From the NCBI GenBank assembly GCA_018242625.1, contig JAFEBO010000008.1, positions 496,001 through 560,000 on the forward strand: DNA of 64,000 bases. The letters are read 5' to 3'. Position numbers and translations under genes: made by a program. This document shows, one piece after another, positions 1 through 64,000 of the stretch. The notes under the pieces are model-generated. The model searched no databases and was not told the origin of the DNA. It worked only from the letters and a program-made list of their open reading frames with translations. The stretch is from Planctomycetota bacterium (GTDB lineage: Bacteria > Planctomycetota > Phycisphaerae > Phycisphaerales > UBA1924). Within the stretch, counting starts at the first letter, position 1. Each line of letters opens with the position of its first letter.

Positions 1-231
1 GGCGCCGGAAGTGGCGCGGAGGTGGACGCTGACCTGGTAGTCGGGAGGTGCGATGTCGTAGCGGACCTCACCCTGACCCGGAACATTGAGCTTGTCGTAG
101 GAGTCGGTCGCGGTGACGAAGCTGCCGGCGCGATGGAAATAGGCGCCGTTGAAGCGAAGCTGCAGGCCAGCGGAGCAGACTGCTGAAAGACCCGCCGCTG
201 CCAAAGTGGACCAGAGTGCGGATGTGCCCAT
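1..231 (-). CDS. Secreted protein of unknown function, N-terminal part (cut by window edge)
   Basis: Reading the minus strand from an ATG at 231 gives 77 open codons that run off the window at base 1. The N-terminus (MGTSALWSTLAAAGLSAVCSA) looks like a signal peptide with cleavage near residue 21. The mature part begins GLQLRFNGAYFHRAG and has a beta-rich, exported-protein character. A good Shine-Dalgarno (cggaggg) lies 8 bases before the ATG, which supports this start. I do not recognise the family. It may be another PEP-CTERM or dockerin protein like its neighbours, but the C-terminus that would show this lies outside the window. Confidence 0.65.
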   Translation of the reverse strand, partial: MGTSALWSTLAAAGLSAVCSAGLQLRFNGAYFHRAGSFVTATDSYDKLNVPGQGEVRYDIAPPDYQVSVHLRATSGA

Positions 232-418
232 CGTGTTGACCCTCCGGGATTCCAAGTTATCACGGGGGAGTGAGGGAGCAAGTGAAAAGTGGCTGGGGCT
301 CGTTACACTGCAAAGCTGGGGCTCCGGAGAGGCTGGAGCGGGGTGGCCGGAGCGCGGCGGGGTTGGGAGCCGAGCGCCCTTGGAACCGTTGGCGTGGGTG
401 GGAACGAATGGATGCCTT

Positions 419-1771
419 ATGCCGATCACGGGACGAGCATTGCGGGTCGTTGTTTTTGCGTGTGTCTGTGCGCTTGCGGCGTCGGGGCCGGCCGGTGCGG
501 AGCCGGAGCCGCAGCGGTCGCGCACGTTTGCCGAAGTGATCGGGCAGAAGTTCAAGGAGTGGGACAAGAGCCGCGACGGGGTGCTTTCGCCTGCTGAAGC
601 GGACGCTCTCATCGCCAGCCCGGCGGTGCGCGGTGAGGAAGCGGCGGCGCTGGCGGCGATCCGCAACGTGGTGCGTTCAACGACCTTTGATATTCAGCGG
701 ATCGACATGCCCTATCTCAAGCAGGCGCTCGGGGCGCACCAGGAGGCGGCTTCCAAGGCCGGGAAGCGCATCGAGGATGTGACGCTTCCGAGGTGGCCGA
801 ACTTTGAGCGTGCCTACCAGATTGCGCTGGCGCGGATTGCTGCGGCGTCGAAGGAATTGTGGGTGGGGGGCAAGCCGGCGCTGGAGCTGATACGCGCTGG
901 CGAGTTTGGGGATTACTACTTTGTGGCGATGGCGGGATGGATGGCGGCGTTCAAGCCCGAGCGGCTGATGGAGATCCTGACCACGCTGCCGAACGGGAAG
1001 TTCAAGGTCGATTTCGGGCCGCGCCAGGTGATCGAGGTGACGCCGCTCACGGAGGGGGAGATCGCGAGGGCGTCGACTTCCGGGGCGGAGGGGCAGTGGA
1101 TGGCGTTGCTGGAAAAGGGGCGTTACGCGCTTTACGTCCAGCAGTTTCCGCAGCAGAACAAGGAGAACGTGCCCGACCAGCCGGGGCGGAACGCGAAGCT
1201 GGAGAACGCGATCAGGCTTCTCTCCGGGCACGACAGCATGACGCAGTCGCTGCGGGTGACCAATCCGAGCACGCGCAGGGATCGTCCGGCCGGCGAAGTC
1301 GGCAACATGCCGGATCGCACCGTTCTGGAGCAATTGCGGAATCCGTTTGCGAACCGGATGATGGTGGGGGCACTGACGGCGGATGTGGGGGGGCCGCCGT
1401 ATCAGATGATGGGCTCCTCCATATATCCGAGCACGCCCTTGCCCGAGGGGATGCCGCCTTTTCACCCGTACGCGGTGCTGAGCGCGGGGTTGGACGGGGT
1501 TGTTGTGTGGGACCCGAGCGGGAGAGACTTTGATCCGGCTCCGGGCTCGCAGCACATCATGCCCGATCTGTGGAAGCCGGGCGGCGTTGGACCGGCGCAC
1601 GCGATGCGGGGCGGCATCATCAAGCTGCCTTTGAGCGAGTTTGCGCGGATCTTCCACTCGATGGAGATCGAGATGGTCGCGACGGCGAACGCGCCGGGCG
1701 AGCAGCGGGTGACGCCGAAGTCGCCGGCCGCGCCTGTTTCGCCGACGCCGCCCGCCAATCGGGGTAAGTAG
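419..1771 (+). CDS. Calpain-like (peptidase C2 fold) secreted protein, catalytic Cys replaced by Tyr, with EF-hand-like segment
   Basis: A 450-residue protein. The ATG at 419 is preferred over the more upstream open frame because the residues from MPITGRALRVVVFACVCAL form a signal peptide and the extension would overlap the divergent gene. Residues about 42-55 contain an EF-hand-like loop (DKSRDGVLSPAE). Residues 160-170 read RAGEFGDYYFV, matching the calpain GDC(Y/W)FL active-site block, but Tyr166 (codon 914-916) stands where the nucleophilic Cys should be. Further calpain-like landmarks follow in the right order: QWMALLEKGRYAL (compare LWPALLEKAYAKL), His349 in HPYAVL at the catalytic His position, and VVWDPSG with Asp365 at the Asn of NPWG. 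I infer a catalytically dead calpain-fold protein, perhaps a calcium-responsive scaffold or binding protein. The fold assignment rests on motif order only. Confidence 0.6.
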   Translation: MPITGRALRVVVFACVCALAASGPAGAEPEPQRSRTFAEVIGQKFKEWDKSRDGVLSPAEADALIASPAVRGEEAAALAAIRNVVRSTTFDIQRIDMPYLKQALGAHQEAASKAGKRIEDVTLPRWPNFERAYQIALARIAAASKELWVGGKPALELIRAGEFGDYYFVAMAGWMAAFKPERLMEILTTLPNGKFKVDFGPRQVIEVTPLTEGEIARASTSGAEGQWMALLEKGRYALYVQQFPQQNKENVPDQPGRNAKLENAIRLLSGHDSMTQSLRVTNPSTRRDRPAGEVGNMPDRTVLEQLRNPFANRMMVGALTADVGGPPYQMMGSSIYPSTPLPEGMPPFHPYAVLSAGLDGVVVWDPSGRDFDPAPGSQHIMPDLWKPGGVGPAHAMRGGIIKLPLSEFARIFHSMEIEMVATANAPGEQRVTPKSPAAPVSPTPPANRGK

Positions 1772-1792
1772 CGGGCGGGGCTGGGCGGAGTG

Positions 1793-2671
1793 TCAGGGGC
1801 AGAGCAGGTCGTTGTATGCGGAGACGAAGAGCACGAAGTCGGAATCATCGACGATTCCATCGTGATTGAAATCGGATGGGCAGCCCGCGGGCATGGTCGG
1901 GTCGGCGCATTCGAGAAGGTTGTAGGCCGTGACGAAAAGGACGAAGTCGGAATCGTCGACGAGCTGATCGCCATTGAGGTCGCAGGGGCAGGAGTTGGCG
2001 ATTTCGATCGTGAGCGTGGGGCGGGTGCCTGCATCGGTGTTTTCGTGTGTGGCAAACCGCTTGCTGCTCTGCGTGGTGTCTTCGTTGCCTCGCAGGATCC
2101 AGCCGTAGTTTGCGGCGGGATTGTCGAGCATGTACTGGATGTCGGCGATGAGCTTTGTGGAGCTCCAGGTGAAGGTGCCGGCGCCGCCGACAATTGTGCT
2201 GGCGGAAGGGGCTGCGATGAAATCGCCGCCGGGAGTGGCCCAGAACGAGCCCGGGGAGAAGCGGTGCAGCCAGGTCGCGTCGTTTGGTGCGGCGGGTGCG
2301 CCGCCACCCTGGCCGGAACCTGCGATTGATGTTGATTCACCCCAGGAGCTGGTAAGCCGGTGGAGATTGCAGGTTTGCGGGTCGGCGTTGTTGCCGTTCT
2401 GAGAGAGTGAGAGCAGAGCGCCGGTGATGGTGCTGCCAGATGGGACGCTACCGGCGATATCGAAGCGGAAGACGCATCGGCGGATGGTGGCGGGGAAGGA
2501 TGAGTTGACGCCAGCGAACATCGCCGAGCCTGAACCGTTGGAGAGTGAGCCGGTGTCGGATTGGTAGAGCGTGTTGTCGGAAACGGCGACGATGGTGATG
2601 GACGTGGCGAAGGCGTGCGACGTGCCCAGGGCGAGCGTGGCGAGCAGTAGCGAGTTACGGGCGGCTTTCAT
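1793..2671 (-). CDS. Secreted DNRLRE-type beta-sandwich protein with C-terminal GC-type dockerin module
   Basis: 292 residues. The start at 2671 (MKAARNSLLLATLALGTSHAFA) gives a clean signal peptide and follows a GAGG ribosome site. The body (about 24-225) has the pattern of the DNRLRE jelly-roll family: an early D-N-T-L-Y segment, RRCVFRFDIAG near residue 65, and the later GWILRGNEDT and RPTLTIEI strands. Residues about 231-292 carry two EF-hand loops (DLNGDQLVDDSDF and DFNHDGIVDDSDF), each followed by FVxAYN and a Cys, ending in LLCP. This is the tandem calcium-binding module called GC-type dockerin in Phycisphaerae. It likely anchors the protein to a cell-surface partner. The same module ends the GH64-like protein at 6528-7997. 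No catalytic residues are evident. Confidence 0.85.
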   Translation of the reverse strand: MKAARNSLLLATLALGTSHAFATSITIVAVSDNTLYQSDTGSLSNGSGSAMFAGVNSSFPATIRRCVFRFDIAGSVPSGSTITGALLSLSQNGNNADPQTCNLHRLTSSWGESTSIAGSGQGGGAPAAPNDATWLHRFSPGSFWATPGGDFIAAPSASTIVGGAGTFTWSSTKLIADIQYMLDNPAANYGWILRGNEDTTQSSKRFATHENTDAGTRPTLTIEIANSCPCDLNGDQLVDDSDFVLFVTAYNLLECADPTMPAGCPSDFNHDGIVDDSDFVLFVSAYNDLLCP

Positions 2672-2706
2672 TTTGACCTCATGCTGTTGGAGAGGGGGAG
2701 AAGCGA

Positions 2707-3402
2707 TCAAGCGGAACGCCGCCGGCGGGCGAGGGGGATGCACGCGAGCAGAGCGACCGTCGCGGGCGCGGGCACGGTCAGGCCGACGGCATCGACCCCG
2801 AAGTTGAACGCGTTGACGTTGTCGGTTTCGGCGAAGCGGAGGCGGATGGTCTGGCCGGCGCGGGAGGCGATGAGGGCGGAGATATCGAAGGCGAAGTCGG
2901 TGTATCCGGAAACCGGTGGCGAGCCCGACGGAGTGAGGAATAAGTTCTGGAGGATGTCGGCGGGTGCGATGGAGAACGGATCGGCGCCGGCGGCGAGGAT
3001 GTCGACGCGGGCCTGCTGGTTTAGGGCGGGGGTGGCCCAGTCGAGCGAGGATGGCGTGAAGAAGGCGGTGGCGGTGTTGTTGATGAAGAGTGAGAAGCGG
3101 AGGGTGGAAACGCCGACGTTTGAAGGAATGACGATGTCCTGATAGAGGACGTGAGATCCGCCGGCGGTTGAATCGGTCATGGCCGCGGCGAGGCCGGAGC
3201 GGGGCGAGGGAACGGTGAAGTTGTTGACCGGCGAGGTTGTGCCGGACTGGAGCAGGAAGGAGCCGTCGCTCCCGATCTGGTCGGCGCGAACCCAGCCGGA
3301 GAATCCTGATTCGAAGCTGCCGTTGTTTACGAGGTCCTGGGCGAGGGCGCTCGATGAGCCGGTAAGTAGCGATGCGGCGAGGATGTGCTTGGCGTATTTC
3401 AT
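2707..3402 (-). CDS. Exported jelly-roll protein with PEP-CTERM-like sorting tail
   Basis: 231 residues starting at 3402 (MKYAKHILAASLLTGSSSALA, a signal peptide). The mature start DLVNNGSFESGFSGW is typical of carbohydrate-binding-like or DUF642-like beta-sandwich domains, with LYQDIVIPS and IRLRFAETDN strands further on. The C-terminus has the PEP-CTERM layout: Pro-Ala-Pro, a hydrophobic run (TVALLACIPLA), then RRRRSA. In that family the tail is recognised by an exosortase and the protein is exported to the envelope. No exosortase gene is in this window. It lies head-to-tail between the DNRLRE protein and the sugar dehydrogenase, so co-transcription with the latter is possible (31-bp gap). 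Confidence 0.8.
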   Translation of the reverse strand: MKYAKHILAASLLTGSSSALAQDLVNNGSFESGFSGWVRADQIGSDGSFLLQSGTTSPVNNFTVPSPRSGLAAAMTDSTAGGSHVLYQDIVIPSNVGVSTLRFSLFINNTATAFFTPSSLDWATPALNQQARVDILAAGADPFSIAPADILQNLFLTPSGSPPVSGYTDFAFDISALIASRAGQTIRLRFAETDNVNAFNFGVDAVGLTVPAPATVALLACIPLARRRRSA

Positions 3403-3433
3403 TTGTGTGGATCCGGGGCGCGGAGGCTTGTGA

Positions 3434-4960
3434 TTACGGGTTGGTGACGAGAGCGGGGCGGCGGCTGATCTTGTAGATCGCGTTGTCGGTATTGGAGACG
3501 ACGTAGAGGTTGCCATCGGGACCCTGGACGATGTCGGGCGTGATGCCGAATCCGGTGCCGATCTGGAGGGTCTCGCTTTCGGTGCCTTCGAATTTCTGCG
3601 TGCGGAAGAGGTTGTCCGCGACGTGGTCAGCGAGGCGTGGATCGGCGGAGGTATCGACGTGGAGGCGGTCGGGGGTGAGACGGAGGCGGTAGAGGCTGCC
3701 TCCGTTGGCACCGACCTGCTGGTTGCTGCGTGCGGAGCCGATCCAGAGCGTGCCCGCATACTCGGAGCCGAGGGCGTTGCCGGTGACAAATGCGGTGCCG
3801 GCGGGGCCGATCTCGTATCGCCAGGAGAACTCGGGATCCACATAGACCGCGCCCGGGAGCATGAACATCCGGGACATGGCGGTGGCGGTGGTGTAGGCGA
3901 CACGCGTGGGCGGGTAGCGGTTCTGCTGGAGGGCGCTACCGAACTGCGTGGTTTCGATGGATTTGAAATCGGCGAAGCGTGCGGAGGGCCCGGCGAACTG
4001 GATCCAGCCGCCGTTCATGCCGGGGACGATGCGGTTGAGTTCGCTGTAGGCGTCGTCGGCGTTTTCGGTGTCCCAGAGGAAGCCGGAGGCGGGGTCGAAG
4101 GCCATGCCGAAGCCGTTGCGATGGCCGTAGGAGAAGATCTTCTGAATATTTGCGCCGACTTCGCCGCCGATGGCGGCGCCTGCCGCGAAGAAGGGGTTGT
4201 CGGCGGGTGAAGAGCCGTCCTGATTGAGGCGGAGAATGACGCCGGAGAGGTGGGCGTTGTCGGGAGCGGGCCCGCCGAAGGTGTCGTCGACAAAGGGGGC
4301 GGTGAGGAACGGACCGTTGGAGAGATTCTGGAGCCAGCCGCGGCGGCCCTGATCGCCCATGAAGATGTAGAGCTTGCCGTCGGGTCCGAAGCGGATGACG
4401 CCGCCGTTGTGATTTGCGGCGGGATTACCGGCGTTGTTGGTGCCGGGATGGCCGGGCACGGCGACGTTGTCGGTCTGGAGGGAACGCATACGGATGATGT
4501 TGGCATCCTGCGTGAAGGTGGAGCCGTTCCAGATGAAGCGATCGACGCGGTTGCCCAGGAGCGGGGTTTCGAGGGTAACGGAGGAGTCGGCGCCGGTGCT
4601 GCTTTCGGTCCAGCGGATGTAGGCGAAGGGAGTGCGGGGGAAGTCGGGGTGGAGTGCGATGCTCAGGAGTCCGCGTTCGGAGGCGGAGTTGACGGCAAGG
4701 TCCAGGACCGGGGTGGGATGGAGAACGCCTCCGGTGATGCGCTTGATCTGGCCCGAGGCTTTTTCCAGCACGAGGAAGTCGTTTGCGCCAAGAAAGACGA
4801 TTCCGATGGGCTGGGTCAGGCCGGTGTTGATGACAGTCGTGACCAGCAGGTTGGCGTCCAGCATTGTGGCGGGAGTTGTGTCGGCCGCGGCGAGCGGCGT
4901 GAGAAGGCCCAGGAGCGCGGCTGCAATGGATCTGCGGGTTGTACGGGCTGAGGTATTCAT
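3434..4960 (-). CDS. PQQ-type glucose/sorbosone dehydrogenase family protein, exported
   Basis: 508 residues. The ATG at 4960 follows a GGAG site and opens a signal peptide (RRSIAAALLGLLTPLAAA). The body has the six-bladed propeller signatures of soluble PQQ sugar dehydrogenases: LTQPIGIVFLGANDFLVLEK near residue 48, ERGLLSIALHPDF near 95-107, GGVIRFGPDGKLYIFMGD, YGHRNGFGMAFDP, and a final VQGPDGNLYVVSNTDN blade. Known members oxidise aldose sugars or sorbosone in the periplasm with bound PQQ. Many relatives are only annotated by fold and their substrate is unknown. The longer open frame to 5560 has no signal peptide or conserved residues and was not used. Confidence 0.85.
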   Translation of the reverse strand: MNTSARTTRRSIAAALLGLLTPLAAADTTPATMLDANLLVTTVINTGLTQPIGIVFLGANDFLVLEKASGQIKRITGGVLHPTPVLDLAVNSASERGLLSIALHPDFPRTPFAYIRWTESSTGADSSVTLETPLLGNRVDRFIWNGSTFTQDANIIRMRSLQTDNVAVPGHPGTNNAGNPAANHNGGVIRFGPDGKLYIFMGDQGRRGWLQNLSNGPFLTAPFVDDTFGGPAPDNAHLSGVILRLNQDGSSPADNPFFAAGAAIGGEVGANIQKIFSYGHRNGFGMAFDPASGFLWDTENADDAYSELNRIVPGMNGGWIQFAGPSARFADFKSIETTQFGSALQQNRYPPTRVAYTTATAMSRMFMLPGAVYVDPEFSWRYEIGPAGTAFVTGNALGSEYAGTLWIGSARSNQQVGANGGSLYRLRLTPDRLHVDTSADPRLADHVADNLFRTQKFEGTESETLQIGTGFGITPDIVQGPDGNLYVVSNTDNAIYKISRRPALVTNP

Positions 4961-5229
4961 GAAATGCTCCGAGGCGGGGATGCGGCGCATCGGGCGCGCG
5001 GCCGGGGGGACGCGACGGACAAGCGAGTGCGTTTGAATTCGCGCCGATCGGATCAAGATGTTCCGTGCCGCCGAGTGAATTGCAATTTCTGCGGGAGTGC
5101 GCGCGAGGAAAGCGGGAATGTGGGCGGTGACCACGTCGGGAGCGGGCGGCGCGCAGTGTGCCTCTGAAATTGGAAGGTGCAAATAAAACCCGGAGTGGGA
5201 AGCGATTTCTGCGCGTTCATTGGAGGGGA

Positions 5230-6303
5230 TCAGGGCCGGTCGGCATCGGGGCCGAAGCGATCGAGCACTTGGCTTCGCACGGTTTCTATGGCGGTGAGCA
5301 GATCGGGCTCGCCGCGGATGCAGGGCGGACAGTCTGGATCGCATCGCAGGGCGCTTCGGAGAATGGAACGCGCCGGATAGATCTGGAACGAGAGAAGGGA
5401 GGAGAGGTCGTAGCCGTCCACGTTCTGAAGGGAAGGAACTGTGAGAGGCAGCGGAGAGGAGCGGGGGCAGCAGTCGAGATCGGGAACAGTCCAGGGGTGT
5501 TTGGGGGTAACGAGACCGGTTTCGAAGTCGCGGCGGATGGCGACGCCGCCCTTCCACCATCTTTCATACACCATCTGAACCGCGCGGGCCTGGCAGTCGG
5601 CATCGACCACTTCGAGGTCCTCAAGGGCGATGCTGAGTTCGCGGGTGACGGCGAGATCGAAGGGCTCATCGGAGCGGAGCGCGCGTCCGGCGACGATGGC
5701 CGCGATGATGTGGGACGTCGCGTCGTCCCAGGTGAAGGCGGAGTTCTGCTCGGAAACACCGGGGATGGTTTGTTGTCCGAACCATGTGCCGATCTCGTGC
5801 CAGGTGGCGGCGATGACGGCAAGGCGCTGCCCGAGCACGATCGACGCTTCTGCGACCAGGTGTTCGCGCTGAGCGGGAGAGAGGCGGGACCACCAGTCGG
5901 GTTCGTGCAATTCGATCTCGTAGCGGGCGTCGCTCAGAGTGAAGGAAAAGCCGGGCGTGGAACCGCCGGACCCGAAGGACTGGAGGGCCTGACGGGAGCG
6001 GTTGCAAAGAAAGCGAGTCCAATCGATGGAATCGCGGATGTGGGAAAGGTCTATGAAGCCTGCGCGGCAGGTATACATGATGCCGCGGCTGGTCTCGGCG
6101 GGCTGGCCGAGTTTGTCCCACCAGGCTTCATAACGGTGCTGGCCCAAGTTGTTCGGGTCGGCGGTTGCGTAGAGCGTGAAGACTCCGGGAAAGGGGATGG
6201 AGCCGAGTCGATCGCGGGGGGGCTGTCCGGTTGTTGAAGCGCAGCTCAGGAGCGCGAAGTGTGCGGAGAGCAGGAGGCATGCGGGTGCCCACGTTCGTCG
6301 CAT
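5230..6303 (-). CDS. DUF4056-like lipoprotein
   Basis: 357 residues. The N-terminus MRRTWAPACLLLSAHFALLSCAS carries a lipobox (LLSC), so it is probably a lipid-anchored envelope protein. The body is rich in conserved-looking aromatic and acidic motifs: RYEAWWDKLGQPAETSRG, MYTCRAGFIDLSHIRDSIDW, a TWHEIGTWFGQQ segment resembling a helix with His and Glu, and a Cys-rich end (CDPDCPPC). The first two match my memory of the DUF4056 family, whose function is not known. The HEIGT stretch might bind metal, but it is not a standard HExxH. The gene stands alone, with about 270 bp of empty sequence downstream (4961-5229). Confidence 0.6.
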   Translation of the reverse strand: MRRTWAPACLLLSAHFALLSCASTTGQPPRDRLGSIPFPGVFTLYATADPNNLGQHRYEAWWDKLGQPAETSRGIMYTCRAGFIDLSHIRDSIDWTRFLCNRSRQALQSFGSGGSTPGFSFTLSDARYEIELHEPDWWSRLSPAQREHLVAEASIVLGQRLAVIAATWHEIGTWFGQQTIPGVSEQNSAFTWDDATSHIIAAIVAGRALRSDEPFDLAVTRELSIALEDLEVVDADCQARAVQMVYERWWKGGVAIRRDFETGLVTPKHPWTVPDLDCCPRSSPLPLTVPSLQNVDGYDLSSLLSFQIYPARSILRSALRCDPDCPPCIRGEPDLLTAIETVRSQVLDRFGPDADRP

Positions 6304-6527
6304 GTCTGTGTGATTGGGCGCACAGATGAAGCTGTTGTGGCGACGCTGATAAGGGCGGGCTCAGGGGTCGGGGGGGGGCGGACCTTTCGCGGCGCGGGGA
6401 GGGGTTGGCGTGGGCTATTGAATGGAATGAGCGTGGCGCTGGTAGTTCTCGGTCCTTTGCAATCTGTCCTTTGCAATACGAAGGGCTTTGGGTTATCATG
6501 ATCCACTCACCGGGAGGAAAGTCTGAA

Positions 6528-7997
6528 ATGCGTAATGGAATGATGCGTGTTGTTGCCGGGGCTCTTGCTGCCGGCGCGATGATGTCCTTGACTGCGACGG
6601 CGACCCCGCCGCTGACGATTGTGTTTAAGAACAGCTCCGGGCTGGCGGACAATCAGGTGTACATCGGCTTCCTGGGGAGCTCTGAAATCGCCGCCACGAA
6701 TGTTCAGACGGGCGCGCCGATTCAGCAGACTGCGTTCGGGGACACGCACTGGTACACGCTTGATCAGCTGCCGCAGGGGATCAGCCTGACCTCGTTTAGC
6801 GGACGGGTCTACATCGGGTACGGAGAGCCCTGGGTCTTTTTGAACGCCGGGTACGAGCCTTCGCCCTCCTCGAACGTTGATCCGAACTACCTGAAGCGCT
6901 GGGACAAAGTGGAATTCACGTATCGCGGCAACCAAGCGGACGTGGCGGACGTGACGTCGATTGATTACTACGGCATCCGGACGGGTGTGAAGGTTTTCAA
7001 GAATGGAACGTCCGGAACGCTTGTCAAGGAACTGAAGGATGCGACGACGCAGCAGGCGCTGGACGCGCTTGCGACTCTGACGACGCCGGCCAACGCGGCG
7101 GTGGTTCTGAACGGGAGCGATTTTGTCCGGATACTCGGGCCGAGTGTTCTGCCGGATTCGCCGCCGTCACCGTATCCGACCTTCCAGGCGTATCTGTCAT
7201 TTCTGCAGAGCACGTACCAGCCGGCGCACGGGGGCAAGATCGCACGGATCGAGGGCCACTTCGCGGGCACGAGCGATCCGATCACTCCTGAAAAGCAGGC
7301 TCAGAATTATGGATTTGATGCGATCCTGAGCCCGTCGCTGGACCTGACGCTGTCGGGGAGCGGCGATCTGATCGGGAGCCACGATATCCACATCACGGCG
7401 GCGGAGTTGAACAAGCCGACGGGGATCTACGGGGCGAATCCGGCGTTTCAGATCGATCAGGGCGATCCGATCAAGGCCCCCAATGACATTTACGGGTGGA
7501 TACTGGGCGACCTGCTGGCGGGGTTCAATATCGGCGCGATCGGCAGCACGGTCGTGGTGAATGGCACCGAGGTTGGCGAGATCAAGAGCCAGCAGTGGTT
7601 CACGCTGACGGAGATGTTTACGGCGCTGCAGCCGTCGCACCCGGGGTTCTACAACGCGTGGGCGAATGCCATGGCGCCGATTTCCGATGCTTACAACTTC
7701 GCGTATTCGGACCGGTTTGCTCCGGTGGTGGCGCCGCTTGATCCCGCGAAGGTGGACACCATGGAGATTGACATTGGTGATGCTGCCGCACCGAGCAACT
7801 GTCCGTGCGACCTGAATCACGATGGGGTGGTGGATGACTCGGACTTTGTGATCTTTGTCGGGGCGTACAACCTGCTGGACTGCACGGATCCGACCATGCC
7901 GGCGGGGTGTCCTTCGGACTTTAACGGCGATCACCTGGTGGACGACGCGGACTTTGTGATCTTCGTTCCGGCTTACAACGATTACGTCTGTCCGTAG
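6528..7997 (+). CDS. Secreted GH64-like beta-1,3-glucanase with C-terminal GC-type dockerin module
   Basis: 489 residues. The ATG at 6528 follows gggagga and opens a signal peptide (MRNGMMRVVAGALAAGAMM). Residues about 25-410 resemble glycoside hydrolase family 64 (laminaripentaose-producing beta-1,3-glucanase): IVFKNSSGLADNQVYIGFLG at the start, SGRVYIGYG, then WDKVEFTY and TSIDYYGI. Glu129 and Asp146 sit at the positions of the known catalytic acid/base pair, with nearly the same spacing (17 versus 16). Residues about 424-489 are the tandem EF-hand module NCPCDLNHDGVVDDSDF ... DFNGDHLVDDADF, ending DYVCP, nearly the same as in the protein at 1793-2671. The likely role is surface-anchored degradation of beta-1,3-glucan. 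Some GH64-like proteins also have thaumatin-like domains; none is clear here. Confidence 0.8.
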   Translation: MRNGMMRVVAGALAAGAMMSLTATATPPLTIVFKNSSGLADNQVYIGFLGSSEIAATNVQTGAPIQQTAFGDTHWYTLDQLPQGISLTSFSGRVYIGYGEPWVFLNAGYEPSPSSNVDPNYLKRWDKVEFTYRGNQADVADVTSIDYYGIRTGVKVFKNGTSGTLVKELKDATTQQALDALATLTTPANAAVVLNGSDFVRILGPSVLPDSPPSPYPTFQAYLSFLQSTYQPAHGGKIARIEGHFAGTSDPITPEKQAQNYGFDAILSPSLDLTLSGSGDLIGSHDIHITAAELNKPTGIYGANPAFQIDQGDPIKAPNDIYGWILGDLLAGFNIGAIGSTVVVNGTEVGEIKSQQWFTLTEMFTALQPSHPGFYNAWANAMAPISDAYNFAYSDRFAPVVAPLDPAKVDTMEIDIGDAAAPSNCPCDLNHDGVVDDSDFVIFVGAYNLLDCTDPTMPAGCPSDFNGDHLVDDADFVIFVPAYNDYVCP

Positions 7998-8068
7998 GTC
8001 TGAGCGGAACTTTCCATAGCCGGGGTACTGTTCGGAGCCGGTCGTGGGCGGCACCGGGAGGTAGCGGT

Positions 8069-8410
8069 ATGCGCGGATTGGCGATCGGGAGGCGTTTTGC
8101 GCTCGGGGTGGTTGTTGGTTTGGGCGCCGGAATCGGCGGAGCTGCGCTGCTTGGGCTTGGGCCGCCGGACGGGATCTATGTCGCGGACGGCGACCGGGTT
8201 ATTTTTTACACACCGCGGGTGACGGACCCCTGGAAGGTCATCGGCGTGGCTTCCACGGTGGAAGACGGGAAGACGTACCTGTTTCGCGTGTACGAGAACG
8301 GCGCTGTGGATTACCTGACACCGCTGGCGGGCCCGCGTACTTCGCTCGGAGTGGCGAACTGGACGCCGATCGCGATCGATCCGAAGTTATCGCGGTTGTC
8401 GCGGCAGTAG
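8069..8410 (+). CDS. Small membrane-anchored or exported protein, function unknown
   Basis: 113 residues behind a good ribosome site (ccgggaggtagcggt). The N-terminal half contains a Gly/Ala/Leu-rich hydrophobic segment (FALGVVVGLGAGIGGAALLG, residues about 10-29), either a membrane anchor or a signal peptide. The rest is a small beta-rich domain with IYVADGDRVIFYTPRV and TYLFRVYENGAVDYLTPL. I do not recognise the family. It lies downstream of the GH64-like gene on the same strand (71-bp gap) and converges on rarD. Confidence 0.6.
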   Translation: MRGLAIGRRFALGVVVGLGAGIGGAALLGLGPPDGIYVADGDRVIFYTPRVTDPWKVIGVASTVEDGKTYLFRVYENGAVDYLTPLAGPRTSLGVANWTPIAIDPKLSRLSRQ

Positions 8411-8420
8411 TGCCCGGCGT

Positions 8421-9380
8421 TCAATCGGAGATCTCGCCGGCGGGCATATCCCGGTCGGGGACGTGAGCGTTGCTGCGCGCCCGGCGGATCATGTCGGCGA
8501 CGAAGAGGGCGACGGCTATCCAGACGATGCCGAAGGCGATGGCACGCTCGCGGCCGAATCGCTCGCCGAGGAGGATGGCGGAGACAAACTGGATGGACGG
8601 GTTGAGGAACTGCAGGAAGCCGAGGGTGACGAGCGGGACGCGTCTTGCCGCGGCGATGTACCAGAGCATGGGCACGGTGGTGACGACGCCGGCGAGTGCA
8701 AGCGTCAGCAGGAGTCGCGGCGTGTTGAAGGTGGCGTCGGGGCGGGAGTGGGCCCAGAGCAGGTAGAGCAGGCTTGCGGGAGCGAGGACGGCTGTCTCGA
8801 TGAGCACGCCGGTCATGGGAGTGACGGGGGCTTTTTTTCTGAGCAGTCCGTAGACGGCAAAGCAGAGGGAGAGGACGATGGTGATCCATGGGAGGCCGCC
8901 GGTGACGATTGTGAGGTAGGTGAGGCCGGCGGCGGCGATGGTCGCGGCGGCGATTTGTGTGCGGTTCATCCTTTCGCCGAGAAAGAGCAGGCCGAGCAGG
9001 ACGGTGACCAGGGGGTTGATGAAAAAACCGAGGCTGGACTGGAGGACGCGATCGGTGGCGACGGCGTAGATGTAGACGCCCCAGTTGACGGCGATCAGGG
9101 CGGTGGAGCCGAGGAGCCAGGGCCAGATCGAGAGCCTGGAACAGGTGGCCTTTACATCGGGCCATTGGCGCAGAGCGGTGATCAGAATGACGAGCAGGGC
9201 GACCGACCAGACGACTCGGTGGGCGAGTGTGACCAGCGGCGGGACGCCGGCGAGCTGATGAAAGTAGAAGGGGGACAAGCCCCACCAGATGTAGGCCGCG
9301 AGGCTGCAGGTCAGGCCTGTGTTAAAGTTCCCATGGTCGTGCCGGGTGGATGAGTGGTGAGCGTGCGTGTGACGGAGCAC
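8421..9380 (-). CDS. rarD: EamA/DMT-family transporter, RarD type
   Basis: 319 residues with about ten membrane helices, the size of RarD (about 300). The first helix contains SLAAYIWWGLSPFYFHQL, the RarD hallmark (AYxxWGxxPxYxKxL). The middle has ALIAVNWGVYIYAVATDR and SSLGFFINPLVTVLLGLLFL, the canonical GY(F)INPL motif, and the C-terminal EamA repeat has LGFLQFLNPSIQFV. RarD proteins are predicted inner-membrane drug/metabolite exporters, first tied to chloramphenicol resistance; true substrates are mostly unknown. The His-rich first 18 residues are unusual, and a later start cannot be excluded. Confidence 0.9.
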   Translation of the reverse strand: MLRHTHAHHSSTRHDHGNFNTGLTCSLAAYIWWGLSPFYFHQLAGVPPLVTLAHRVVWSVALLVILITALRQWPDVKATCSRLSIWPWLLGSTALIAVNWGVYIYAVATDRVLQSSLGFFINPLVTVLLGLLFLGERMNRTQIAAATIAAAGLTYLTIVTGGLPWITIVLSLCFAVYGLLRKKAPVTPMTGVLIETAVLAPASLLYLLWAHSRPDATFNTPRLLLTLALAGVVTTVPMLWYIAAARRVPLVTLGFLQFLNPSIQFVSAILLGERFGRERAIAFGIVWIAVALFVADMIRRARSNAHVPDRDMPAGEISD

Positions 9381-9448
9381 GTGCGATCGTACGGGTCGAC
9401 GGGAGAGGACAGGCGGAAGACTGGGGCTGGACGACGCGTTGGAGCGAA

Positions 9449-10315
9449 TTATGGTTTGCCGGGCGGCCCGCTGCTCTGATCTGAGGTCTTCTCCAGCGGC
9501 GCGGCAAGGGACTGGATTGGTGCCGGCGGCAAGAAGGGCGCAACTTCCGTGAGGTGCATCGACGGGTCTTGAGAGACCAGATCCCGGAGGTGTTTCGTGT
9601 GCCCGGCGCCAACCAGGATGAGCACCCGGTCGCCGGGCTGGGCGATTCGCTGCAGGTTTTCGAACATGTTCAGGTTGCGGAGGTACCAGTTGGTCAGGAG
9701 AGCTGCCGCGGGCCGGTTGTCCGGTGTGTCAAACTTGAGGAGCCAGATGTAGAGGCTGTGCATCTGTTCGATCACGGTGGGACTGTTGAGAATGGCGAGA
9801 TGTTCGGAGACGGTGTACTTTGCGGAGATCTCTGCGGTCTTTTTTCCGATGTCGATGGTCCTGGCCTGAAACTCGGCGAGGAGATCGGTTCGCCCGCTTG
9901 CTTTGGCGCTCTCCATGAGCGGCTGGAAGTCCATATCCGAAGGCTGGTCGAACGCATAGATTCGGTCCAGCTTCAGTTCCGCGGCGATGCGTGCGCCGAG
10001 CTGGTCGCGCTCGCTTTTGGAATCGCGGCGTTTCCCCGCCCGGTACTGCGCGTAGAGATCATCGAGCTTTGCCTGGTCCTTTGCGGGGTACTCGACGACG
10101 ACCTTTGTGGGCCTGAATTTCGCGAGTCGCGCCGCGGTGTCGCTCACCTGGGCCTGGAACTTCTCGCCGAGAACGTCGTGCTTGACGGATTTCACCAGGT
10201 CCATGTCGGCGCTGAAATGGAATGTGCCGACGATGAGAATTTCTGTGGGCGGCGGCGCGGGGCGGGGTTCCTGGAGAAGGGCGGCGGCGAGAAATGCGAG
10301 CATGGCTACGAACAT
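9449..10315 (-). CDS. TraB/DUF5694-like exported protein
   Basis: 288 residues with a short signal peptide (MFVAMLAFLAAALLQ) behind a strong aaaggag site. The sequence starts its conserved part with ILIVGTFHFSADMDLV, then RLAKFRPTKVVVEYP (Glu-centred), and ends with VLILVGAGHTKHLRDL. This order, a GTFHF motif, a conserved VE and a GxGHxxHL motif, is that of the DUF5694 family. The family is related to the TraB/GumN/Tiki superfamily, whose members are metal-dependent proteases or erythromycin-esterase-like hydrolases. A hydrolase function in the periplasm is therefore plausible but unproven. It is a single gene downstream of the CoA-transferase on the same strand. Confidence 0.75.
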   Translation of the reverse strand: MFVAMLAFLAAALLQEPRPAPPPTEILIVGTFHFSADMDLVKSVKHDVLGEKFQAQVSDTAARLAKFRPTKVVVEYPAKDQAKLDDLYAQYRAGKRRDSKSERDQLGARIAAELKLDRIYAFDQPSDMDFQPLMESAKASGRTDLLAEFQARTIDIGKKTAEISAKYTVSEHLAILNSPTVIEQMHSLYIWLLKFDTPDNRPAAALLTNWYLRNLNMFENLQRIAQPGDRVLILVGAGHTKHLRDLVSQDPSMHLTEVAPFLPPAPIQSLAAPLEKTSDQSSGPPGKP

Positions 10316-10477
10316 TGCGGGACTCCTTTCGAGGTACCGCTTGCTCGGGATTTGAAAAGCGAGCTTTCGCGCGCGGGCATCGGGCGCGGGCGATGCGGTC
10401 GAAAAAGCGGCTGTTTTAATGCGAAAAACGCGGCACTTGCAGCCGATTGCCTCTTTTCACTCACGACGCAGACCGTT

Positions 10478-11758
10478 TCAGGAAAACACGAAATGGCGGA
10501 TGTTGTGAAGTTTGCCGGTCAATTCCCGGCGGAAGTCCGGGTGAGCGATTGAGATCAGCGCTTCGCCGCGCTGGCGGAGGGTGCGGCCGTGGAGGTTGAC
10601 GGCACCGTATTCGGTGACGACCCACTGGACGTGGCCGCGCGTGGTGACGACGCCGGCGCCCGGGGCGAGTTCCGCGGTGATGCGTGAGATCGAGTTGTCC
10701 TTTGCGGTGGAAGGGAGCGCGATGATGGGCTTGCCACCGTGGGAGAGCGCGGCGCCGCGGATAAAGTCCATCTGGCCCCCGATCCCGGAATAGATGCGGT
10801 GGCCGATGGAGTCGGCGCAGACCTGTCCGGAGAGGTCGACCTCCAGGGCGCTGTTGATCGCGGTGACGCGCGGGTTTTTCCGGATGAGCGAGGTGTCGTT
10901 GGTGCGGTCGCAGCCGTGAAATTCGACGAGGTTGTTGTCGTTGACGAAGTCGAAGAGTCGCTGGGTTCCGCTGACGAAGCTGGTGACGGTGCGTCCGGGG
11001 TGGACAGTTTTCCGGGAGTTGGTGATGACGCCGCCCTGGATGAGATCGATGAGGCCGTCGGAGAACATCTCGGTGTGAACACCCAGGTCGTGCTTGTTTG
11101 CCAGGCGCGCGAGGACGGCGTCGGGGATGGCGCCGATGCCCATCTGGAGAGTGGCGCCGTCGTCTACAAGCTCCGCGATGAGCTCGCCGATCCGGGCTTC
11201 GACGGGCCCGATGGAGGGAGCGTGCCCGGCCGCCAGAGGCCGATCGGTGTGGAAGGCAAAGTCGATTCGGGAGGCGGGTACCGAGGTGTGTCCGTGCGTC
11301 CGTGGCGCTCTCGCGTTGATCTCGGCGATGATGAGCGGGGCGGAGTCGACAGCTGCGCGTGCGGCATCGATGGAGGTGCCGAGCGTGTGGGCGCCGTGGC
11401 GGTCGGCCGGGGAGAGCTGCACGATTGCAGCGTCCAGCGGGATGACTTTGCGGGTGAAGAGAGCCGGGATGTCGGAGAGGAACACGGGGATGAATTCGGC
11501 GCGGCCTTCCTGGATGGCCGGGCGTGCCGCGGATCCTGCGAAAAAGGAGACGGAGGTGAGACGGCCGGCGCAGGCCGCGGCGACGTGGGCGCTGGTGCCT
11601 TCTGTGTGCAGGTGGTAAAGCCGAACGTCTTCAAGATCGGTGCGTCCGGCGAGAGCTTCGAGGAGCGGCAGGGGCGTTGCGGCGCTGCCATGAACGAAGA
11701 CGTTCATGCCGCTCTTGATGTGGGAGACGGCATCTGCGGCGGAGGGGACTGTTGGCAT
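10478..11758 (-). CDS. Acetyl-CoA hydrolase/transferase family protein (4-hydroxybutyrate CoA-transferase type)
   Basis: 426 residues, close to the usual length of Cat1/Cat2/AbfT enzymes. It has the N-terminal half with NVFVHGSAATPLPLLEAL and the C-terminal catalytic half with DLGVHTEMFSDGLIDL, TSFVSGTQRLFDF, INSALEVDLSGQVCADSIG, SGIGGQMDFIRGA and HVQWVVTEYGAVNLHG, all hallmarks of the family. Members swap CoA between acyl groups or hydrolyse acyl-CoA in the cytoplasm. It starts 27 bp after the 4-hydroxyphenylpyruvate dioxygenase gene on the same strand, so the pair is probably one operon. Tyrosine catabolism ends in fumarate and acetoacetate, so a role in activating or recycling an organic acid is a reasonable guess, not shown. 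Confidence 0.9.
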   Translation of the reverse strand: MPTVPSAADAVSHIKSGMNVFVHGSAATPLPLLEALAGRTDLEDVRLYHLHTEGTSAHVAAACAGRLTSVSFFAGSAARPAIQEGRAEFIPVFLSDIPALFTRKVIPLDAAIVQLSPADRHGAHTLGTSIDAARAAVDSAPLIIAEINARAPRTHGHTSVPASRIDFAFHTDRPLAAGHAPSIGPVEARIGELIAELVDDGATLQMGIGAIPDAVLARLANKHDLGVHTEMFSDGLIDLIQGGVITNSRKTVHPGRTVTSFVSGTQRLFDFVNDNNLVEFHGCDRTNDTSLIRKNPRVTAINSALEVDLSGQVCADSIGHRIYSGIGGQMDFIRGAALSHGGKPIIALPSTAKDNSISRITAELAPGAGVVTTRGHVQWVVTEYGAVNLHGRTLRQRGEALISIAHPDFRRELTGKLHNIRHFVFS

Positions 11759-11785
11759 GAGGCGTCCGGGAGGCGGCGGGAGGGG

Positions 11786-13039
11786 TTAGAGGTTGCCGCG
11801 ACGTTCCTGTTCGAGTTCGAGTGCTTCGAAGAGAGCCTTGAAGTTACCCTTGCCGAAGGACTGGCTGCCGCGGCGGCAGATGATCTCGAAGAACAGAGTG
11901 GGGCGGTCCTGGAGGGGCTTGGTGAAGAGCTGAAGGAGGTAGCCTTCGTCGTCGGCGTCGACGAGGATGCCCAGGTCCCGGATCTTCTTGTGATCTTCCT
12001 TGACGGCCTCGTGCCCGTGCTGTTTGAGCATGGCGTTGACACGGTCCCAGACCTTGTCGTAATACGCGTCGGGCAGGGTGAGGAAATCGACGCCGCGGCT
12101 GCGGAGAGCGGCGATGGAATGGAGTTCGTCGTCGGTGCGGAGCGCCAGGTGCTGGACGCCGGGAGTGTTGCAATGCCAGTCGAGGTACTCCTGGACCTGG
12201 CTCTTTTTCTTGCCGGCGGCCGGCTCGTTGATCGGCATCTTGATGAGGTTGTTGCCGCTCGACATCACCTTTGACATGAGCGCGGAGTACTCGGTGGAGA
12301 TGTCGGCGTCGTCGAAGTGCTTGAACATCTTGAATTCGAGCACGTTCTCGTACCACTTGACCCAGTAGTTCATTTTGCCGAGTTCGACGTTTCCGACGAG
12401 ATGGTCCACGTACTTGAGGCCGCAGGGGTGTTTGCGGTTGTATTCATTGATGGCGAGGATGGAGCTGCCCACGCCACCCTGGGGGCCGCAGGCGGTGCCG
12501 TCGGCGGCGCAGGCACCGTCGATGCGTTTGAATCGGGGCATAAAGAGGCCGCCCTGCTTGAGGCGGGTGAGGTCGTATTCGCCGGTGCGGCTGACGAAGG
12601 TGTGGCAGACGCGGCCGTAGGTGCGGATGCCGGCCATGGTCACGGTGCCGCGATCGTCCTTGTAAACCCGGGGCTCGTAGGCGCTTTGCGCGCCGTTGCG
12701 GATCGCCCGCTCATAGGCGGCCTCGGCGTCGAAGACGGTGAAGGCGACATCCTTCACGCCGTCGCCGTACATGGCCAGTTCCATCGATGCGTGGTGTTCT
12801 GAGCCGAGCGGGCTGCTGAGGATGAAGCGGATGTTGCCCTGGGTGAGGAGATAGTGGGCCGCATCGCGGTTGCCGGTGGTGAGATCGCAGACCTGTTCGA
12901 TCTGAAAGCCGAAGCAGTGAGCGTAGAAAAAGGCGGCCTGCTTGGCGTTGCCGACGTAAAACTGGACGTGGTCGACATCGATGAGCTGGAGCGGGTCGGA
13001 CAGCTTGGCGGGCTTGATGGAAGGAGAGAGGGTCGTCAT
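11786..13039 (-). CDS. hppD: 4-hydroxyphenylpyruvate dioxygenase
   Basis: 417 residues made of two vicinal-oxygen-chelate (glyoxalase-like) halves. It converts 4-hydroxyphenylpyruvate to homogentisate in tyrosine breakdown, using non-haem Fe(II) and O2. The iron ligands are visible: His213 (KYVDHLVGNVE), His297 (GVQHLALRT) and Glu385 (LFFEIICRRG). The C-terminal helix GSQSFGKGNFKALFEALE, which closes the active site, is intact. Bacterial enzymes are usually about 350-380 residues; this one is longer and closer to eukaryotic forms. Homogentisate dioxygenase and fumarylacetoacetase genes are not in the window, so homogentisate might instead feed another route, or the genes lie elsewhere. Confidence 0.95.
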   Translation of the reverse strand: MTTLSPSIKPAKLSDPLQLIDVDHVQFYVGNAKQAAFFYAHCFGFQIEQVCDLTTGNRDAAHYLLTQGNIRFILSSPLGSEHHASMELAMYGDGVKDVAFTVFDAEAAYERAIRNGAQSAYEPRVYKDDRGTVTMAGIRTYGRVCHTFVSRTGEYDLTRLKQGGLFMPRFKRIDGACAADGTACGPQGGVGSSILAINEYNRKHPCGLKYVDHLVGNVELGKMNYWVKWYENVLEFKMFKHFDDADISTEYSALMSKVMSSGNNLIKMPINEPAAGKKKSQVQEYLDWHCNTPGVQHLALRTDDELHSIAALRSRGVDFLTLPDAYYDKVWDRVNAMLKQHGHEAVKEDHKKIRDLGILVDADDEGYLLQLFTKPLQDRPTLFFEIICRRGSQSFGKGNFKALFEALELEQERRGNL

Positions 13040-13194
13040 GGCTTTCCTCCGGTGGAACGGCTGAGGGCGGGTGGGCCGGACCTTGCGGGCCTGGCCTGCT
13101 CCTCTCGATGCGGGGCAGGATGGGCCGTCAACGCGGAATCATATGAGAGGAAAACGCCCTTTGGTCGCCCGTGGCGGGGGGTGCCGGCCCCACG

Positions 13195-13224
13195 AAAAAA
13201 CAAGGCCCTGCGAGCAGGGCCTTG
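13195..13224 (-). terminator. Rho-independent terminator of the small gene at 13253-13450
   Basis: A perfect 10-bp stem (CAAGGCCCTG at 13201-13210 with CAGGGCCTTG at 13215-13224) closes a CGAG loop. On the minus strand it is followed by six T residues (complement of 13195-13200). It lies 28 bp past the stop codon of the Lys/His-rich gene. Confidence 0.85.
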
Positions 13225-13252
13225 CCGTAAGAACCGGATTGTCCCGGGGGAA

Positions 13253-13450
13253 TTACTTGGGAGCCTGCTGGGTGTGGTGCTTCTTGTGCTTGCTCTTGTG
13301 CTTCTTGTGCTTCTTGTTGGTCGAGGTGTCGGACTGCTTGGTGCCCTGGTGCGAGGGCGTCGTCGTGCTTGCCGGGGCGGCAAGAGAGAACGAGGTCAGT
13401 GCGATGATGGGAAGAGCGAACGCGGCTTTCTTGAAGAGACGGGAATTCAT
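13253..13450 (-). CDS. Tiny secreted Lys/His-rich protein
   Basis: 65 residues from an ATG at 13450 preceded by ggagga. The first 24 residues (MNSRLFKKAAFALPIIALTSFSLA) are a classical signal peptide. The mature part is about 40 residues, begins with a Ser/Thr-rich stretch (STTTPSHQGTKQSDTST) and ends in a dense basic block of Lys and His (KKHKKHKSKHKKHH). The gene has its own terminator, so it is an independent, probably well-expressed unit. The basic tail could bind metal, nucleic acid or acidic polysaccharide. No family is recognised. Similar short Lys/His tails occur in poorly described planctomycete exported peptides, so I give no function. Confidence 0.8.
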   Translation of the reverse strand: MNSRLFKKAAFALPIIALTSFSLAAPASTTTPSHQGTKQSDTSTNKKHKKHKSKHKKHHTQQAPK

Positions 13451-13688
13451 GGCATCCTCCTGAACAGTGCCGGCAAGGCCTCCTGCCGCACGCGAATGGG
13501 GCGCCGGGTCACATGACGCGGCGCGGACGTTCGATGAGCCGGCGAAAAGCGCCGGTGATTTATCGAATGATGAACGCATTTGGGGCCAGAATCATTGCCG
13601 AAAGTGCAAAATTGAATTGCGGCGGGGCGGGTTGACCCCCGGAACGGGTGGGCGGATAGCCGAGGGCAGGTCTGAATACGATGGCACC

Positions 13689-14489
13689 GTGCGCGAGGTC
13701 ATTGAAACAAAGCTTGGTGCCCGGTATCGGGTGGTCAGGGAGCTCGAGCCCGGAGTGAGTGCGAGGCGTCTGCTGCTCAAGCACATCGAACTGCACACGA
13801 TGCACACAGCGCACGTGCCGCTGCGAGAATCCGAGGCGGAGGGGTTTGGGACGGCGGCGAAAGCGCTTCTAGGAGTTCGGATTTCGCATATTGCCCCGGT
13901 GGAAGATCTGGTGGTTCAGGATGACGGAGTTCCGGCGATTGTGACGCCGTATTACGGGCATGCGCTCGGGCTTGTCACGCTCGAGCAGCTCGGGGCCTCG
14001 AGAGGCGGGAAGCTGACGCCGCAGGAGATCGAGGCGGCGGGCGATCACATCCTGCATGCAATGGACGATGCGCACGGGGGCCGGCTGTACAACGGACCAC
14101 TCTCGGCGAGGCAGGTTCTGATCGACCGGCAGGGCCGGGTGCAGCTTGAGCATTTTGGGCTTGGGAGGATGCTCGAGCGGGGAGTGGAGGGGGCGCGGAT
14201 CGCGACGGAAGGAGAGTTGAGAGAAGAGGTGCGCAGCGTGCTGGAGCTGCTCTTTCGCTGCCTGACGGGGCTGGATCCGCGAACGATCGGAGTGTCCGCG
14301 GGGCAGGTGGTGAGCAGTCTGGATCCGCTGCTCGACGAGTGGCTTGCGAAGGGGCTTCGGGAATCGGACGGCTTTGAGAGTGCGGCTGCGGCGCGAGCGG
14401 CGATGCCGGAAAACCTGCGGGTCGTGAAGCCGCGGGATGGAGCATTGGCGAGTGCGATGCGGCGGATCATGGGAATCGCCGGGCTGTAA
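13689..14489 (+). CDS. Protein-kinase-fold pseudokinase
   Basis: 266 residues from a GTG start at 13689; upstream in-frame codons look non-coding. The layout is that of a Hanks-type kinase, but the key residues are lost. YRVVRELEPGVSARRLLLKHI stands where the Gly loop and VAIK Lys should be. HGGRLYNGPLSARQVLIDRQGRV aligns with the catalytic loop (HxxGLxHGDLxPxNVLID), with the catalytic Asp replaced. LEHFGLGRM aligns with DFGLAR, with Asp replaced by His. It is therefore probably unable to phosphorylate and may act as a scaffold or ligand-binding regulator. No transmembrane segment follows, so it is cytoplasmic. It converges on fusA across a shared hairpin. Confidence 0.65.
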   Translation: MREVIETKLGARYRVVRELEPGVSARRLLLKHIELHTMHTAHVPLRESEAEGFGTAAKALLGVRISHIAPVEDLVVQDDGVPAIVTPYYGHALGLVTLEQLGASRGGKLTPQEIEAAGDHILHAMDDAHGGRLYNGPLSARQVLIDRQGRVQLEHFGLGRMLERGVEGARIATEGELREEVRSVLELLFRCLTGLDPRTIGVSAGQVVSSLDPLLDEWLAKGLRESDGFESAAAARAAMPENLRVVKPRDGALASAMRRIMGIAGL

Positions 14490-14522
14490 ATAAAAAGGGC
14501 TCCCGGCAGGCCGGGAGCCCTT
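14487..14522 (-). terminator. fusA: Strong terminator between pseudokinase gene and fusA
   Basis: A perfect 12-bp stem (AAGGGCTCCCGG 14495-14506 with CCGGGAGCCCTT 14511-14522) around CAGG. The A-rich run 14487-14496 reads as a T tract on the minus strand, so it should end fusA transcription. It may also stop read-through from the pseudokinase gene on the plus strand, but there the T run is only two bases. Confidence 0.8.
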
Positions 14523-14540
14523 GACGATACGTGCTGGGGA

Positions 14541-16670
14541 TTACTTCTTGGCCTTGCCGCCACGGTCGGCCTCGACGACGGCTTCCTGCAGGCTTCGGGG
14601 CATGGGGCGGTATTCGAGGAATTCCATGGTCGCGCTGGCGCGGCCCTGGGACATGCCGCGGAGGCTGGTGGTGTAGCCGAAGAGCTGATCGAGGGGGATT
14701 TCGGCGGTGACGAGCTTCACCACGCCGCGGTCATCGGTGTCGATGATCATGCCGCGGCGGGAGGAGATATCGCCGGTGACGTTGCCGAGGTAGTCGTTGG
14801 GGACGGTGACGACGACCTTCATGATCGGCTCGAGGAGGACCGGGCCGGCCTTCTCGGTGGCTTCCATGACGGCGAGGCGACCGGCCTGTTCGAAGGCGAC
14901 CTGCGACGAGTCGACGGCGTGGCTCGAACCATCGACGATGGTGGCCTTGACGTTGATCATCGGGTAGCCGAACTTGACGCCGGTGATGCAGGTCTGGCGG
15001 ATGCCGTACTCGACGGAGGGGATGTACTCCTTGGGGATGGCGCCGCCGACGACTTCGTTGACAACGGCGATGTTGTCGGTGAAATCGAGCTCCTCGGCCG
15101 CGGCCTGCTCGGCCGTGAAGGGTTCGAGGTTGATTGTGCAGTCGCCGTACTGACCGCGACCGCCGGTCTGCTTGACGAACTTGCCGCGGACCCACTCGGC
15201 CTTCTTGGTGATGGCCTCGCGGTAGGAGACCTTGGGCTTGCCGACGGCGACGTTGATCTTCATGTCGCGGACGAGCTTGTTCTTGATGATTTCGAGGTGG
15301 AGTTCGCCCATGCCGGCGATGATCGTTTCGCCGGTTTCCTCGTTGTAGTTGGAGCGGAAGGACGGGTCTTCGCGACGGATGACACCGAGGGCTTCGGACA
15401 GCTTGCGCTTGTCTTCGGTGGTCTTGGGCTCGATCGACATGGCGATGACGGGCTCGGGGAAGAACATGCGTTCGAGCATGATCGGATCGTCGGCGTCGCA
15501 GAGCGTGTCGCCGGTGTACGAGTCCTTGATGCCGACGACGGCGACGATGTTGCCGGCCGTGACTTCTTCGAGCGGGATGCGGTTCTGGGCGTGCATCTCG
15601 AAGATGCGGCTGGCGTTTTCCTTCTTGCCGTTGCCGGGGTTGAGAAGGCGCGTGCCCTTGGTGAGCGTGCCGGAGTAGACGCGGATGTAGGTGAGGTCGC
15701 CGTGGGTGTCGCTGACGACTTTGAAGACCAGCGCCGAGAAGGGAGCCTTGGGATCGTGGGGGCGGGACATCTTGACGTTCTTGTCGCGCGGGTCGGTGCC
15801 TTCGACGTCGGGCTTCTCGGTGGGCGACGGGAGATAGTCGACGACGGCGTCGAGCAGACGCTGCACGCCGATGTTGCGGAGCGCGGCGCCGCAGAGCACG
15901 GGGTAGACCTTGCGTTCAACCACGCCCTTACGGACGGCCTTGCGGATCTCTTCCTGCGTCGGGGTCTGACCTTCGAGGTACTTGTGCATCAGGTCGTCGT
16001 CGAGTTCGGCGGCCTTTTCGATCAGTTCGTGGCGCCACTTTTCGGCGTATTCCTTCAGATCTTCGGGGATTGCCTTCTCGGTGACCTTGTCGCCCTTGTC
16101 GCCTTCGAAGTAGTACGCGCGCTCCTCGACCAGATCGATGATGCCCTGGAACTCGTTGCCGGATCCGATCGGGCACTGCAGGGGCAGCGCGTTGGCGCCC
16201 AGGCGGGTCTTGATGGTTTCGTAGGAGAAATCGAATGACGCGCCGAGCTTGTCCATCTTGTTGATGAAGCAAAGACGGGGAACGCGGTAGCGATCGGCCT
16301 GACGCCAGACGGTTTCCGACTGGGCTTCCACGCCTTCCTTGCCGTCGAACACGGCGACCGCGCCGTCGAGCACGCGGAGCGAACGCTCGACTTCGATCGT
16401 GAAGTCGACGTGGCCGGGGGTATCGATCAGGTTGAGCTTGTACTCTTTGCCGCTGCGGGTCCAGGGGCAGGTGGTGGCGGCGGACTGGATGGTGATGCCG
16501 CGCTCCTGCTCTTCCTGCAGGAAGTCCATGGTCGCGGTGCCTTCGTGCACTTCGCCCATCTTGTAGTTCTTGCCTGTGTAGAACAGGATGCGCTCGGAGA
16601 CGGTGGTTTTACCGGCGTCGATGTGGGCGCAGATTCCGAAGTTTCTGATATGAGACAGGTCGGCGGCCAT
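14541..16670 (-). CDS. fusA: Translation elongation factor G
   Basis: 709 residues, typical for EF-G. This GTPase drives tRNA-mRNA translocation and, with RRF, ribosome recycling. The G motifs are intact: G1 CAHIDAGKTT (residues about 14-23), the switch I element RGITIQSAATTC, G3 DTPGHVDF, and G4 NKMDK. Domain IV ends with the long helix region, and domain V has the SLRGMSQGRASATMEF motif. The start (MAADLSHIRNFGICAHID) follows a gaaggaa ribosome site. The gene stands alone, not in the usual rpsL-rpsG-fusA-tuf string, so it could be a second EF-G copy. It looks fully functional. Confidence 0.97.
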   Translation of the reverse strand: MAADLSHIRNFGICAHIDAGKTTVSERILFYTGKNYKMGEVHEGTATMDFLQEEQERGITIQSAATTCPWTRSGKEYKLNLIDTPGHVDFTIEVERSLRVLDGAVAVFDGKEGVEAQSETVWRQADRYRVPRLCFINKMDKLGASFDFSYETIKTRLGANALPLQCPIGSGNEFQGIIDLVEERAYYFEGDKGDKVTEKAIPEDLKEYAEKWRHELIEKAAELDDDLMHKYLEGQTPTQEEIRKAVRKGVVERKVYPVLCGAALRNIGVQRLLDAVVDYLPSPTEKPDVEGTDPRDKNVKMSRPHDPKAPFSALVFKVVSDTHGDLTYIRVYSGTLTKGTRLLNPGNGKKENASRIFEMHAQNRIPLEEVTAGNIVAVVGIKDSYTGDTLCDADDPIMLERMFFPEPVIAMSIEPKTTEDKRKLSEALGVIRREDPSFRSNYNEETGETIIAGMGELHLEIIKNKLVRDMKINVAVGKPKVSYREAITKKAEWVRGKFVKQTGGRGQYGDCTINLEPFTAEQAAAEELDFTDNIAVVNEVVGGAIPKEYIPSVEYGIRQTCITGVKFGYPMINVKATIVDGSSHAVDSSQVAFEQAGRLAVMEATEKAGPVLLEPIMKVVVTVPNDYLGNVTGDISSRRGMIIDTDDRGVVKLVTAEIPLDQLFGYTTSLRGMSQGRASATMEFLEYRPMPRSLQEAVVEADRGGKAKK

Positions 16671-17006
16671 TGGTCTTCCTTCGTGCTTCGATGCCCGGCC
16701 CGGAAATTCGGGTCCGATGGCGGGACTGGATCTTGGTCTCCGGTCTTGCGTTGGACCGGGGAACAGCTTGAATTGAACTTGAACGGGATCGGGTTGCCTC
16801 GCGGCCGTTTGCTAGGCGGTGCGAGTGGGGAGGCGAGGGGTAGTCATCACCCCGCGATGTCTTCATCCTCTTCCATCTGGAATCACCCGATCGATCGGGA
16901 AAGAAACGTCCCGGAGAGCCCGGCCATTCCTGCCCTTTTTGCGAGCGGAATAATAGACGGGCGATCGGGCGAATCAAGCCTGCAGCGAGGTTCTGTCAGC
17001 GACCTG
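16671..17006 (-). promoter_or_regulatory. fusA: Upstream (leader) region of fusA
   Basis: 336 bp without a credible gene. It should hold the fusA promoter and leader. A small hairpin (CCGGTC 16740-16745 with GACCGG 16754-16759) could form in the leader. I see no clear -35/-10 pair, riboswitch or ribosomal-protein operator in it. Confidence 0.35.
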
Positions 17007-19346
17007 TCAGGGTTTGGGAGGGTGCTGTGCCAGCGTCCTGAGTCGCTCGAGTTCGCCCGCTGCGAGCCTTCGCAGGGGATCCAGCCGCATGTTTTCGTCG
17101 AGAGTCAGGGCCCGCTCGGCCCAGAGCCGGGCTGCCGCCGGGTCGCCGATTTCGGCTGCGAGCAATGCCGATCGCTGAGCGTGGATGGGGTTGGTGGGGT
17201 CCAGTGCGGCAGCCTGAGAGGAAGCATCGAGAGCCTGGCGCAGCAGAGCGGGCTGTCTGCCGAACTCGTAAACGCCTCGCCTTGCGGACGCCAGCCAGGC
17301 GTACGACGCCGCTTTTCGGCTGGGGATCGATGTCGATTCTTCGGCGAGCATCAGGCCCTGCTGGAAGTGATCGCCCGCCGGCAGGCCGAGTTCCAGATCG
17401 ATGGCGCCGAGGCGAAGGGCGAGATTCGAAGCCGCTTGGCGGGTTTCGTAGCTCGTGGGGTCGAGAGCGATGGCGCGCAGCAATTCCCGGTAGGCTTCAT
17501 CGCCCCGCGCAAGGCGGGCTTCAAGGACCGCGCGGCCGAGGGATGCGGGGTCGGGCTTTACGGGCTTGGAAAGCACCGACTCGAGTCCTTTAGCGATTTC
17601 CTGCTTGGCCCGAACGTCGGCTGCGTCGACGCGTTGAACCTGTGAGGCGAGGGTTGAAACGTCTTCAAGACGCGATGCCGCGGCGCGGAGCGATTCCTCC
17701 CACGGCTGCACCTTGCCCAGGAACAGACTTGCGGCGATGCCCAGCATCGAGAGCGCCATGCCGGGAAGAGTGAGCGGCCAGGTGAAGCGTGTCGGTGCGG
17801 GGATTGGGGGAAGGGATGCGGCGGCGAGGCCGAGAAGAGCGAAATAAAGTGCCGAGGATGCGGGGATCACCGGGGAGACTTCGATCATCGCGTGAAAGCC
17901 CAGCGCGGCAGCGGCTGCGGCCGATGCAATCGCGATCGTGCGCGGTTCGGCGATGCAGGTGCGCCAGGCCAGAATCGCGCCCAGAGCGAGGGCAACGATG
18001 CGGGCGAACCCGCTGCCCGGCGTGGCGAGCGGGGCTTCGACAATCGAACCGGCGAGCACGATGCAGGCGATCAAGAACAGCGCCGTGCGGATGTGAGGTC
18101 TGAGCGATGTTTTGGAGGGTGTTGATTGCAGCGCGGCGAGGCCGGCACCGGCGGAGCCCAGGAGAACGAGCCAGAGCACGGACCAGAGGACGCCTCCGAC
18201 TCCGAGCGTGGCGGCGAATTCAAAGATGATGCAGTGGGGGCTGGAGATTTCTTCGGGGCTTAGAGGGTTCTTTGCGAGCAAGTAGGCATCGCGGAATCCC
18301 GCCGGTCCGACTCCCCGAAGCGGGTTCTGGCCGAAGATTCTGGCCGCCGCCTCGAGGTATTGAGAACGGAAGAGGAGGGAGAGTTCTCCGACGCGGGTGC
18401 CGATCAGGCCCCGAGCACAGACGGCCGCGAGGGCGGCGAACGGGATTGAGAGAAGCAGGAGGGCACCGCGCCACGGACGCCCCGCAGAAGCTGTCGGTCC
18501 GAGGAGTGCAATGGTGATCGCGATCGCGGCGGCGGCATAACCGCCCTTGCTGCCGGCGAGCACGACGCAGGCGCCCGCAATGAGACTTCCGAGACCCGCT
18601 ACGGATCGCCGTGCCGCGCCGGGCTCGCGCAGCATTGCGATGAAGATGCCCAGGAAGGCGGCGCCGAACGTGGCGACGACATTGGAGAGGCCGAACCAGC
18701 CGGTTGCGCTGGTGTCGCGCAGCCGCCGTTCGAAGGTGCGGGCGGCGAAAGAGTCGGGAGCCCAGCCGTGGGAGGCGAGTATGCTGATGCGATCGGCATC
18801 GAAGTCGGCGATGGTCTGCGGCAGGTCGATCAAGACTTGAGCGGCGCACTTGATGAAGAGAAGGGCCGCGAATCCCGTGGCGATTGCGAGCGCAACCCGG
18901 CGGACGGACGGCAGTCGGCCGGCGTAGGAGAGCATGAGGCCGGCGGAGAGTGCCGCGGTCCAGGCGAGGCCTGTCGAAAAATTCTCGCGGACAGCGAGCG
19001 GAGAGCGGAAGCTGTGCCAGATGAGCGCGAGGATGCCGGCGGCGAGCAGAAAGCACTCCACCAGGCGGGCGCGGCCGACGAGCGGGGCCGCCAAAGTCAT
19101 GGTTGCGCCGGAGAGAGTGAGCAGGAAGCAATCGATGGCGAGCGTGCCGGTGGGGCCGATCCCGACGACCTCGGACCACATCATCATGGGGTCCAGGTCC
19201 CACGCGGGGAAAGCGATCAGAGGCACGGTTGCTTTGAAGACCGAAAGCCCCACGACGAGCGCTGCTCCCAGCACGGAGAGTGTCTCGAGCACCTGACGCT
19301 GAGCCGAGCGCTTGGCATCGATCTGTGCTTGTTCGGCATCCATCAT
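17007..19346 (-). CDS. O-antigen ligase/Wzy-family membrane protein with C-terminal TPR repeats
   Basis: 779 residues. The first about 480 are hydrophobic with ten or more membrane helices. The region ARIFGQNPLRGVGPAGFRD followed by SSPHCIIFEFAATLGVGG is the Wzy_C (O-antigen ligase/polymerase) signature, including the periplasmic His. After residue about 540 the protein becomes soluble and Ala-rich, with TPR-like repeats (ALDPTSYETRQAASNLAL, ALDPTNPIHAQRSALLAA), a known architecture for PglL/WaaL-like enzymes. The role is transfer or polymerisation of lipid-linked glycans on the periplasmic side. Its start overlaps the end of the WecA/MraY-like gene by 4 bp, and it ends the rlmN-led operon. 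Confidence 0.85.
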   Translation of the reverse strand: MMDAEQAQIDAKRSAQRQVLETLSVLGAALVVGLSVFKATVPLIAFPAWDLDPMMMWSEVVGIGPTGTLAIDCFLLTLSGATMTLAAPLVGRARLVECFLLAAGILALIWHSFRSPLAVRENFSTGLAWTAALSAGLMLSYAGRLPSVRRVALAIATGFAALLFIKCAAQVLIDLPQTIADFDADRISILASHGWAPDSFAARTFERRLRDTSATGWFGLSNVVATFGAAFLGIFIAMLREPGAARRSVAGLGSLIAGACVVLAGSKGGYAAAAIAITIALLGPTASAGRPWRGALLLLSIPFAALAAVCARGLIGTRVGELSLLFRSQYLEAAARIFGQNPLRGVGPAGFRDAYLLAKNPLSPEEISSPHCIIFEFAATLGVGGVLWSVLWLVLLGSAGAGLAALQSTPSKTSLRPHIRTALFLIACIVLAGSIVEAPLATPGSGFARIVALALGAILAWRTCIAEPRTIAIASAAAAAALGFHAMIEVSPVIPASSALYFALLGLAAASLPPIPAPTRFTWPLTLPGMALSMLGIAASLFLGKVQPWEESLRAAASRLEDVSTLASQVQRVDAADVRAKQEIAKGLESVLSKPVKPDPASLGRAVLEARLARGDEAYRELLRAIALDPTSYETRQAASNLALRLGAIDLELGLPAGDHFQQGLMLAEESTSIPSRKAASYAWLASARRGVYEFGRQPALLRQALDASSQAAALDPTNPIHAQRSALLAAEIGDPAAARLWAERALTLDENMRLDPLRRLAAGELERLRTLAQHPPKP

Positions 19347-20488
19347 GTGGGCGCGTTTTCTCGGCGGCCGGAAAGGTTGTGGTCGGAGCCGCTCCAGAAT
19401 TCGAACACTGCAAGCACGGCGAGAAGGGTTGCGACTGCGGCACCTATGGCGAGTGCGGCGGGGGCGGAAGACTCGGCCAGGGCCAAGCCCGCGAGTCCGG
19501 TGAAGACGGTCATACCCCAGAGAAAGTAGACGGATTGGGCGCGTGTCAGGCCGCGCCGGGTGAGGCGGTGTGAGACGTGGTTGGTATCACCCAGAAATGG
19601 AGACTTCCGCTGCCAGAGGCGCATGGAAGTTACGACAACCAGGTCGTACAAAGGAATTGCGAGCACAACCAGGGGCATGAATACCGCGTGCCAGCCGGAA
19701 CTTTGCGAAGTGCCCGGGTCGTAGTAGGTGATGCGAACGGTCACGAAGGCGAGCAGGTAGCCGAGCACGAGGCTGCCCCCGTCGCCCATGAACAGCTTTG
19801 CGCCGGAACGGCGTGGGGCATTGAACAAAAGAAATCCCAGGCACGCTCCGATGAGAAGCGCGAGGGTGCCGGCGAGCAGCCATTGATGTTTTTGAATGGT
19901 GATGGCGAGCATCGCTGAGGCGGCGATGGCGGCGATTCCGGCGCTCAATCCGTCCATGTTGTCTAGGAAGTTCATGGCGTTGGTCACGGCCAGGAACCAT
20001 GCGGTGGTGAGCAGGATGCTGAGCCATGCTCCGCCGGTGGGGGCGTCGAGAAATGTGAAGAGGCGTGTGTCGGTGAAGAGCGGCGCCGCGAGCGCCGGCG
20101 CGACCATAAGAATGAGCTTGGGGAGGGCGCGGAGGGGGCGACGGTCGTCGATGAGCCCCATGATGTGCAGGGTGGATATGCCTCCGAGGAGCACAAGCGC
20201 GAGAGACATCTTGGCCCGGATGTAAGCGACCTGGGGTGCTGCCGCGGGAGGAAGGAGGTCGGGCGTCCAGAGGGCGAGCGCGATGCAGGCGACGAGAGGA
20301 AGCGTGATCGCCCAGTAGATGGCGATGCCGCCGGTGTTGGGCACGCGCCGGGGTGGATCTTTGATCTGCCCCGCGACACCCGGAGAGTCGAAGGTCCGGA
20401 GCCGATGACCAAGATGAACGAGCATTGCACAGAGCGGCGCCGAGAGCAGCGCCGCGAGCGGGATCAGTAACAGGCAGAGCCCGGTCAT
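19343..20488 (-). CDS. WecA/MraY-family undecaprenyl-phosphate sugar-1-phosphate transferase
   Basis: 381 residues with about ten membrane helices. It carries the family motifs: RVPNTGGIAIYW, HIMGLIDDRRPL (Mg2+-binding DDR), NAMNFLDNMDGLSAG (catalytic NxxNxxDxxDGL), KLFMGDGGSLVLGY, and GDTNHVSHRLTRRG. These enzymes load the first sugar-1-phosphate, usually GlcNAc or another HexNAc, onto undecaprenyl phosphate at the cytoplasmic face. The HVSHRL ending groups it with WecA/TagO rather than MraY. It overlaps the neighbouring genes on both sides by 4 bp, so it is translated together with the ligase downstream. It probably initiates the polysaccharide that the ligase finishes. Confidence 0.92.
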   Translation of the reverse strand: MTGLCLLLIPLAALLSAPLCAMLVHLGHRLRTFDSPGVAGQIKDPPRRVPNTGGIAIYWAITLPLVACIALALWTPDLLPPAAAPQVAYIRAKMSLALVLLGGISTLHIMGLIDDRRPLRALPKLILMVAPALAAPLFTDTRLFTFLDAPTGGAWLSILLTTAWFLAVTNAMNFLDNMDGLSAGIAAIAASAMLAITIQKHQWLLAGTLALLIGACLGFLLFNAPRRSGAKLFMGDGGSLVLGYLLAFVTVRITYYDPGTSQSSGWHAVFMPLVVLAIPLYDLVVVTSMRLWQRKSPFLGDTNHVSHRLTRRGLTRAQSVYFLWGMTVFTGLAGLALAESSAPAALAIGAAVATLLAVLAVFEFWSGSDHNLSGRRENAPT

Positions 20489-21240
20489 GCCGGAGAGTCT
20501 AGTGATTCACGCTCGCGGGGCGCGGGCAGAAGGCGGGTGAGCAGAACGAGCGTGAGCGCGATCTGTCCCGCGATGGCGATCCAGAGGACTCTGATCGGCC
20601 AGGGACCGAGTCCGTCGGCGAGGGTTTCGCCGGTTTGCGTGCCGCGGCCGACGTACGCGTAGTTCCAGCCAAAGAACGCGTCGAGCACGAATGCTGCGAG
20701 CACGTACACGTACATCACCCGGGAGACAAACCAGAGGTCCCGCGTGTTTGGACGGATCTGCCAGATCCAAAGCGCATAGATCGAAGTAAAAACGATGAGG
20801 CAGTGGGTGAGCCAGAAACCCCAGAACTGAGGCCACTTGTCCGGGCTGGCGGGGCCGGGGCCCGAGAGCGGCTTGATGAAAGCCTGCGTGCAGAAGGCAA
20901 GCCCGCAGAAAAGAACGATGTGAGTCATCCGGCGATTGCGAGTGAGCAGTGCGAGCGGGGCGATGAAGGAGAGGATGTCGCAGACGTGCAGCGGGAGTGA
21001 GCGGCTGATGTCAAGGTTGCCCGGCAGCAGCCACCAGACCCCGTAGGCGGAACTTATGGCGAGAAAGATGCCGCCGAGCGCGATTTCGGCGCGCCGGCGG
21101 ACGGGGTCGCTCCGGGAAGCGAGCGAGGAGCAGATAAGCCCTGTGCACACGGAGAAGAGGACGAGGACGATCGCGTGGCTGACTGTGAACGGGGAGAACC
21201 GCTCGGGCCAGATCGCGGAGTCCTGAGGGCCCTGTTTCAC
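20485..21240 (-). CDS. TIGR02206/YwaF-like integral membrane protein
   Basis: 251 residues and about seven membrane helices. The motif SRSLPLHVCDILSFIAPLAL in the third helix, then QFWGFWLTHCLIVFTSIYAL and RVMYVYVLAAFVLDAFFGWNYAYV, matches the TIGR02206 (YwaF) family, with the conserved LPLHxCD and a His in the middle helix. The family's function is not known. The gene overlaps rlmN upstream and the WecA/MraY-like gene downstream by 4 bp each, so all are produced from one message. Co-translation with polysaccharide genes suggests an envelope role but does not prove it. Confidence 0.8.
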   Translation of the reverse strand: MKQGPQDSAIWPERFSPFTVSHAIVLVLFSVCTGLICSSLASRSDPVRRRAEIALGGIFLAISSAYGVWWLLPGNLDISRSLPLHVCDILSFIAPLALLTRNRRMTHIVLFCGLAFCTQAFIKPLSGPGPASPDKWPQFWGFWLTHCLIVFTSIYALWIWQIRPNTRDLWFVSRVMYVYVLAAFVLDAFFGWNYAYVGRGTQTGETLADGLGPWPIRVLWIAIAGQIALTLVLLTRLLPAPRERESLDSPA

Positions 21241-22349
21241 GCGGAGGAAGCCTCGTGGCGCAATTGGCCGCAGGCGGCGGCGATGTCGCGGCCCCGGCTG
21301 GCGCGGATGTGAGCGTTCAGGTTCTTTGCTCTGAGAATTTTCTGGAATTCGAGCACGTCGGTGTTGCGGGGACGCTGGAACTCGGTGCCGCTCACTTCGT
21401 TGTAGCGGATGAGGTTGATGTTGGCGCGGATGGAGCGGGCGATCTCGGCGAGTTCCTCGGCGTGCCCGGGCCGATCATTGACATCGCGGAGCAGTGTGTA
21501 TTCGAGGGTTACTTCGCGGCCGGTTTTCTCGAACCACTTCTGGCAGGCTTTGAGCAAATCGTCGATCGTGGTGTACTCCGCCCATGGGATGAGCTTGCGC
21601 CGGATGAAGTCGTTGGGGGCGTGGAGTGAGAGAGCGAGTGTCACGGGGAGGTCGAACTCTTCCGCGAGCCGGGTGATCGCCTGGGGCAGGCCGACGGTGG
21701 AGATCGTCACTTTGCGGGCGGAAATGCCGAGCCCCCAGAGAGCGGTGATGATGCGGATGGCCGCCGTTACGTTTTTGAAATTGCTGAGCGGTTCGCCCAT
21801 TCCCATGAAAACGACGTTGCTGACCCGGCCGACGCCCGGGAGGCGTCCGAGCCGCCAGACCTGTTCAACGATGCGGCCCGCGGAAAGGTTGGCATCCAGC
21901 CCTCCCATGCCCGAAGCGCAGAAGCGGCAACCCACCGGACAGCCGACCTGGCTTGAGATGCACGCTGTCTTGCGCTCTTCTGTGGGGATCATGACGCACT
22001 CGGTCTGCCGGGTCGGGTCGCCCTCCGCAGAGGAGCCCAGGATCGGGAGTGAGAGCGCGGAGTCGGGCGCGGCGCCGAAGTCTCTCCATTGAATGAGGAG
22101 CTTCTGGGTGCCGTCTGTGGCGAGTTGGTGACGCAGGACATCGCCGGATTCAAAGGTCATTTCGGACGTCAGTATTTCGCGATCCCGCTTGGCGAGGTTG
22201 GACATTTGGGCCGGGTCGATGACGCCCTTTTCGTAAACCCAGTCGATGATCTGCTTCGCACGGAATGGCGCCATTCCCCGGGACTCGCACCAGGGGGCGA
22301 GGGACTCGGGCGAAAACTCGAAGAAGTGGCTTGGGGGATGGCGGAGCAC
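21237..22349 (-). CDS. rlmN: 23S rRNA (adenine2503-C2)-methyltransferase, radical SAM
   Basis: About 370 residues (E. coli RlmN has 384). It methylates C2 of A2503 in 23S rRNA and A37 of some tRNAs. The radical-SAM cluster is CPVGCRFCASGMGG (CxxxCxxC). Also present are ACISSQVGCPVG, VVFMGMGEPLSNF, TISTVGLPQAI, LALSLHAP and the family end FQRPRNTDVLEFQKILR. I set the start at a GTG (22349) just before HFFEFSPESLAPWCESRGM, where RlmN homology begins. An ATG at 22427 in the same frame is possible but would overlap the start codon of the divergent gene. No strong ribosome site marks either. First gene of a four-gene operon. Confidence 0.93.
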   Translation of the reverse strand: MLRHPPSHFFEFSPESLAPWCESRGMAPFRAKQIIDWVYEKGVIDPAQMSNLAKRDREILTSEMTFESGDVLRHQLATDGTQKLLIQWRDFGAAPDSALSLPILGSSAEGDPTRQTECVMIPTEERKTACISSQVGCPVGCRFCASGMGGLDANLSAGRIVEQVWRLGRLPGVGRVSNVVFMGMGEPLSNFKNVTAAIRIITALWGLGISARKVTISTVGLPQAITRLAEEFDLPVTLALSLHAPNDFIRRKLIPWAEYTTIDDLLKACQKWFEKTGREVTLEYTLLRDVNDRPGHAEELAEIARSIRANINLIRYNEVSGTEFQRPRNTDVLEFQKILRAKNLNAHIRASRGRDIAAACGQLRHEASSA

Positions 22350-22425
22350 GCGGGAGATTATGAGCCCGGCGACGAGGGAGCGGACGGTTCCAGCCCGGGC
22401 GGGTGGCGAGCCGATATTTCCGCCC

Positions 22426-23448
22426 ATGCTCGCCAGCGTCCTGATTCCGACCTTTGCCCGGTCCGACAAGCTCTCCCGCTGCCTGGAATGCCTGGCATCC
22501 CAGACGATGGACCCGGCCAATTTTGAGGTGATTGTCGGTTTCGACGGGCCCGACGCGGCCGCGGAAAGCAGTGCGCGGGAGACGTGGACCCGAGCGGGCG
22601 GCAAGAGTGTCATCGAGCTCATGCAGTGCCCGCGTGAGGGGCTGCAGCTTGTTCGCAACCGCATGCTCGCCAGAGCCCGCGGGCGCTACATGATCAGCAT
22701 CAACGACGATATCCGGCCGGTCCCGAACTTTGTGCTTGCGCACGTGGCGGCGCACGAGAAGCGCGATGGGGCGAATCCGGCGGTGGTGGTGGGGTCTTCG
22801 CCGTTCTGCAGGCGGGAGAACGAATCCCTGCTCGACCGGTTGACCCGCAAGACGTCGATGATTTTCTTTTATGATGTCATGGACGCCGCGGCTCCGGACC
22901 CTGGTCGGGACTGGGGCTATCGCCACTGTTTCGGTCTGAATTTTTCGGCGCGGGTCGACCTTGTGCGGGAAGTCGGGGGATTTCATGCGGGCGAGCGGCT
23001 GTATGGATACGAAGACATCGAGCTCGGTTACAAACTCGCGCAGCGATTCAAGACGCCGATTCTCTACCGGCCGGACGCGCGGGCGGAGCACGAGCACTTC
23101 TACCAGCCGCAAGATCTGATCAGGCGGGAGCAGAATCTCGGCGTTGCGGCGTGGCACTTTGCGAAGGCCAACCCTGCGTTCGCTCACGCCTGCTTCGGTC
23201 GCGACATCACTCATCCGGACGAGATCGCGTACTCGCGTGCGTTTGTTTCGCACGAGTGCGGCGTCGCGGAGCGGCTCAGGGAGTCGTTCCTGGAACTGGG
23301 AAAGATCCCGGCGTCGGTTGTGGACGGCCCCCACGAACCGATTCTGCTCAAGCTGCACCTCCAGCAGTTCGTGCTGCTGAAGCGGTGGACCTGGCACAAC
23401 GCGTTCCTGCAGGCTGCGGATGCTTCTCCGGCGGCGCTTGCGGCCTGA
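22426..23448 (+). CDS. Family 2 glycosyltransferase
   Basis: 340 residues. The start MLASVLIPTFARSDKLSRCL is the classic GT-A nucleotide-binding strand of GT2 enzymes. Then come NFEVIVGFDGP, MISINDDIRP (DxD-like metal site) and YGYEDIELGYKLAQRF, the GxxED acceptor-side motif that holds the catalytic base. It is probably cytoplasmic, with no clear membrane helix, and transfers a sugar from a nucleotide donor to a growing glycan. It is divergent from rlmN and the polysaccharide operon, and converges on ispH with an 11-bp gap. The acceptor is unknown. Confidence 0.88.
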   Translation: MLASVLIPTFARSDKLSRCLECLASQTMDPANFEVIVGFDGPDAAAESSARETWTRAGGKSVIELMQCPREGLQLVRNRMLARARGRYMISINDDIRPVPNFVLAHVAAHEKRDGANPAVVVGSSPFCRRENESLLDRLTRKTSMIFFYDVMDAAAPDPGRDWGYRHCFGLNFSARVDLVREVGGFHAGERLYGYEDIELGYKLAQRFKTPILYRPDARAEHEHFYQPQDLIRREQNLGVAAWHFAKANPAFAHACFGRDITHPDEIAYSRAFVSHECGVAERLRESFLELGKIPASVVDGPHEPILLKLHLQQFVLLKRWTWHNAFLQAADASPAALAA

Positions 23449-23465
23449 ACACGATCGGTTCAGGC
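23443..23465. terminator. Inverted repeat between convergent GT2 and ispH stops
   Basis: GCCTGAAC (23443-23450) and GTTCAGGC (23458-23465) form an 8-bp perfect stem with a 7-base loop, spanning both stop codons. It could serve as a two-way terminator, but neither strand has a T run, so the call is weak. Confidence 0.35.
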
Positions 23466-24500
23466 GGGGCGTGCACTCACGGTGAGAGGAACCGAGCCGT
23501 ATGCCTCGCGGGTGATGACCGGTGCACCGACGCGGATGCGTGAGTTTTCGAGGTCGACGCCGCGGGACTTGCCCAGCCTTTTCAGCGAGGCGGGAAGTCC
23601 GAATTCGACGTCTTCATTGAAGACTTCACGCTGCTCTAATTCGCCTCCGTAGCGATTGAGCAGCGCCCTGCAGAGTTCGGCGACGAGGTCTTCGGGGGCG
23701 GAGGCGCCCGCCGTGACCATTACGGTTTCATTTCCTTTGAACCAGTTCCAGTCGATCTCGCTGACGTCGTCGATCAGGCGCGCGGGGGTGCCGACGTTCT
23801 GGGAAATCTCGGTCAGACGGACGGAATTGGAAGAATTCTTGGAGCCGATGACCAGAACGATGTCGCACTCTGGCGCGATCTGTCGTACCGCGTGCTGCCG
23901 GTTGGTGGTCGCGTAACAGATGTCGCTGCTGGGAGGTTCCTTGATCTGCGGGAAGCGTTCTTTGAGGGCCCGGATGATGACGCCGGCATCGTCTGTTGAG
24001 AGCGTGGTCTGGGTCAGGTAGACCAGCCGGGATTCATCCCTGACCTCAAGAGAACGAACCTGTTCGACGCTCTCGACCACGGTGACCGCATCGGGCGCTT
24101 CGCCCCGCGTTCCGACAACTTCCTGGTGGTTTGCGTGGCCGACCAGCAGGATCTGGAACCCCTGACGGGCGTATCGGATGCACTCGGAATGCACCTTGGT
24201 GACCAGTGGACAGGTTGCGTCGATCGCCTGCAGGCGTCTGCTCCGGGCGAGCTCACGGACCTGGGGCGAGACGCCGTGGGCGGAGAAAACGACGATGCTT
24301 CCCTCGGGAACATCCTCGAGAGCCTCGACGAAGGCGACACCCTTGCGCTGAAAGCGGCCCACGACGTGCCGGTTGTGCACGATTTCGTGGAAGACGTACA
24401 CCTTTTCGTCGGGGAGGAGCGAGATCGTCTGGCTGACAACATCCACGGCCATCTGAACGCCGGCGCAAAAACCTCTCGGGTTCGCGAGTATGAGTTTCAT
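23460..24500 (-). CDS. ispH: 4-hydroxy-3-methylbut-2-enyl diphosphate reductase
   Basis: 346 residues. This is the last enzyme of the MEP isoprenoid pathway; it reduces HMBPP to IPP and DMAPP with a 4Fe-4S cluster. The three cluster Cys are present: Cys12 (PRGFCAGV), Cys97 (DATCPLVTKVH) and Cys195 (DICYATTNRQ). HEIVHN and GHANHQE (with Glu127) provide the substrate-binding His and the catalytic Glu. The start at 24500 (MKLILANPRGFCAGVQMA) is fixed by homology; an upstream extension to 24641 is not conserved. It is divergent from hpnC (139-bp gap), so isoprenoid precursor supply and squalene synthesis could share control. Confidence 0.96.
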   Translation of the reverse strand: MKLILANPRGFCAGVQMAVDVVSQTISLLPDEKVYVFHEIVHNRHVVGRFQRKGVAFVEALEDVPEGSIVVFSAHGVSPQVRELARSRRLQAIDATCPLVTKVHSECIRYARQGFQILLVGHANHQEVVGTRGEAPDAVTVVESVEQVRSLEVRDESRLVYLTQTTLSTDDAGVIIRALKERFPQIKEPPSSDICYATTNRQHAVRQIAPECDIVLVIGSKNSSNSVRLTEISQNVGTPARLIDDVSEIDWNWFKGNETVMVTAGASAPEDLVAELCRALLNRYGGELEQREVFNEDVEFGLPASLKRLGKSRGVDLENSRIRVGAPVITREAYGSVPLTVSARPA

Positions 24501-24639
24501 TCCGCTGCGGCTTGCGTTGCCTGCCTGAACTGTTACGGGCGTTGTCGTCTTGGCCAAGGCTGATCGGGTCCTGTGGAGCTGTACGGTGTACCGGGGTGGT
24601 TCGTTCGGGGCGCCGGCGAAAGATGGTAGCTTGTCGATC

Positions 24640-25587
24640 ATGTCAGACGTCTCCGGTCACCCGCTCGCCGACTCGGCCTTGCTCACGCTCGAACTGCCGG
24701 CCCTGGCGGGGGACAGCGAACAGGAGAACTTCACGGTCTTGAGCCCGCTGCTCGCCCGGGATCTGCGCCCCCATTTCGCCGCGGTGTACGACTACTGCCG
24801 CCTGATCGACGACCTGGCGGATAACCAGGGAGTGGGTGAAGCGGCACGGATGCGGGCGCTGGCGCTGCTGGGACTGGCGAGAAACGAACTGCGGCTGGCG
24901 TTCGCGGGGGCTTCGAAGCACCCGGTCTTTGTGCGGCTGTCACGGACAGTGATCGAGAAGCAGCTGCCGATCGCGCCGTTTGAGGATCTTCTCGGCGCGT
25001 TCGAGCAGGATCAGCGTGTGATGCGGTACGAGACGTACGAGCGGCTGCTCGACTACTGCACGCGGAGCGCCAATCCGGTGGGGCGGATTGTCCTCATGCT
25101 GGACGGATACTCGCCCGAACTTTCGCCCGAGCTTTTTCTCCTCTCCGACAGGATCTGCACCGCGCTGCAGCTGACGAATTTCTGGCAGGATGTCCGGCGC
25201 GACCTTCTTGAGCGCGACCGCATCTATCTGCCGCGTGTGGATTTCGGGCACGGGGAGGAAGAGCTGCGGTCGTGGATGAACCGGGGGAACGATCCCGAGG
25301 CACGCGTGGAGTACATTCTCTCCCTCCGCAAGCTGGTGGAGCGGACGGACCTCTTGTTTGCTGAGGGGGAGGAGCTTGTGCGCCGGCTGGATCGGCGGCT
25401 GGGTCCGGTTGTTTATCTGTTCCATCGCGGCGGGCGGGAGACGCTTCGGCTGATCCTCCGCACGGGCTGCACGACGCTCTGGCAGCGACCCGCTCTCTCG
25501 AAATTTCAGAAGCTCGATCTCATCGCGCGAGCCTTTGTGCTTCGTTCGATCGGCCGGTGGCGCCGGGAGCGGAGTGAACCGCGCTGA
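24640..25587 (+). CDS. hpnC: Squalene synthase HpnC (presqualene diphosphate to hydroxysqualene)
   Basis: 315 residues of the squalene/phytoene synthase fold. The first Asp-rich motif is DYCRLIDDLAD (residues 51-61). The second is NFWQDVRRDLLERDRIYLP, with Asp184 and Asp188. Order on the chromosome (hpnC, hpnD, hpnE) is the standard one and decides between HpnC and HpnD. In the HpnCDE pathway, HpnD makes presqualene diphosphate from two FPP and HpnC turns it into hydroxysqualene. The ATG at 24640 gives MSDVSGHPLADSALLTLELP, a natural start; the longer frame to 24550 has no support. It leads an operon running to 27959. Confidence 0.9.
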   Translation: MSDVSGHPLADSALLTLELPALAGDSEQENFTVLSPLLARDLRPHFAAVYDYCRLIDDLADNQGVGEAARMRALALLGLARNELRLAFAGASKHPVFVRLSRTVIEKQLPIAPFEDLLGAFEQDQRVMRYETYERLLDYCTRSANPVGRIVLMLDGYSPELSPELFLLSDRICTALQLTNFWQDVRRDLLERDRIYLPRVDFGHGEEELRSWMNRGNDPEARVEYILSLRKLVERTDLLFAEGEELVRRLDRRLGPVVYLFHRGGRETLRLILRTGCTTLWQRPALSKFQKLDLIARAFVLRSIGRWRRERSEPR

Positions 25588-25640
25588 AGCGAAGGCCGAC
25601 GGCCCGATGATTTTGGACGAACGCACTGGTACCCTACGCC

Positions 25641-26624
25641 ATGGCTCGCGCAGCACAGACCATCCCGGAACGGATGAACCGGACGACGACGGCGCCCGGG
25701 CCGGTGCGGCGGTCGATTGAAGTTTGCCGCGAGATCACCGCGAAGCGGGCGGGGTCGTTCCATCGCGCGATCACTCTCACGCCGCCGGACCGGCGCGGAG
25801 AGATGTACGCGCTCTACGCGTGGTCGCGACTGGCGGACGACATCGCCGACGAATCTCCGGACGCCGAGGCAATTCGATCCGGACTCGAAAAGTTTTCAAA
25901 GGCGACGAAAGAGGCCTTTCACAATTGCCCCGCGGGTGACGACACGACGATCTGGCCGGCCGTCACGTGGACGTTCCGTGTCTGCGAGATCAGGCAGCAG
26001 TGGTGTGAAGATCTCATCGAGGGAATGAGACGGGAGGCCGGGGAAGTGTCGATTACGACCGCGGAGCAGTTCGATGACTACTGCTACCGGGTGGCGGGGA
26101 CGGTCGGGCTGATGTGCATCAGCGTCTGGGGATTGCGAGGCGGGGTTCGGTTTGAGGACGTGGTGCCCCTGTCCAAGGCCAGGGGGCGTGCGCTGCAGAC
26201 GATCAACGTGCTCCGGGACTTTGCGCAGGACTTTGACCGGAATCCCCGCCGGGTCTATTTCCCCTCCGAAATTCTGAGTAAGTGCGGGCTTGTGGCGGAA
26301 GGATTGCGGCAGTGGCGTGATCCGATGCGCTGTGACACGGCGGTGCGTGAGCTCTGCGCCCGCGCGAGAAAAAACCTTGATGACTCGGCCCCGCTCGCGG
26401 ATCTTGTCGATCCGGCGTGCTTTGCGGTGCTGGACGGGCTGACGCGCGTGTACACGGCGCTCCTCCACAGGATCGAGGCACGGCCCGCCCTGGTCGTGGC
26501 CGGTTCGCCGGTTCGGCTGTCGACCGCGCACAAGGCGTGGATTGCCGCGACCGCGTATGCGAAGGGGTGTGCGCTCCGGATCGGCGCTGCGGCGCGAAGG
26601 AAGCCCCGAAAGGCTTCGAAGTGA
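25641..26624 (+). CDS. hpnD: Presqualene diphosphate synthase HpnD
   Basis: 327 residues. It shows the squalene/phytoene synthase signatures RLADDIADE (Asp66 to Asp70) and INVLRDFAQDFDRNPRRVYFP (Asp193, Asp197), plus CREITAKRAGSFHRAITLTPPDRR at the start of the fold. It joins two farnesyl diphosphates head-to-head to presqualene diphosphate. It lies 53 bp after hpnC. A second possible ATG at 25674 would give a shorter N-terminus of equal quality. Its stop at 26622-26624 is followed almost at once by the TTG start of hpnE. The C-terminal basic tail (RRKPRKASK) is not part of the family core. Confidence 0.9.
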   Translation: MARAAQTIPERMNRTTTAPGPVRRSIEVCREITAKRAGSFHRAITLTPPDRRGEMYALYAWSRLADDIADESPDAEAIRSGLEKFSKATKEAFHNCPAGDDTTIWPAVTWTFRVCEIRQQWCEDLIEGMRREAGEVSITTAEQFDDYCYRVAGTVGLMCISVWGLRGGVRFEDVVPLSKARGRALQTINVLRDFAQDFDRNPRRVYFPSEILSKCGLVAEGLRQWRDPMRCDTAVRELCARARKNLDDSAPLADLVDPACFAVLDGLTRVYTALLHRIEARPALVVAGSPVRLSTAHKAWIAATAYAKGCALRIGAAARRKPRKASK

Positions 26625-26630
26625 GAGACT

Positions 26631-27959
26631 TTGGCGACGCGACGTTCAAAACATGCGAGGCGGGTTCTGGTTCTGGGAGGAGGCATCGCGGGGATTGCCG
26701 CCGCGCTCGATCTTTCGCAGCGGGGCATCGCTGTGACCCTGGTCGAATCCCGCGAACGCCTCGGGGGGAGGGCTTCGTCCTTCTTTGACGCCAAGTCCGG
26801 CCTTTGGCTTGACAACTGCCAGCACGTCACGCTCGGTTGCTGCTCGGCATATCTGGGCCTGCTCTCGCGGCTGGGAGTTGAGCGGGCGATCCGCTGGGAC
26901 GATGAGCAGTACTGGGTGGAAGCCGGCGGGCGCACGACGGTGCTGCGGCCCGGCCGCCTGCCCGCCCCGATGCACGGGCTGCCGTCTTTTCTCAGGGCCC
27001 GGTTTCTCACGGTCGCGGAGAAAGCTCGAATCGCGGGCGCTCTGGCGCAAATGGGTCTGCTCCGCCGGTTCGATCACGAAGCCCAGACCTTCGGCCAGCT
27101 CCTGGATGATCTTGGTCAGCGCGACTCGGAGCGGCGGAAGTTCTGGGATCCGATCATCATCAGCGCCTGCAATCTTCATCCGGATCGCGTTTCCGCTCTC
27201 CCCGCGATCCAGGTCTTTCAGGATGCCTTCCTGGCAGGGGCCCGTGCATCGCGTATGGGTGTCTTGATGGTTCCCCTCGGGAGCATCTACGAGCGGGCGC
27301 GTGAAGCGATTCGTAACGCCGGGGGGCGCCTGATCCTGGGTGAATCTGTCGCGCGATTCGGTGCGCGGGTGGCGACTCTCGCGAGCGGGCAGACGCTCGA
27401 CGCGGACGCGGTCATCTGTGCACTCCCGTTCGAGAAGGCCTTTTTGTGCGCGGAGGACGAGCTGAAACGGCGCGACGAGCGGTTCGCGGGTCTCGCTCGG
27501 ATGAAACACAGCCCGATCCTGGGCGTGCACCTTTTCTTCGACCGTCCCGTGATGCGCCTGCCGCACTCCGTGCTGGTGGGCCGAGAAACGCAGTGGCTTT
27601 TCCGGAAAGACCCGGAAGGGAAAGTGATTCACGCGGTCGTGAGCGCTGCCGACGGATGGATGCCTCTTGAACCCGAAGAAATCACGCGGCGGGTATTGGG
27701 CGATCTGCTTGCGTGCTTTCCCCAAGCGGCCTCGGCCGAACTGCGGCTCTCGCGACCGGTCAAGGAACGTCGCGCCAGCTTTGCGTACACCCCCGGGTTC
27801 GAAGCGCTCCGTCCCGCGTCGGTTTCGGAAGAGGCTGATACGCCGGTCCTCGCGGGCGACTACACCAGCACGGGCTGGCCGGCGACTATGGAGGGGGCCG
27901 CACGCAGCGGCTGCTCCGCCGCCGCGTTGTTCAGGCGCCCGGAGAGGGCGCTCGTCTAA
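26631..27959 (+). CDS. hpnE: Hydroxysqualene dehydroxylase HpnE (FAD amine-oxidase fold)
   Basis: 442 residues. The dinucleotide-binding start is RVLVLGGGIAGIAAALDLSQ, followed by VTLVESRERLGGRASSFFD, typical of phytoene-desaturase-like FAD enzymes. LDNCQHVTLGCC is characteristic of HpnE. The C-terminal FAD motif is PVLAGDYTSTGWPATMEGAARSG. It reduces hydroxysqualene to squalene, finishing the HpnCDE route from FPP. No ATG or GTG precedes the FAD motif in frame; the only fitting start is TTG at 26631, six bases after the hpnD stop and next to GAGAG, which implies coupled, tuned-down translation. Its stop codon shares bases with the stop of the convergent esterase gene. Confidence 0.92.
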   Translation: MATRRSKHARRVLVLGGGIAGIAAALDLSQRGIAVTLVESRERLGGRASSFFDAKSGLWLDNCQHVTLGCCSAYLGLLSRLGVERAIRWDDEQYWVEAGGRTTVLRPGRLPAPMHGLPSFLRARFLTVAEKARIAGALAQMGLLRRFDHEAQTFGQLLDDLGQRDSERRKFWDPIIISACNLHPDRVSALPAIQVFQDAFLAGARASRMGVLMVPLGSIYERAREAIRNAGGRLILGESVARFGARVATLASGQTLDADAVICALPFEKAFLCAEDELKRRDERFAGLARMKHSPILGVHLFFDRPVMRLPHSVLVGRETQWLFRKDPEGKVIHAVVSAADGWMPLEPEEITRRVLGDLLACFPQAASAELRLSRPVKERRASFAYTPGFEALRPASVSEEADTPVLAGDYTSTGWPATMEGAARSGCSAAALFRRPERALV

Positions 27960-28930
27960 TCGGCTTCCGCGAATTGGGCTGCGAGGAGGCGTAACAGAGT
28001 CATTGTTGCCGAAGTGTGCGCGAGCGCTTTTGGATACATGAACGAATGAATCGTGCCCAGCATTCGCACCGCTGTGACGGGCACCCCGGCGGCCTGGAGC
28101 TTTTTCGCGTATTGCTCGCCTTCGTCGCGGACCGGGTCGTATTCGGCGGTCACGACGAGCGCAGGGGGTAATCCGGTGAGTTGGCCCGGCGGCGTCAGGA
28201 GGGGAGAGACCATCGGATCGAGCGGACTGGCAACCCCTCCCAGGTAGTGCTCCAAAAACCACTCCATGTCGGCGCGGGTCAGGAACGGGCCGTCTCGAAA
28301 CTCTTCGACCGAGCGCGATGAAAGCGTTGCGTCCGTATTCGGACAAAGCAGGATCTGCTTGCGGAGGCGCGGCCCCGATCGTTCGCGGCACATCTGCGCG
28401 AGGACGGCGGCCATGTTGGCCCCGGCGCTGTCGCCGCCCACGGAGAGATCGCGGATGACGAGCGCACTCGCGTTTTCTGCAATCCACTTCGACGCGGCGT
28501 AGGACTCCTCCAGGGCGTACGGAAAGCGCACCTCGGGGGACCGGGTGTACTCGACGAAGAAAAGCACGACTTGCGCGTGGTGCACGATGTCGCGGATCAG
28601 CCGATCGTGGGTCGTGCGATCGCCCAGCACCCAACCGCCGCCATGAAGGTAAACCAGCCCCGGGAGGGGCCGGGTCTGTCCGGGAGGGCGGACGATCCGG
28701 ATGAAGATCTCGGCACCGGGCTTTCCAGAATGAGGAATCGTCCGATCTTCGATGTCCGCAGGATGGCGAGCTCCGGTCGCCTCTGCCGCGCTCATGCCGG
28801 CGCGTGAATTTTCGATCGTCAGATCCTGCATCTTCGGGAACGTGCCGAAGAGCTGAAGAAACTCTCTGGTCGCGGGATCGGTTATCACGGTTTGAGTGTA
28901 CCTGTGGAGGCTCGCGGCACCTCTGAGCAT
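27956..28930 (-). CDS. Alpha/beta hydrolase, hormone-sensitive-lipase type esterase
   Basis: 324 residues. It has the HSL-family oxyanion motif LVYLHGGGWVLGDRTTHD, the nucleophile elbow SVGGDSAGANMA, the acid in TAEYDPVRDEGEQYAKKL, and the catalytic His in GTIHSFMYP. These place it among cytoplasmic short-acyl-chain esterases (family IV). The true start may be the GTG at 28888 (just before ITDPATREFLQLFG), which fits family N-termini better than the ATG at 28930. It converges on hpnE with stops overlapping at 27956-27959. There is no sign that it works with the hopanoid genes. Confidence 0.9.
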   Translation of the reverse strand: MLRGAASLHRYTQTVITDPATREFLQLFGTFPKMQDLTIENSRAGMSAAEATGARHPADIEDRTIPHSGKPGAEIFIRIVRPPGQTRPLPGLVYLHGGGWVLGDRTTHDRLIRDIVHHAQVVLFFVEYTRSPEVRFPYALEESYAASKWIAENASALVIRDLSVGGDSAGANMAAVLAQMCRERSGPRLRKQILLCPNTDATLSSRSVEEFRDGPFLTRADMEWFLEHYLGGVASPLDPMVSPLLTPPGQLTGLPPALVVTAEYDPVRDEGEQYAKKLQAAGVPVTAVRMLGTIHSFMYPKALAHTSATMTLLRLLAAQFAEAD

Positions 28931-28995
28931 TATCGGAATCAGAATCGTGCGAGCTCCTCTGGGCGGGCGGCGTGCTTCTGCCGATAGCGCCCAGC

Positions 28996-29214
28996 ATGGA
29001 TCTCGGAAGCCCCGCCTCGCTTTTTTCCGGCCTGCTGATCGGACTGATCGGCACCGCGATGTTCATCTACGGCAAGAAGCAGGAGCGCCCGATGGCACTG
29101 CTCACGGGGATCGCGCTGTGCGCCTTCCCGATGTTCATCGCGTCGGTCGCGGTGCTCTGGCTTGTGACCGCGGGATGCCTGGGCGGGCTGTATGTTGTTT
29201 CGCGAAATGCCTAG
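28996..29214 (+). CDS. Small two-helix membrane protein
   Basis: 72 residues. Two membrane segments (SLFSGLLIGLIGTAMFIYG, residues about 8-26, and a second from about 34 to 68) flank a KKQERP turn. The pattern GxIGxxxFIYGKKQ, then a GIAL and FPMF helix, is known from a widespread family of about 70-residue bacterial membrane proteins of unknown function. Its stop overlaps the stop of the convergent gene at 29211-29214 (ctag read both ways). Too small to assign a role. Confidence 0.7.
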   Translation: MDLGSPASLFSGLLIGLIGTAMFIYGKKQERPMALLTGIALCAFPMFIASVAVLWLVTAGCLGGLYVVSRNA

Positions 29215-29795
29215 CGCTTGGCGCGCCGGCTCCAGGGAATCATCAGGCACGTTGCGGCGATCGCGGTTACGAGCGAACCGGGCCCGGGCACATCTTCGGC
29301 TATCACGAACTCGAGCTTGTACGCCGTGGGGGCGGGGCTCGACTGATCGACCCAGAACGTGTAAAGCTGCTCGCCCAAAGGGCCTTTGAACCCGATTGCT
29401 TCGGCGGCGCTTCCAAGTGATGGCAACAGATCCCGGCCGACGTCGCTGCCGAAAAAAGAGGCGTAGCCGAGCAGATTGCGGAAGTCGGCGCTCTCTGCTG
29501 GTTCTGTGAACGTGCTGCCCGCCTGAAGGCTGAGGAACGTGGCCTCGCTGCCGTCGGACTGCCGAAGAAAGATCGACTCGAGAAAACAGCCCGCCGGGAT
29601 TGTGAGTGTGAAATAGTCCTTGTCCCGGCGGTCAACGCTCGCGGTAATGAAGTTCGAGCCCAGAGACGTCGCCAAAAGTGACGGAAGCGAGGGGTTCGAC
29701 GAAAGGTCACCGGATGCGACCTCGTCGTAATCGAGATACGCCCCGAGCGCCGGGAACGCCGTCATTGCGATCAGGATGGGAAATGCTGTGCGCAC
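29211..29795 (-). CDS. Exported protein with PEP-CTERM-like tail
   Basis: 194 residues with a signal peptide (MRTAFPILIAMTAFPALGAY). The middle has LDYDEVASGDLSSN, then a stretch resembling pre-peptidase-type beta-sandwich domains (DYFTLTIPAGCFLESIFL). The C-terminus reads VPGPGSLVTAIAATCLMI, then PWSRRAKR, the Pro-x-Pro / hydrophobic / Arg arrangement of PEP-CTERM anchors. It is therefore likely to be an exosortase substrate that ends in the envelope. A second Met at residue 11 is an alternative start. No enzymatic motif is visible. Confidence 0.7.
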   Translation of the reverse strand: MRTAFPILIAMTAFPALGAYLDYDEVASGDLSSNPSLPSLLATSLGSNFITASVDRRDKDYFTLTIPAGCFLESIFLRQSDGSEATFLSLQAGSTFTEPAESADFRNLLGYASFFGSDVGRDLLPSLGSAAEAIGFKGPLGEQLYTFWVDQSSPAPTAYKLEFVIAEDVPGPGSLVTAIAATCLMIPWSRRAKR

Positions 29796-29918
29796 GACCG
29801 AGGCACTCCGCGGGGCAGCCTGGCACGCATCGGGCGCCGCACCTCAAACATGCCTCACGAATAGAAAGCTGCCAGACAGAATCCGGCCGTTTTGCCTGTC
29901 CCTGGCTCTGAACGAATC

Positions 29919-30971
29919 TCAAGCCTTTCCGGTCACCGGACTTGCGTTCGCCCGGTTCCCGTACATTTTTTCGTGAAAATAGCGGTATTCGCCGTTTTTA
30001 ATCCGCCGCCACCAGTCCGGATTCTTGACGTACCAGTCGACGGTGCTCACCAGGGCATCGGGCCATTGGGAACGCGTCGCGGTCCATCCCAGTTCATTTT
30101 GTATTTTGGAAGAGTCGATCGCGTAGCGGCGGTCATGGCCGAGACGGTCCTCGACGTGGCGGATGAATTCGGGTCCTTTTCCCAGAATCGTCAGCAGCGC
30201 GTGGGTGAGTTCGAGATTGGAGCGCTCGTTATCGGCGCCGATGTTGTAAACACTGCCTGCTCTGCCGCGCTCGAGCACTGCCAGCAGCGCTTCGCAGTGA
30301 TCCTCCACGTGGATCCAGTCGCGGACGTTGAGGCCGTCGCCGTAAAGAGGGACTTTCTTTCCTTCCACGAGGTTGGTGACAAAAAGCGGGATCACCTTTT
30401 CCGGAAACTGATGAGGCCCGAAGTTGTTTGAGCACCGGGTGATCGAGGTGTTCAGCCCGAAGGTGTGGTGTGCCGCGCGCACAAGCATGTCGCTCGCGGC
30501 CTTGCTCGCGGCGTACGGGCTGTTGGGGCGGATCGCCGACTCTTCCGTGAATCGCATGTCGGCCTTGTCAAGAGGCAGACTTCCGTACACCTCATCCGTG
30601 CTCACGTGCAAAAACCGGTCGACTTTGCAGGCAACGGCCGCGTCCAGCAGTGTTTGCGTTCCGAGCACGTTTGTGCGGATGAAGGGGCTGGTATCAAGGA
30701 TCGACCGGTCCACGTGCGACTCGGCGGCGAAATGAACGACCGCATCCACGTCATGCATCAGTTCCCGCATCCGGGCGGCCTCGCAGATATCGGCACGGAC
30801 AAATGAGTAGCGGGGATGATCTTCCACATCGCGCAGGTTTTCGAGATTGCCCGAGTACGACAGGACGTCGACATTCGTGACGGTCACATCCGGGCGCGCG
30901 TTGAGTACGAAGCGGACGAAGTTCGATCCGATGAATCCGCAGCCGCCGGTGACGAGCACTCGCGAGAACAT
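29919..30971 (-). CDS. rfbB: dTDP-glucose 4,6-dehydratase
   Basis: 350 residues of the extended short-chain dehydrogenase fold. NAD-binding motif VLVTGGCGFIGSNFVRF, then HFAAESHVDRSI, STDEVYGSLP with the catalytic Asp-Glu pair, SPYAASKAASDML (catalytic YxxxK) and RCSNNFGPHQFPEK. It turns dTDP-glucose into dTDP-4-keto-6-deoxyglucose. The start at 30971 (MFSRVLVTGG) is set by the Rossmann strand. Last gene of the rfbA-rfbC-rfbD-rfbB operon, 20 bp after rfbD. Confidence 0.96.
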   Translation of the reverse strand: MFSRVLVTGGCGFIGSNFVRFVLNARPDVTVTNVDVLSYSGNLENLRDVEDHPRYSFVRADICEAARMRELMHDVDAVVHFAAESHVDRSILDTSPFIRTNVLGTQTLLDAAVACKVDRFLHVSTDEVYGSLPLDKADMRFTEESAIRPNSPYAASKAASDMLVRAAHHTFGLNTSITRCSNNFGPHQFPEKVIPLFVTNLVEGKKVPLYGDGLNVRDWIHVEDHCEALLAVLERGRAGSVYNIGADNERSNLELTHALLTILGKGPEFIRHVEDRLGHDRRYAIDSSKIQNELGWTATRSQWPDALVSTVDWYVKNPDWWRRIKNGEYRYFHEKMYGNRANASPVTGKA

Positions 30972-30991
30972 GCACCGATTGTACGGGCGAT

Positions 30992-31870
30992 TTACGCGGG
31001 CCCCGCCCCGGCCAGTTCCTGTATGGTCGCGGCGAGGCGTTCCCGCCAGTCGGCCTGCGGGCCCAGCACCGCCTCGGTTGCTGAGATGTCCAGCACGCTG
31101 AACGCGGGCCGCCGGGCGGGCCGAGGAAAATCGGCCGTCGCGCACGGAGAGACTTTGCACGGAGCGCCGGTCAGATGCACGATTTCGGAGGCGAATTCAA
31201 ACCAGGAGCACTCTCCGGCATCGGTCACGTGCCAGATTCCGCGGCGGCCGCGGTCGAGCAACTCCAGAGAGGCAGCCGCGAGCGCCCGGGCGCAGGTGGG
31301 GCGACCCCGCTGGTCGTGCACGACGCGGATTTCGGGGCGGGTCTGCGCCGCGGCCGCGATCGTCCGGACGAAGTTCCGGGCCCAGGGGGCGTAGAGCCAG
31401 CTTGTCCGCACGATCAGGTGCTCGCACCCCGAAGCACCGATGAGCCTTTCTCCCGCCAGCTTGCTCCGGCCGTACGCATTGACGGGAGAGCAGTGCTCGG
31501 GTGGATCGATGGGGGGGTAGGGATTCTGGCCCGATCCATCGAAGACGTAGTCCGTGCTGAAGTGCAGGAGCGGAACGTGCGCGGACCGGCAGGCGCGTGC
31601 GAGCATCCCGACGCCCGTTGCATTGACCGCCGTGGCGGCGGACTCGTCCTGCTCCGCCCCATCCACATCGGTGAAAGCGCAGCAGTTGATGACGGCCCCG
31701 GGCGGGATCGAAACCGCCCGCGCAATCGACGATTCATCGCGCAGGTCAAACTCGGGCGGCGACATCGACCTGAATGGGCGGTGCTCGCGTGTCAGTGCTT
31801 CTGCGAACGCCCGCCCGAGCATGCCGTCGGCGCCCAAAAGCAGCAACGGCTTGTTCGTGCTCGTGCTCAT
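30992..31870 (-). CDS. rfbD: dTDP-4-dehydrorhamnose reductase
   Basis: 292 residues. Rossmann motif LLLLGADGMLGRAF, VINCCAFTDVDGAE, HFSTDYVFDGSG, and the catalytic YGRSK (NAYGRSKLAGE) are all present; RTSWLYAPW and the C-terminal substrate loop follow. It makes the final reduction to dTDP-L-rhamnose. The start at 31870 overlaps the rfbC stop in an ATGA, better than the upstream ATG at 31897, so the two are translationally coupled. Confidence 0.95.
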   Translation of the reverse strand: MSTSTNKPLLLLGADGMLGRAFAEALTREHRPFRSMSPPEFDLRDESSIARAVSIPPGAVINCCAFTDVDGAEQDESAATAVNATGVGMLARACRSAHVPLLHFSTDYVFDGSGQNPYPPIDPPEHCSPVNAYGRSKLAGERLIGASGCEHLIVRTSWLYAPWARNFVRTIAAAAQTRPEIRVVHDQRGRPTCARALAAASLELLDRGRRGIWHVTDAGECSWFEFASEIVHLTGAPCKVSPCATADFPRPARRPAFSVLDISATEAVLGPQADWRERLAATIQELAGAGPA

Positions 31871-32361
31871 CGGGACTGCGGCGCCCAGGGGAACCATGCC
31901 GGCGAATCGAAAGCCCGGCGTTCCTCGTCGGGCGCGGCGGCGTCGTACGCGTGCGTGACGTAATAGAGCAGGCTTGCGGATTCATTTCCGACGGTCGCTG
32001 CGCCATGCCAGAGTGGTGGGGGAATCACGACGAGCGCGGGCCGGTGCTCGCCGATGACGGCCATCCATGCGCGATCATCCTCTCGATGCACGCCGACTTT
32101 GATCTGCCCGCGCACGCAGATCCAGAAATCCGTCTGCTTCTTGTGTCTGTGCCACGCCTTGACCACGCCCGGATACTGCAGCGAGATGTTGAGCTGGCCG
32201 GCGGCACTCATCACTCCCTGCAGCTGATTCATGATCGACCAGCCGCGATCGTCCGCGAAGATCGCGATCGGGAGCAGGAGCGGCTCTCGGCGCTCCCTGG
32301 CCGCATCGAGGGCTTCTGCGGGTGTGCCTGTGAATGTCGGGATCGATTCGACCTTTGGCAT
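31867..32361 (-). CDS. rfbC: dTDP-4-dehydrorhamnose 3,5-epimerase-like cupin (short form)
   Basis: 164 residues, shorter than the usual 180-200 of RmlC. It still reads as the family: VKAWHRHKKQTDFWICVRG (the His-bearing cupin strand), VIPPPLWHGAATVG (compare PPGFAHGF) and YYVTHAYDAAAPDEERRAF near the end. Its place between rfbA and rfbD, and the need for a 3,5-epimerase to make dTDP-rhamnose, support this function. However, the classic GLHxQ motif is replaced by AWHRH. That places it in a divergent subgroup, or it could be a 3-epimerase or 3,4-ketoisomerase acting on the same intermediate to give another deoxysugar. Confidence 0.8.
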   Translation of the reverse strand: MPKVESIPTFTGTPAEALDAARERREPLLLPIAIFADDRGWSIMNQLQGVMSAAGQLNISLQYPGVVKAWHRHKKQTDFWICVRGQIKVGVHREDDRAWMAVIGEHRPALVVIPPPLWHGAATVGNESASLLYYVTHAYDAAAPDEERRAFDSPAWFPWAPQSR

Positions 32362-32380
32362 GCGATGAGATCCGCGTGTA

Positions 32381-33151
32381 TCAGACCGGGTGCTCGGTTG
32401 TTCTTCCGGCGGCCGGGTTGACCGTCCGTTTGTTTGCCCCGCCCTCAGCAACGAGTTTGTTGGCCCTGAAGAGACTCTGAAAGGTACCCGCATCCGTCCA
32501 CCAGCCTTCGAGCACCTCGTGGGTCAGGGTTCCCGCCCGAAGGTACGCGTTGTTCACGTCGGTGATCTCAAGCTCGCCGCGCCCTGAAGGTTTCAGCGTG
32601 GCGCAGATATCGAACACGGTCTGGTCGTAGAAGTAGATGCCAGTCACCGCCAGATCGCTGGGCGGGTTCGCCGGCTTTTCGATGATCTCGACAATCCTGC
32701 CCCCTTCGAGCTTCGCGACGCCGAAACGCTGGGGATCGGACACCTTTTTGAGAAGGATCTTCGCGCCCGTTCGTTGCTCACGATAGTTGTTCGCGGCGGC
32801 CTGGATGTTGCCCTCGATGATGTTGTCGCCGAGGATGACGCAGATGGGTTCCCCGTCGGCGAATTCCTGGGCGAGCTTGAGGGCATCGGCGATGCCACCG
32901 CTTCCTTCCTGGTAGGCGTATTCAAGGTGGCGGATGCCCAGGTGCTTGCCGTTTTTCAGCAGGCGCAGAAAGTCGCCGGCGTGCTCGCCGCCCGTGACGA
33001 TCAGAACATCATCGATGCCCGCATTGAGCAGACACCTGATCGGGTAGTGCACCATCGGCTGGTCGTAGATGGGCAGCAGGTGCTTGTTCGTGACCAGCGT
33101 GAGCGGGGCGAGGCGGGACCCGGTGCCCCCGGCAAGAATGACGCCTTTCAT
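32381..33151 (-). CDS. rfbA: Glucose-1-phosphate thymidylyltransferase
   Basis: 256 residues. The start at 33151 gives MKGVILAGGTGSRLAPLTLV, the nucleotide-binding GGxGxRL motif. Further marks are YDQPMVHYPI, CVILGDNIIEG (Mg2+ Asp), IEKPANPPSDLAVTGIYFYD and LEGWWTDAGT. It makes dTDP-glucose from glucose-1-phosphate and dTTP, the entry step to dTDP-sugars. It is shorter than the 290-residue RmlA of E. coli and resembles the compact bacterial form. First gene of the operon; the 79 bp between its start and the divergent glycosyltransferase at 33231 must hold the promoters. Confidence 0.95.
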   Translation of the reverse strand: MKGVILAGGTGSRLAPLTLVTNKHLLPIYDQPMVHYPIRCLLNAGIDDVLIVTGGEHAGDFLRLLKNGKHLGIRHLEYAYQEGSGGIADALKLAQEFADGEPICVILGDNIIEGNIQAAANNYREQRTGAKILLKKVSDPQRFGVAKLEGGRIVEIIEKPANPPSDLAVTGIYFYDQTVFDICATLKPSGRGELEITDVNNAYLRAGTLTHEVLEGWWTDAGTFQSLFRANKLVAEGGANKRTVNPAAGRTTEHPV

Positions 33152-33230
33152 GTGAACTCCCTGCGTTGCGTGGCCCGGACAACCAAGGGTAGTCGCTGCC
33201 TCAATCACGAATCGAATACAGTCGGCTCTG

Positions 33231-34343
33231 ATGCAGGTACGAACCGGGCTCGACATGATGCGGGCGATGGCGGCGGAGACGCCGCTCCGGCCGCTGGATG
33301 CGCCTGTTTATTTCGTGATGCGCGACCCGCGACGCATCGCGGCCTTTTCCCCGCTCTTCGCGGGAGCGATGCCGCCCCCGGCCTCGGTATTTTGGAACAG
33401 GTGGGACGGCGAGACAGCCTGGGTTATCAATACATACATCCAACTCCGTCGCCGGGGCGTGGACGCCCGGCTCTCGACCCGGTTTGTCCCGCGCGCGATC
33501 TGTGTTGCAACGTACGACGATCTCCGCCGCGGGGGCATGCCCTGGCGCAGCTATGTGCTCGGCTGCCGGATGGATCGTGCCCGTCCCACGTTGTGCGAGG
33601 AGGTGATCGTCCAGAACCGGGCTCGCTGCGAGAGGCCGACCGATCACTTCATTGCGCACTGGCCTCAACTGTCGCTCCGGCCCCGCGATGATGACCGCGG
33701 CACGCTCCTGGAGAACATGGTCTTTCACGGAGAGATGGACAACATCGATCCGGCCTTTCGCTCGGAGCAGTTCCACCACGCCTTGCGTGAGCTGGGCGTC
33801 CGCTTTGTCGTTCACGGGCTTCGCGACAATCGCGTTGGCGTTTCCGGCCGCGACTGGTCACGCACGGACGCCCTGCTTGCGGTGCGCGGCGGCAACGATT
33901 TCTTCCGGAGCGTGAAACCCGCGATCAAACTCGTCAACGCCTGGCAGGCCGGATGCCCGGCGATCGTCGGCCCGGAGGCCGGTTACCGTGAGCAGCGAGC
34001 TTCTGAACTGGACTATTTCGAGGTCCGCACCGCGGCGGAAGCTCTCGCGGCCGTTCGCAGGCTCAAAGACGACCCCGCGCTGTTTCGCGCTATGGCGGAA
34101 AACGGGCGTCGCCGGGCTCTTGAGCACACGCCGGACGCTATCGCGAGCAGGTGGCGTGAGATGCTCGATGGCGTTCTGCGGGGCAACTACACCCGCTGGT
34201 GCCGCACGCCGCGGGCAATCCGCCTTGTAACCGGCTCCGGCAAACACGTGCTGCGAACCATCCAGCACAAGATCGAACGCGAGCGGTTCTGGAAGGCAAT
34301 CGGAGGCCGGGGCTACCGGGCCGCAACATCGCATCGCCTGTGA
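33231..34343 (+). CDS. Glycosyltransferase-like protein (GT-B type), function uncertain
   Basis: 370 residues. The C-terminal half looks like a GT-B glycosyltransferase acceptor/donor lobe: a VKPAIKLVNAWQAGCPAIVG motif with Gly-Pro-Glu following (GPEAGYREQ), then DDPALFRAMAENGRRRALEHTP, the familiar glycogen-synthase-like ending of GT1/GT4 enzymes. The N-terminal half carries INTYIQLRRRGVDARLST, like the nucleotide-free lobe. It sits divergent from the dTDP-rhamnose operon, so a role as rhamnosyl or other deoxysugar transferase is attractive but inferred only from location. The first residues vary (Met at 1, 9 and 10). Confidence 0.7.
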   Translation: MQVRTGLDMMRAMAAETPLRPLDAPVYFVMRDPRRIAAFSPLFAGAMPPPASVFWNRWDGETAWVINTYIQLRRRGVDARLSTRFVPRAICVATYDDLRRGGMPWRSYVLGCRMDRARPTLCEEVIVQNRARCERPTDHFIAHWPQLSLRPRDDDRGTLLENMVFHGEMDNIDPAFRSEQFHHALRELGVRFVVHGLRDNRVGVSGRDWSRTDALLAVRGGNDFFRSVKPAIKLVNAWQAGCPAIVGPEAGYREQRASELDYFEVRTAAEALAAVRRLKDDPALFRAMAENGRRRALEHTPDAIASRWREMLDGVLRGNYTRWCRTPRAIRLVTGSGKHVLRTIQHKIERERFWKAIGGRGYRAATSHRL

Positions 34344-34349
34344 TGCCGC

Positions 34350-35798
34350 TCACTCTTTGGCCTGATCCGCGAACGCCACGATCGAGCGGTACCCGTCGCT
34401 GCGATACGCCCGCACTCCCAGGAAATAGTCGTCTTTGCTGATCGGGAGCGTGACGCTTGTCACATTGCCCACATCCCGGGCGTGGGTCCACATTGGTGAC
34501 GTGGTGTCACGCCACACGATCTCGTATCCATCGGCATCCGGGCTCGCATCCCAGCGGATTGTCGATTCGTTCTCGAGTTTCGCCGTGATGACGCGTGCAC
34601 GCGCCGGAGTCTGGGGCGAGTTCGCGAGGCAGATGAGGCTTTTGGCGTTGAGCCGGGCGACATTCGCGAGGTAGTCGGCATCCACCCATCGCACAACATC
34701 GCCCGTCTCCCGGGCCTGTCCGCCGCCGATCTGCGGCGGGCCGCTGACATTCTGATGCTGGCGGGAGTACGTCTCGTTGCTCGCTGTGAAGCGGACAGCC
34801 GGGAATCCGGCCTGGTTGAACATGGAGTGATCGCCTCCCCGCAGAAAGCGATCGGGGCGAAAGACGAGCCTGGGCTGCACCGTCACGCCCTCCCATGCGG
34901 CCACATCGGCCACAAAGCGGGCCAGCTGGCGCGAAGGCGAGTCCGACTCTGCTGAGAGCGCACGAATCTTTGACCATGTTTCCTGACTGCCGTCGCGGGG
35001 CAGACCTTCGGAAAAGACGCGCACATAGCCCGGCTGCGCCGGGAATCCATCCGCGGGCGGCGCCGAAGGATCGCCGACAATGTCGTTATTCAGAACTCCG
35101 ACGATGTTGTCGTTGCGGGTCCGGGCGGCATCCGCGTGGTACTTCGCACCGACAAGTCCCTGCTCCTCGCCGATCGTGCAGAGAAAAACGACCGTCGCCC
35201 GCAGGCTCTGGTTTGCAAGAGCCCTCGCACAGCCAATTACGACCGCGCAGCCTGAGGCGTCATCGTTCGCCCCGGGCGCATCTCCCACCGGGTCCATCAC
35301 GTTCGCGTTCATGCTGTCGAGATGTGCCACGACATAGATCCGGCGAGCTGCCGCGGCGGGGTCGCTTCCCGGGAGTACCGCCACTACGTTCGCAACCCGG
35401 GCGGGAGCCTTGATCCGCGGCCCGGCCGGCGCCTCAAACTCCTCCAGCGAAGCCTCCAGACGGGGGCCCGCGACTCGGAACTGTTCGAGCACCCATCGCC
35501 TTGCCGCCCCGATTCCGCGCGTCTGGGATTCGGCCTCCGAGAGCGTGTGCCTGGTTCCAAAGTCGGCCAGCCGCTGGACTACGGCGATGGTTTCGTCGGG
35601 TCGGATCGCGGCACCCGCCGAGGCGTCGGGCCTGGGGAGAATGGCGGGCTTCACCAGCGCAAGCGTCGGGTCTTCCCAGCGGCCCGTGGCGGGCTGGCCT
35701 TGCGCAAACGCCATGAAACACCCCAGCCACGCGCAAACTCCGATCGCGGCTGTCGCTATGAAAACACGCGATCGGCTTTCGGAGGGGGGCTGTTTCAT
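34350..35798 (-). CDS. M28-family zinc aminopeptidase with C-terminal FN3 domain
   Basis: 482 residues with a signal peptide (SRVFIATAAIGVCAWLGCFMAFA). The zinc site of M28 peptidases is complete in order: His in VVAHLDSMN, Asp in GANDDASGC, the Glu-Glu of IGEEQGLVG, Asp in LNNDIVGDP, and His in RGGDHSMFNQ. These are exported aminopeptidases or glutamyl-type peptidases. Residues about 400-482 form a fibronectin type III domain (STIRWDASPDADGYEIVW, ending in a RSDGYRS turn), a common addition in surface peptidases. The start at 35798 is preferred for the signal peptide. It is divergent from pdhB, 166 bp away. Confidence 0.9.
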   Translation of the reverse strand: MKQPPSESRSRVFIATAAIGVCAWLGCFMAFAQGQPATGRWEDPTLALVKPAILPRPDASAGAAIRPDETIAVVQRLADFGTRHTLSEAESQTRGIGAARRWVLEQFRVAGPRLEASLEEFEAPAGPRIKAPARVANVVAVLPGSDPAAAARRIYVVAHLDSMNANVMDPVGDAPGANDDASGCAVVIGCARALANQSLRATVVFLCTIGEEQGLVGAKYHADAARTRNDNIVGVLNNDIVGDPSAPPADGFPAQPGYVRVFSEGLPRDGSQETWSKIRALSAESDSPSRQLARFVADVAAWEGVTVQPRLVFRPDRFLRGGDHSMFNQAGFPAVRFTASNETYSRQHQNVSGPPQIGGGQARETGDVVRWVDADYLANVARLNAKSLICLANSPQTPARARVITAKLENESTIRWDASPDADGYEIVWRDTTSPMWTHARDVGNVTSVTLPISKDDYFLGVRAYRSDGYRSIVAFADQAKE

Positions 35799-35964
35799 GG
35801 CCTCACAGCCTACAGAAACCTTGGGAGCGCGCGTAGAATCCTCGTCCGGCGCGTGCGGCTGGCCTTTGGGGCCTGTCCGGGTGCCGACTTTGGGTCTCGA
35901 TCCCGACGCCCGTCCGGCGACTTCGCCGGAAGGGTTTGTCCGAGCAGAAGTTGAAAGGGCTTTC

Positions 35965-37002
35965 ATGGCTGCCGAGTTGATGTTGCCGGAGATGGGTCTG
36001 GAGCCGATGGGTGGCGGGTCGGCCCGCGAGATTCAGTTCCGCGAAGCGCTGCGCGAAGCGATGAGCGAGGAAATGCGCAAGGACGACCGCATCTTCCTCA
36101 TGGGCGAAGAAGTTGCCCAGTACAACGGCGCGTACAAGGTCAGCCAGGGCATGCTCGATGAGTTCGGCCCCAAGCGCATCATCGACGCCCCGATTTCGGA
36201 AAACGGCTTTGCGGGTCTTGCCGTTGGCGCCGCGATGTACGGCCTCCGCCCGATTATCGAATTCATGAGCTGGTCTTTCAGCCTCGTCGCGGCCGACCAG
36301 ATCCTCAACAACGTCCCCAAGATGCTTTACATGTCCGGTGGGCAGTGGGGCTGCCCGGTTGTCTTCCGCGGCAACGACGGCGCGGGCGGCCAGCTCGGCT
36401 CGACCCACTCCTGGTGCGTGGAAGGCCTGTACAGCAACGTGCCCGGTGTGAAGATCGTTATTCCGAGTAACGCCTACGAAGCCAAGGGGCTTCTCAAGAC
36501 TTCCATTCGGGACGAGGATCCGGTGTTCTTCCTCGAGTCCGAGCGCATGCTCGGCGACAAGGGCCATGTGCCCGAGCGCGAGTACACGATCCCGTTCGGC
36601 AAGGCCGCGCTCCGCCGCCAGGGCAATGACTGCACGGTCGTTTCCTTCGGCCGGCCGGTGAACTTCTGCATCGATGCTGCGGACGAGCTCAAAAAGGAAG
36701 GCATCCATGTCGACGTGCTCGACATGCGGACCATCCGCCCGCTGGATATCGACTCGATCCTCGACAGCGTCAAGAAAACCGGCCGCATCGTGGTGGTAGA
36801 CCAGTGCTGGCCGTTCGCGAGCGTGGCGAGCGAAGTCGTGACCCAGGTCTGCGAGCGTGGGTTCGATTACCTGGATCACCAGCCGCTGCGAGTGAACACC
36901 GAGGATGTGCCGACGCCGTACGCGAAGAACCTGGAGGCGCTGTATCTGCCGCACAAGGGAAAGATCATGGCGGCAGTGAAGGCCAGCCTGGGGAGGCTGT
37001 AA
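35965..37002 (+). CDS. pdhB: Pyruvate dehydrogenase E1 component, beta subunit
   Basis: 345 residues. With an alpha subunit, it forms the thiamine-diphosphate E1 that decarboxylates pyruvate and reductively acetylates the lipoyl group of E2. Recognised by EIQFREALREAMSEEMRKD, the MGEEVAQYNGAYKVSQG motif with the Glu that activates ThDP, RIIDAPISENGFAGLAVGAA, and the C-terminal DLRT-like VLDMRTIRPLDIDSI followed by EDVPTPYA. About 24 residues precede the conserved domain. The alpha subunit (pdhA) and E3 are not in the window. It is followed by the E2 gene after 83 bp. Other 2-oxoacid dehydrogenase specificities (branched-chain) are less likely given the E2 type but not excluded. Confidence 0.93.
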   Translation: MAAELMLPEMGLEPMGGGSAREIQFREALREAMSEEMRKDDRIFLMGEEVAQYNGAYKVSQGMLDEFGPKRIIDAPISENGFAGLAVGAAMYGLRPIIEFMSWSFSLVAADQILNNVPKMLYMSGGQWGCPVVFRGNDGAGGQLGSTHSWCVEGLYSNVPGVKIVIPSNAYEAKGLLKTSIRDEDPVFFLESERMLGDKGHVPEREYTIPFGKAALRRQGNDCTVVSFGRPVNFCIDAADELKKEGIHVDVLDMRTIRPLDIDSILDSVKKTGRIVVVDQCWPFASVASEVVTQVCERGFDYLDHQPLRVNTEDVPTPYAKNLEALYLPHKGKIMAAVKASLGRL

Positions 37003-37085
37003 AGCACGCCGCTGTTCTCTCGTTCCACGCCTCGGTAGCGACTGTCCGAATTTGAGCTTTGCTGATTCGAGCTTTGAGGTTTCCT

Positions 37086-38477
37086 ATGCCCATTCGCATT
37101 GAAATGCCCCGTCTTTCCGACACGATGCAGGCCGGTACGGTCGTCAAGTGGAACGTCAAGGAGGGCCAGAAGATCAAGTCCGGCGACGCGCTCGCGGACA
37201 TTGAGACCGACAAGGCGACGATGGAGCTTCAGTCCTTCGAGGACGGCACCGTCGCCGTGATCCCGGTTCCCGAAGGCCAGAACGTCCCGATCGGCACTGT
37301 CATTCTCGTGCTTGCGGGCACGGGGGAGGACGTCTCGTCGGTGAAGTCGCAGTTTGCGGCGGGTGGTTCGCCTGCCGCGGCTCCGGCCGCGAAGGCGGCG
37401 GCCGCTTCCGGTGGCTCGTCGGCGTCGGGTTCGTCTTCCGGCGGTTCGGTCGCGGTGCTCGATGCTCCGCCTTCGAACGGCCATGCCAATCATGGCGGAC
37501 GTATCTTCGCGAGCCCCCTGGCCAGGAAGATCGCCGCGGAATCCAATGTTGATCTTGGTTCGCTGCAGGGCTCAGGCCCCGCGGGGCGCATCATCCGCAA
37601 GGACGTCGAGGCCGCGATCAGCTCCGGCGCGACGAGCGCTGCCGGCCGCGTCGCGTCGAGCGCCGGCTCGGCCCGTGACCTCGCGACCCGCGTCGAGCAG
37701 CCCGCCAAGCCTGCTCGCAATCTGCCCGCGGCGCTGCCCTCGGTCGGCGCGACCCTCACGCCCCGCACGATCCAGCTCTCCAACATGCGCAAGACCATCG
37801 CCAAGCGATTGGTCGAGAGCAAGACCACCATCCCGCACTACCAGGTCAGCGTCGAGGTCGACATGGACGCCCTCGTCGCCCTGCGCACCCAGCTCAACGA
37901 GCAGCTCGGCACGCAGGGCGTCAAGCTCAGCGTCAACGACTTCCTCGTCCGCGCCTGCGCCCTGGCGATGCACCAGCATCCGTACGTGAACGCCAAGTGG
38001 GTCGGCACGCCCGGCAACGAGACCATCGAGTTCCTCGGCGAGGTCAACGTCGGCGTCGCGATCGCCTTGCCCGTGGCCGAGGACGGCAGCGGCGGCGGCC
38101 TCGTCGTCGCCACGCTCCGTAACGCCGATGTGCTCGGCCTGCGTCAGATCAGCGCCGAGACGAAGCGTTTGGCCGACAAGGCCCGCAACAAGGGCTTGTC
38201 CCTCGAGGACATGTCCGACTCGACGTTCACGATCAGCAACCTAGGCATGTTCGGCGTCGACAACTTCACGGCGATCATCAACCCGCCAAACGTTGCCATC
38301 CTCGCCGCCGGCGGCGCGATCCAGAAGCCTGTCGTCAAGAACAACCAAATCGTCCCCGGCCATGTGATGAACATGACCATGAGCAGCGACCACCGCGTCA
38401 TCGACGGCGCGATGGCGGCTCAGTACCTCGCGACGGTCAAGGGCTTGCTGGAGAAGCCGGCGACGCTGTTGGTGTGA
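37086..38477 (+). CDS. pdhC: Dihydrolipoamide acetyltransferase (pyruvate dehydrogenase E2)
   Basis: 463 residues with three parts. A single lipoyl domain (1-80) has the modified Lys43 in ETDKATMEL. An Ala/Ser/Gly-rich linker leads to a peripheral subunit-binding domain around 139-175 (RIFASPLARKIA, GSGPAGRIIRKDVEAA). The catalytic domain ends with SSDHRVIDGA, where His436 and Asp440 are the acyl-transfer residues. It accepts the acetyl group from E1 and passes it to CoA. Having one lipoyl domain, and the RLSDTM opening, is like alpha-proteobacterial and mitochondrial E2. Located directly after the E1-beta gene, same strand. The linker's base use is very GC-rich. Confidence 0.94.
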   Translation: MPIRIEMPRLSDTMQAGTVVKWNVKEGQKIKSGDALADIETDKATMELQSFEDGTVAVIPVPEGQNVPIGTVILVLAGTGEDVSSVKSQFAAGGSPAAAPAAKAAAASGGSSASGSSSGGSVAVLDAPPSNGHANHGGRIFASPLARKIAAESNVDLGSLQGSGPAGRIIRKDVEAAISSGATSAAGRVASSAGSARDLATRVEQPAKPARNLPAALPSVGATLTPRTIQLSNMRKTIAKRLVESKTTIPHYQVSVEVDMDALVALRTQLNEQLGTQGVKLSVNDFLVRACALAMHQHPYVNAKWVGTPGNETIEFLGEVNVGVAIALPVAEDGSGGGLVVATLRNADVLGLRQISAETKRLADKARNKGLSLEDMSDSTFTISNLGMFGVDNFTAIINPPNVAILAAGGAIQKPVVKNNQIVPGHVMNMTMSSDHRVIDGAMAAQYLATVKGLLEKPATLLV

Positions 38478-38481
38478 TTGG

Positions 38482-38877
38482 ATGACGGGCACTCTCATCA
38501 ATTTGGCGGCGTTGGCCATGTTTCTGCTGGTCGGAACTTGGGCCGGAGTTCGCGCTCGACGATGGTCTCGATTGGTGTTTGTCGCCATTTGCCTTGCCGC
38601 GCTGACGCAGGCTTGGGGATTCTGGTTCGAAAATCGGATGTGGCAGGCGGACTTTGAGTCGCTCGCTAGCGAAACTTCAGCGACACCTCGGGTCGTTGAC
38701 GATCTCGAACCTTGGCAGGTTGTGATGAGCAAGCCGCCTCAAGTCGGCCGTTATCGTTGGACTTCACGCACTTTTGTCATTCCGCATCTCGCGGCCGGAG
38801 TGTGGTCCCTTGTCGGTTACGCGTCTGGGAGGGTCTTTCGAAAGTACAAGCAGTCCAAGCAACACACTGCGTCTTGA
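38482..38877 (+). CDS. Small membrane protein, function unknown
   Basis: 131 residues starting 4 bp after the E2 stop, so it may be cotranslated. An N-terminal helix (LINLAALAMFLLVGTWAGV), a second (LVFVAICLAALTQAWGFWF) and a third near the end (FVIPHLAAGVWSLVGYASG) indicate three membrane passes, with a short extracellular acidic loop between. The third codon positions look less G/C-rich than in the flanking genes, which can suggest recent arrival or relaxed selection. No family recognised. Confidence 0.55.
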   Translation: MTGTLINLAALAMFLLVGTWAGVRARRWSRLVFVAICLAALTQAWGFWFENRMWQADFESLASETSATPRVVDDLEPWQVVMSKPPQVGRYRWTSRTFVIPHLAAGVWSLVGYASGRVFRKYKQSKQHTAS

Positions 38878-38892
38878 GCGCTACGAGGGTGC

Positions 38893-39537
38893 TCAGAACC
38901 CGCCCGCCACCATCCACTCGCTCGGCTTGCACTCCATCGCTCCCGCGATCGCCAGCAGCGACTCCAAACTCGGCAGGTGCGTGCCGCGTTCGATCGAGCT
39001 GAGCTGGCTCACGCTCACGCCGCTGGCGTCGGAGAGTTCCTTCAGCGTCCACGCCTTCTCGGTGCGGGCCAGGCGGATGTGCTTGCCCAGCTCGGCCCGC
39101 AGCCGGTCCTGCGGCCTCTGGCCCAGCCCGAGCGTCACCGTCGCCTGAGACAGCACCCTTCGCAGCTCCGCCAGCGAGAACGGCTTGGCCAGATAGTCAA
39201 ACACATCGCGTTTGAACGTCTCCCGCATCGAGTCCATCGACGGGTAGCCGGTCACGACGACCACCGCCAGCTTGCTCCAGCGTTTGCGGATCTCTTCCAG
39301 CACCGTCTCACCCGACTCACGCCCCATCTTGATGTCGAGAAGGACAAGGTCCGGCAGCCGCTGTTCGCACGCGCCGAAAAACTCCGCGGAATTTGTGCAC
39401 ACCCGCACATCGTGCCCGTCGGCTTCCAGCACGGAGCGGATGTACTGGCGGAAGTCCTCGTCATCATCAAGGCAGACGATCGACAGCCGGGGTTGGACCG
39501 AGCCGCTCGCCTGCGAAGTTTGTTCGGCGGGTGTCAT
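38893..39537 (-). CDS. Response regulator with N-terminal receiver and C-terminal XRE-type HTH
   Basis: 214 residues. The receiver (about 16-130) has the acidic pocket CLDDDED, phospho-acceptor Asp68 (LVLLDIKMG), Thr96 (VVVTGYP) and Lys118 (YLAKPF). Residues about 150-205 form a helix-turn-helix of the XRE/Cro type: IRLARTEKAWTLKELSDASG, VSVSQLSSIERGTHLPSLES. Receivers are usually joined to OmpR, LuxR or Fis-type output domains; an XRE output is rare. Its start (39537) overlaps the sensor kinase stop at 39534, so the two form one operon, kinase first. Target genes are unknown. Confidence 0.9.
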   Translation of the reverse strand: MTPAEQTSQASGSVQPRLSIVCLDDDEDFRQYIRSVLEADGHDVRVCTNSAEFFGACEQRLPDLVLLDIKMGRESGETVLEEIRKRWSKLAVVVVTGYPSMDSMRETFKRDVFDYLAKPFSLAELRRVLSQATVTLGLGQRPQDRLRAELGKHIRLARTEKAWTLKELSDASGVSVSQLSSIERGTHLPSLESLLAIAGAMECKPSEWMVAGGF

Positions 39538-41171
39538 TTCTGTTCCGCAGAGTACCCGGAAGATTCCACGGGTGTTGCGACCGGCGCGGCCTTTGGCGTT
39601 TGAGGCATGAGAATCTCAAATTCGGCCCCTGCGGGCGATTTCCCCTGCCCCGAGACGTTCCGGGCCAAGAGCACCCCGCCGTGCTCTCGGATGATGCCAT
39701 CGGCGACCGCGAGACCCAGGCCAGTGCCCCGACTGTCCAGTCTTGTGCTGGCGAAGGGCTCAAAGAGCCTGGGGAGAATCGTCGGGCTGATGCCCGGACC
39801 TGTATCCCGGATCCGCAGGCTTACCCATCGCTGCGAATCCTTTTCTGTTTCTTCCGCCTCGATCGTGATCCGCCCGTCGCGCATGCCCGTCATCGCGTCC
39901 GCCGCGTTGCGGATGAGGTTGACCAGCACCTGCGTCATCCGGTCCGCATCGCAGACGGTTTTGAGCCCAGCCGGAACGCGATTGTCCAGCACCGGCATCC
40001 GTATGGACCGGTCCAGCCGCACCAGCGTCGCGGCCTCTTCGACGAGCCCGGCGACCGCAGTCTCGCGGGAGCGGGGGGGACGCACGCGCGCAAAGTCGAG
40101 CAGGCTCTCGCTGAGCCGCTCCAGCCTCTCCACCACGCGCAGCATGAGGGCCGCCCGGGAAGGTTCGATCGGGCGGGAGGGATCCTGCGCAATCTGTTCG
40201 ACACTCCCTTTGATGACCGCGAGCGGTGTGTTGAGCTCATGGGCAATCCCGGCCGACATCATGCCCAGGCTCGCGAGCCTGTCCGCATCCGCCAGGTTGC
40301 GCTGAGCGGCTTCGAGCAGGTAGTTCTTCTTCTTCAGATCGCCCGCCGCCGCTTCGAGCTGGGCCAGCGCCTGGTTGAGCGCTGTCTGGTTGCTGCGGAG
40401 CGCACGCACCGAGTCGTTCCGCGACCGCATGATCTCGCCCAGTTCGTCTCCCGGGATATGGATTTCCGAAACCATTTCGCGGTCGCCCCCGAGGTTGTCC
40501 TGCACCGCCTTATCCGCATCGAGTATGCGCCGGATCGGGTCGTAGACCGACTGAGGCAGCACAAACACCTCGAGCGCCAGCGCAACGAGCGCATACACCA
40601 GCAGCAGCGCGATCAGCGTGTACAGGTAAAGCCAGCCGACCGCGCTCCGGGCCTCCGGGCTCGTCGCCGACAGCACCACGTACCGCCCCTCCTCCTCGCC
40701 CGGTGGCGTGACGAACGCCACGGCCGAAGCCTCCCACGGAGCCGAGAGCTCGACCGCCACTCCGGGAGAAACGCTTGTGCGCACGGCGATATCTCGGGGG
40801 ATATCAAGCTGTGAAGCGGAGCCCTGCTTCACCCGCACGTGCGGGTGCGACTGCAGGAACTCGCTGAGCCTCTGGCGTTGCTCCGGATCTCGCGATGAGA
40901 AGAGCGGCGTCAGCGACGTCAGGAGATCGACCGAAGCCCGCGAATCCGCCCGGTCGACAATCCCGGCAATCGCCGGGCGGAGCGCAATCAGCAGGATGAA
41001 TGTCAGGGCGAGCGAAAAAAACGTATGGAGAAAGAACAGCTTCTTGCGGATCCGCATGCCCGCCAGAAGCCCCCGCCCGCTCTGGGCCCGCGGGACGATT
41101 TTCGCGATGATCCGTCGCGGACGCACGACTCCGGAACGCGATACGGGATTGGAACCACGTGATTCGGACAT
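39534..41171 (-). CDS. Membrane sensor histidine kinase
   Basis: 545 residues. Two membrane helices (about 44-66 and 180-204) border a periplasmic sensor of about 110 residues. A HAMP-like linker (PIRRILDADKAVQDNL) and coiled coil (ALNQALAQLEAAAGDLKKKN) follow. The HisKA box is GIAHELNTPLAV with His311 as phospho-acceptor. The ATPase part has the N box (NLIRNAADAM), G1 (DTGPG, 456-460) and G2 (GTGLGLAVADG, 482-492). The basic N-terminal tail of about 40 residues is cytoplasmic. It should phosphorylate the receiver-HTH protein encoded just downstream with a 4-bp overlap. The signal is not evident. Confidence 0.93.
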   Translation of the reverse strand: MSESRGSNPVSRSGVVRPRRIIAKIVPRAQSGRGLLAGMRIRKKLFFLHTFFSLALTFILLIALRPAIAGIVDRADSRASVDLLTSLTPLFSSRDPEQRQRLSEFLQSHPHVRVKQGSASQLDIPRDIAVRTSVSPGVAVELSAPWEASAVAFVTPPGEEEGRYVVLSATSPEARSAVGWLYLYTLIALLLVYALVALALEVFVLPQSVYDPIRRILDADKAVQDNLGGDREMVSEIHIPGDELGEIMRSRNDSVRALRSNQTALNQALAQLEAAAGDLKKKNYLLEAAQRNLADADRLASLGMMSAGIAHELNTPLAVIKGSVEQIAQDPSRPIEPSRAALMLRVVERLERLSESLLDFARVRPPRSRETAVAGLVEEAATLVRLDRSIRMPVLDNRVPAGLKTVCDADRMTQVLVNLIRNAADAMTGMRDGRITIEAEETEKDSQRWVSLRIRDTGPGISPTILPRLFEPFASTRLDSRGTGLGLAVADGIIREHGGVLLARNVSGQGKSPAGAEFEILMPQTPKAAPVATPVESSGYSAEQK

Positions 41172-41210
41172 GCGTGCCCCGCGATTCTATGTGGCGGCTA
41201 AAGTGGCCCC

Positions 41211-42605
41211 TTGCCCCCGCCAAACCAGCCCAAATCCTCTCCACCCGACGGGCGAGATCCCGTCCGCGAGCGGGTTGTCCGCATGATCGCGTCCCAAGTG
41301 CGACGCTACCCGGATCTTGTCCCCGATCCCGAGCTAGATGGGGGTAACGACCGCGACTCGGCCTTCTCGCACGCCATTCTCGATGCCGTCCTGCGGCGAT
41401 GGATCACGCTCGAGTTCCTTCTCGAACTTGGCATGCGTTCCCCCATCCGGGGAGTGGAGGCGGATGTTCGAGCGATCCTGCTCGTCGGCGCGGCGCAGCT
41501 ACTTTTCCTTGACCGCGTTCCGCCACACGCCGCCATTGATCAGAGCGTGCGGGAGGCGAAGGCGAGGGTGCGGGAGGGGGCGGGCGGGCTGGTGAATGCG
41601 GTGCTGCGGCGTGTCGCGGAACTGAGAGGTGATCGCATCGATCGCCCGCCAGACTGGACGGCCCGGAGCGACATTCTGGTCCGGGAAGATGGGGGGGCGG
41701 TGGCCTTGAGCCGGGCGGTATTTCCCGAGGAGCAGACCCGTCGGCTGGCGGTACAAACAGGCCTGCCGCGTGGCGTGGTTGAGCGATGGGTGACGTCTCA
41801 CGGGTTTGACCGGGCGGCGGGGCTGGCGCTCAAGACGATCGCGCCCGCGCCCACCATTCTCAATGTGGAGGCGGCTCCCGAGATCTCGGAAAGGCTGCGA
41901 ACGGAAAAGCTGGCGGTGCCGCACTCGTCCGGGGCGGCGCTCGTGTGGCGGTCGGACCGGGCTCATCTCAAACGCTTGCTCGATGCGACGGGAGTCTGGG
42001 TGCAGGACCCTTCTTCCGCTCACGTCGTCCGTTTCATTGCCGGTCACGTGGAGCCGTCAGCGGTTCGATCGGTGGTGGATCTTTGCGCCGGACAGGGCAC
42101 CAAGACGCGTCAACTGCTCCGCGCTTTTCCGAAGGCACAGATCACGGCGGCGGACGTTGATCCTCGGCGGCTCGACATCCTCTCCAGGACGTTTGCCGGT
42201 CATTCCAGAGTGAAGATCATGGATGCCCGGGTGTTGGCCGCCGGTTTTCCGGGCGCCAATCTGGTGCTCCTGGACGTGCCGTGCTCCAATTCCGGCGTTC
42301 TTGCCCGACGCGTCGAAGCCCGCCACCGATTGAACGGGCGCAGCGTGGGAGAACTGGTAGAGCTTCAGCTCCGGATCGCCGCGGCGGGCGCCGCACTGCT
42401 GGCACCCGGAGGATGGCTGGCCTATTCCACGTGCAGCATCGAGCCGGAGGAAGACCAGCAGCAGAGAGAGTCGATTACGCGCCTGCACGGGCTTGGTTTC
42501 GTCGCTGAGAACCTGATTCTTCCGGAGGGCGGGCCGGGCATGGACGCTTCCCTTGCCCGGGACGGGTCCTATGCGGCGCTGTTTCGAAGGCTTCCCCCCG
42601 GTTGA
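41211..42605 (+). CDS. rsmB: 16S rRNA (cytosine-C5)-methyltransferase, RsmB type
   Basis: 464 residues. The N-terminal NusB-like RNA-binding domain contains DSAFSHAILDAVLRRW and GGLVNAVLRRVAEL. The Rossmann methyltransferase part has VVDLCAGQGTKTRQLL (SAM), the two catalytic Cys in LLDVPCSNSGV and YSTCSIEPEED, typical of m5C enzymes that attack C6. It methylates C967 of 16S rRNA. The start is TTG at 41211, the only start that keeps the whole NusB-like helix set; the ATG at 41283 would lose a helix. It is divergent from the histidine kinase with only 39 bp between. Confidence 0.9.
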   Translation: MPPPNQPKSSPPDGRDPVRERVVRMIASQVRRYPDLVPDPELDGGNDRDSAFSHAILDAVLRRWITLEFLLELGMRSPIRGVEADVRAILLVGAAQLLFLDRVPPHAAIDQSVREAKARVREGAGGLVNAVLRRVAELRGDRIDRPPDWTARSDILVREDGGAVALSRAVFPEEQTRRLAVQTGLPRGVVERWVTSHGFDRAAGLALKTIAPAPTILNVEAAPEISERLRTEKLAVPHSSGAALVWRSDRAHLKRLLDATGVWVQDPSSAHVVRFIAGHVEPSAVRSVVDLCAGQGTKTRQLLRAFPKAQITAADVDPRRLDILSRTFAGHSRVKIMDARVLAAGFPGANLVLLDVPCSNSGVLARRVEARHRLNGRSVGELVELQLRIAAAGAALLAPGGWLAYSTCSIEPEEDQQQRESITRLHGLGFVAENLILPEGGPGMDASLARDGSYAALFRRLPPG

Positions 42606-42677
42606 TCGGTGCCGGCGGGTGGGGGAGCGGCGTACACTCCGGCCCGTTGGAAACGGGTCAGGCCCTGCGAGCGCTGC

Positions 42678-43154
42678 ATGAATCTTCTGGACATACTCAG
42701 CATCGATTGCATCCGTGCGCCGCTCGCCGCAAGCGACAAACTCGGCGTCATCAACGAACTGGTGGATGTTCTGGCCTCTACCGGGCGTGTGAAGGACCCG
42801 GCGGCGCTCAAAGAAGCGGTGTGGACCCGAGAACAGACGCGTACGACGGGAATCGGGCACGGCTTGGCCATCCCGCACGGGAAGTGCGCGGGGATGTCGG
42901 GCCTTGCGATGGCTATCGGAAAGCCGGCTCAGCCGATGGACTTTGATTCGATCGATCGCCAGCCGGTGCGTCTGGTCGTGCTGCTGGCGAGCCCGCCCGA
43001 CCGCACAAGCGACCACATTCAGGCACTGGCGCAAGTGAGCCGCCTCATGATGATGGAGCAGTTCCGTCAGCGTGTGTACGAGGCGAAATCGGCCCAGGAG
43101 ATCTTCGATCTCCTCCGCTCGCAGCAGCAGGCACCCGTACCCGGACGCGCGTAA
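42678..43154 (+). CDS. ptsN: PTS EIIA-type protein (PtsN-like)
   Basis: 158 residues of the fructose/mannitol EIIA (PTS_EIIA_2) fold. The phospho-accepting His67 lies in GHGLAIPHGK. The C-terminal part has VRLVVLLASPPDRTSDHIQALAQVSRLM, matching EIIA-Ntr. PtsN proteins relay phosphate from PtsP and PtsO and regulate potassium or nitrogen functions rather than carry sugar. No EIIB or EIIC is encoded nearby. It overlaps the ispA start (TAATG at 43152-43156), so translation is linked to FPP synthase. The N-terminus (MNLLDILSIDCIRAPLAAS) is standard. Confidence 0.88.
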   Translation: MNLLDILSIDCIRAPLAASDKLGVINELVDVLASTGRVKDPAALKEAVWTREQTRTTGIGHGLAIPHGKCAGMSGLAMAIGKPAQPMDFDSIDRQPVRLVVLLASPPDRTSDHIQALAQVSRLMMMEQFRQRVYEAKSAQEIFDLLRSQQQAPVPGRA

Positions 43155-44047
43155 TGCCCGACGCTTTTTCCGTACTCCCGGAAATCGAGAAGGCACTCCG
43201 GTCGTATGTGCAGGGCCTTCAGGCCGGCACCAATCTCCGTGAGGCAATCTCCTATTCGCTTCTTTCGGGAGGCAAAAGGCTCCGGCCCGTGCTCGCGTGG
43301 CATGCCTGCGTGGCCGCCGGGGGCGATCCGGACAACGTTCTGCCGGTTTGCGTTGCGCTCGAGCTTGTGCATTGCTTCAGCCTGGTGCACGATGATCTTC
43401 CGGCGATGGATGATGACGATCTTCGTCGCGGGATCCCCACTCTTCACAAGCACGCGGGGGAGGCGATGGCCATTCTCGCGGGCGACGCGATGATGACGCT
43501 CGCCTTTGAACCGCTCACGGGGCCCGCCTTCCGCGGTCATGCTGATCTCTCGGTTCGTCTGGTCCGCGAACTGGTTCTTGCCACGACGGGGATGATCGAC
43601 GGGCAGGTCTACGACACCATCCCGAACACGGTGCCGGGGGCGACGCCGATCGAGCGTGTCAAGACCATCCACACGCACAAGACCGGAGCATTGATTCGCG
43701 CTGCCTGTGTAATGGGAGGCCTCAGCGCCGAGATCTCGCGGGGGGGGCCGCTGGCTCCGGATGAGGTCAACTCGCTGGGAAACTACGGGTCCGCGATCGG
43801 GCTGATGTTCCAGATCGTCGACGACCTGATTGACGTCGAGCAGCCCGCCGCCCTTGCCGGTAAGCGCACTGGCAAAGACGCCCAGGCGGGCAAACTCACC
43901 TACCCGGTGGCTTATGGAAGTGCCGACCGCTGCCGGGAAGAGGTCGCGGGGCTGCTCTCCCAGGCCACGGCGAGCGTGAGCCGTTTCGGAGCGTCGGGGA
44001 CGGCGCTCCGAGAACTCGCGAGTTTCCTCGCGACCCGCGTCCGTTAG
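43154..44047 (+). CDS. ispA: Farnesyl diphosphate synthase (polyprenyl synthetase)
   Basis: 297 residues, normal for IspA. The first Asp-rich motif is HDDLPAMDDDDLRRG (Asp80, 81, 86), with the two-residue insert of bacterial FPP/GPP synthases, and the second is IVDDLIDVE (Asp223, 224, 227). Phe75, five residues before the first motif, fits short-chain (C15) product control. It makes FPP from IPP and DMAPP in the cytoplasm, the substrate of HpnD (25641-26624). The start overlaps the ptsN stop, and dxs follows after 154 bp. Confidence 0.95.
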   Translation: MPDAFSVLPEIEKALRSYVQGLQAGTNLREAISYSLLSGGKRLRPVLAWHACVAAGGDPDNVLPVCVALELVHCFSLVHDDLPAMDDDDLRRGIPTLHKHAGEAMAILAGDAMMTLAFEPLTGPAFRGHADLSVRLVRELVLATTGMIDGQVYDTIPNTVPGATPIERVKTIHTHKTGALIRAACVMGGLSAEISRGGPLAPDEVNSLGNYGSAIGLMFQIVDDLIDVEQPAALAGKRTGKDAQAGKLTYPVAYGSADRCREEVAGLLSQATASVSRFGASGTALRELASFLATRVR

Positions 44048-44201
44048 GGCTAAATCAGCGAACTCATATGGCGGCAATCGCTTATGACACACCGGCAAGC
44101 GGGGGCTTGCTACTGTTCACGGGGACTTGGTATCGGCCGTTTGGGCGCATGGACGCCCGAATCGAATGGGCCGGCACGGAAGCTTGACTGGACGGCGCAC
44201 A

Positions 44202-46301
44202 ATGGCGGAACGCGGGAGCAAGGGAAAGATCGTGGGAGCATCCAAGGGCGCTTTTCCGCTGCTCGAGAAGATCCTCGGGCCGGCCGATCTGCGAAAGCTG
44301 CCGGTCGAGCAACTGCCGGCGCTTGCGGCTGAAATCCGGCGTGCCATCCATGATCAGGTTTCCAAGGTGGGCGGGCACCTGGCCCCGAATCTGGGTGTGG
44401 TCGAGCTGACCGTTGCGCTCCACTATGTCTTTGACTTTTCCCAGGATCGGCTGCTGTTTGATGTGGGGCATCAGTGCTATCCGCACAAGCTGCTCACCGG
44501 GCGCCTTGGCATGCTTTCCAATCTCAGGACACGCGAGGGCATGTCGGGCTTTCCGGAACCGGCGGAATCACCGTACGACCTGTTCCGGGTCGGTCACGCC
44601 GGCACGGGCATCTCAACCGCCGTCGGCATGGCGCGGGGTGACACGCTCAACAAAGAAGGCTTTGATCCGCAGACCAATCCGGACGGACGCCGTGTGGTCA
44701 CGCTCATCGGCGATGCCTCGATCGTGAACGGCGTCGCCATGGAAGGTCTCAACGGGGCGGGAGTGCTGAAGCGACAGTTCCTGGTCGTTCTGAACGATAA
44801 CGGCATGAGCATCAGCCATCCGCAAGGTGCGCTGGCTCACTACTTTGACCGCTTCCGCCTGAGCCAGTCTTATGGCCAGTTCAAGAAGCAGGCGAAGGAA
44901 ACGCTGAAGAAGCTCCCGGGCGGGAGCGTCTTGAAAGAGGCGTATCACGCCGCCGGCGAGGCCGCCAAGAGCTGGTTCCACACCGACAAGATCGAGGGAG
45001 GCTGGTTCGAGCACTTCGGGCTGATGACCATCGGTCCGATCGATGGGCACGACATCCCGACGCTGGTGAGTTTCCTGCGTGAAGCCAGGGATTGCGACCG
45101 CCCGATGGTTTTGCACGTGAAGACCGTCAAGGGCAAGGGCTACGAGTTCGCCGAGAAGGACTCGAGCCGGTTCCATTCGCCGGGGGCGTTCAAGGTTGTG
45201 AATCCCGACGGCGAGAATGTCGGCGAATTGCAGCAGGAAGGCTGCCGCGTCGAGATCAAGAGCGAAGGTCGGAGCTTTACCGCGGCGATCGGCGACATCA
45301 TGCTCGAGCAGATGGAGCGGGATCCGCGGATCGTTGCGGCGACTGCGGCGATGCCGGATGGCACCGGCCTTACGCGGGCGCTGACAAAGTATCCGGATCG
45401 CGCCTTTGACACGGGCATCTGCGAAAGCCACGCCTTCGACATGATGGCCGGGCTCGCCAAGACCGGTTGGAAGCCGTTCTTCGCGGTCTACTCGACTTTC
45501 CTCCAGAGAGCGTTCGATCAGGCCTTCCAGGAGGCCGCGCTGCAGGGGCTGCCCGTACGGCTGCTCCTGGATCGCGCCGGGCTGGTGGGGGGCGACGGAG
45601 CGGTCCATCACGGGTTCTGCGACGTGGCGCTGCTTCGGACGCTTCCGGGCGCCGTGCTGACCGCCGCGATCGATGAGCCCTCGTTGCGGGCCGCGGTTGA
45701 ATTCCTGCGGACGTGCGAAAAGAGCGTTTCTGCCGTTCGTTATCCGCGGGATGTCGTGAGCGAGCGGTTTTCGTCAAGGCCCTGCCCGCCGTTTGAGCTT
45801 GGCAAGGCGCGATGCCTCACCCCCGAATTTGCCGGCGCGGATGCCGACATGGATGTGGCCGTGCTCGCCTTTGGCACTCCCGCGATCAATGCCTGCGAGG
45901 CGGCGGAACAATTGAACGGCGTGCTCCGGGTTGGAGTCTGGGACGCCCGGTTCGCCAAGCCGGTCGATGTCTCTCTCGTCACTTCGCTGGTTGAACGCGG
46001 CATCCCGATTCTCACCATCGAAGATCACAGCATCGTCGGCGGGTTCGGCTCGGCTGTGCTGGAGGCGGCCCACGAGGCGGGGTTATCGCAGGCGGTGATC
46101 GTCCGCCACGGGCTTCCCGACCGGTGGGTTCTGCAGGATTCCCGGGCCAGGCAGCTTGCCGAGGTGGAACTGGATACACCCGGCATCGTGCGGCTCGTCG
46201 CCGCGGTTGCGAACGGCTCCGCGAGCGAAGGTCGCGACGAATCCCGGATGCGAGTTCGCGTCACCCCGCGTGCGACGCAGCACAAGCCCGCGAGGCGCTG
46301 A
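44202..46301 (+). CDS. dxs: 1-deoxy-D-xylulose-5-phosphate synthase
   Basis: 699 residues (usual 620-640; this one is somewhat long). It condenses pyruvate and glyceraldehyde-3-phosphate with thiamine diphosphate, the first step of the MEP pathway. Seen: HLAPNLGVVELTVALHYVFD, DVGHQCYPHKLLTGR, the ThDP/Mg site GDASIVNGVAMEGLN, the acid in TGICESHAFDMMAGL (at the EQHA position of E. coli), FFAVYSTFLQRAFDQ and DRAGLVGGDGAVHHG. The extra length is a linker around residue 230-270 and a C-terminal basic tail. Downstream is nadK after 33 bp. With ispA and ptsN it forms a likely operon. Confidence 0.96.
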   Translation: MAERGSKGKIVGASKGAFPLLEKILGPADLRKLPVEQLPALAAEIRRAIHDQVSKVGGHLAPNLGVVELTVALHYVFDFSQDRLLFDVGHQCYPHKLLTGRLGMLSNLRTREGMSGFPEPAESPYDLFRVGHAGTGISTAVGMARGDTLNKEGFDPQTNPDGRRVVTLIGDASIVNGVAMEGLNGAGVLKRQFLVVLNDNGMSISHPQGALAHYFDRFRLSQSYGQFKKQAKETLKKLPGGSVLKEAYHAAGEAAKSWFHTDKIEGGWFEHFGLMTIGPIDGHDIPTLVSFLREARDCDRPMVLHVKTVKGKGYEFAEKDSSRFHSPGAFKVVNPDGENVGELQQEGCRVEIKSEGRSFTAAIGDIMLEQMERDPRIVAATAAMPDGTGLTRALTKYPDRAFDTGICESHAFDMMAGLAKTGWKPFFAVYSTFLQRAFDQAFQEAALQGLPVRLLLDRAGLVGGDGAVHHGFCDVALLRTLPGAVLTAAIDEPSLRAAVEFLRTCEKSVSAVRYPRDVVSERFSSRPCPPFELGKARCLTPEFAGADADMDVAVLAFGTPAINACEAAEQLNGVLRVGVWDARFAKPVDVSLVTSLVERGIPILTIEDHSIVGGFGSAVLEAAHEAGLSQAVIVRHGLPDRWVLQDSRARQLAEVELDTPGIVRLVAAVANGSASEGRDESRMRVRVTPRATQHKPARR

Positions 46302-46334
46302 ACGCAGTTGCTCCGGCTTTGCTAAAGTGCCCGC

Positions 46335-47207
46335 ATGGCGCGGCGCGTGTTTGTCATTGTCAATCGCGAAAAGCCCGAAGCGCAGCAGGCGGTCGACAAG
46401 GTCACCGGGCTTGTGGAGCGTCACGGGGTGCTCGCCGGAGTTGCGGATTCGGGCGATGGTGATCTCCCTCCCGCGGCGGCGGACTCGGAGCTTTTCGTGA
46501 TCCTGGGTGGTGATGGCACGCTGCTGGGCCAACTCCGGCGGCTGGTGCCCCTCCGCAAGCCGATTCTGGGCGTGAACTTCGGCAAACTCGGTTTCATGGC
46601 GGAGTTCGACATGCCGGCGCTCGTCCGTGGCGCGAGCGAGATTTTCGGCGAGACCGCACTGCACGTTCACGAGTCCCCGCTGCTTCGGGTGCGTGTGTTC
46701 GGACCGGATGGTCGCAAGGGGTTTGAATCCATCGCGGCGAATGACTGTGTGCTGACCGCCGGGCCGCCCTACCGGATGATCCGCATGGCTCTCTCGATCG
46801 ACGGCAACGTGGGGCCCACGGTGAGCGGCGACGGGCTGATCGTGAGCACTTCCACCGGCTCGACGGCTTACAACCTCTCCGCGGGGGGGCCGATCGTTTC
46901 TCCCGAACTGGATGCTCTTGCCATCACGCCGATTGCGGCCCATTCGTTGAGCTTCCGCCCGATCGTGGTCCCATTGAGCAGCCGAGTGCAGATCGGGGTG
47001 ACCCGCGTCAATGCCGACGGCGGGCACGGGACGACTCTGGTTGTGGATGGGCAGGTGCTGACCAAGATCGGAGAAGATGACGGCATCGAGATCACCCGGC
47101 ACGACCGGCGGGCGATCTTTGTACGCAATCCGCAAACATCCTACTGGTCGACACTTATCACCAAACTCCGGTGGGCTGAGGCTCCGCGTCTTCGGACGCT
47201 GTCGTAA
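46335..47207 (+). CDS. nadK: NAD kinase
   Basis: 290 residues, normal length. It carries LFVILGGDGTLLGQLRRL (the GGDGT motif), GVNFGKLGFMAEF (the NxGxLGF motif), NDCVLT and STSTGSTAYNLSAGGPIV (the GSTAYxLSAGG catalytic region) with DGQV further on. It phosphorylates NAD to NADP in the cytoplasm. NADPH supports the MEP pathway (IspC step) and the HpnE-type reductive steps, which makes its spot behind dxs sensible, but it is also a housekeeping gene. It ends 86 bp before the repressor's promoter. Confidence 0.96.
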   Translation: MARRVFVIVNREKPEAQQAVDKVTGLVERHGVLAGVADSGDGDLPPAAADSELFVILGGDGTLLGQLRRLVPLRKPILGVNFGKLGFMAEFDMPALVRGASEIFGETALHVHESPLLRVRVFGPDGRKGFESIAANDCVLTAGPPYRMIRMALSIDGNVGPTVSGDGLIVSTSTGSTAYNLSAGGPIVSPELDALAITPIAAHSLSFRPIVVPLSSRVQIGVTRVNADGGHGTTLVVDGQVLTKIGEDDGIEITRHDRRAIFVRNPQTSYWSTLITKLRWAEAPRLRTLS

Positions 47208-47292
47208 CCGTCACGATGAAAATCCGAGTGATTGCCCGCCGGCCGCCGGGGCCCGGCTTGGAAATCTTTTTGAAAAAAGGTCAAGGGGAGCC

Positions 47293-47321
47293 TTGACGGT
47301 CTACGACAAACGTAGTAACTT
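47293..47321 (+). promoter_or_regulatory. Likely promoter of the blaI-like operon
   Basis: A TTGACG at 47293-47298 is followed after 17 bp by TAACTT (47316-47321). The -35 is strong, the -10 matches weakly. The operators described next overlap it, as for blaI promoters. Confidence 0.5.
47302..47317. promoter_or_regulatory. BlaI-type operator 1
   Basis: TACGACAAACGTAGTA is a near-perfect BlaI/MecI box (consensus TACGACA.nTGTAGTA). It lies between the -35 and -10 elements of the promoter for the repressor gene at 47379. It is the first of two copies, which argues for autoregulation by the BlaI-like protein. Confidence 0.85.
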
Positions 47322-47323
47322 CC

Positions 47324-47339
47324 TACGACATCGGTAGTA
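47324..47339. promoter_or_regulatory. BlaI-type operator 2
   Basis: TACGACATCGGTAGTA, a second BlaI/MecI-type box, lies 22 bp downstream of the first, about two helix turns, so two dimers could bind on one face. It covers the expected transcription start. Confidence 0.85.
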
Positions 47340-47378
47340 GAAGGGCGGCGATCGGTCGCGAGCTTCGGAGAGGCGTGT

Positions 47379-47780
47379 ATGGCAAAGAAGCCCATAGAAC
47401 TAGGAGAGGCCGAACTGGCGGTCATGCGGGCCCTCTGGGATCACGGGGCCCAGACCGTCCGCGAGGTCATGAACAGGCTTCACGAGCGGGGCAAAAACGT
47501 CGCGTACACCACCGTGCTGACTTTTCTGACGCGGCTGGAGCAAAAAGGGGTTGTCGCGAGCGACAAGCGGGATCAGGCATATGTGTACAAAGCCCGGATT
47601 TCCCGCCAGAGCGTGACCATCTCGCGCATCAGGTCGCTCGTCGACCAGTTGTACGACGGCGCCGCCGCTCCGATGCTGGCCCAGCTCATCGAGAATGAAC
47701 GCTTCACCCCGGACGAGATCTCCCAGTTGCGAAAGCTGATTGACGACCTGGACCCCAAACACCCGTCGAAGGGGGAGTAA
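47379..47780 (+). CDS. BlaI/MecI/CopY-family transcriptional repressor
   Basis: 133 residues. It has the winged-helix DNA-binding half (ELGEAELAVMRALWDHGAQT, VAYTTVLTFLTRLEQKGVV) followed by YVYKARISRQSV and a C-terminal dimerisation helix pair. These repressors are cleaved by a partner BlaR1-type metalloprotease when the signal is sensed. The next gene, 6 bp later, is exactly that partner. Two palindromic operators lie just upstream at 47302-47339. It probably controls its own operon and may reach the TPR-ExbB-ExbD genes beyond. The inducer is not evident; no beta-lactamase gene is close by. Confidence 0.93.
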   Translation: MAKKPIELGEAELAVMRALWDHGAQTVREVMNRLHERGKNVAYTTVLTFLTRLEQKGVVASDKRDQAYVYKARISRQSVTISRIRSLVDQLYDGAAAPMLAQLIENERFTPDEISQLRKLIDDLDPKHPSKGE

Positions 47781-47786
47781 CCCGAC

Positions 47787-50651
47787 ATGGATGCGGTTTC
47801 TCAAACGCTGCAGGCGCTCTGGATAGGCGGGCTGGCTGCAACCCCGCTCGTGCTTGTCATCGGGCTGGTGTGCAGGGTCCGGATGCTCAGGCCCTCCACC
47901 CGTCACTTGCTCTGGTGTGCCGCTCTGGCCTCGCTCGCGGCGCCGGCGCTGGGGTGGTGGCTTTGGCGTCCGGACTGGTTCCGGTCTGAATCGGTGCTGG
48001 CCGCCGCAGACCGGGCGCTTGGACGCGCCGGGCCTTCGGCCTCAGGAAATGTCGCAGCGGACGTCGGCCCCAGGATGGCGTACGTGGGCCCGCTCCTGCT
48101 GCCGATGGCAGCCAGCCCGGTCAACCTGCACGATCGGGCGGCTGTCCCGACTCTGCTCCCAAGCACGGGCCCGAACGCTGAAGCCCGAAGGCTTGCGTAC
48201 GAACTCCCTTTGCCTCTGCCGGCGACCTATGCGGACGCAAAGTCCGGAGCAGGCGGGACTCCCATGGCGGCCTTGGGAAATCCGGGAGCCGATCGGGGGC
48301 GGGCGGGCGGCTTACTCGCAGGCGGTGTTTCGGGTCGGATTCGGGAACCGGTCATGGCTGCGGTCGGAAGGCACGAATCTCCGAAGGTGCTTGCGCCCGC
48401 GGAGCCGGCGCAACAGGGCTTGAAGACAGAATCCTTGCCGGCGAAGACTGAGACTGCCGACGCTTTCCTAACTGTCGGTGCTGTCGGGCAGTTCCTTCGC
48501 GGGATGGTCGGGAGCCTCGTCGGGTTACGGGACTGGCTGGCGGCCCTTCCTCCACTGCCCGCCGCGATCTGGCTGGGCGGGACCCTATTGCTGGTGGGAG
48601 CAAGCCTTGTACGTACGGTCCTTGCAGCCAGAGCGTTGCGCGATGCGCACCCGGCGGGCAGGGAGATCAAGGTGATGGTGGTGCGAACGAGCCGGTGGGT
48701 GGGGCTGCGTCGCCCGCCGGAGACATTTGTGGTTCATCGCGCCATATCGCCTCTGATCTGGTGCGGGCTCAAAGCAAAGCTTGTTCTGCCTAGGGAACTC
48801 TGGGATTCATTGGATGATGAGTCGAGGCGTGCGGTGCTTGTGCACGAGCTTGCGCACCTCAAGAGGCTGGATCATGTCTGGTGCTGGATCGAGATGCTGA
48901 TCGGTGCCTTGTACTGGTGGCATCCGCTCGCGTGGTGGGCCCGTTTACGCCTTCGGGATGAGGCGGAAGCGAGCTGCGACGCGTGGGTAACGAGCACCCT
49001 GCCCAACAGCAGGCGTGCGTACGCGACCGCCCTGGTCGCGACCAAGTCGTTCGTGAGTATGCGTGGATGGGGAGCTCAACCTTCGCTGGGAATCATGTCC
49101 GGATCGGCCACGAAGATGGCCAGGAGAATCACGATGGTGATGACGCAAAAGCCCGCACCCAAGATGTCGTTTGCAGGCGCCTGTATGGCCGCTTCGGTGG
49201 TCGTCCTCGGCGCGTTTGTCATGCCGGGCGTGGCTTGCCCGCCCGAAGAAGCGTCCGCGAACAAGGCGGCCAAGGCCGAGATGGTCAAGGCAAAGGCGGC
49301 CAAAAACCGCAGCACGCCGGAGGCCGAGTTTCTGGGGGAGGCGCCCGCGCTCGAGGCGATGAAGCGGAACGGCGTGGTTGTCGTGCCGGCCACTCCCTCG
49401 GCCGCGGGAGTACCCGCTGCGCCCGTGGCTCCGGTGGCGCCGGTGGCTCCCAGGGTGCGTGTGAACATCAGCGGTGATGGTCAGTGCGACGCGTCGCGGG
49501 CACATGTCCTGAGCGCGGAGGATGCCAAGGCCGGCAAGGTTGCCCGGGTTTACCGGCTTCCCAAAGGCAAGCTCGATGCTTTCTGGGGCCTGATGAGCAG
49601 GAGCGACGTGCCGGTCTTTGTAGAACGCCGGAGTGGCGACCTGATCGTGATCTACGCTCGCGAGCAGGATCATCCCTCGATCGGTGCGTTCATTACGATC
49701 ATCAATCCCGGCGGCAGCGGTGGTCAAACCCCCGTCGCGGTGCAGGGAAGAGCGGCGGCCAGGGGAGGGTCTGTCACGCCTTCGCTCAATGCTTACCGAA
49801 ATTCGCTGCGAGCGCTCGAAGCCGAGCAAGCGGCCCTTGAGCGTAACGCAGAGCGGATGCGGACGTCGGCCGAGACGCTGCAGTCGCACCATGAGCAACT
49901 CGAGGAGGCAACCCAGCGGCTCAAGGAGCAGGCCGCGGAATTGAAAGAGCAGCAGGCCAAGCGCCTGGTCGAAGGTGCCGCGGCACAAATGAAGGCCCGC
50001 AGCGATGAGGCCCGAGTCCGCGGCAGGGGAGCGGAAAACCAGATCCGTCAGATCGAGCGGCAGATTGAGCAGATCGAGCGTCGCGCCGATGAACTCCGCG
50101 AGAAGATCTCTCAGGCGGAAGACAGTGATGATTCCGAGGGCGCTCTTGCCATGCTCGAGGAGCAGGGTGAAGCGGTCGAGATCGACGCGGACGGGCCTGC
50201 GCAGGTCATCCTGGAAATGGAGCCGGAAGAAGTGATTGGCGCTCCCGAGGGCGACGAAGAGTTCGTCGGCGCTCCGGACACCGGCGACGATGCGATGGCT
50301 GAACCCGACGAAGTGGGCGAAGAGATGGGTGCGACCGACGAGGATCTCGAATCCCCCATGATGAAAGGGCAGTCCGCGGGCGAGCCCAACGACGACGATG
50401 CGGATGATGAAGAGGAAGAGGCCGCGGCACCCGGCACCCCGGTGCCGGCTGTTCCGCCCGCCCCGGCATCCACGGCCCCGGCTCCCGCACCCGTTGCGAC
50501 GCCGACCCCCGCCTCGCCGGCCGCCGCACCAAGCCCGGCCCCGGCTGCGGCCCCGGCTGCTTCTCCGACGCCCGCGGCGGCACCCGCCCCGGCACCTGCT
50601 CCCACACCAACTCCGGCGACTTCGGTGGCGCACGTGAGCCGCACCGCCTGA
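47787..50651 (+). CDS. BlaR1/MecR1-type M56 membrane metalloprotease with coiled-coil sensor region
   Basis: 954 residues. The M56 core has membrane helices near 11-30, 38-58, 257-280 and 461-482, and the zinc motif in RAVLVHELAHLKRLDHVW (His353, Glu354, His357). DEAEASCDAW (with Glu394) gives the probable third ligand. The last helix is followed by a periplasmic half that is not a penicillin-binding (transpeptidase-like) domain. It holds a beta-like segment, then a long charged coiled coil (about 660-770; EQAAELKEQQAKRLVEGAAA) and a very acidic section (about 790-870). The end is a Pro/Ala/Thr low-complexity tail. It likely senses something other than beta-lactam and cleaves the BlaI-type repressor. 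Translated 6 bp after it. Confidence 0.88.
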   Translation: MDAVSQTLQALWIGGLAATPLVLVIGLVCRVRMLRPSTRHLLWCAALASLAAPALGWWLWRPDWFRSESVLAAADRALGRAGPSASGNVAADVGPRMAYVGPLLLPMAASPVNLHDRAAVPTLLPSTGPNAEARRLAYELPLPLPATYADAKSGAGGTPMAALGNPGADRGRAGGLLAGGVSGRIREPVMAAVGRHESPKVLAPAEPAQQGLKTESLPAKTETADAFLTVGAVGQFLRGMVGSLVGLRDWLAALPPLPAAIWLGGTLLLVGASLVRTVLAARALRDAHPAGREIKVMVVRTSRWVGLRRPPETFVVHRAISPLIWCGLKAKLVLPRELWDSLDDESRRAVLVHELAHLKRLDHVWCWIEMLIGALYWWHPLAWWARLRLRDEAEASCDAWVTSTLPNSRRAYATALVATKSFVSMRGWGAQPSLGIMSGSATKMARRITMVMTQKPAPKMSFAGACMAASVVVLGAFVMPGVACPPEEASANKAAKAEMVKAKAAKNRSTPEAEFLGEAPALEAMKRNGVVVVPATPSAAGVPAAPVAPVAPVAPRVRVNISGDGQCDASRAHVLSAEDAKAGKVARVYRLPKGKLDAFWGLMSRSDVPVFVERRSGDLIVIYAREQDHPSIGAFITIINPGGSGGQTPVAVQGRAAARGGSVTPSLNAYRNSLRALEAEQAALERNAERMRTSAETLQSHHEQLEEATQRLKEQAAELKEQQAKRLVEGAAAQMKARSDEARVRGRGAENQIRQIERQIEQIERRADELREKISQAEDSDDSEGALAMLEEQGEAVEIDADGPAQVILEMEPEEVIGAPEGDEEFVGAPDTGDDAMAEPDEVGEEMGATDEDLESPMMKGQSAGEPNDDDADDEEEEAAAPGTPVPAVPPAPASTAPAPAPVATPTPASPAAAPSPAPAAAPAASPTPAAAPAPAPAPTPTPATSVAHVSRTA

Positions 50652-50830
50652 ATCGTTCGAAGCCCTGCTTTGCTGAGCGCAGCTGAGAGCCCCCGTTCTT
50701 GACGGGGGACAGAGTGTCCACGCAACAACCGGAGCGGGGTCGGAAGATCCAGCTCCGGATTCAGAGATTGCCTGATTGCTGGAGAACGGAATTCAAGTTC
50801 CGGCGCGATCGGTGCGCCCGGGAGGCGGCT

Positions 50831-53800
50831 ATGGCTTTCAATCAAACGGTCTGGATTCTTGGACTGCAGTTGGCCTTGTTGACAGGATCCGCTTCGCTGG
50901 CCGGGCCGGTGGAAGAGAAGTCATACCGGGCCGGGATTGGCCTTGCAAACAAGGGGCTGAACGAGCTGGCGGCAGAAGAGCTGCGATCGTTCCTGAAGGC
51001 CGCTCCCGAATCGCCCCACGCGGTCAGCGCCCGGTACACACTCGCGGTTTGCCTTGTGCGGCTCGGAAAACACGAGGAGGCCGCGAAAGAACTCGATCGG
51101 GTTGTCGGAGTTGAAGGATTCGAGTTCGCCGGTGATGCGCTCTTTCTTCGAGCTCAATGCTCCGCTACTCTCGGCGATGATGCTGGTGCCGAGGCCGCGC
51201 TCAAGCGGCTCCTGCACGATCAGCCGGCCTTCAGCCAGGCGGACAGGGCCGTCGTGCTCTACGGCGAGGTTTTGTACCGCCAGGGAAAATATGGACCGGC
51301 CAAGACCCTTCTCTCCCCGTTTGGGCGCAAGTGGCCCCAAAGTCCGGACCGCGACAGGGCCGAATTGTTTCTGGCTCTGTGCGAATTGGGTGCGGGCGAA
51401 GCTCAGGCAAGCGGGCGCCGGTTTGAGGGACTCCTCGCCGGAGCGCCCCAGGGCCCATACGCCGGTCACGCGGCGCTCGGTGCGGCCGATTGCCAGCAGC
51501 GGTTGCAGAATCCAGAGGGCGCGGCCAAGTTTTACGAACTCGCAATCGCTCGCGGTGACGCAAAGGTCAAGGCCGACGCGACGCTTGCCTTGGCGCGACT
51601 TGAACGATCGCGCGGGAACGGCGAAAAAGCCGCGAAGCTTCTGGCAGACGCCGCATCGTTCACGCAGGGTGAGATGGAGCGGGGAGAAGTCGAGCTGGAG
51701 CGGGGCAAACTACTTTACGACTCGGGCAAGATCGGCGATGCCGAGAGCGTCTTCCAGCCTCTGGCAGGGAGAGTTGCAGGAGCCGAGTTGTGGCTTGCAC
51801 GGTGCGCCTCCAGGGCGGGCAGGTATGACCAGGCGATCGTGCAGCTCGATGCGTTAACCCTGGCAGGCGGGCCCCAATTCTCCGATGCTCTGTACGAACG
51901 GGCGGTTGTACTGGTGCAGGCCGGTCGTGACAAAGAGGCGGCCGGAGCCTTTGAACTGTGGGAGCAGCGGTTCCCGTCCGGGGCAATGCGAGCAGATGCG
52001 GTGGCCGCCCGTGCGGCGTGTCTCTACCGGCTTCAGCAGTACGCAGAGAGCAAAGAACTGTGCGAGCGGTTCCTAGGTGAGTATTCGGGGCACGAGCGTG
52101 CGGCGTCGGTGCGTCTGCTGCTTGCAGAGAATCTGTTTCTTTCCGGCGCCTACAGCGACGCTCAGTCGGCCTTTGCCGCGTTCGTAAAGGAATATCCGCA
52201 GGACCCCGGTGTGTGGCGGGCCCGGGTGCGCCGCGGGCTTTGCCTGATCAAACTGGATCGGGGGGAAGCGGGAAAGAAACTGCTGAACAAGGCGCTCGTC
52301 GAAGGTGGACAGGCGCTCGAGCCCGGACTCCGCCGGGTGGCCGCGATGACCCTGGCCGACAGCGCGATCAATGAAAGGGATTGGGCAACTGGAGAAAAGC
52401 TGCTGAGGCCGTTCGTCCCGGAAAGCGGAAACGATGGCGATCTGCTTCTGCGCTACGGAATCTGCCTGGCGAGGCAAGGCAAGAACGCGGAGGCGATTGC
52501 CGCTCTTGATCGGGCCTGTGCCGCCGGGGGGAGCGTGCTGATGCGGTCCAGACTTGAGCGTGGCCAGGCGCTCGCCGCCGCGGGGCGTACGCGGGAAGCG
52601 AGAGAGGATCTGGAAGCGGTGGTGGGTGCGGAGGCCAAATCGGAGTTGGGCGTGCAGGCCCGCCGTAGCCTGGCTTCGATTGCTTCGAGCGAAGGCAGAG
52701 TTTCTGAAGCGGCCGGACTTCTTGCCGATGCGGCGGATTCGGGGGTGCCCGGCGCGCAGGAAATACTTCTCGAGCAGGTCGCGGCGTGGCTGGGCGCGGG
52801 TGAGTTTGCAAAGGCGGAGGCCGGTGCCACGCGCTATCTGGAGGCCGGCGGCAAACAGGTTGCGGAAGCAAAGGTCCGGCGTGCCATCGCGATCAATCGG
52901 CAGGGCCGATCGGATGAAGCGATCCGTCAGCTGGAATCGGTCGCGGGTGAGACGGGGGGTATGGCTGCGGAGTTGGCCGCGGCCGCCCGTTACGAGCTCG
53001 CGTATGCACTGCGGCTTTCGGGCCAGACCAGCCGTGCCGTTGCCGCGTACGAATCGATGCTTCGCGAAAACAGCGGATCCGAACTGGAGGCGCACGCCGG
53101 TCTCGAACTCGCGCAGATCAGGATGGCTGAGGGTGATTTCGAGAGGGCGATCGGCCTTCTCGATCGGGCGAAGCAAGTCGCGAGCCGCATGCCCGAGCGT
53201 GCCGCTGGTCCGGTCAATGAGCGCGAGTTGTATCTTCGCGGATCGTGCCTGTTCCGGATGGGGCGGATGAAGGAATCGGCGGGCGTGCTCGATGAATTTG
53301 TATCTCGGTTTCCGCAGAGCGGGATGCTCTCGAGCGCGCTTGTTTTGCAGGGCGATATCCGGCTTGCCAACGGGAACGCGGCCGAGGCTTCGAGATGCTT
53401 CGAGCGAGTGCTTGCCGGCCAGGCCGGGGCGGATGTCGTGGCGATCGCGCTCTTAAAGCTCGGAGATGCAAAGGCCGCCCTTAAAGACTGGCAGGGCGCG
53501 GAGAAGGCGTACTCCGACTATCTCGCTGCGAACAGCACTTCAGAATTCTGGTTCCAGGCGTCGTTCGGGCTCGGATGGGCGCTCGAGAATCAGGCGAAGT
53601 ATGACGATGCGCTGAAGTGCTACGCCGATGTCGTGGCCCGGCACGAGGGTGTCACCGCCGCCCGGTCGCAGTTTCAGATCGGCGAGTGTTTGTACGCACG
53701 GAAAAAGCTGCCCGAAGCGCTCGCGGCCTTTGCGAAGGTGGACGTTCTGTACGCGTATCCGGAGTGGAGCGCGGCGGCTATCTACGAATCGAGCAGGTGC

Positions 53801-53971
53801 CTTGATGAGCTCGGCAAAGCCGGCGAGGCGGAAGCGCAGCGACAGGACCTCTTGAAGCGATTCCCCGACTCGGCGTGGGCACGGATGGCCGGGGAGCAGC
53901 GGGCGGCACCGCGTCCGACGCTAGGGAGTGCGGACCGGCTTCCGGAAGGCAATCACGGCGGGCGGGAGTGA
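50831..53971 (+). CDS. Large exported TPR-repeat protein
   Basis: 1046 residues, starting at an ATG after gggaggcggct, with signal peptide (NQTVWILGLQLALLTGSASLAG). The mature protein is helical repeats nearly end to end, with TPR/Sel1-like units (LAVCLVRLGKHEEAAKELDR, FLRAQCSATLGDDAGAEAAL, SRCLDELGKAGEAEAQRQDLL). It resembles a much enlarged CpoB/YbgF, the periplasmic TPR partner of the Tol system. Gene order with ExbB, ExbD and a PD40 protein downstream (25 bp, 3 bp and 10 bp gaps) supports that role. No catalytic residues. It starts 179 bp after the BlaR1-like gene, so a second promoter may exist. Confidence 0.85.
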   Translation: MAFNQTVWILGLQLALLTGSASLAGPVEEKSYRAGIGLANKGLNELAAEELRSFLKAAPESPHAVSARYTLAVCLVRLGKHEEAAKELDRVVGVEGFEFAGDALFLRAQCSATLGDDAGAEAALKRLLHDQPAFSQADRAVVLYGEVLYRQGKYGPAKTLLSPFGRKWPQSPDRDRAELFLALCELGAGEAQASGRRFEGLLAGAPQGPYAGHAALGAADCQQRLQNPEGAAKFYELAIARGDAKVKADATLALARLERSRGNGEKAAKLLADAASFTQGEMERGEVELERGKLLYDSGKIGDAESVFQPLAGRVAGAELWLARCASRAGRYDQAIVQLDALTLAGGPQFSDALYERAVVLVQAGRDKEAAGAFELWEQRFPSGAMRADAVAARAACLYRLQQYAESKELCERFLGEYSGHERAASVRLLLAENLFLSGAYSDAQSAFAAFVKEYPQDPGVWRARVRRGLCLIKLDRGEAGKKLLNKALVEGGQALEPGLRRVAAMTLADSAINERDWATGEKLLRPFVPESGNDGDLLLRYGICLARQGKNAEAIAALDRACAAGGSVLMRSRLERGQALAAAGRTREAREDLEAVVGAEAKSELGVQARRSLASIASSEGRVSEAAGLLADAADSGVPGAQEILLEQVAAWLGAGEFAKAEAGATRYLEAGGKQVAEAKVRRAIAINRQGRSDEAIRQLESVAGETGGMAAELAAAARYELAYALRLSGQTSRAVAAYESMLRENSGSELEAHAGLELAQIRMAEGDFERAIGLLDRAKQVASRMPERAAGPVNERELYLRGSCLFRMGRMKESAGVLDEFVSRFPQSGMLSSALVLQGDIRLANGNAAEASRCFERVLAGQAGADVVAIALLKLGDAKAALKDWQGAEKAYSDYLAANSTSEFWFQASFGLGWALENQAKYDDALKCYADVVARHEGVTAARSQFQIGECLYARKKLPEALAAFAKVDVLYAYPEWSAAAIYESSRCLDELGKAGEAEAQRQDLLKRFPDSAWARMAGEQRAAPRPTLGSADRLPEGNHGGRE

Positions 53972-53996
53972 AGAGTAATTCCACCAGGAGCAGCCA

Positions 53997-54716
53997 ATGA
54001 ACTTGATGAGCGAGAGTTTTGCAGTATTGGGTCAGCAGACGCAGCCGGGTCTCGTTTCGACCGTGCTTGAGATGGTTCTCAAGGGCGGCTGGAGCATGGT
54101 GCCTCTTGGCGTTTGCTCGCTTGTAGCGCTTGCGCTGGTGGTCGAAAGATGGATACTGACCCGGCCGGGACGCATCGCGCCGCCCCCATTCATGGCTTCG
54201 ATCGCGGCGCTCCGGGCGAGTCCGTCGCGGCTGCTTGCGGCATGTGATGCGGACAAGAGCCCTGTGGCGTGCGTCATCGCCGAAGGAGTGCGGGCACGCG
54301 ACGGGTCCCCGGACGAGATCGAAAAGAGGCTGGCGGAGGCGGGGCAACGTCAGGTACTGAAGCTGCGCCATCGAATGAGGCTGATTTCGGTGCTGCCCCA
54401 GGTCGCCACCATGCTGGGGCTGCTGGGAACGGTGGTCGGGATGATCCGCACGTTTACGGTCGTTGCCGCCTCCGCGGAATCGCTGGGAAAAACCGAGAAG
54501 CTCGCGCAGGGCATCTATGAGGCCTGGACCGCGACGGCCGCCGGATTGATCATCGCGATTCCGACTCTGCTTGCGTACCACATCCTGATGGGCAGGATCG
54601 ACGCTGCGGCGGCGGCTTTGGACGCGGCGGCGACGCAGTGGCTGCGACCGAGCGGCGTTGAAGCGCCTTCGACCCGAGAAAGTGTTGAGGGCGAGCTCGC
54701 GCTTGCGGAGGGATAA
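53997..54716 (+). CDS. MotA/TolQ/ExbB proton-channel protein
   Basis: 239 residues with three membrane helices (about 31-51, 129-155 and 172-197), the ExbB/TolQ pattern. The core sequence VLPQVATMLGLLGTVVGMI and IYEAWTATAAGLIIAIPTLL is the MotA_ExbB signature. With the next gene it makes the proton-driven motor. The large cytoplasmic loop (about 60-125) between helix 1 and 2 has the expected charge. The first 25 residues before helix 1 are probably periplasmic. Starts 25 bp after the TPR gene. Confidence 0.93.
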   Translation: MNLMSESFAVLGQQTQPGLVSTVLEMVLKGGWSMVPLGVCSLVALALVVERWILTRPGRIAPPPFMASIAALRASPSRLLAACDADKSPVACVIAEGVRARDGSPDEIEKRLAEAGQRQVLKLRHRMRLISVLPQVATMLGLLGTVVGMIRTFTVVAASAESLGKTEKLAQGIYEAWTATAAGLIIAIPTLLAYHILMGRIDAAAAALDAAATQWLRPSGVEAPSTRESVEGELALAEG

Positions 54717-54719
54717 ATC

Positions 54720-55133
54720 ATGCTCATCCGGAATGCCGAAGCTCGGGATGATTCCCACATCGACTTTGTACCGATGGTCGATGTGCTTTTCAACCTGCTC
54801 ATCTTTTTCCTGATCGCGACCAGCATGGCTCAGACCGAGCGGGAAATGCGCATCGCGTTGCCGCATGCGGCGGCGTCCGGCCCGATCTCGATAGCGATGC
54901 GGGAGATCATCATCAACGTCGATTCGGAAGGGAAGGCGATAGTGGGGGGAAAAGTGATGGATGCCGGGGTACTTGCCGAGACGCTCCGCAGCGCGGTCGC
55001 GGCAAATCCCTCGCAGAAGGTGAGCGTTCGCGGGGACCGCACGACGGCGTATGCAAATGTCGCCCGAGTGCTGGATGTGTGCAAGGGCGCGGGCGTACAG
55101 CAGCCATATCTCGAAACTGTGCCTCTTCGTTGA
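54720..55133 (+). CDS. ExbD/TolR biopolymer-transport protein
   Basis: 137 residues. One membrane helix (about 17-36, FVPMVDVLFNLLIFFLIA) has the catalytic Asp21, at the place of the proton-carrying Asp of ExbD/TolR. The periplasmic domain has KVSVRGDRTTAYANVARVLDVCKGAG, the family's conserved end. It starts 3 bp after the ExbB gene, so both should be made in step. It is the stator partner that transfers force to a periplasmic effector. Which effector is discussed under the next gene. Confidence 0.93.
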   Translation: MLIRNAEARDDSHIDFVPMVDVLFNLLIFFLIATSMAQTEREMRIALPHAAASGPISIAMREIIINVDSEGKAIVGGKVMDAGVLAETLRSAVAANPSQKVSVRGDRTTAYANVARVLDVCKGAGVQQPYLETVPLR

Positions 55134-55143
55134 GGAGGGTGGG

Positions 55144-58100
55144 ATGACGCGGATGGTTCTCAAGCCCGGCGGTAAGGTGGCGGTCACGATCGCGCTCATT
55201 CTGTGCGCCGTGATCACAACGGCCCTTGTGTTCTGGCTGCCGTGGTCCCGTTCGTGGTGGACGGATGGGCGGTCGATCCGGGTTCGAACCAGCGAGATCA
55301 TCCCGCGGCGGATCCTCTGGCAGCCGGCCGTTCCGGTGCGTCCGCAAGCGGGAGCCGAGGAATACGAACCGCGGTTGAGCACCGATGGAACGATGATGCT
55401 GCTGGTGCGGGGCCGAGCCGGGGGTAACGCGGATCTCTACGAATCCGTGCTGTCGAACGGAGCGTGGACCGAGCCTCGCGGGATCGATGAGATCAACACA
55501 AACTCCGACGAACTCGGACCAGAGCTTTCTTCGGATGGAAAAACGCTCTATTTCTACTCCGACAGGCCGGGCGGGCTTGGCGGGTATGACATCTGGATGT
55601 CGAAGCGGGAGGGTGAGAAGTGGGGCACTCCCGTTAATCCCGGCGCGGCGGTGAATAGCCCGGCCAATGAATACGGCCCGGCGGCAGCACCGGATGGTCA
55701 GACGCTCTACTTCGCCTCCAACCGATCGAGGCCCGGCGAAACCGAAGATCGTGGCGTGGAATGGGCCGCGACCCTGCGGGAACGCCGGCACCGGCACGAT
55801 TACGACCTCTACGCCGCGGAGATCCGCGGCCAGGAGATTCTGCCGGCGCGCGCTGTCGCGGAACTCAACACGCCGTTTGACGAGGGTGCCCCCGCATTGA
55901 GCGCAGCGGGTGACTTTGTGTACTTTGCTTCGGATCGACCCGGGGGCTTCGGCGGGTTGGATGTGTACCGCGCGAGGCTGCGCGCCGGAAAGTTCGATGC
56001 TCCGGAAAATCTCGGGCGGGCGGTAAACTCCGATCGGAACGACTTGGACCCGGCGCTGAGCCTGGACGGTTTTCGGCTGTATTTCAGTTCGGATCGCGCG
56101 AGCACTCCGGAGGCACGCGTCTTTGCACTCTGGCAATGCGGCTCACGCGAGGTGTTCGAAGATGTGGAGCGCGTGTCGCACGCCGGGGCGGCACGGGAAC
56201 TCTGGGACAGATTGTGGCCGTGGCTCATCGCGCTGCTGATCGGGCTCGCTTCGGCGGCGCTGCTCTGGCGACTCTGGACCGACGAATTGTGGCGGCGACG
56301 CCTCGGGAGACTCAGCCTCCTGGCTCAGTGTCTTCTCATTTCCATGCTCGTGCACGGTCTGATCGTGTCGGGCCTGGCGGTCTGGAAGGTCGGGAGCGGC
56401 ATCGCGGATGTTCTGAAAGATCCCGGCGGCACGCAGGTGATACTGAGTTCCGCCGGGGCGGGCGGTGAATTGGTTTCCCAGCTTGAAAGCACCGGCAGCG
56501 GGATAGCCGTGCCAGCCCTTTTGGCAACCACATCGGTGCCGGAACTTCCACCGATCCAAACGACATCGACCGCGAGTTCGGTCGATGCGCCGCTGCCCGC
56601 GGCGAATCTGGACGTCACCCCGGCCGTCCAGTTGCCAAGCAGCTCCCGACAGGACGAGCTGACGAATGTTCGTGTCGTTCGGCCTGAATCGGCGCTTCCA
56701 ACGCAAGCCGCGCTGCCTCAGATCGCCCGTGAAGACAGGGCTGAGAGCAAGTTCTCGGTGCAACCGGGGACCACGCCTCATATTGAAGCCGCTCCGGTAG
56801 TGGTTGAGTTGCGTGCACCCGCGTCGAATCTGGATGCTCCGGCGACGTCGACCGGTGCCGCGCCGATGGAGATTCAGCCCGGGCGATCGGCCGCGCGGGA
56901 GTCTGAACCGGCTCGTCGTGCGAGCCTCGAAGTGCGTGCCGTAGGTGGTGAGCGGCTCCCAGCCAGTTCTCCGGCTGCTGTCTCGAATCCGGAGGAGTCT
57001 GCCAGAGTCGACTTGAGCAAGCTGCCTTCGAGCGGTCCGGGGCTTGCGATGACTGAGACCAAGTCTGCCGCGCCGACCGAGTTGGGCCTGCCGCCGGTCG
57101 GAACAGGTGCTGCCGCTTTGGCGCGAAATGAATCCTCGGACCTTTCGCCTCGAATGGATGGACGTCTTGAGGTGCCGAATGAGGCCGCCCGACCGCTTTC
57201 CAAGGCGCTTCAAGAATTGCCACCCACGACAGCGGACGGAGCGGCCACATCGCTCCCCCAACTCACGCCTGGTTCGCAAGCAAATCCGGAGAAGCGTCTC
57301 TCCGCCGCCGATACCGCAGTGCCCGGCTTCTCAGGGGTGGCTCTGGAAACCGTGGGGCGAGTGCGTTCAAACGATGGAAATCTGAAGGCCGGTCTCGAAG
57401 GCGCGAAAAGCACCGAGCAGGCGGCCCTGATGGCCTTTAAGCCCGGCTCGGCACCGGAAGCACGCAGCGCCGCCTCGGGAAGCGCGGCGGTCGCCGCCGC
57501 GCCCCTCGGGATCCAAACGGGCGGGTCCGAAATCCGCATCCCCGCGACTCCGATCGAACCGGTCGAGTCGTTCGCGCAGCGGGCGCCGGAAGTCCGCTCG
57601 GAAACGCTGGAAAAAATGGGAGGGAACGCTCAGACGGAGCGTGCGGTCGGTCGGGCGCTCGAGTGGTTTGCGCGGCACCAGTCCGCGGATGGGAAGTGGT
57701 CGGGCGAATCCTTCGACGATGGCTGCGGTCGCTGCGGAGCGGCGGCCGAGATACATGCGGATGCGGCGCTCACAGGCCTGGTCCTGCTCTGCTATCTGGG
57801 ATCCGGGCACACGCATCAACTCGAGGGGCCGTACAAGGAACGCGTGCAGAAGGGGCTTGAATGGCTGATCGCGAGGCAGAGTGCCAACGGTGATCTGCGA
57901 CGCGGGGAGACGATGTACGGCCAGACGATTGCCGCCGTCGCTCTGTGCGAGGCTTTGGCAATGACGCGAGATCCAGCTCTTGCTGACCCCGCGCGCCTCG
58001 CCGTGCAGTTCGTGCTGCAGACCGCGGCCAAGCCGCGCGATCGCCGAGCGGCCGATGAAGATACTTCGGTGCTTGGGTGGCTCGTCATGACCGTGGAAAG

Positions 58101-58572
58101 CGCTCGCCGCGCCGGCATCGCCGTCCCCCGCGATGTGTTCGCAGCCGCGGACCGTTTCCTGGATTCGGTGGAGACGAACGGCAGATATGCGTACGCACGG
58201 GGTGCGGCACCCAGCCCGGAAATGACCGCGGAAGCGCTCTTTGTGCGGCAGATTGTCGGGCACGAGCGGAGCGAACCCCGGATGTCTGCCTCGGCCGAAT
58301 TCGTTCTCGCCACAAAGCCCAGGTGGGAGAACGGAGCTCCGACCTATCACTGGTATTACGCGACTCTCTCGCTCTTCCAGCAGCAGGGCCAGTCATGGAA
58401 TGCCTGGAACGAAGCGCTGATGCCGCAACTGGTTGGCCATCAGAGGACCGATGGTCCCGCAGCGGGAAGCTGGGATCCGCAGGACGAATGGTCGCGGCTG
58501 GGAGGGCGTGTGTATCAGACCGCCATATGCACGCTGAGCCTGGAGGTTTACTACCGCTACAAACCGCGGTGA
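55144..58572 (+). CDS. Giant membrane protein: PD40 (TolB-like) domain, paired helices, long linker, terpene-cyclase-like toroid
   Basis: 1142 residues. Helix 1 (about 9-31) anchors the N-terminus. Residues about 70-345 are PD40/TolB-like propeller repeats (ELGPELSSDGKTLYFYSDRP, EYGPAAAPDGQTLYFASNRS, EGAPALSAAGDFVYFASDRP). Helices 2 (about 358-378) and 3 (about 391-412) are joined by a short basic cytoplasmic loop (DELWRRRLGR). By the positive-inside rule the PD40 domain and everything after helix 3 are periplasmic. A roughly 400-residue Ala/Pro/Ser/Glu linker leads to an alpha/alpha toroid (about 824-1142) like prenyltransferase/squalene-hopene-cyclase repeats (LEWFARHQSADGKWSGESF, YGQTIAAVALCEALAMT). 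The DxDD acid motif of hopene cyclases is not seen, so it is probably a binding domain. Encoded 10 bp after ExbD. Role in force transduction is inferred. Confidence 0.8.
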   Translation: MTRMVLKPGGKVAVTIALILCAVITTALVFWLPWSRSWWTDGRSIRVRTSEIIPRRILWQPAVPVRPQAGAEEYEPRLSTDGTMMLLVRGRAGGNADLYESVLSNGAWTEPRGIDEINTNSDELGPELSSDGKTLYFYSDRPGGLGGYDIWMSKREGEKWGTPVNPGAAVNSPANEYGPAAAPDGQTLYFASNRSRPGETEDRGVEWAATLRERRHRHDYDLYAAEIRGQEILPARAVAELNTPFDEGAPALSAAGDFVYFASDRPGGFGGLDVYRARLRAGKFDAPENLGRAVNSDRNDLDPALSLDGFRLYFSSDRASTPEARVFALWQCGSREVFEDVERVSHAGAARELWDRLWPWLIALLIGLASAALLWRLWTDELWRRRLGRLSLLAQCLLISMLVHGLIVSGLAVWKVGSGIADVLKDPGGTQVILSSAGAGGELVSQLESTGSGIAVPALLATTSVPELPPIQTTSTASSVDAPLPAANLDVTPAVQLPSSSRQDELTNVRVVRPESALPTQAALPQIAREDRAESKFSVQPGTTPHIEAAPVVVELRAPASNLDAPATSTGAAPMEIQPGRSAARESEPARRASLEVRAVGGERLPASSPAAVSNPEESARVDLSKLPSSGPGLAMTETKSAAPTELGLPPVGTGAAALARNESSDLSPRMDGRLEVPNEAARPLSKALQELPPTTADGAATSLPQLTPGSQANPEKRLSAADTAVPGFSGVALETVGRVRSNDGNLKAGLEGAKSTEQAALMAFKPGSAPEARSAASGSAAVAAAPLGIQTGGSEIRIPATPIEPVESFAQRAPEVRSETLEKMGGNAQTERAVGRALEWFARHQSADGKWSGESFDDGCGRCGAAAEIHADAALTGLVLLCYLGSGHTHQLEGPYKERVQKGLEWLIARQSANGDLRRGETMYGQTIAAVALCEALAMTRDPALADPARLAVQFVLQTAAKPRDRRAADEDTSVLGWLVMTVESARRAGIAVPRDVFAAADRFLDSVETNGRYAYARGAAPSPEMTAEALFVRQIVGHERSEPRMSASAEFVLATKPRWENGAPTYHWYYATLSLFQQQGQSWNAWNEALMPQLVGHQRTDGPAAGSWDPQDEWSRLGGRVYQTAICTLSLEVYYRYKPR

Positions 58573-58596
58573 AATCGATGCCGGTACAGTTGCGGG

Positions 58597-58812
58597 ATGT
58601 CACTGCTCAAGCGCCGGGCCGCCGCCCGAAAGTACAGGCCCGCGAAGATCCGGCTGCTGCTGGTGCCCTTGTGCCCCCCAGATCGCCAGGCGAAGCCAAA
58701 CGGGTGGGCGGGTGGGATAGTCCAATGGCACGATCCTGGCGGCGCGTACGCAGCCGGAGCGGGGTCAAAAACGGTTCGGGATGGGCGGCGGGGAACTTCG
58801 GCTCATCGGTAG
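58597..58812 (+). pseudogene. Remnant of a gene starting like a UDG-like family
   Basis: The first 23 residues (MSLLKRRAAARKYRPAKIRL followed by LLV) have the look of the start of a family of uracil-DNA-glycosylase-like proteins (KRxxRKYRPxxIRVLLVxExPP). After the Val the family sequence should continue with a Gly/Glu-Ser-Pro-Pro motif, but here the reading becomes unrelated (PLCPPDRQAKPNGWAGG). I take it as a 5' fragment joined to foreign sequence at about base 58665. It could also be a chance match, as the region is short. Confidence 0.25.
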
Positions 58813-58866
58813 AGCGTCGGGGTCACCTAAGGCCACAGCAAGCGAAGAACGGGGATTTGGAGCGCG

Positions 58867-58901
58867 AACAAGGCCGAACAGCAGTTGTTCGGCCTTGTTT
58901 T
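58867..58901 (+). terminator. Strong rho-independent terminator without an obvious gene before it
   Basis: A perfect 14-bp stem (AACAAGGCCGAACA 58867-58880 with TGTTCGGCCTTGTT 58886-58899), five-base loop, and a T run (TTTTCT) directly after. It is about 300 bp past the PD40/toroid gene, so it could end that operon, or a small RNA made from 58600-58860. Confidence 0.8.
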
Positions 58902-59383
58902 CTGTAGCAAAGACGCCCCGCCGAAAGGCGGTGCGTCCGTGGGAAGATTTGAAACTGATTAGCCCGCAAGTCAGCGAATCGCTGCCCGAGGAGCCTTTTC
59001 TGACAATCCTCACGAGCTACGAAGGCCACCAGACCCTAACAACAACGCCACAAAGTTGTGGAAGCCCCTTCATCGAAAAGCGGGTTCTGCAGACCACGGC
59101 AAAAGAAAGCCGTCTGTAGCCTATTTGAATGGTGCCGGCGAGCCCGTCGGGTCAGGGGTGGCTCATTTCAGTGCGCAGGAAAGCAATGATCTGCAGCCTA
59201 ACAGCCCGCTAAATGGCCAAAGTTTATGTTCGCTCTTGTATTTACCTGCCGCGGTGAGGACAATGGATTCCTCACGCGTGTTTCCAAAGAGAAAGCAACG
59301 CGTCTTGGAATCGCGGAATGTCCGGGCCCGGTCGGGCTCAATGCCTTTGGAACCGCGAGCATTTGGCTAAAGAGAGGGTGGAG

Positions 59384-60142
59384 ATGAGAACTATTTCTTC
59401 GATAGGCGTGGCGGTGATTGCGCTCACAAGCGTCCAAGCGAGCGCGGCGTTTCTCGGTACGGCGCAGAGCTTTGGCGTCCTCGCCGGCTCGACAGTAACC
59501 AACACCGGGCTCACCTCCGTCAGCGGCAACGTCGGTGTTTGGCCCGGAACCGCGATCACGGGGTTCCCGCCGGGCGTCGTCACCAATGGCACCTTCCACG
59601 CGAGCGATGCGGTCGCTCAGACTGCTCAAGCTGATGCGCTCAGCGCGTTCAACGCGCTTGCATCCATGGCGCCAACAACGGTGCTTACCGGTACCGATCT
59701 AGGTGGGCTGACTCTCACCCCCGGGGTTTACTTCTTCGCCAGTTCCGCTTTTCTCACCGGCACGCTGCGGCTTGACGCGCAGGGCAACCCAAACGCGCTC
59801 TTTGTATTCCAGATGGGCTCCACGCTCATTTCTGCGAGCAATTCGTCGGTTCTCACCATCAACGCCGCCGATGACTGCAATGTGTATTGGCAGGTCGGCA
59901 GCTCCGCGACCTTGGGAACCGATTCGGCATTCCAAGGCAACATCCTCGCCAACGCCAGTATCACAATGAATACTCGGGCATCTCTCATCGGTGGCCGCGC
60001 CCTGGCTCTCAATGGGGCTGTGACACTCGACTCCAACATCATCGAAGCGGGATGCCTCGACATCCCCGCCCCCGGTGGAATTGCCGCGGGCTTCATGGCC
60101 TTGGCAGTAACGGGGTTCGGCGGGCGCCGGCGAAGGGCCTGA
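59384..60142 (+). CDS. Exported ice-binding-like (DUF3494) protein with PEP-CTERM-like tail
   Basis: 252 residues with a signal peptide (SSIGVAVIALTSVQASA). The body is the DUF3494 beta-solenoid: FGVLAGSTVTNTGLTSVSGN, VGVWPGTAITGFPPG, LGGLTLTPGVYFFASSAFLTG, NALFVFQMGSTL, CNVYWQVGSSATLGTDSAF and GRALALNGAVTLDSNII are all family marks. Characterised members bind ice; many others from non-polar bacteria act in adhesion. The C-terminus IPAPGGIAAGFMALAVTGFG then GRRRRA is a PEP-CTERM-like anchor, so the protein should be held at the envelope. The ATG at 59384 follows a strong ribosome site. Confidence 0.9.
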   Translation: MRTISSIGVAVIALTSVQASAAFLGTAQSFGVLAGSTVTNTGLTSVSGNVGVWPGTAITGFPPGVVTNGTFHASDAVAQTAQADALSAFNALASMAPTTVLTGTDLGGLTLTPGVYFFASSAFLTGTLRLDAQGNPNALFVFQMGSTLISASNSSVLTINAADDCNVYWQVGSSATLGTDSAFQGNILANASITMNTRASLIGGRALALNGAVTLDSNIIEAGCLDIPAPGGIAAGFMALAVTGFGGRRRRA

Positions 60143-60169
60143 TTGGACACCATGGGGAAGGCCGCGGTC

Positions 60170-60199
60170 AAAAAGAAGACCCCGTCTCGCGACGGGGTC
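60170..60199 (-). terminator. Terminator of the methyltransferase fragment
   Basis: A 9-bp stem (GACCCCGTC 60178-60186 with GACGGGGTC 60191-60199) around TCGC. The A-rich run 60170-60177 gives T residues on the minus strand. It lies 18 bp past the stop at 60218. Confidence 0.7.
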
Positions 60200-60217
60200 C
60201 AGATTGCGAAGTGTGGA

Positions 60218-60541
60218 CTAAGCGAGTTGCGGTGACTTGCCAGCCGGTGGTTTGGGAGCAGCGCTTTGGGCCCTTGGCCTGCGACGATCGACTGATTCGT
60301 GTTTTACAGTCGGCATCTTCGCCCCTTGCAATCGCTGCGGTGGAGCTGCAACGCGCTTTCGGGCAGTGGCGGCATGGTCTCCGTCTTTTTCAATGAGGAT
60401 GAAACGACGGCCGGCATCTCGAGCCGCAAGTGCCGTCGTGCCGGACCCGGCGAACGGGTCCAAGACGATGCCCCCCGGCGGGCAGTAAGCTTCGATCAGG
60501 GGCGTCAGGCTCTCAACCGGCTTTTGCGTCGGATGGCGCAC
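60218..60541 (-). pseudogene. C-terminal fragment of a DNA methyltransferase
   Basis: 107 codons, with GTG at 60541 as the first possible start and a TAA stop two codons before it. RHPTQKPVESLTPLIEAYCP then GGIVLDPFAGSGTTALAARD is the C-terminal motif of beta-class N4-cytosine/N6-adenine DNA methyltransferases: the HPTQKP region and the SAM motif DPFAGSGTT. The catalytic (D/S)PP(Y/W) motif, which in this class lies before these, is missing, together with about 200 residues. The remaining piece cannot methylate DNA. The end is Pro/Arg-rich. It still has a stop and terminator, so the loss is at the 5' end, right where an FN3 fragment begins. Confidence 0.7.
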
Positions 60542-60633
60542 AACTTACGTATCGCGCTAGGGCCAAACAGGCGGGCAAAGGACTCAAAGTGCGTTCCAAA
60601 TACGGGAATTACAGCAACTCCGTGGCGATCTAA
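60541..60633 (+). pseudogene. C-terminal remnant of a fibronectin type III-like protein
   Basis: In one frame the sequence reads LTYRARAKQAGKGLKVRSK then YGNYSNSVAI and stop. YRxRAxxxG ... YSNSV is the last-strand pattern of FN3 domains (compare TYRVRAxNxxGxSxYSNxV). Upstream of base 60541 the frame enters the opposite-strand methyltransferase, so only about 30 residues remain. It abuts that fragment almost exactly, which suggests a recombination joint. Confidence is limited by the length. Confidence 0.35.
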
Positions 60634-60700
60634 ATCGATTTTACATACTTGCGTCGCGGATCGGAACGATCCGAGCGCTATGTGGAAATTCCTGAAAAAC

Positions 60701-60724
60701 GTCGGTTCGAACCTGACTCTGCGG
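60701..60724 (+). other. tRNA 3'-end-like segment (possible attachment-site relic)
   Basis: GTCGG TTCGAAC CTGAC forms a TpsiC-arm-like hairpin with the invariant loop TTCGAAC (60706-60712), followed by seven bases (TCTGCGG) where the 3' acceptor strand would be. No D arm or anticodon arm precedes it, so it is not a tRNA gene. Integrating elements that use tRNA 3' ends leave such fragments. It is about 140 bp from tRNA-Ser(GCU) but does not match its 3' end, so the link is weak. Confidence 0.3.
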
Positions 60725-60859
60725 GATCGTCGGCTTCAGTGGGCTCCTCGCGGGGCGTGGAAACTGCTTGTGGATGAAGAGGTTCCAGAGCGGGTCGAGA
60801 TCGGGGCGGAAACCCTGAGCGCAAAAGAAAAGCCCGAAACCCGGGCTGATCGAATCAAA

Positions 60860-60950
60860 CGGAGAGGGGGGGATTCGAACCCCCGATACAGACCTAAATC
60901 CGTATAACGGTTTAGCAAACCGCCGCCTTCAGCCTCTCGGCCACCTCTCC
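60860..60950 (-). tRNA. tRNA-Ser (anticodon GCU)
   Basis: On the minus strand, acceptor GGAGAGG pairs with CCTCTCC, the D arm is GCCGAGAGGCTGAAGGC, and the anticodon loop TTGCTAA shows GCT. A long class II variable arm and the T arm CGGGGGTTCGAATCCCCC complete it. Discriminator G at 60860; CCA is not encoded. The size (91 nt) and long arm are typical for serine tRNA. Confidence 0.95.
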
Positions 60951-61023
60951 GGCGTGGGGCAAGGATAGCAGCTTCCAAGGGCAGTCAACGGCCGGTGGGG
61001 GAGCAGGCGACCGGCCCGCGACC

Positions 61024-61076
61024 AAAAAAAACCGATGGCCCCGGCGCGGCGGAGTCATCAGCGCGCGGGGCCATCG
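61024..61076 (-). terminator. Terminator of the coiled-coil gene at 61119
   Basis: CGATGGCCCC (61033-61042) pairs with GGGGCCATCG (61067-61076), extended inside by GCGCG/CGCGC. The A run at 61024-61031 is the T tract on the minus strand. It lies 43 bp past the gene's stop. Confidence 0.75.
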
Positions 61077-61118
61077 CTTTGGGGGGGCATCTGAAATTCA
61101 GGGGGGAGGCGGCAGCGT

Positions 61119-61397
61119 TCAGTCGGAGCCTTCGGGCTCGGCGCTGCGCTTTTCCAGCAGGCTGCGTAAATAGTCATTCTCCCGACGCGTCGCCTCGAGA
61201 TCGAACACGAGGTACTTGACGCTCAGGCGCAGATAGTCCAGCGACTCCTGAAGGTCGCCGATGGTCTGACGCATCTTGTCGTGGCGGGCGGCGGCTTCGC
61301 CGGCAAGGGCTTCAAGAGGGGCGCGATCCGTCTCGGGAAGCTCGCTGATCTGCGCCATGAGTTCGCCGAGCTTCTTCTGGAAGTCCTGTTCGTTCAT
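61119..61397 (-). CDS. Small coiled-coil protein, conserved-looking, function unknown
   Basis: 92 residues behind a ggagagag site. It is almost wholly alpha-helical: MNEQDFQKKLGELMAQISEL, then LPETDRAPLEALAGEAAARH, then LQESLDYLRLSVKYLVFDLE, then ATRRENDYLRSLLEKRSAEP. The repeated pattern (LxxSLDYLRLSxKYLxFDLEATRRE) is one I recall from planctomycete proteins of unassigned role. It may be a small regulator or adaptor. It has its own terminator downstream. No DNA-binding motif is visible. Confidence 0.7.
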   Translation of the reverse strand: MNEQDFQKKLGELMAQISELPETDRAPLEALAGEAAARHDKMRQTIGDLQESLDYLRLSVKYLVFDLEATRRENDYLRSLLEKRSAEPEGSD

Positions 61398-61602
61398 GTC
61401 TCTCTCTCCATTAGTCAGACGGGCTGTTGGCCGGTCTGCTGGAAAGAGATGCAAAGCCTTTGCCGGAAGCACCCGTGCATCGTGCCAATCGCGCCGGTCT
61501 CAGAAAAACCGCGTACCAACGGCTCCAGAAGGCCCGATCGCGTTCTCGGTCTGCCGGGGGCCGCGCGGGCGGCGGACGGGGTGTGCGGGATGTTGCGTCG
61601 GC

Positions 61603-62235
61603 TCAACGGTTGATGTCGATCCGACGCACAGCAGCCTGTGCTTCGGCGCCGGACTGGGCGAGGACCTGGGCAAATGCAGCCGGATCCTGCTTCTTCAGTT
61701 CCTTCAGCGTCTTCCTGGCATGGTTGTCAAGGTTCTGTCTGAACCGTTGGAAAAGCGTTTCCAGTTCGTGCCGGTTGTAACGGCTGAGCGGGTCGCGCAT
61801 GCCCGATTGCATCACGGCCCAGTCCAGGAGCGATGCCCCTGTCGCCGTGAACTTGTACAGGGCGAGGGTCGCGGCAGCCCTTTTGGCGAGTGTCGTGAAG
61901 GGGTCGGAGGCCTGGTCGGGAATCCGGAGGAAAGTCTCATCCGTGGCCGCCTTGGCTTCCCGGTCGAGGATCGTGTTGTTGGAGGACATCGTGTCGCTTC
62001 CGTGCAGGGGAGAAGGGGAAGAAAAAGTGTCTGTCGCTTCGAGAATCGATGCAAAGGCTGTCGAAATCGTCTTGGAGCCCGCCTTGTCAAACCGGATCGT
62101 CAGCCGCTGGCAGCGAACACCCTCGTGCTGCACAGAAACCGCCGCCGTCACAACGCCGACTCCCCACTGGGGACAGCCCGCGTGACGCACTTTGCTGCCG
62201 ACGGTCCATTCGCGGACAAGCTGGGGCATTTCCAT
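61603..62235 (-). CDS. DUF3553-containing protein
   Basis: 210 residues. The N-terminal 60 (WTVGSKVRHAGCPQWGVGVV, then RCQRLTIRFDKAGSKTISTA) is the DUF3553 domain. This small beta-barrel (KxGDRVRHPxxPEWGxGxV) is like the C-terminal RNA-polymerase or DNA-binding barrel often attached to UvrD-like helicases. The rest is a helical region (residues about 100-210) without recognised homology, ending in a coiled coil (ETLFQRFRQNLDNHARKTLKELKK). The start at 62235 (MEMPQLVREW) or the next Met is set by the domain. Possibly involved in DNA transactions. Not near a helicase here. Confidence 0.75.
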   Translation of the reverse strand: MEMPQLVREWTVGSKVRHAGCPQWGVGVVTAAVSVQHEGVRCQRLTIRFDKAGSKTISTAFASILEATDTFSSPSPLHGSDTMSSNNTILDREAKAATDETFLRIPDQASDPFTTLAKRAAATLALYKFTATGASLLDWAVMQSGMRDPLSRYNRHELETLFQRFRQNLDNHARKTLKELKKQDPAAFAQVLAQSGAEAQAAVRRIDINR

Positions 62236-62517
62236 AAAATCCGGGGCTCTGCCGCTCCTGGCGCGGACATTGCCCGAAAAGTCCGCGCGGGACAAGCCGC
62301 GGGACGGGAGCAAGCCTAAACTTTCCTGACTGCGGCCGAACGGCGGCAACGCCTGCTTTGCCCGGAATGCACGGTTGGTGCACCGGGGACGAGCAGCGAA
62401 CGCATGCGTCGTTCGATTCGCTCGTGTCAGTATAGGTGATCCGGGAAATCAACACAAGGGAAATCCGACCGGGATGCGGAAAGCCGTCCGGCATCGGAAA
62501 TCCGCCAAGATGGGACC

Positions 62518-62778
62518 GTGACGAGCATGATTGAAGCCCTCAAGAGCGACGGTATTGTGAACAAGGTCGGCGGGCGTTTCAAGCTTTGTGCGCTCATCCA
62601 GCGCCGGCTGGGCCAGCTTATGGAGGGCTCTCGTCCGCTCGTGGAGCGCAACGGACGGACCGACCTTGAGGTCGTGATCGACGAGATCATGTCCGACAAG
62701 ATCACGCTTGATTTCGAAAATTCGCCGCTGGTGGAGACCAAGGAAGTCACCGGTCACACGAGCGAAGCACTTCTCTAA
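62518..62778 (+). CDS. rpoZ: RNA polymerase omega subunit
   Basis: 86 residues. VNKVGGRFKLCALIQRRLGQ then LMEGSRPLVERNGRTDLEVV matches omega (YxLVxxxAxRARQLxxG in E. coli; the RFxLxxxxxRRxxQL core is kept). It helps assemble beta' and stabilises the enzyme. The first codon is GTG at 62518 or ATG three codons later. It is followed after about 30 bp by the CoaC-like gene, a pairing seen often (rpoZ followed by coaBC) in bacterial genomes, which supports both calls. Confidence 0.9.
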   Translation: MTSMIEALKSDGIVNKVGGRFKLCALIQRRLGQLMEGSRPLVERNGRTDLEVVIDEIMSDKITLDFENSPLVETKEVTGHTSEALL

Positions 62779-62809
62779 TTAAACAACCGGCACTCCGGCG
62801 GAGATTCTC

Positions 62810-63457
62810 CTGGCAAAGAAGAGCTCCAAGCCCCGTGACGTCGCGCCCGAATCGCGCCCAGGCGGCACCGAGTCGCTCCGCGACATCGTCGACGGCCGGC
62901 ACATCCTCGTCGGCGTGACCGGCGGTATCGCGGCGTACAAGTGCTGCACGATCGTGAGCAGGCTTGCGCAGGCCGGGGCCAGGGTGACGGTCGCCATGAC
63001 CGAATCCGCAACCCGATTTGTGACTCCACTCACGTTCCAGGCTCTGAGCGCTCAGCCGGTCTACACCTCGGCGTGGGACCATATCGAATCTCACGACCCG
63101 CAGCACGTCTCGCTGGCGCGAGGGGCCGATCTCGCCCTGGTCGCCCCGGCCACGATGGACTGTCTCGCCAAGCTTGCAACGGGCCGCACCGACGATGTGG
63201 TCACGCTCATCTTGTCCGCGATCGACCGGACCCGGACTCCCGTGCTCCTGGCCCCGTCGATGAACGATGCGATGTGGTCGCAGCCGAGCACGCAGCGGAA
63301 CGTCCGGCAACTGGTCGAAGATGGTTTTTTCATCGTGGGCCCCGGCCAGGGATGGCAGGCCTGCCGCACCGTGGGCATGGGCAGGATGTGCGAGCCGGAG
63401 GAGATTCTCGACGCGGCCCAGGCCCTGCTGAAGAGGCCCCGGAAAGAGCGCCGATAG
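62810..63457 (+). CDS. coaC: Phosphopantothenoylcysteine decarboxylase (CoaC), single-domain
   Basis: 215 residues of the HFCD flavoprotein fold. HILVGVTGGIAAYKCCTIVS opens the fold, HVSLARGADLALVAPATMD holds the catalytic His99, PSMNDAMW is the PxMNxxMW motif, and GWQACRTVGMGRMCEPEEI resembles the substrate clamp with Cys (normally ACGxxGxGRM). It makes 4'-phosphopantetheine in CoA synthesis; the CoaB synthetase half is absent. The only ribosome site (ggcggag at 62797-62803) is spaced six bases from CTG at 62810. The next ATG/GTG in frame (62915) would delete the first beta strand, so CTG is the likely start. Confidence 0.88.
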   Translation: MAKKSSKPRDVAPESRPGGTESLRDIVDGRHILVGVTGGIAAYKCCTIVSRLAQAGARVTVAMTESATRFVTPLTFQALSAQPVYTSAWDHIESHDPQHVSLARGADLALVAPATMDCLAKLATGRTDDVVTLILSAIDRTRTPVLLAPSMNDAMWSQPSTQRNVRQLVEDGFFIVGPGQGWQACRTVGMGRMCEPEEILDAAQALLKRPRKERR

Positions 63458-63510
63458 GCTTTTCGTGTTGACGGGGGAAGAACGCGGACGAATGATTTTC
63501 GGATCGTTTC

Positions 63511-63599
63511 GGAGAGGTGACAGAGCGGTTGAACGTACCGGTTTCGAAAACCGGCAGAGGGAGTAATCCCTCTCGGGAGTTCGAATCTCCCCCTCTCCG
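63511..63599 (+). tRNA. tRNA-Ser (anticodon CGA)
   Basis: GGAGAGG pairs with CCTCTCC; the D arm is ACAGAGCGGTTGAACGT. The anticodon stem CCGGT/ACCGG surrounds TTCGAAA (anticodon CGA). A long variable arm (GAGGGAGTAATCCCTC) and T arm GGGAGTTCGAATCTCCC follow. Discriminator G at 63599; CCA is not encoded. It is a second serine tRNA within 3 kb of the GCU one, on the other strand. Confidence 0.95.
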
Positions 63600-63643
63600 C
63601 TTCAAGGCAGGGAGGCTCGCCCCGCGGGCCTCCTTCTTTTTTT

Positions 63644-64000
63644 CTAAAACCTGTCGATCGCGTCCTTCGGCACCCACGCGGTCCTTCCGTCCGCCAGACG
63701 CACCCGAGTCCACCCCGATCGATCTTCACTGACTTCTACTTCAAGCCCCGGGCGCAGGGGTTCCTGGAAGGCGGCGTCGTAGAGGTCCGCCGGGCCCGTT
63801 CTGGCGACCACCTCTGCCCGCACCACGACGGCGTTCTTTCCCGCTTCCGTTGTGCATTCCCGCGCGATCATCGGTGCCGCTGCCGCGGCGCCCAAAGCCA
63901 GCAGGCTCGCGGGCAACCACAGAGACATTCTCCGGAACTTCACAAGACGCAAAAAGGCGAACGCAAACGCGCCCACATAGCACGCGCAAACCACAATGAG
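63644..64000 (-). CDS. C-terminal part of a membrane protein with SH3-like domain (BatE-like), cut by window edge
   Basis: At least 118 codons, open to the window end at 64000. Two membrane helices (CACYVGAFAFAFLRLV and SLWLPASLLALGAAAAAPMI) are followed by a SH3b-like domain: NAVVVRAEVVARTGPADLYD, PGLEVEVSEDRSGWTRVRLA, GRTAWVPKDAIDRF. This end structure, two helices plus SH3 domain, is the one found in BatE-type TPR proteins of aerotolerance operons (BatA-BatB-BatD-BatE). The TPR part, if present, lies outside the window, so the assignment is tentative. It is convergent on tRNA-Ser(CGA), 44 bp away. Confidence 0.6.
   Translation of the reverse strand, partial: LIVVCACYVGAFAFAFLRLVKFRRMSLWLPASLLALGAAAAAPMIARECTTEAGKNAVVVRAEVVARTGPADLYDAAFQEPLRPGLEVEVSEDRSGWTRVRLADGRTAWVPKDAIDRF

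Follow-up and report, generated by a model that had tools for sequence, protein, structure and literature searches.

Receptors of the BlaR1 type are known chiefly for sensing antibiotics. In the BlaI/BlaR1 system, BlaR1 cuts the repressor BlaI directly (PMC9834060). For the CopY/CopR-type repressors, an operator consensus, RNYKACANNTGTMRNY, has been published (PMC7253601). Among envelope motors, TonB and TolA carry SHLS as their motor-binding motif, and the clusters for vWA force transducers in PVC bacteria combine a TPR gene, a TolQ-like gene, a TolR-like gene, and a transducer in which the SHLS helix is joined to a foreign C-terminal domain (PMC12204202). Here, a BlaI-M56 pair that directly precedes motor genes was analyzed in a 64,000-nucleotide stretch of planctomycete DNA (the window). 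We read this pair, with moderate confidence, as a BlaI/BlaR1-type anti-repressor switch in which the sensor has been exchanged and which now resides with a Tol/TonB-like envelope motor as its regulator. A search of the open-access literature, which was its whole scope, found no published description of such a BlaI-M56-motor arrangement.

Repressor and operator boxes

The repressor gene (47379 to 47780; all genes, domains, and the promoter described here are on the plus strand) encodes a BlaI-type protein of 133 aa that matches Pfam Penicillinase_R above the cut-off (2.8e-32) and aligns with the solved BlaI structure 1sd4 over residues 1 to 126 (E value, 9.7e-14). The scissile bond of the S. 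aureus repressor, Asn101-Phe102, aligns with Gln102-Leu103 in this protein, which has none of the CxC metal motifs seen in CopY. By sequence, blaI has a sigma-70-like promoter (47293 to 47321) consisting of TTGACG (47293 to 47298), a 17-nt spacer, and TAACTT (47316 to 47321). As claimed in a first-pass annotation, two BlaI-type boxes cover this promoter, with a start-to-start distance of 22 bp. Both are exact 16-bp boxes: box 1, TACGACAAACGTAGTA (47302 to 47317), lies in the spacer between the -35 and -10 elements and overlaps the latter, and box 2, TACGACATCGGTAGTA (47324 to 47339), is directly downstream of the -10 element, over the probable transcript start. The two boxes thus appear to be palindromic operators on the repressor's own promoter.

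At one mismatch, the box pattern is expected to occur 0.04 times per shuffled window. It had been suggested that the same boxes be sought near other genes; a scan of the whole 3.76-Mb genome found exactly two copies of TACGACNNNNGTAGTA, both at the blaI promoter. One-mismatch matches elsewhere in the genome were at the background level, so that, at the exact and one-mismatch stringencies, the idea of a broader BlaI regulon was rejected. An automatic scan identified a promoter of the form TTGAC[AG], 17 nt, TAnnnT upstream of blaI in 26 of 35 relatives; one locus (L121) has a variant -35 element, TTGCCA. The aligned promoters of the relatives share the -35/box/-10 layout and the placement of the box, and a box scan of the motor-linked loci found no second box. 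One genome (G060) contains two further BlaI-M56 pairs (L090 and L091) in which the loose pattern is matched near blaI with one mismatch; therefore, boxes of this type are not wholly private to the motor block.

Membrane protease and candidate sensor domain

The second gene (47787 to 50651) encodes an M56 membrane protease of 954 aa with an exported arm (Pfam Peptidase_M56, 2.8e-26); its match to the NCBIfam model blaR1_generic (3e-17) is under that model's cut-off. In an AlphaFold model, the transmembrane and zinc-protease half (aa 7 to 443; 47805 to 49115) aligns with S. aureus BlaR1 (8ext) over 235 residues (Z score, 18.7; rmsd, 3.8). The M56 zinc site reported in the first pass was recovered as HELAH (aa 353 to 357; 48843 to 48857). 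All 38 motor-linked proteins have HELAH or HEMAH, each followed by a conserved Asp, and an Arg pair and a Tyr are kept in 36 and 35 of them, respectively. The locus therefore has an adjoining M56 protease with an HExxH gluzincin site and a BlaR1-like transmembrane arrangement. The third zinc-ligand position (Glu242 of BlaR1) is occupied by Glu here and by Asp in many relatives, so that protease activity is not certain in all of them. A coupled change from Phe to Leu or Met at the autocleavage residue of BlaR1 and the cleavage residue of BlaI was also considered but not retained, since the relatives do not conserve the autocleavage position.

The exported half had been described as lacking a penicillin-binding domain and as comprising a coiled coil, an acidic section, and a Pro/Ala tail. 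All these parts are present: in the model, two long helices form the coiled coil (aa 664 to 791; 49776 to 50159), followed by a disordered tail (aa 792 to 954; 50160 to 50648; pLDDT below 50) that is acidic and then Pro/Ala-rich in sequence. However, this description overlooked a conserved folded domain of about 65 aa (aa 582 to 645; 49530 to 49721), here denoted SENS, which is a candidate sensor. The domain is seen in alignments A1 and A4, is modeled as beta-alpha-beta-beta-alpha with a mean pLDDT of 84.9, and is the best conserved module and the main conserved feature of the exported half. Each of the 38 motor-linked M56 proteins seen has SENS, nine of them in tandem, and the 16 other BlaI-M56 pairs compared lack it.

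No Pfam match to a transpeptidase or beta-lactamase domain was found in the exported half. A PBP-like fold, sought as evidence against an exchanged sensor, was likewise found neither by Pfam nor in the model, which consists of SENS, the coiled coil, and disorder. Profile searches with SENS gave no match to a known peptidoglycan-binding family; Secretin_N (PF03958), a family considered for SENS, matched 1 of 44 SENS domains weakly (E value, 0.009), and an hhalign comparison with the genome's own secretin domains was also weak (53% probability over 31 columns). Searches of solved structures returned many small alpha/beta folds (PII-like, CutA, and ferredoxin-like) at Z scores of about 7 to 8, none of them prominent.

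Motor genes and the gap before them

Motor genes follow the switch, as had been noted. A TPR protein of 1,046 aa (50831 to 53971; best NCBIfam model YbgF, 2.8e-62) is encoded ahead of an ExbB/TolQ-type protein (53997 to 54716; Pfam MotA_ExbB, 3.1e-24) and an ExbD/TolR-type protein (54720 to 55133; Pfam ExbD, 5.4e-26). The last gene (55144 to 58572) encodes a probable force transducer composed of a propeller (PD40, 6.8e-37) that matches PorE/TolB propellers, an S-x3-H helix (SMLVHGLIVSGL at aa 400), a long linker, and an alpha/alpha-toroid C-terminal domain. The TonB/TolA C-terminal domain is absent, and a squalene-cyclase-like toroid is matched instead (SQHop_cyclase_C, 1.5e-4). The spacing of the transducer motif is known from E. 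coli TonB. In the transducers encoded next to ExbB and ExbD, the Ser and His of this motif are conserved, and the Leu mostly so; the last Ser is replaced by Lys here and mostly by Lys, Arg, Gln, or Gly in relatives. The TonB-like character of this gene had been overlooked in the first pass.

The protease gene and the motor genes are separated by a gap (50652 to 50830) that contains no box. A separate promoter there would speak for independent expression of the motor; a scan for promoters of the sigma-70 type found none in this gap, and among 35 relatives such promoters were no more frequent in the equivalent gap than in shuffled sequence. In most loci, the gap measures 43 to 325 nt, which exceeds tight-operon spacing, and relatives in the genus have a conserved hairpin-forming sequence within it; a transcription break or attenuation is therefore possible.

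Conservation of the block

The order box-BlaI-M56-TPR-ExbB-ExbD-transducer was found, in the same order and on the same strand, in 36 Phycisphaerales loci, with flanking genes that are common to three loci at most. The conserved block includes no linked beta-lactamase or PBP (PBP2a) gene. Conversely, the 16 control BlaI-M56 pairs, which lack SENS, have neither the motor nor boxes at their promoters. Within the source genome's own family, all 12 sampled genomes that bear the transducer carry the BlaI-M56 pair, and the remaining genomes lack both orthologues. Every named relative that carries the block is represented by a metagenome or environmental assembly; in one genome (with locus L120), the motor genes are tandemly duplicated behind a single protease gene. 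Outside the two block-bearing families, 22 motor-type loci have no BlaI-M56 switch, indicating that the switch was added later. Judged from these sequence comparisons, the link between switch and motor that was first proposed for this single locus is a genuine evolutionary association. The motor itself is a device of an older type, found across the phylum in loci that lack the switch.

Proposed mechanism and alternatives

The switch probably controls the envelope motor. BlaI dimers are strongly predicted to bind both boxes over the -35, -10, and start region and to hold down the blaI promoter. By homology, the exported arm of the protease (small domain, coiled coil, and tail) would receive a signal outside the cytoplasmic membrane, whereupon the cytoplasm-facing zinc site would cleave BlaI in the manner of BlaR1. 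Rising transcription from the blaI promoter would then continue beyond blaI and the protease gene to reach the TPR, exbB, exbD, and transducer genes, as suggested by the unique boxes, the conserved gene order, and the lack of an obvious second promoter; newly made BlaI would serve as the brake on the switch. Most likely, the signal is a state of either the envelope or the motor itself, given that SENS turned up exclusively alongside the motor. Tentatively, and at lower confidence, the system may form a closed control loop, in which SENS, sometimes in tandem, directly monitors the motor or transducer (its assembly, its tension, or whether it reaches the outer membrane) and the cutting of BlaI adjusts the output of the whole machine. 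In such a loop, if true, a mechanical or assembly signal, and not a drug, would drive the proteolytic anti-repression.

The switch might instead regulate only itself, with the motor genes under their own promoter of a type outside the scan; the linkage would then reflect a co-inherited protein complex, in which the exported arm is a functional component of the motor, acting as a chaperone, protease, or brake, and has a homeostatic repressor of its own. The restriction of the boxes to blaI, the long gaps with their conserved structure in the genus, and an exported arm long enough for a structural role all fit this possibility, but the gap has no promoter signal in the sigma-70-type scan, a targetless regulator kept beside the motor in 36 loci would be odd, and the repressor is present in every motor-linked locus in which its position is covered. 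We consider a self-contained switch of this kind unlikely. Points against the regulatory reading that we prefer are the long gaps, the Gln-Leu pair at the S. aureus cleavage bond of BlaI, the Asp at the third zinc-ligand position in many relatives, and the existence of such motors in other lineages without the switch.

Quite improbable is a classic switch for peptidoglycan or beta-lactam stress, which would sense cell-wall damage indirectly and use the motor for envelope repair: despite the BlaI/BlaR1 ancestry and a Tol-like gene content (TPR resembling YbgF, ExbB resembling TolQ, ExbD resembling TolR, and the propeller resembling TolB/PorE) that fits a role in envelope stability, the penicillin-binding domain is absent, the linked genes include no beta-lactamase or PBP, and SENS resembles no known peptidoglycan-binding family. 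That an ordinary BlaI-M56 pair merely landed next to unrelated motor genes is scarcely credible. These genomes do have many BlaI-M56 pairs, and the DXS and NAD kinase genes upstream are indeed chance neighbors; yet order and strand are constant in differing genomic contexts, and SENS and the exact boxes are confined to the motor-linked copies among those compared. For the group as a whole, the 36 conserved loci, their unlinked flanks, and the 16-pair control reject such an accident.

The different conserved sensor and the different linked genes suggest that the logic of the membrane protease is used for envelope physiology, too. Regulation is also placed on a little-known kind of motor, TonB-like but with a foreign C-terminal domain, which is spread through the planctomycete phylum, and the boxes offer a direct handle for testing the envelope role of the switch.

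Comparison with known systems

The locus shares with BlaI/BlaR1 and MecI/MecR1 of S. aureus and Bacillus licheniformis the boxes of the repressor gene over its own promoter and a membrane M56 zinc protease that has HExxH, the same transmembrane and protease fold, and an exported C-terminal half. Unlike BlaR1 and MecR1, this protease has no class-D-like beta-lactam sensor domain, which is replaced by a small conserved domain, a coiled coil, and a tail; the linked genes are motor genes rather than a beta-lactamase target, and Gln-Leu stands at the scissile Asn-Phe of BlaI. The CopY/CopR-type repressors belong to the same family, and their palindromic operators, likewise 16 bp long and often two in number, lie close to the promoter; they differ in the CxC metal motifs of CopY and in that a protease gene is linked here.

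The motor resembles Tol-Pal and ExbBD-TonB in its ExbB/TolQ, ExbD/TolR, YbgF-like TPR, and TolB/PorE-like propeller components and in a transducer helix that carries the Ser, His, and Leu of the SHLS motif. It departs from them in the Lys at the last motif position, in the alpha/alpha toroid that stands at the C-terminus in place of the TonB/TolA fold, and in the union of propeller and transducer in one protein. The vWA force-transducer clusters have the same series of genes, from TPR through TolQ-like and TolR-like to a transducer with a foreign C-terminal domain, whereas here a toroid replaces the vWA domain, a propeller is added, a single ExbD stands for the TolR pair, and a BlaI/M56 switch is placed in front. 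Thus, the BlaI/M56 anti-repressor logic is known; what is new is its exchanged sensor, locked to an envelope motor in Phycisphaerales.

Conservation of the switch-motor linkage

Downstream of two promoter boxes, the window encodes a BlaI repressor (47379-47780) and an M56 protease (47787-50651), followed, in this order, by genes for a TPR protein, ExbB and ExbD and by one that is long and specifies a propeller plus toroid protein (55144-58572). The order boxes-BlaI-M56-TPR-ExbB-ExbD-transducer, with a small conserved domain in the M56 protein, is found at every locus of two Phycisphaerales families for which the upstream region is available (36 loci with the window counted; a few have only one box or an imperfect one, the contig of L052 ends after the TPR gene, and exbB and exbD were undetected in L126). 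All named relatives carrying this block are assemblies of Phycisphaerales/Phycisphaerae within Planctomycetota. The first-pass annotation, which noted the switch directly in front of motor genes, was right on this point. Genes flanking the block are common to at most three of the 36 loci; the DXS and NAD kinase genes upstream of the boxes in the window are accidental neighbors because they are absent beside the block in relatives. The first gene past the motor (59318-60142) encodes a secreted protein that, by eye only, looks like a DUF3494 ice-binding protein, and lies outside the conserved block. At one locus (L120, G393:C99), a single M56 gene precedes two tandem copies of the TPR-ExbB-ExbD-transducer genes.

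Among 61 sampled relatives, transducer orthologues within the window's own family and this BlaI-M56 pair occur in the same 12 genomes; across a 400-genome sample of the order, the transducer domain was detected in 54. Two further families of the order possess the same motor genes without the pair (L085 and L124), and neither BlaI nor M56 was found at any of 20 loci with toroid proteins elsewhere in the phylum, many of which have an S-x3-H helix (ExbD gene in 14, ExbB detected in seven). Therefore, the motor is probably the older part, and the switch joined it later in a single lineage, where it was kept. Sixteen other BlaI-M56 pairs, taken from these genomes or from relatives, lack the small domain, the motor and the promoter box; a seventeenth locus in this control set, L186, is a further motor-linked copy and is outside the 16.

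Reach of the switch

Box 1 (TACGACAAACGTAGTA, 47302-47317) and box 2 (TACGACATCGGTAGTA, 47324-47339) both fit TACGACNNNNGTAGTA exactly. The blaI promoter is sigma-70-like (TTGACG, 17-nt spacing, TAACTT), with box 1 between the two elements and box 2 just downstream, a layout that is the same in most relatives when promoters are aligned and that an automatic scan recovered in 26 of 35. In 12 scanned genomes, all exact matches to TACGACNNNNGTAGTA are at the promoter of the block, two of them in the window's genome (3.76 Mb, 12 contigs), and the two of these genomes that have the motor without the switch contain none. The search for boxes near other genes proposed in the first-pass annotation returned, for the window's genome, exact boxes solely on the blaI promoter. 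No extra boxes with ≤1 mismatch were found elsewhere in the relatives' loci; the few "far" matches are boxes adjoining blaI starts that the script had set too early.

Because the only exact boxes in the genome lie on the blaI promoter, read-through from this promoter would be the simplest way to give BlaI a target beyond itself and the protease. The alternative, a separate strong promoter between the M56 and TPR genes (50652-50830) that is unaffected by the repressor, had been named at the outset as evidence against such control. The same scan that recovers the blaI promoter found no sigma-70-like promoter in this gap, and gap scores across the 36 loci were at the level of shuffled sequence (mean best score, 1.64 versus 1.47 shuffled). 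Within the genus (L044-L048, gap alignment A6), the gap contains an invariant GACCTCC(A/T)TCGCGA, complementary to a Shine-Dalgarno sequence, that sits right at the stop codon of the protease gene, and a hairpin, CACGCC...GGCG, which, read by eye, has changes in both arms and lacks a T-run. This element, which was not seen in the more diverged gap of the window itself, could modulate expression between the switch and the motor genes, possibly through attenuation or translational coupling.

The window's genome carries a second BlaI-M56 pair (L013 7767-9609; G000:C3, minus strand) with a shorter protease of ∼480 aa and a perfect palindrome, CACTACATTTGTAGTG, ∼20 nt upstream of its blaI (L013 9629-9644). 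Cross-talk with the motor-linked switch is unlikely because the CACTACATTTGTAGTG half-site differs from the motor-linked boxes.

A candidate sensor domain

The coiled coil, acidic section and Pro/Ala tail described previously in the exported half of the M56 protein are present, and the reported lack of a penicillin-binding domain holds, none being identified by Pfam or in the predicted model. The best-conserved exported module is none of these three segments but a domain of ∼65 residues (aa 582-645) whose sequence pattern includes Y-x-L-x2-G-K-x2-A-x3-L-M-x-R-x-D-V-P; across 44 domains compared, ten positions of the domain are invariant or nearly so. It is predicted to fold as beta-alpha-beta-beta-alpha (mean pLDDT, 85), occurs in tandem (two copies) in nine relatives and is present once in the window's genome, in this M56 protein. 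Structure comparison was ambiguous, and the resemblance to Secretin_N is too weak for assignment. This is likely the sensor domain; the earlier interpretation, mostly right in direction though hypothetical in its key step, passed it over.

Immediately after the last transmembrane helix, a conserved PG[LV]ACPPE (∼49221-49247; aa 479-487) looks like a signal-peptidase site; the sensor domain of Staphylococcus aureus BlaR1 is also cut by signal peptidase (PMC9834060). Another motif, FxGEAPALEAM (∼49326-49361; aa 514-525), some 30 to 60 residues after that helix, is shared across the genus and by several further members of the family.

Comparison with known systems

Along its length, the window BlaI aligns with the solved structures of S. 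aureus BlaI and MecI; the Asn101-Phe102 bond at which S. aureus BlaI is cleaved (PMC9834060) aligns with Gln-Leu. Despite an identity of only 13%, 235 residues of the first half of the protease can be aligned with the structure of S. aureus BlaR1 (Z score, 18.7). HELAH/HEMAH and an Asp five residues beyond it are present in all 38 motor-linked M56 proteins, of which 36 match the Arg pair ahead of the last transmembrane helix and 35 match the Tyr; BlaR1 Glu242 corresponds to Glu in the window protein and Asp in many relatives. The pair is a clear relative of BlaI/BlaR1 and not a beta-lactam receptor.

The NCBIfam model nearest to the TPR protein is YbgF, with a score above its cutoff; those nearest to ExbB (TolQ), ExbD (TolR) and the propeller (PorE/CHU_0125 and TolB) all score far below theirs. 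The last motor protein has a helix with S-x3-H-x6-L, resembling the motor-binding SHLS motif of TonB and TolA (PMC12204202). Proteins combining an S-x3-H helix with a C-terminal squalene-cyclase-like alpha/alpha-toroid are widespread in the phylum (window 55144-58572; L159-L178), most adjoining ExbD, and may form a class of transducers alongside the published vWA type. The PVC clusters of TPR, TolQ-like, TolR-like and vWA transducer genes (PMC12204202) have a sister arrangement in the window cluster, which carries a toroid domain. The switch is a variant within the known BlaI/BlaR1 kind, and its partner, the motor, is unusual.

Follow-up and report, generated by a model that had tools for sequence, protein, structure and literature searches.

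Organisation of the tRNA-Ser(GCU) locus

The window, i.e., the whole 64,000-nucleotide stretch of Planctomycetota DNA analysed here, carries a tRNA-Ser(GCU) gene on the minus strand at 60859–60951, detected by ARAGORN and by Rfam (RF00005, 58.1 bits). The gene is intact, as a preliminary description made from the letters had stated, and is the putative insertion target. Next to it, at 60647–60858 on the plus strand, lies a decayed remnant of a large serine recombinase gene, comprising its C-terminal end; it was identified by tblastn and by DNA match, and its frame continues into the tRNA gene in antisense. In the tblastn search, positions 60644–60847 aligned to residues 447–514 of the 515-residue recombinase of the same-genus genome G001 with 46% identity (E 4.6e-14) and free of stops, and the DNA match to genome G003 begins at 60647 (83%). 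The gene end reads VGSNLTLRDRRLQWAPRGAWKLL and is followed by the tRNA gene in antisense. The window remnant contains no Resolvase, Recombinase or zinc-ribbon domain; only the C-terminal end remains.

Several short sites were placed in and beside this remnant. The C-site, a T-arm look-alike reading GGTTCGAAC, occupies the codons G-S-N of the recombinase code at 60704–60712 (plus strand) and was assigned from its position and a family-wide codon test. The T-arm of the tRNA gene, TTCGAAC in antisense, lies at 60874–60880 (plus strand), in frame with the C-site and 168 nt from it. The likely attachment core CGGAGA, formed by the last bases of the tRNA gene in antisense (60860–60865, no strand), was placed by comparison with inverted-repeat ends in relatives and not from the window itself. 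A candidate terminator-like hairpin with a T-run was seen by eye at 60823–60848 (minus strand), 3′ of the tRNA and within the recombinase code. The preliminary description had read 60701–60724 as a tRNA 3′-like fragment. The T-arm likeness is real, but the stretch belongs to a serine recombinase gene that a relative carries at full length; a tRNA fragment was rejected, as the sequence sits in an open recombinase frame and varies by codon in relatives.

Methyltransferase fragment and left flank

A 107-codon frame at 60218–60541 (minus strand) encodes the C-terminal end of an N6/N4 DNA methylase. Because its match to PF01555 (N6_N4_Mtase, E 1.1e-20) covers only positions 161–219 of 221, the N-terminal catalytic part is absent, in agreement with the preliminary description. 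The genome search proposed there did not recover the missing half: the six other matches in the window's own genome are paralogues of 35–53% identity. A second DNA copy of 60150–60860 was likewise sought in this genome and none was found.

The methylase fragment had also been taken as the sign of an integrated element. The truncated fragment is genuine and may be cargo of an element. Phage DNA methylases resemble it (at best 59% across 64 residues), which could suggest an ordinary phage or restriction island marked by the methyltransferase and separate from the recombinase remnant. We consider this very unlikely: the resemblance is unspecific, because 1465 phage records match the same common motif region, and the sequence that touches the tRNA is recombinase code, found at full length at the same tRNA in G001.

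Between the methylase fragment and the remnant is a joint of unassigned origin (60542–60646, no strand) without a family match, containing the supposed FN3 piece. The FN3 end described as abutting the methylase at 60541 was not substantiated, since at E ≤ 1 the stretch 60541–60633 matched neither a Pfam family nor any of the seven other same-genus genomes. The A/T-richer composition that had been noticed here is present and mild: G+C is 57.6% in 60500–60999, lower still in 59000–59499 (55.8%) and 60–68% in the remaining 500-base windows of 44000–62000.

Further left are an ice-binding-like gene (59387–60142; PF11999, E 4.5e-63) and a PD40/squalene-cyclase-like gene (55051–58572). The PD40 gene, which is left of tRNA-Ser(GCU) in the window, is found near tRNA-Ser(GGA) in G003 (6 kb) and G007 (12 kb) and 52 kb from tRNA-Ser(GGA) in G002. 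These positions hint at exchange between serine-tRNA sites. The left flank of the window is itself rearranged, with the PD40 operon near tRNA-Ser(GGA) in G003 and G007; farther left, the genes follow the order found left of tRNA-Ser(GCU) in these two genomes.

The window's own genome contains another island, DISARM-like, at tRNA-Ser(GGA) (locus L086, G000:C4:181000-200900, positions 9792–19899). This island has its own serine recombinase, 26% identical to the recombinase family described below, and a 4.2-kb part of it is 89% identical to G002. Its products include a DrmD-like helicase (E 1.8e-199), and a type IIG/DrmMI-like methylase gene extends beyond the stretch.

The same locus in related genomes

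In a DNA search of 40 relatives, the stretch left of the tRNA was found at 83% identity in G003, 86% in G002 and 79% in G001. The adjoining gene is tRNA-Ser(GGA) in G003 and tRNA-Ser(GCU) in G002 and G001. In all three, translation in the recombinase frame shows this stretch to be a gene end. This conservation of the recombinase–tRNA stretch in three same-genus genomes bears on the suspicion that the joint is an assembly error or chance and is absent from the organism. The genome is in 12 contigs and 92% complete, and truncated frames meet within 100 bases. An artefact nevertheless appears extremely improbable, given the 79–86% conservation and the far-left gene order shared with G007 and G003.

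The G001 recombinase is full length: a 533-codon frame, encoding the Resolvase, Recombinase and zinc-ribbon domains, runs into the same tRNA-Ser(GCU) and ends there. The G002 recombinase gene at this tRNA is broken into two pieces that lie on opposite strands, the N-terminal piece containing a stop. The split is caused by an inverted pair of IS copies (1290 bases, 99%; L029 7301–8590 and 13187–14476), with the segment between them inverted. Directly 3′ of the same tRNA, G007, G003-C228, G009 and G017 have different sequence by inspection and gave no recombinase match. The contigs of G004, G005 and G006 start at tRNA-Ser(GCU) or within about 85 nt of it. On the right side, gene order up to tRNA-Ser(CGA) is kept in all six same-genus tRNA-Ser(GCU) loci compared. 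The 3′ side of tRNA-Ser(GCU) is therefore a variable spot.

The mobile-element scar proposed in the preliminary description is thereby borne out, by the recombinase remnant and not mainly for the reasons given at the time. The comparison with relatives recommended there proved informative: the recombinase, full length at this place in G001 and IS-split in G002, is the element itself, and the reading as a scar stands. The two other matches to the G001 recombinase in the window's own genome are only 26% identical, and an intact close copy is therefore lacking there.

A recombinase family at tRNA 3′ ends

Scanning genome contigs with a four-sequence alignment returned 63 loci, of which the best 36 (33–100% identity, including the G001 query itself, L102, and alignment row L110) were examined. 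Record titles assign them to Phycisphaerales, Elusimicrobia, Patescibacteria groups, Omnitrophica, Verrucomicrobia and others. In 29 of the 36, ARAGORN called a tRNA or tmRNA no more than 400 nt from the match end, and the orientation is convergent in 29/29. The targets are 16 tRNA-Ser, four Gly, two Asp and two Glu genes, and one each of Gln, Arg, Val, Tyr and tmRNA. The final codons of the recombinase adjoin the tRNA, and the frame extends past the tRNA end in 28/29 loci (the L128 value being doubtful). Among the remaining seven, the contigs of L111, L112, L125 and L130 end within 91 nt, L104 and L124 are doubtful by eye, and L126 has no target. L104 looked by eye like an ssrA site, and was left out of the count as Rfam found no tmRNA there; L124, which by eye adjoins a broken tRNA-Val, was also left out. 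Six of the 27 weaker loci of the same scan likewise face a tRNA or tmRNA.

G002 carries copies of the recombinase, intact or broken, at tRNA-Ser(GCU), tRNA-Ala(UGC), tRNA-Ala(CGC) and tmRNA. The three domains of the G001 protein are also present in the G002-Ala and L131 proteins. Among 72,556 plasmid and 50,697 phage records, the best match was below 60% identity, at about 30% among the matches listed, and viral contigs yielded only 10 distant relatives (≤35%). More distant serine recombinases (26–39% identity) that face a tRNA 3′ end lying within 300 nt were observed at L147, L148, L150, L152, L154 and L156, which record titles assign to Alphaproteobacteria, Rickettsia, Elusimicrobiales, Saccharibacteria and Peregrinibacteria.

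T-arm look-alikes in the recombinase gene

The recombinase code contains two TCGAA sites in different frames, the E-site (LEP-like) and the C-site (GSN), and the pair could be placed in 28 of the 36 loci. The serine codon of the C-site is TCG in all 24 loci with Ser, against 3.9 expected from each gene's codon use (P 2.5e-20), and the E-site reads TCGAA in 22/28 loci, against 4.8 expected (P 3.6e-13); these P values treat related genes as independent, which they are not. The spacing from E-site to C-site is 101 nt in 22/22 loci with both sites. The codon choice indicates that the T-arm look-alikes are kept beyond the need of the protein.

Most distances from the C-site to the tRNA T-arm belong to four classes (105, 138, 147 and 168 nt); in L128 the value is 375 nt. 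The distance is a multiple of three in 26 of the 30 loci measured, the window remnant (168) included and L127 giving no value. By inspection, two of the four non-multiples (L102, L137) are slips of the search pattern by one base; L110 and L123 stand as exceptions. We infer from these sites that the recombinase may read the T-arm sequence GTTCGAAC shared by tRNA genes. Recognition of this common sequence would account for a single family inserting at Ser, Ala, Gly, Gln, Arg, Asp, Glu, Val, Tyr and tmRNA genes.

Inverted copy, native tail and outer arm

Upstream of the recombinase gene, an inverted copy of its 3′ coding end, running through the last bases of the tRNA, was found in 23 of the 36 loci. 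Twenty-one copies are at least 78 nt long; those of L124 (24 nt) and L130 (40 nt) are weak. Of the 13 loci without a copy, eight have contigs that begin within 280 nt of the match and two have contigs that end within 8 nt of it. The outer end of the repeat lies 4–9 nt inside the tRNA in all 16 listed loci with a called tRNA (6 nt in 11), these being blastn ends that may extend by chance. The E-site and a whole C-site are missing from most inverted copies. By eye, the inner edge of the upstream repeat carries, e.g., in L108, L109, L119, L131 and L133, a short perfect palindrome whose sequence differs from locus to locus. Between the upstream repeat and the recombinase of the G002 element is a small gene (L169 5711–6163) with a weak MarR_2 match (E 9e-4, under the curated cut-off); a related gene start, with a recombinase-end fragment behind it, is present in G007 at L039.

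The recombinase frame extends past the inverted copy as a native tail, which has the motif (V/I)R(T/N).F in 9 of the 18 loci displayed, e.g., WSCLYDEVRTHFKASGG, WLRLLNEIRTFFEENPDSDF and WWALLDIVRTLFDENPVV. Variants are EVITYF in L120 and ARTI in L104 and L169. In this set contig ends truncate L106 and L118, and in L111 a tRNA occupies that place.

The outer arm (O arm) is shared by L131 and L132 (89% over 179 nt), which come from different genomes and adjoin different tRNA-Gly genes; it therefore belongs to the element. As the O arm is element-borne, the inverted copy is an intact attP, and insertion would swap the native tail for antisense codons of the tRNA. TCGAA occurs near the core in 6 of the 17 O arms displayed, and several others carry by eye a variant such as GTTCGGAC; neither was visible by eye in the O arms of L119 and L120.

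L111 (1184–1424 and 5353–5504) is the only flipped case. Its tRNA-Ser(GCU) lies at the upstream repeat, the recombinase points away, and the contig ends at the other repeat. The recombinase module might accordingly be an invertible switch between the tRNA and the O arm, the enzyme inverting its own gene, locked with the tRNA tail and active with the native one. On both sides the inverted repeats stop at one common core, two alternative in-frame tails exist, and L111 supplies the flipped arrangement. However, the recombinase end adjoins the tRNA in 29 loci and only one is flipped, so that flipping must be rare or unseen in assemblies, and most inverted copies are without the E-site and whole C-site. 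This last feature may account for the orientation bias. A switch of this kind is conceivable and, in our judgement, improbable.

Element boundaries, empty site and cargo

A search with the genome's own O arm found the second O copy (attL) in three of the four genomes searched. It is inverted, at a distance of 31 kb in G002 (98% over 181 nt) and 22 kb in G145 (97%); the G140 copy is divided between two contig ends. More O-like copies were found in G002 at 1598 and 3592 kb. Both attachment arms are doubled and inverted in these three genomes (in G140 across a contig gap), which hold integrated forms with the layout flank-core-[O cargo O′]-core-[IR′ recombinase IR]-core-tRNA, so that the doubled arms part the recombinase module from the cargo. 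Because each arm is doubled and inverted, an intact inverted attP remains upstream of the recombinase. Our first model, a 2-kb IS-like unit bounded by short inverted repeats, was abandoned since the O arm is element-borne and attL lies 31 kb away.

The doubling also bears on whether the inverted copy is a functionless relic, left by gene conversion or by an adjacent element in tail-to-tail arrangement. The Phycisphaerales copies differ in their inner part by small insertions, and some loci have no copy, as a relic would allow. Against this, the same layout, in which the copy stops close to the C-site and at the core, recurs in Planctomycetota, Elusimicrobiota, Patescibacteria and Omnitrophota, and O and IR are both doubled in three genomes. 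We think a relic unlikely.

The G002 insertion spans approximately 811.89 to 845.90 kb, i.e., 34 kb. The chromosomal flank beyond its attL is present in 7/7 other same-genus genomes. In four of these (G006, G004, G007 and the window genome), tRNA-Ala(UGC) follows the matched flank after 21–176 nt with no insertion, representing the empty site. AATGGAG, the core formed by the last bases of the tRNA, is common to the four empty sites and to attL, attR and the inverted attP of G002. In G140, type I restriction-modification genes lie between the inverted attP and the contig end.

Two further inverted repeat pairs were observed in G145:C15 (L229–L231): 596271–596889/610114–610732 (619 bases, 96%) and 614190–614637/630423–630870 (448 bases, 99.6%). 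Both flank 13–16 kb, share 119–146 bases with the outer O arm and have no tRNA nearby.

Proposed mechanism

Judged from sequence comparison, the window very probably represents the attR of a decayed integrative element whose recombinase joins an attachment site in the 3′ end of its own gene to the 3′ end of a tRNA gene. The large serine recombinase would recombine these two sites, and upon insertion the antisense codons of the tRNA would take the place of the native tail. Insertion by attP × attB recombination is a well-supported proposal, given the attachment sites and the empty sites. Because the attachment arms are doubled, the free form would be a circle with two inverted attP copies. The window would show the end state, in which the recombinase gene was cut at about 60647, the rest was lost, and the tRNA-side end alone survived.

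Several observations count against this reading. No inverted partner or O arm was found in the window, where a single junction survives. L110, L122 and L126 have room for an inverted copy and contain none. The native tail motif is absent from L102 (the G001 gene), L103 and L119. The L104 genome, searched with its own arm, yielded no second O copy, and no tRNA-Ala was found beside the G002 attL flank in the stretches compared from G001, G003 and G005.

If the proposed reading is true, one family uses many tRNA genes by reading a common sequence, copies of which it carries in its own gene. Mobile islands in the mostly uncultured Patescibacteria, Elusimicrobiota, Omnitrophota and Planctomycetota could then be sought by a pair of TCGAA sites, spaced by 101 nt, in front of a tRNA end. 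A type I restriction-modification system is encoded on one island of this kind. A compact T-arm-directed integrase could also interest genome engineers.

Comparison with known systems

In the open literature (titles and abstract starts), we found no published account of the mirror-image layout; an earlier description is possible, as subscription papers and preprints were mostly outside this search. Large serine integrases are known from phages and ICEs, e.g., elements of the phiC31 and A118 type. The present family shares with them the Resolvase, Recombinase and zinc-ribbon domains and the attP × attB scheme with a short shared core, represented by attL and attR in G002. Unlike these elements, it targets many tRNA and tmRNA 3′ ends, its attP overlaps the recombinase 3′ end, it keeps a second, inverted attP, and its gene contains T-arm look-alikes.

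Tyrosine-integrase islands insert at tRNA 3′ ends and leave the tRNA intact, and in some the integrase gene is altered on insertion. The present elements likewise insert at the tRNA 3′ end with the tRNA intact and the recombinase gene end changed, but they have a serine recombinase and doubled inverted arms. Casposons, which are defined by Cas1, have terminal inverted repeats and in some cases lie at tRNA genes. The present elements also have terminal inverted repeats; these are attachment arms, one of which overlaps the recombinase gene.

The yeast 2-micron plasmid is described in PMC6594588 as having a recombinase gene and two inverted target sites that divide it into two unique parts. Two inverted recombination sites separating two unique regions were also found here, in G002, G140 and G145. 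The yeast system is a free plasmid with head-to-head FRT sites, whereas only integrated bacterial forms were seen in this study. A cycle of inversion as in the 2-micron plasmid, suggested by this analogy, is doubtful for the present elements. Equally tentative is the wider idea of a widespread bacterial 2-micron counterpart exploiting the T-arm, in which a circle with two inverted att sites, the recombinase gene ending within one of them, would be amplified by inversion in the course of replication and could enter any tRNA 3′ end, and the tail swap would act as an on/off lock. The 2-micron recombinase Flp is of the tyrosine type; because the present enzymes have serine recombinase domains, the family at most works like the 2-micron plasmid and is not a member of that group.
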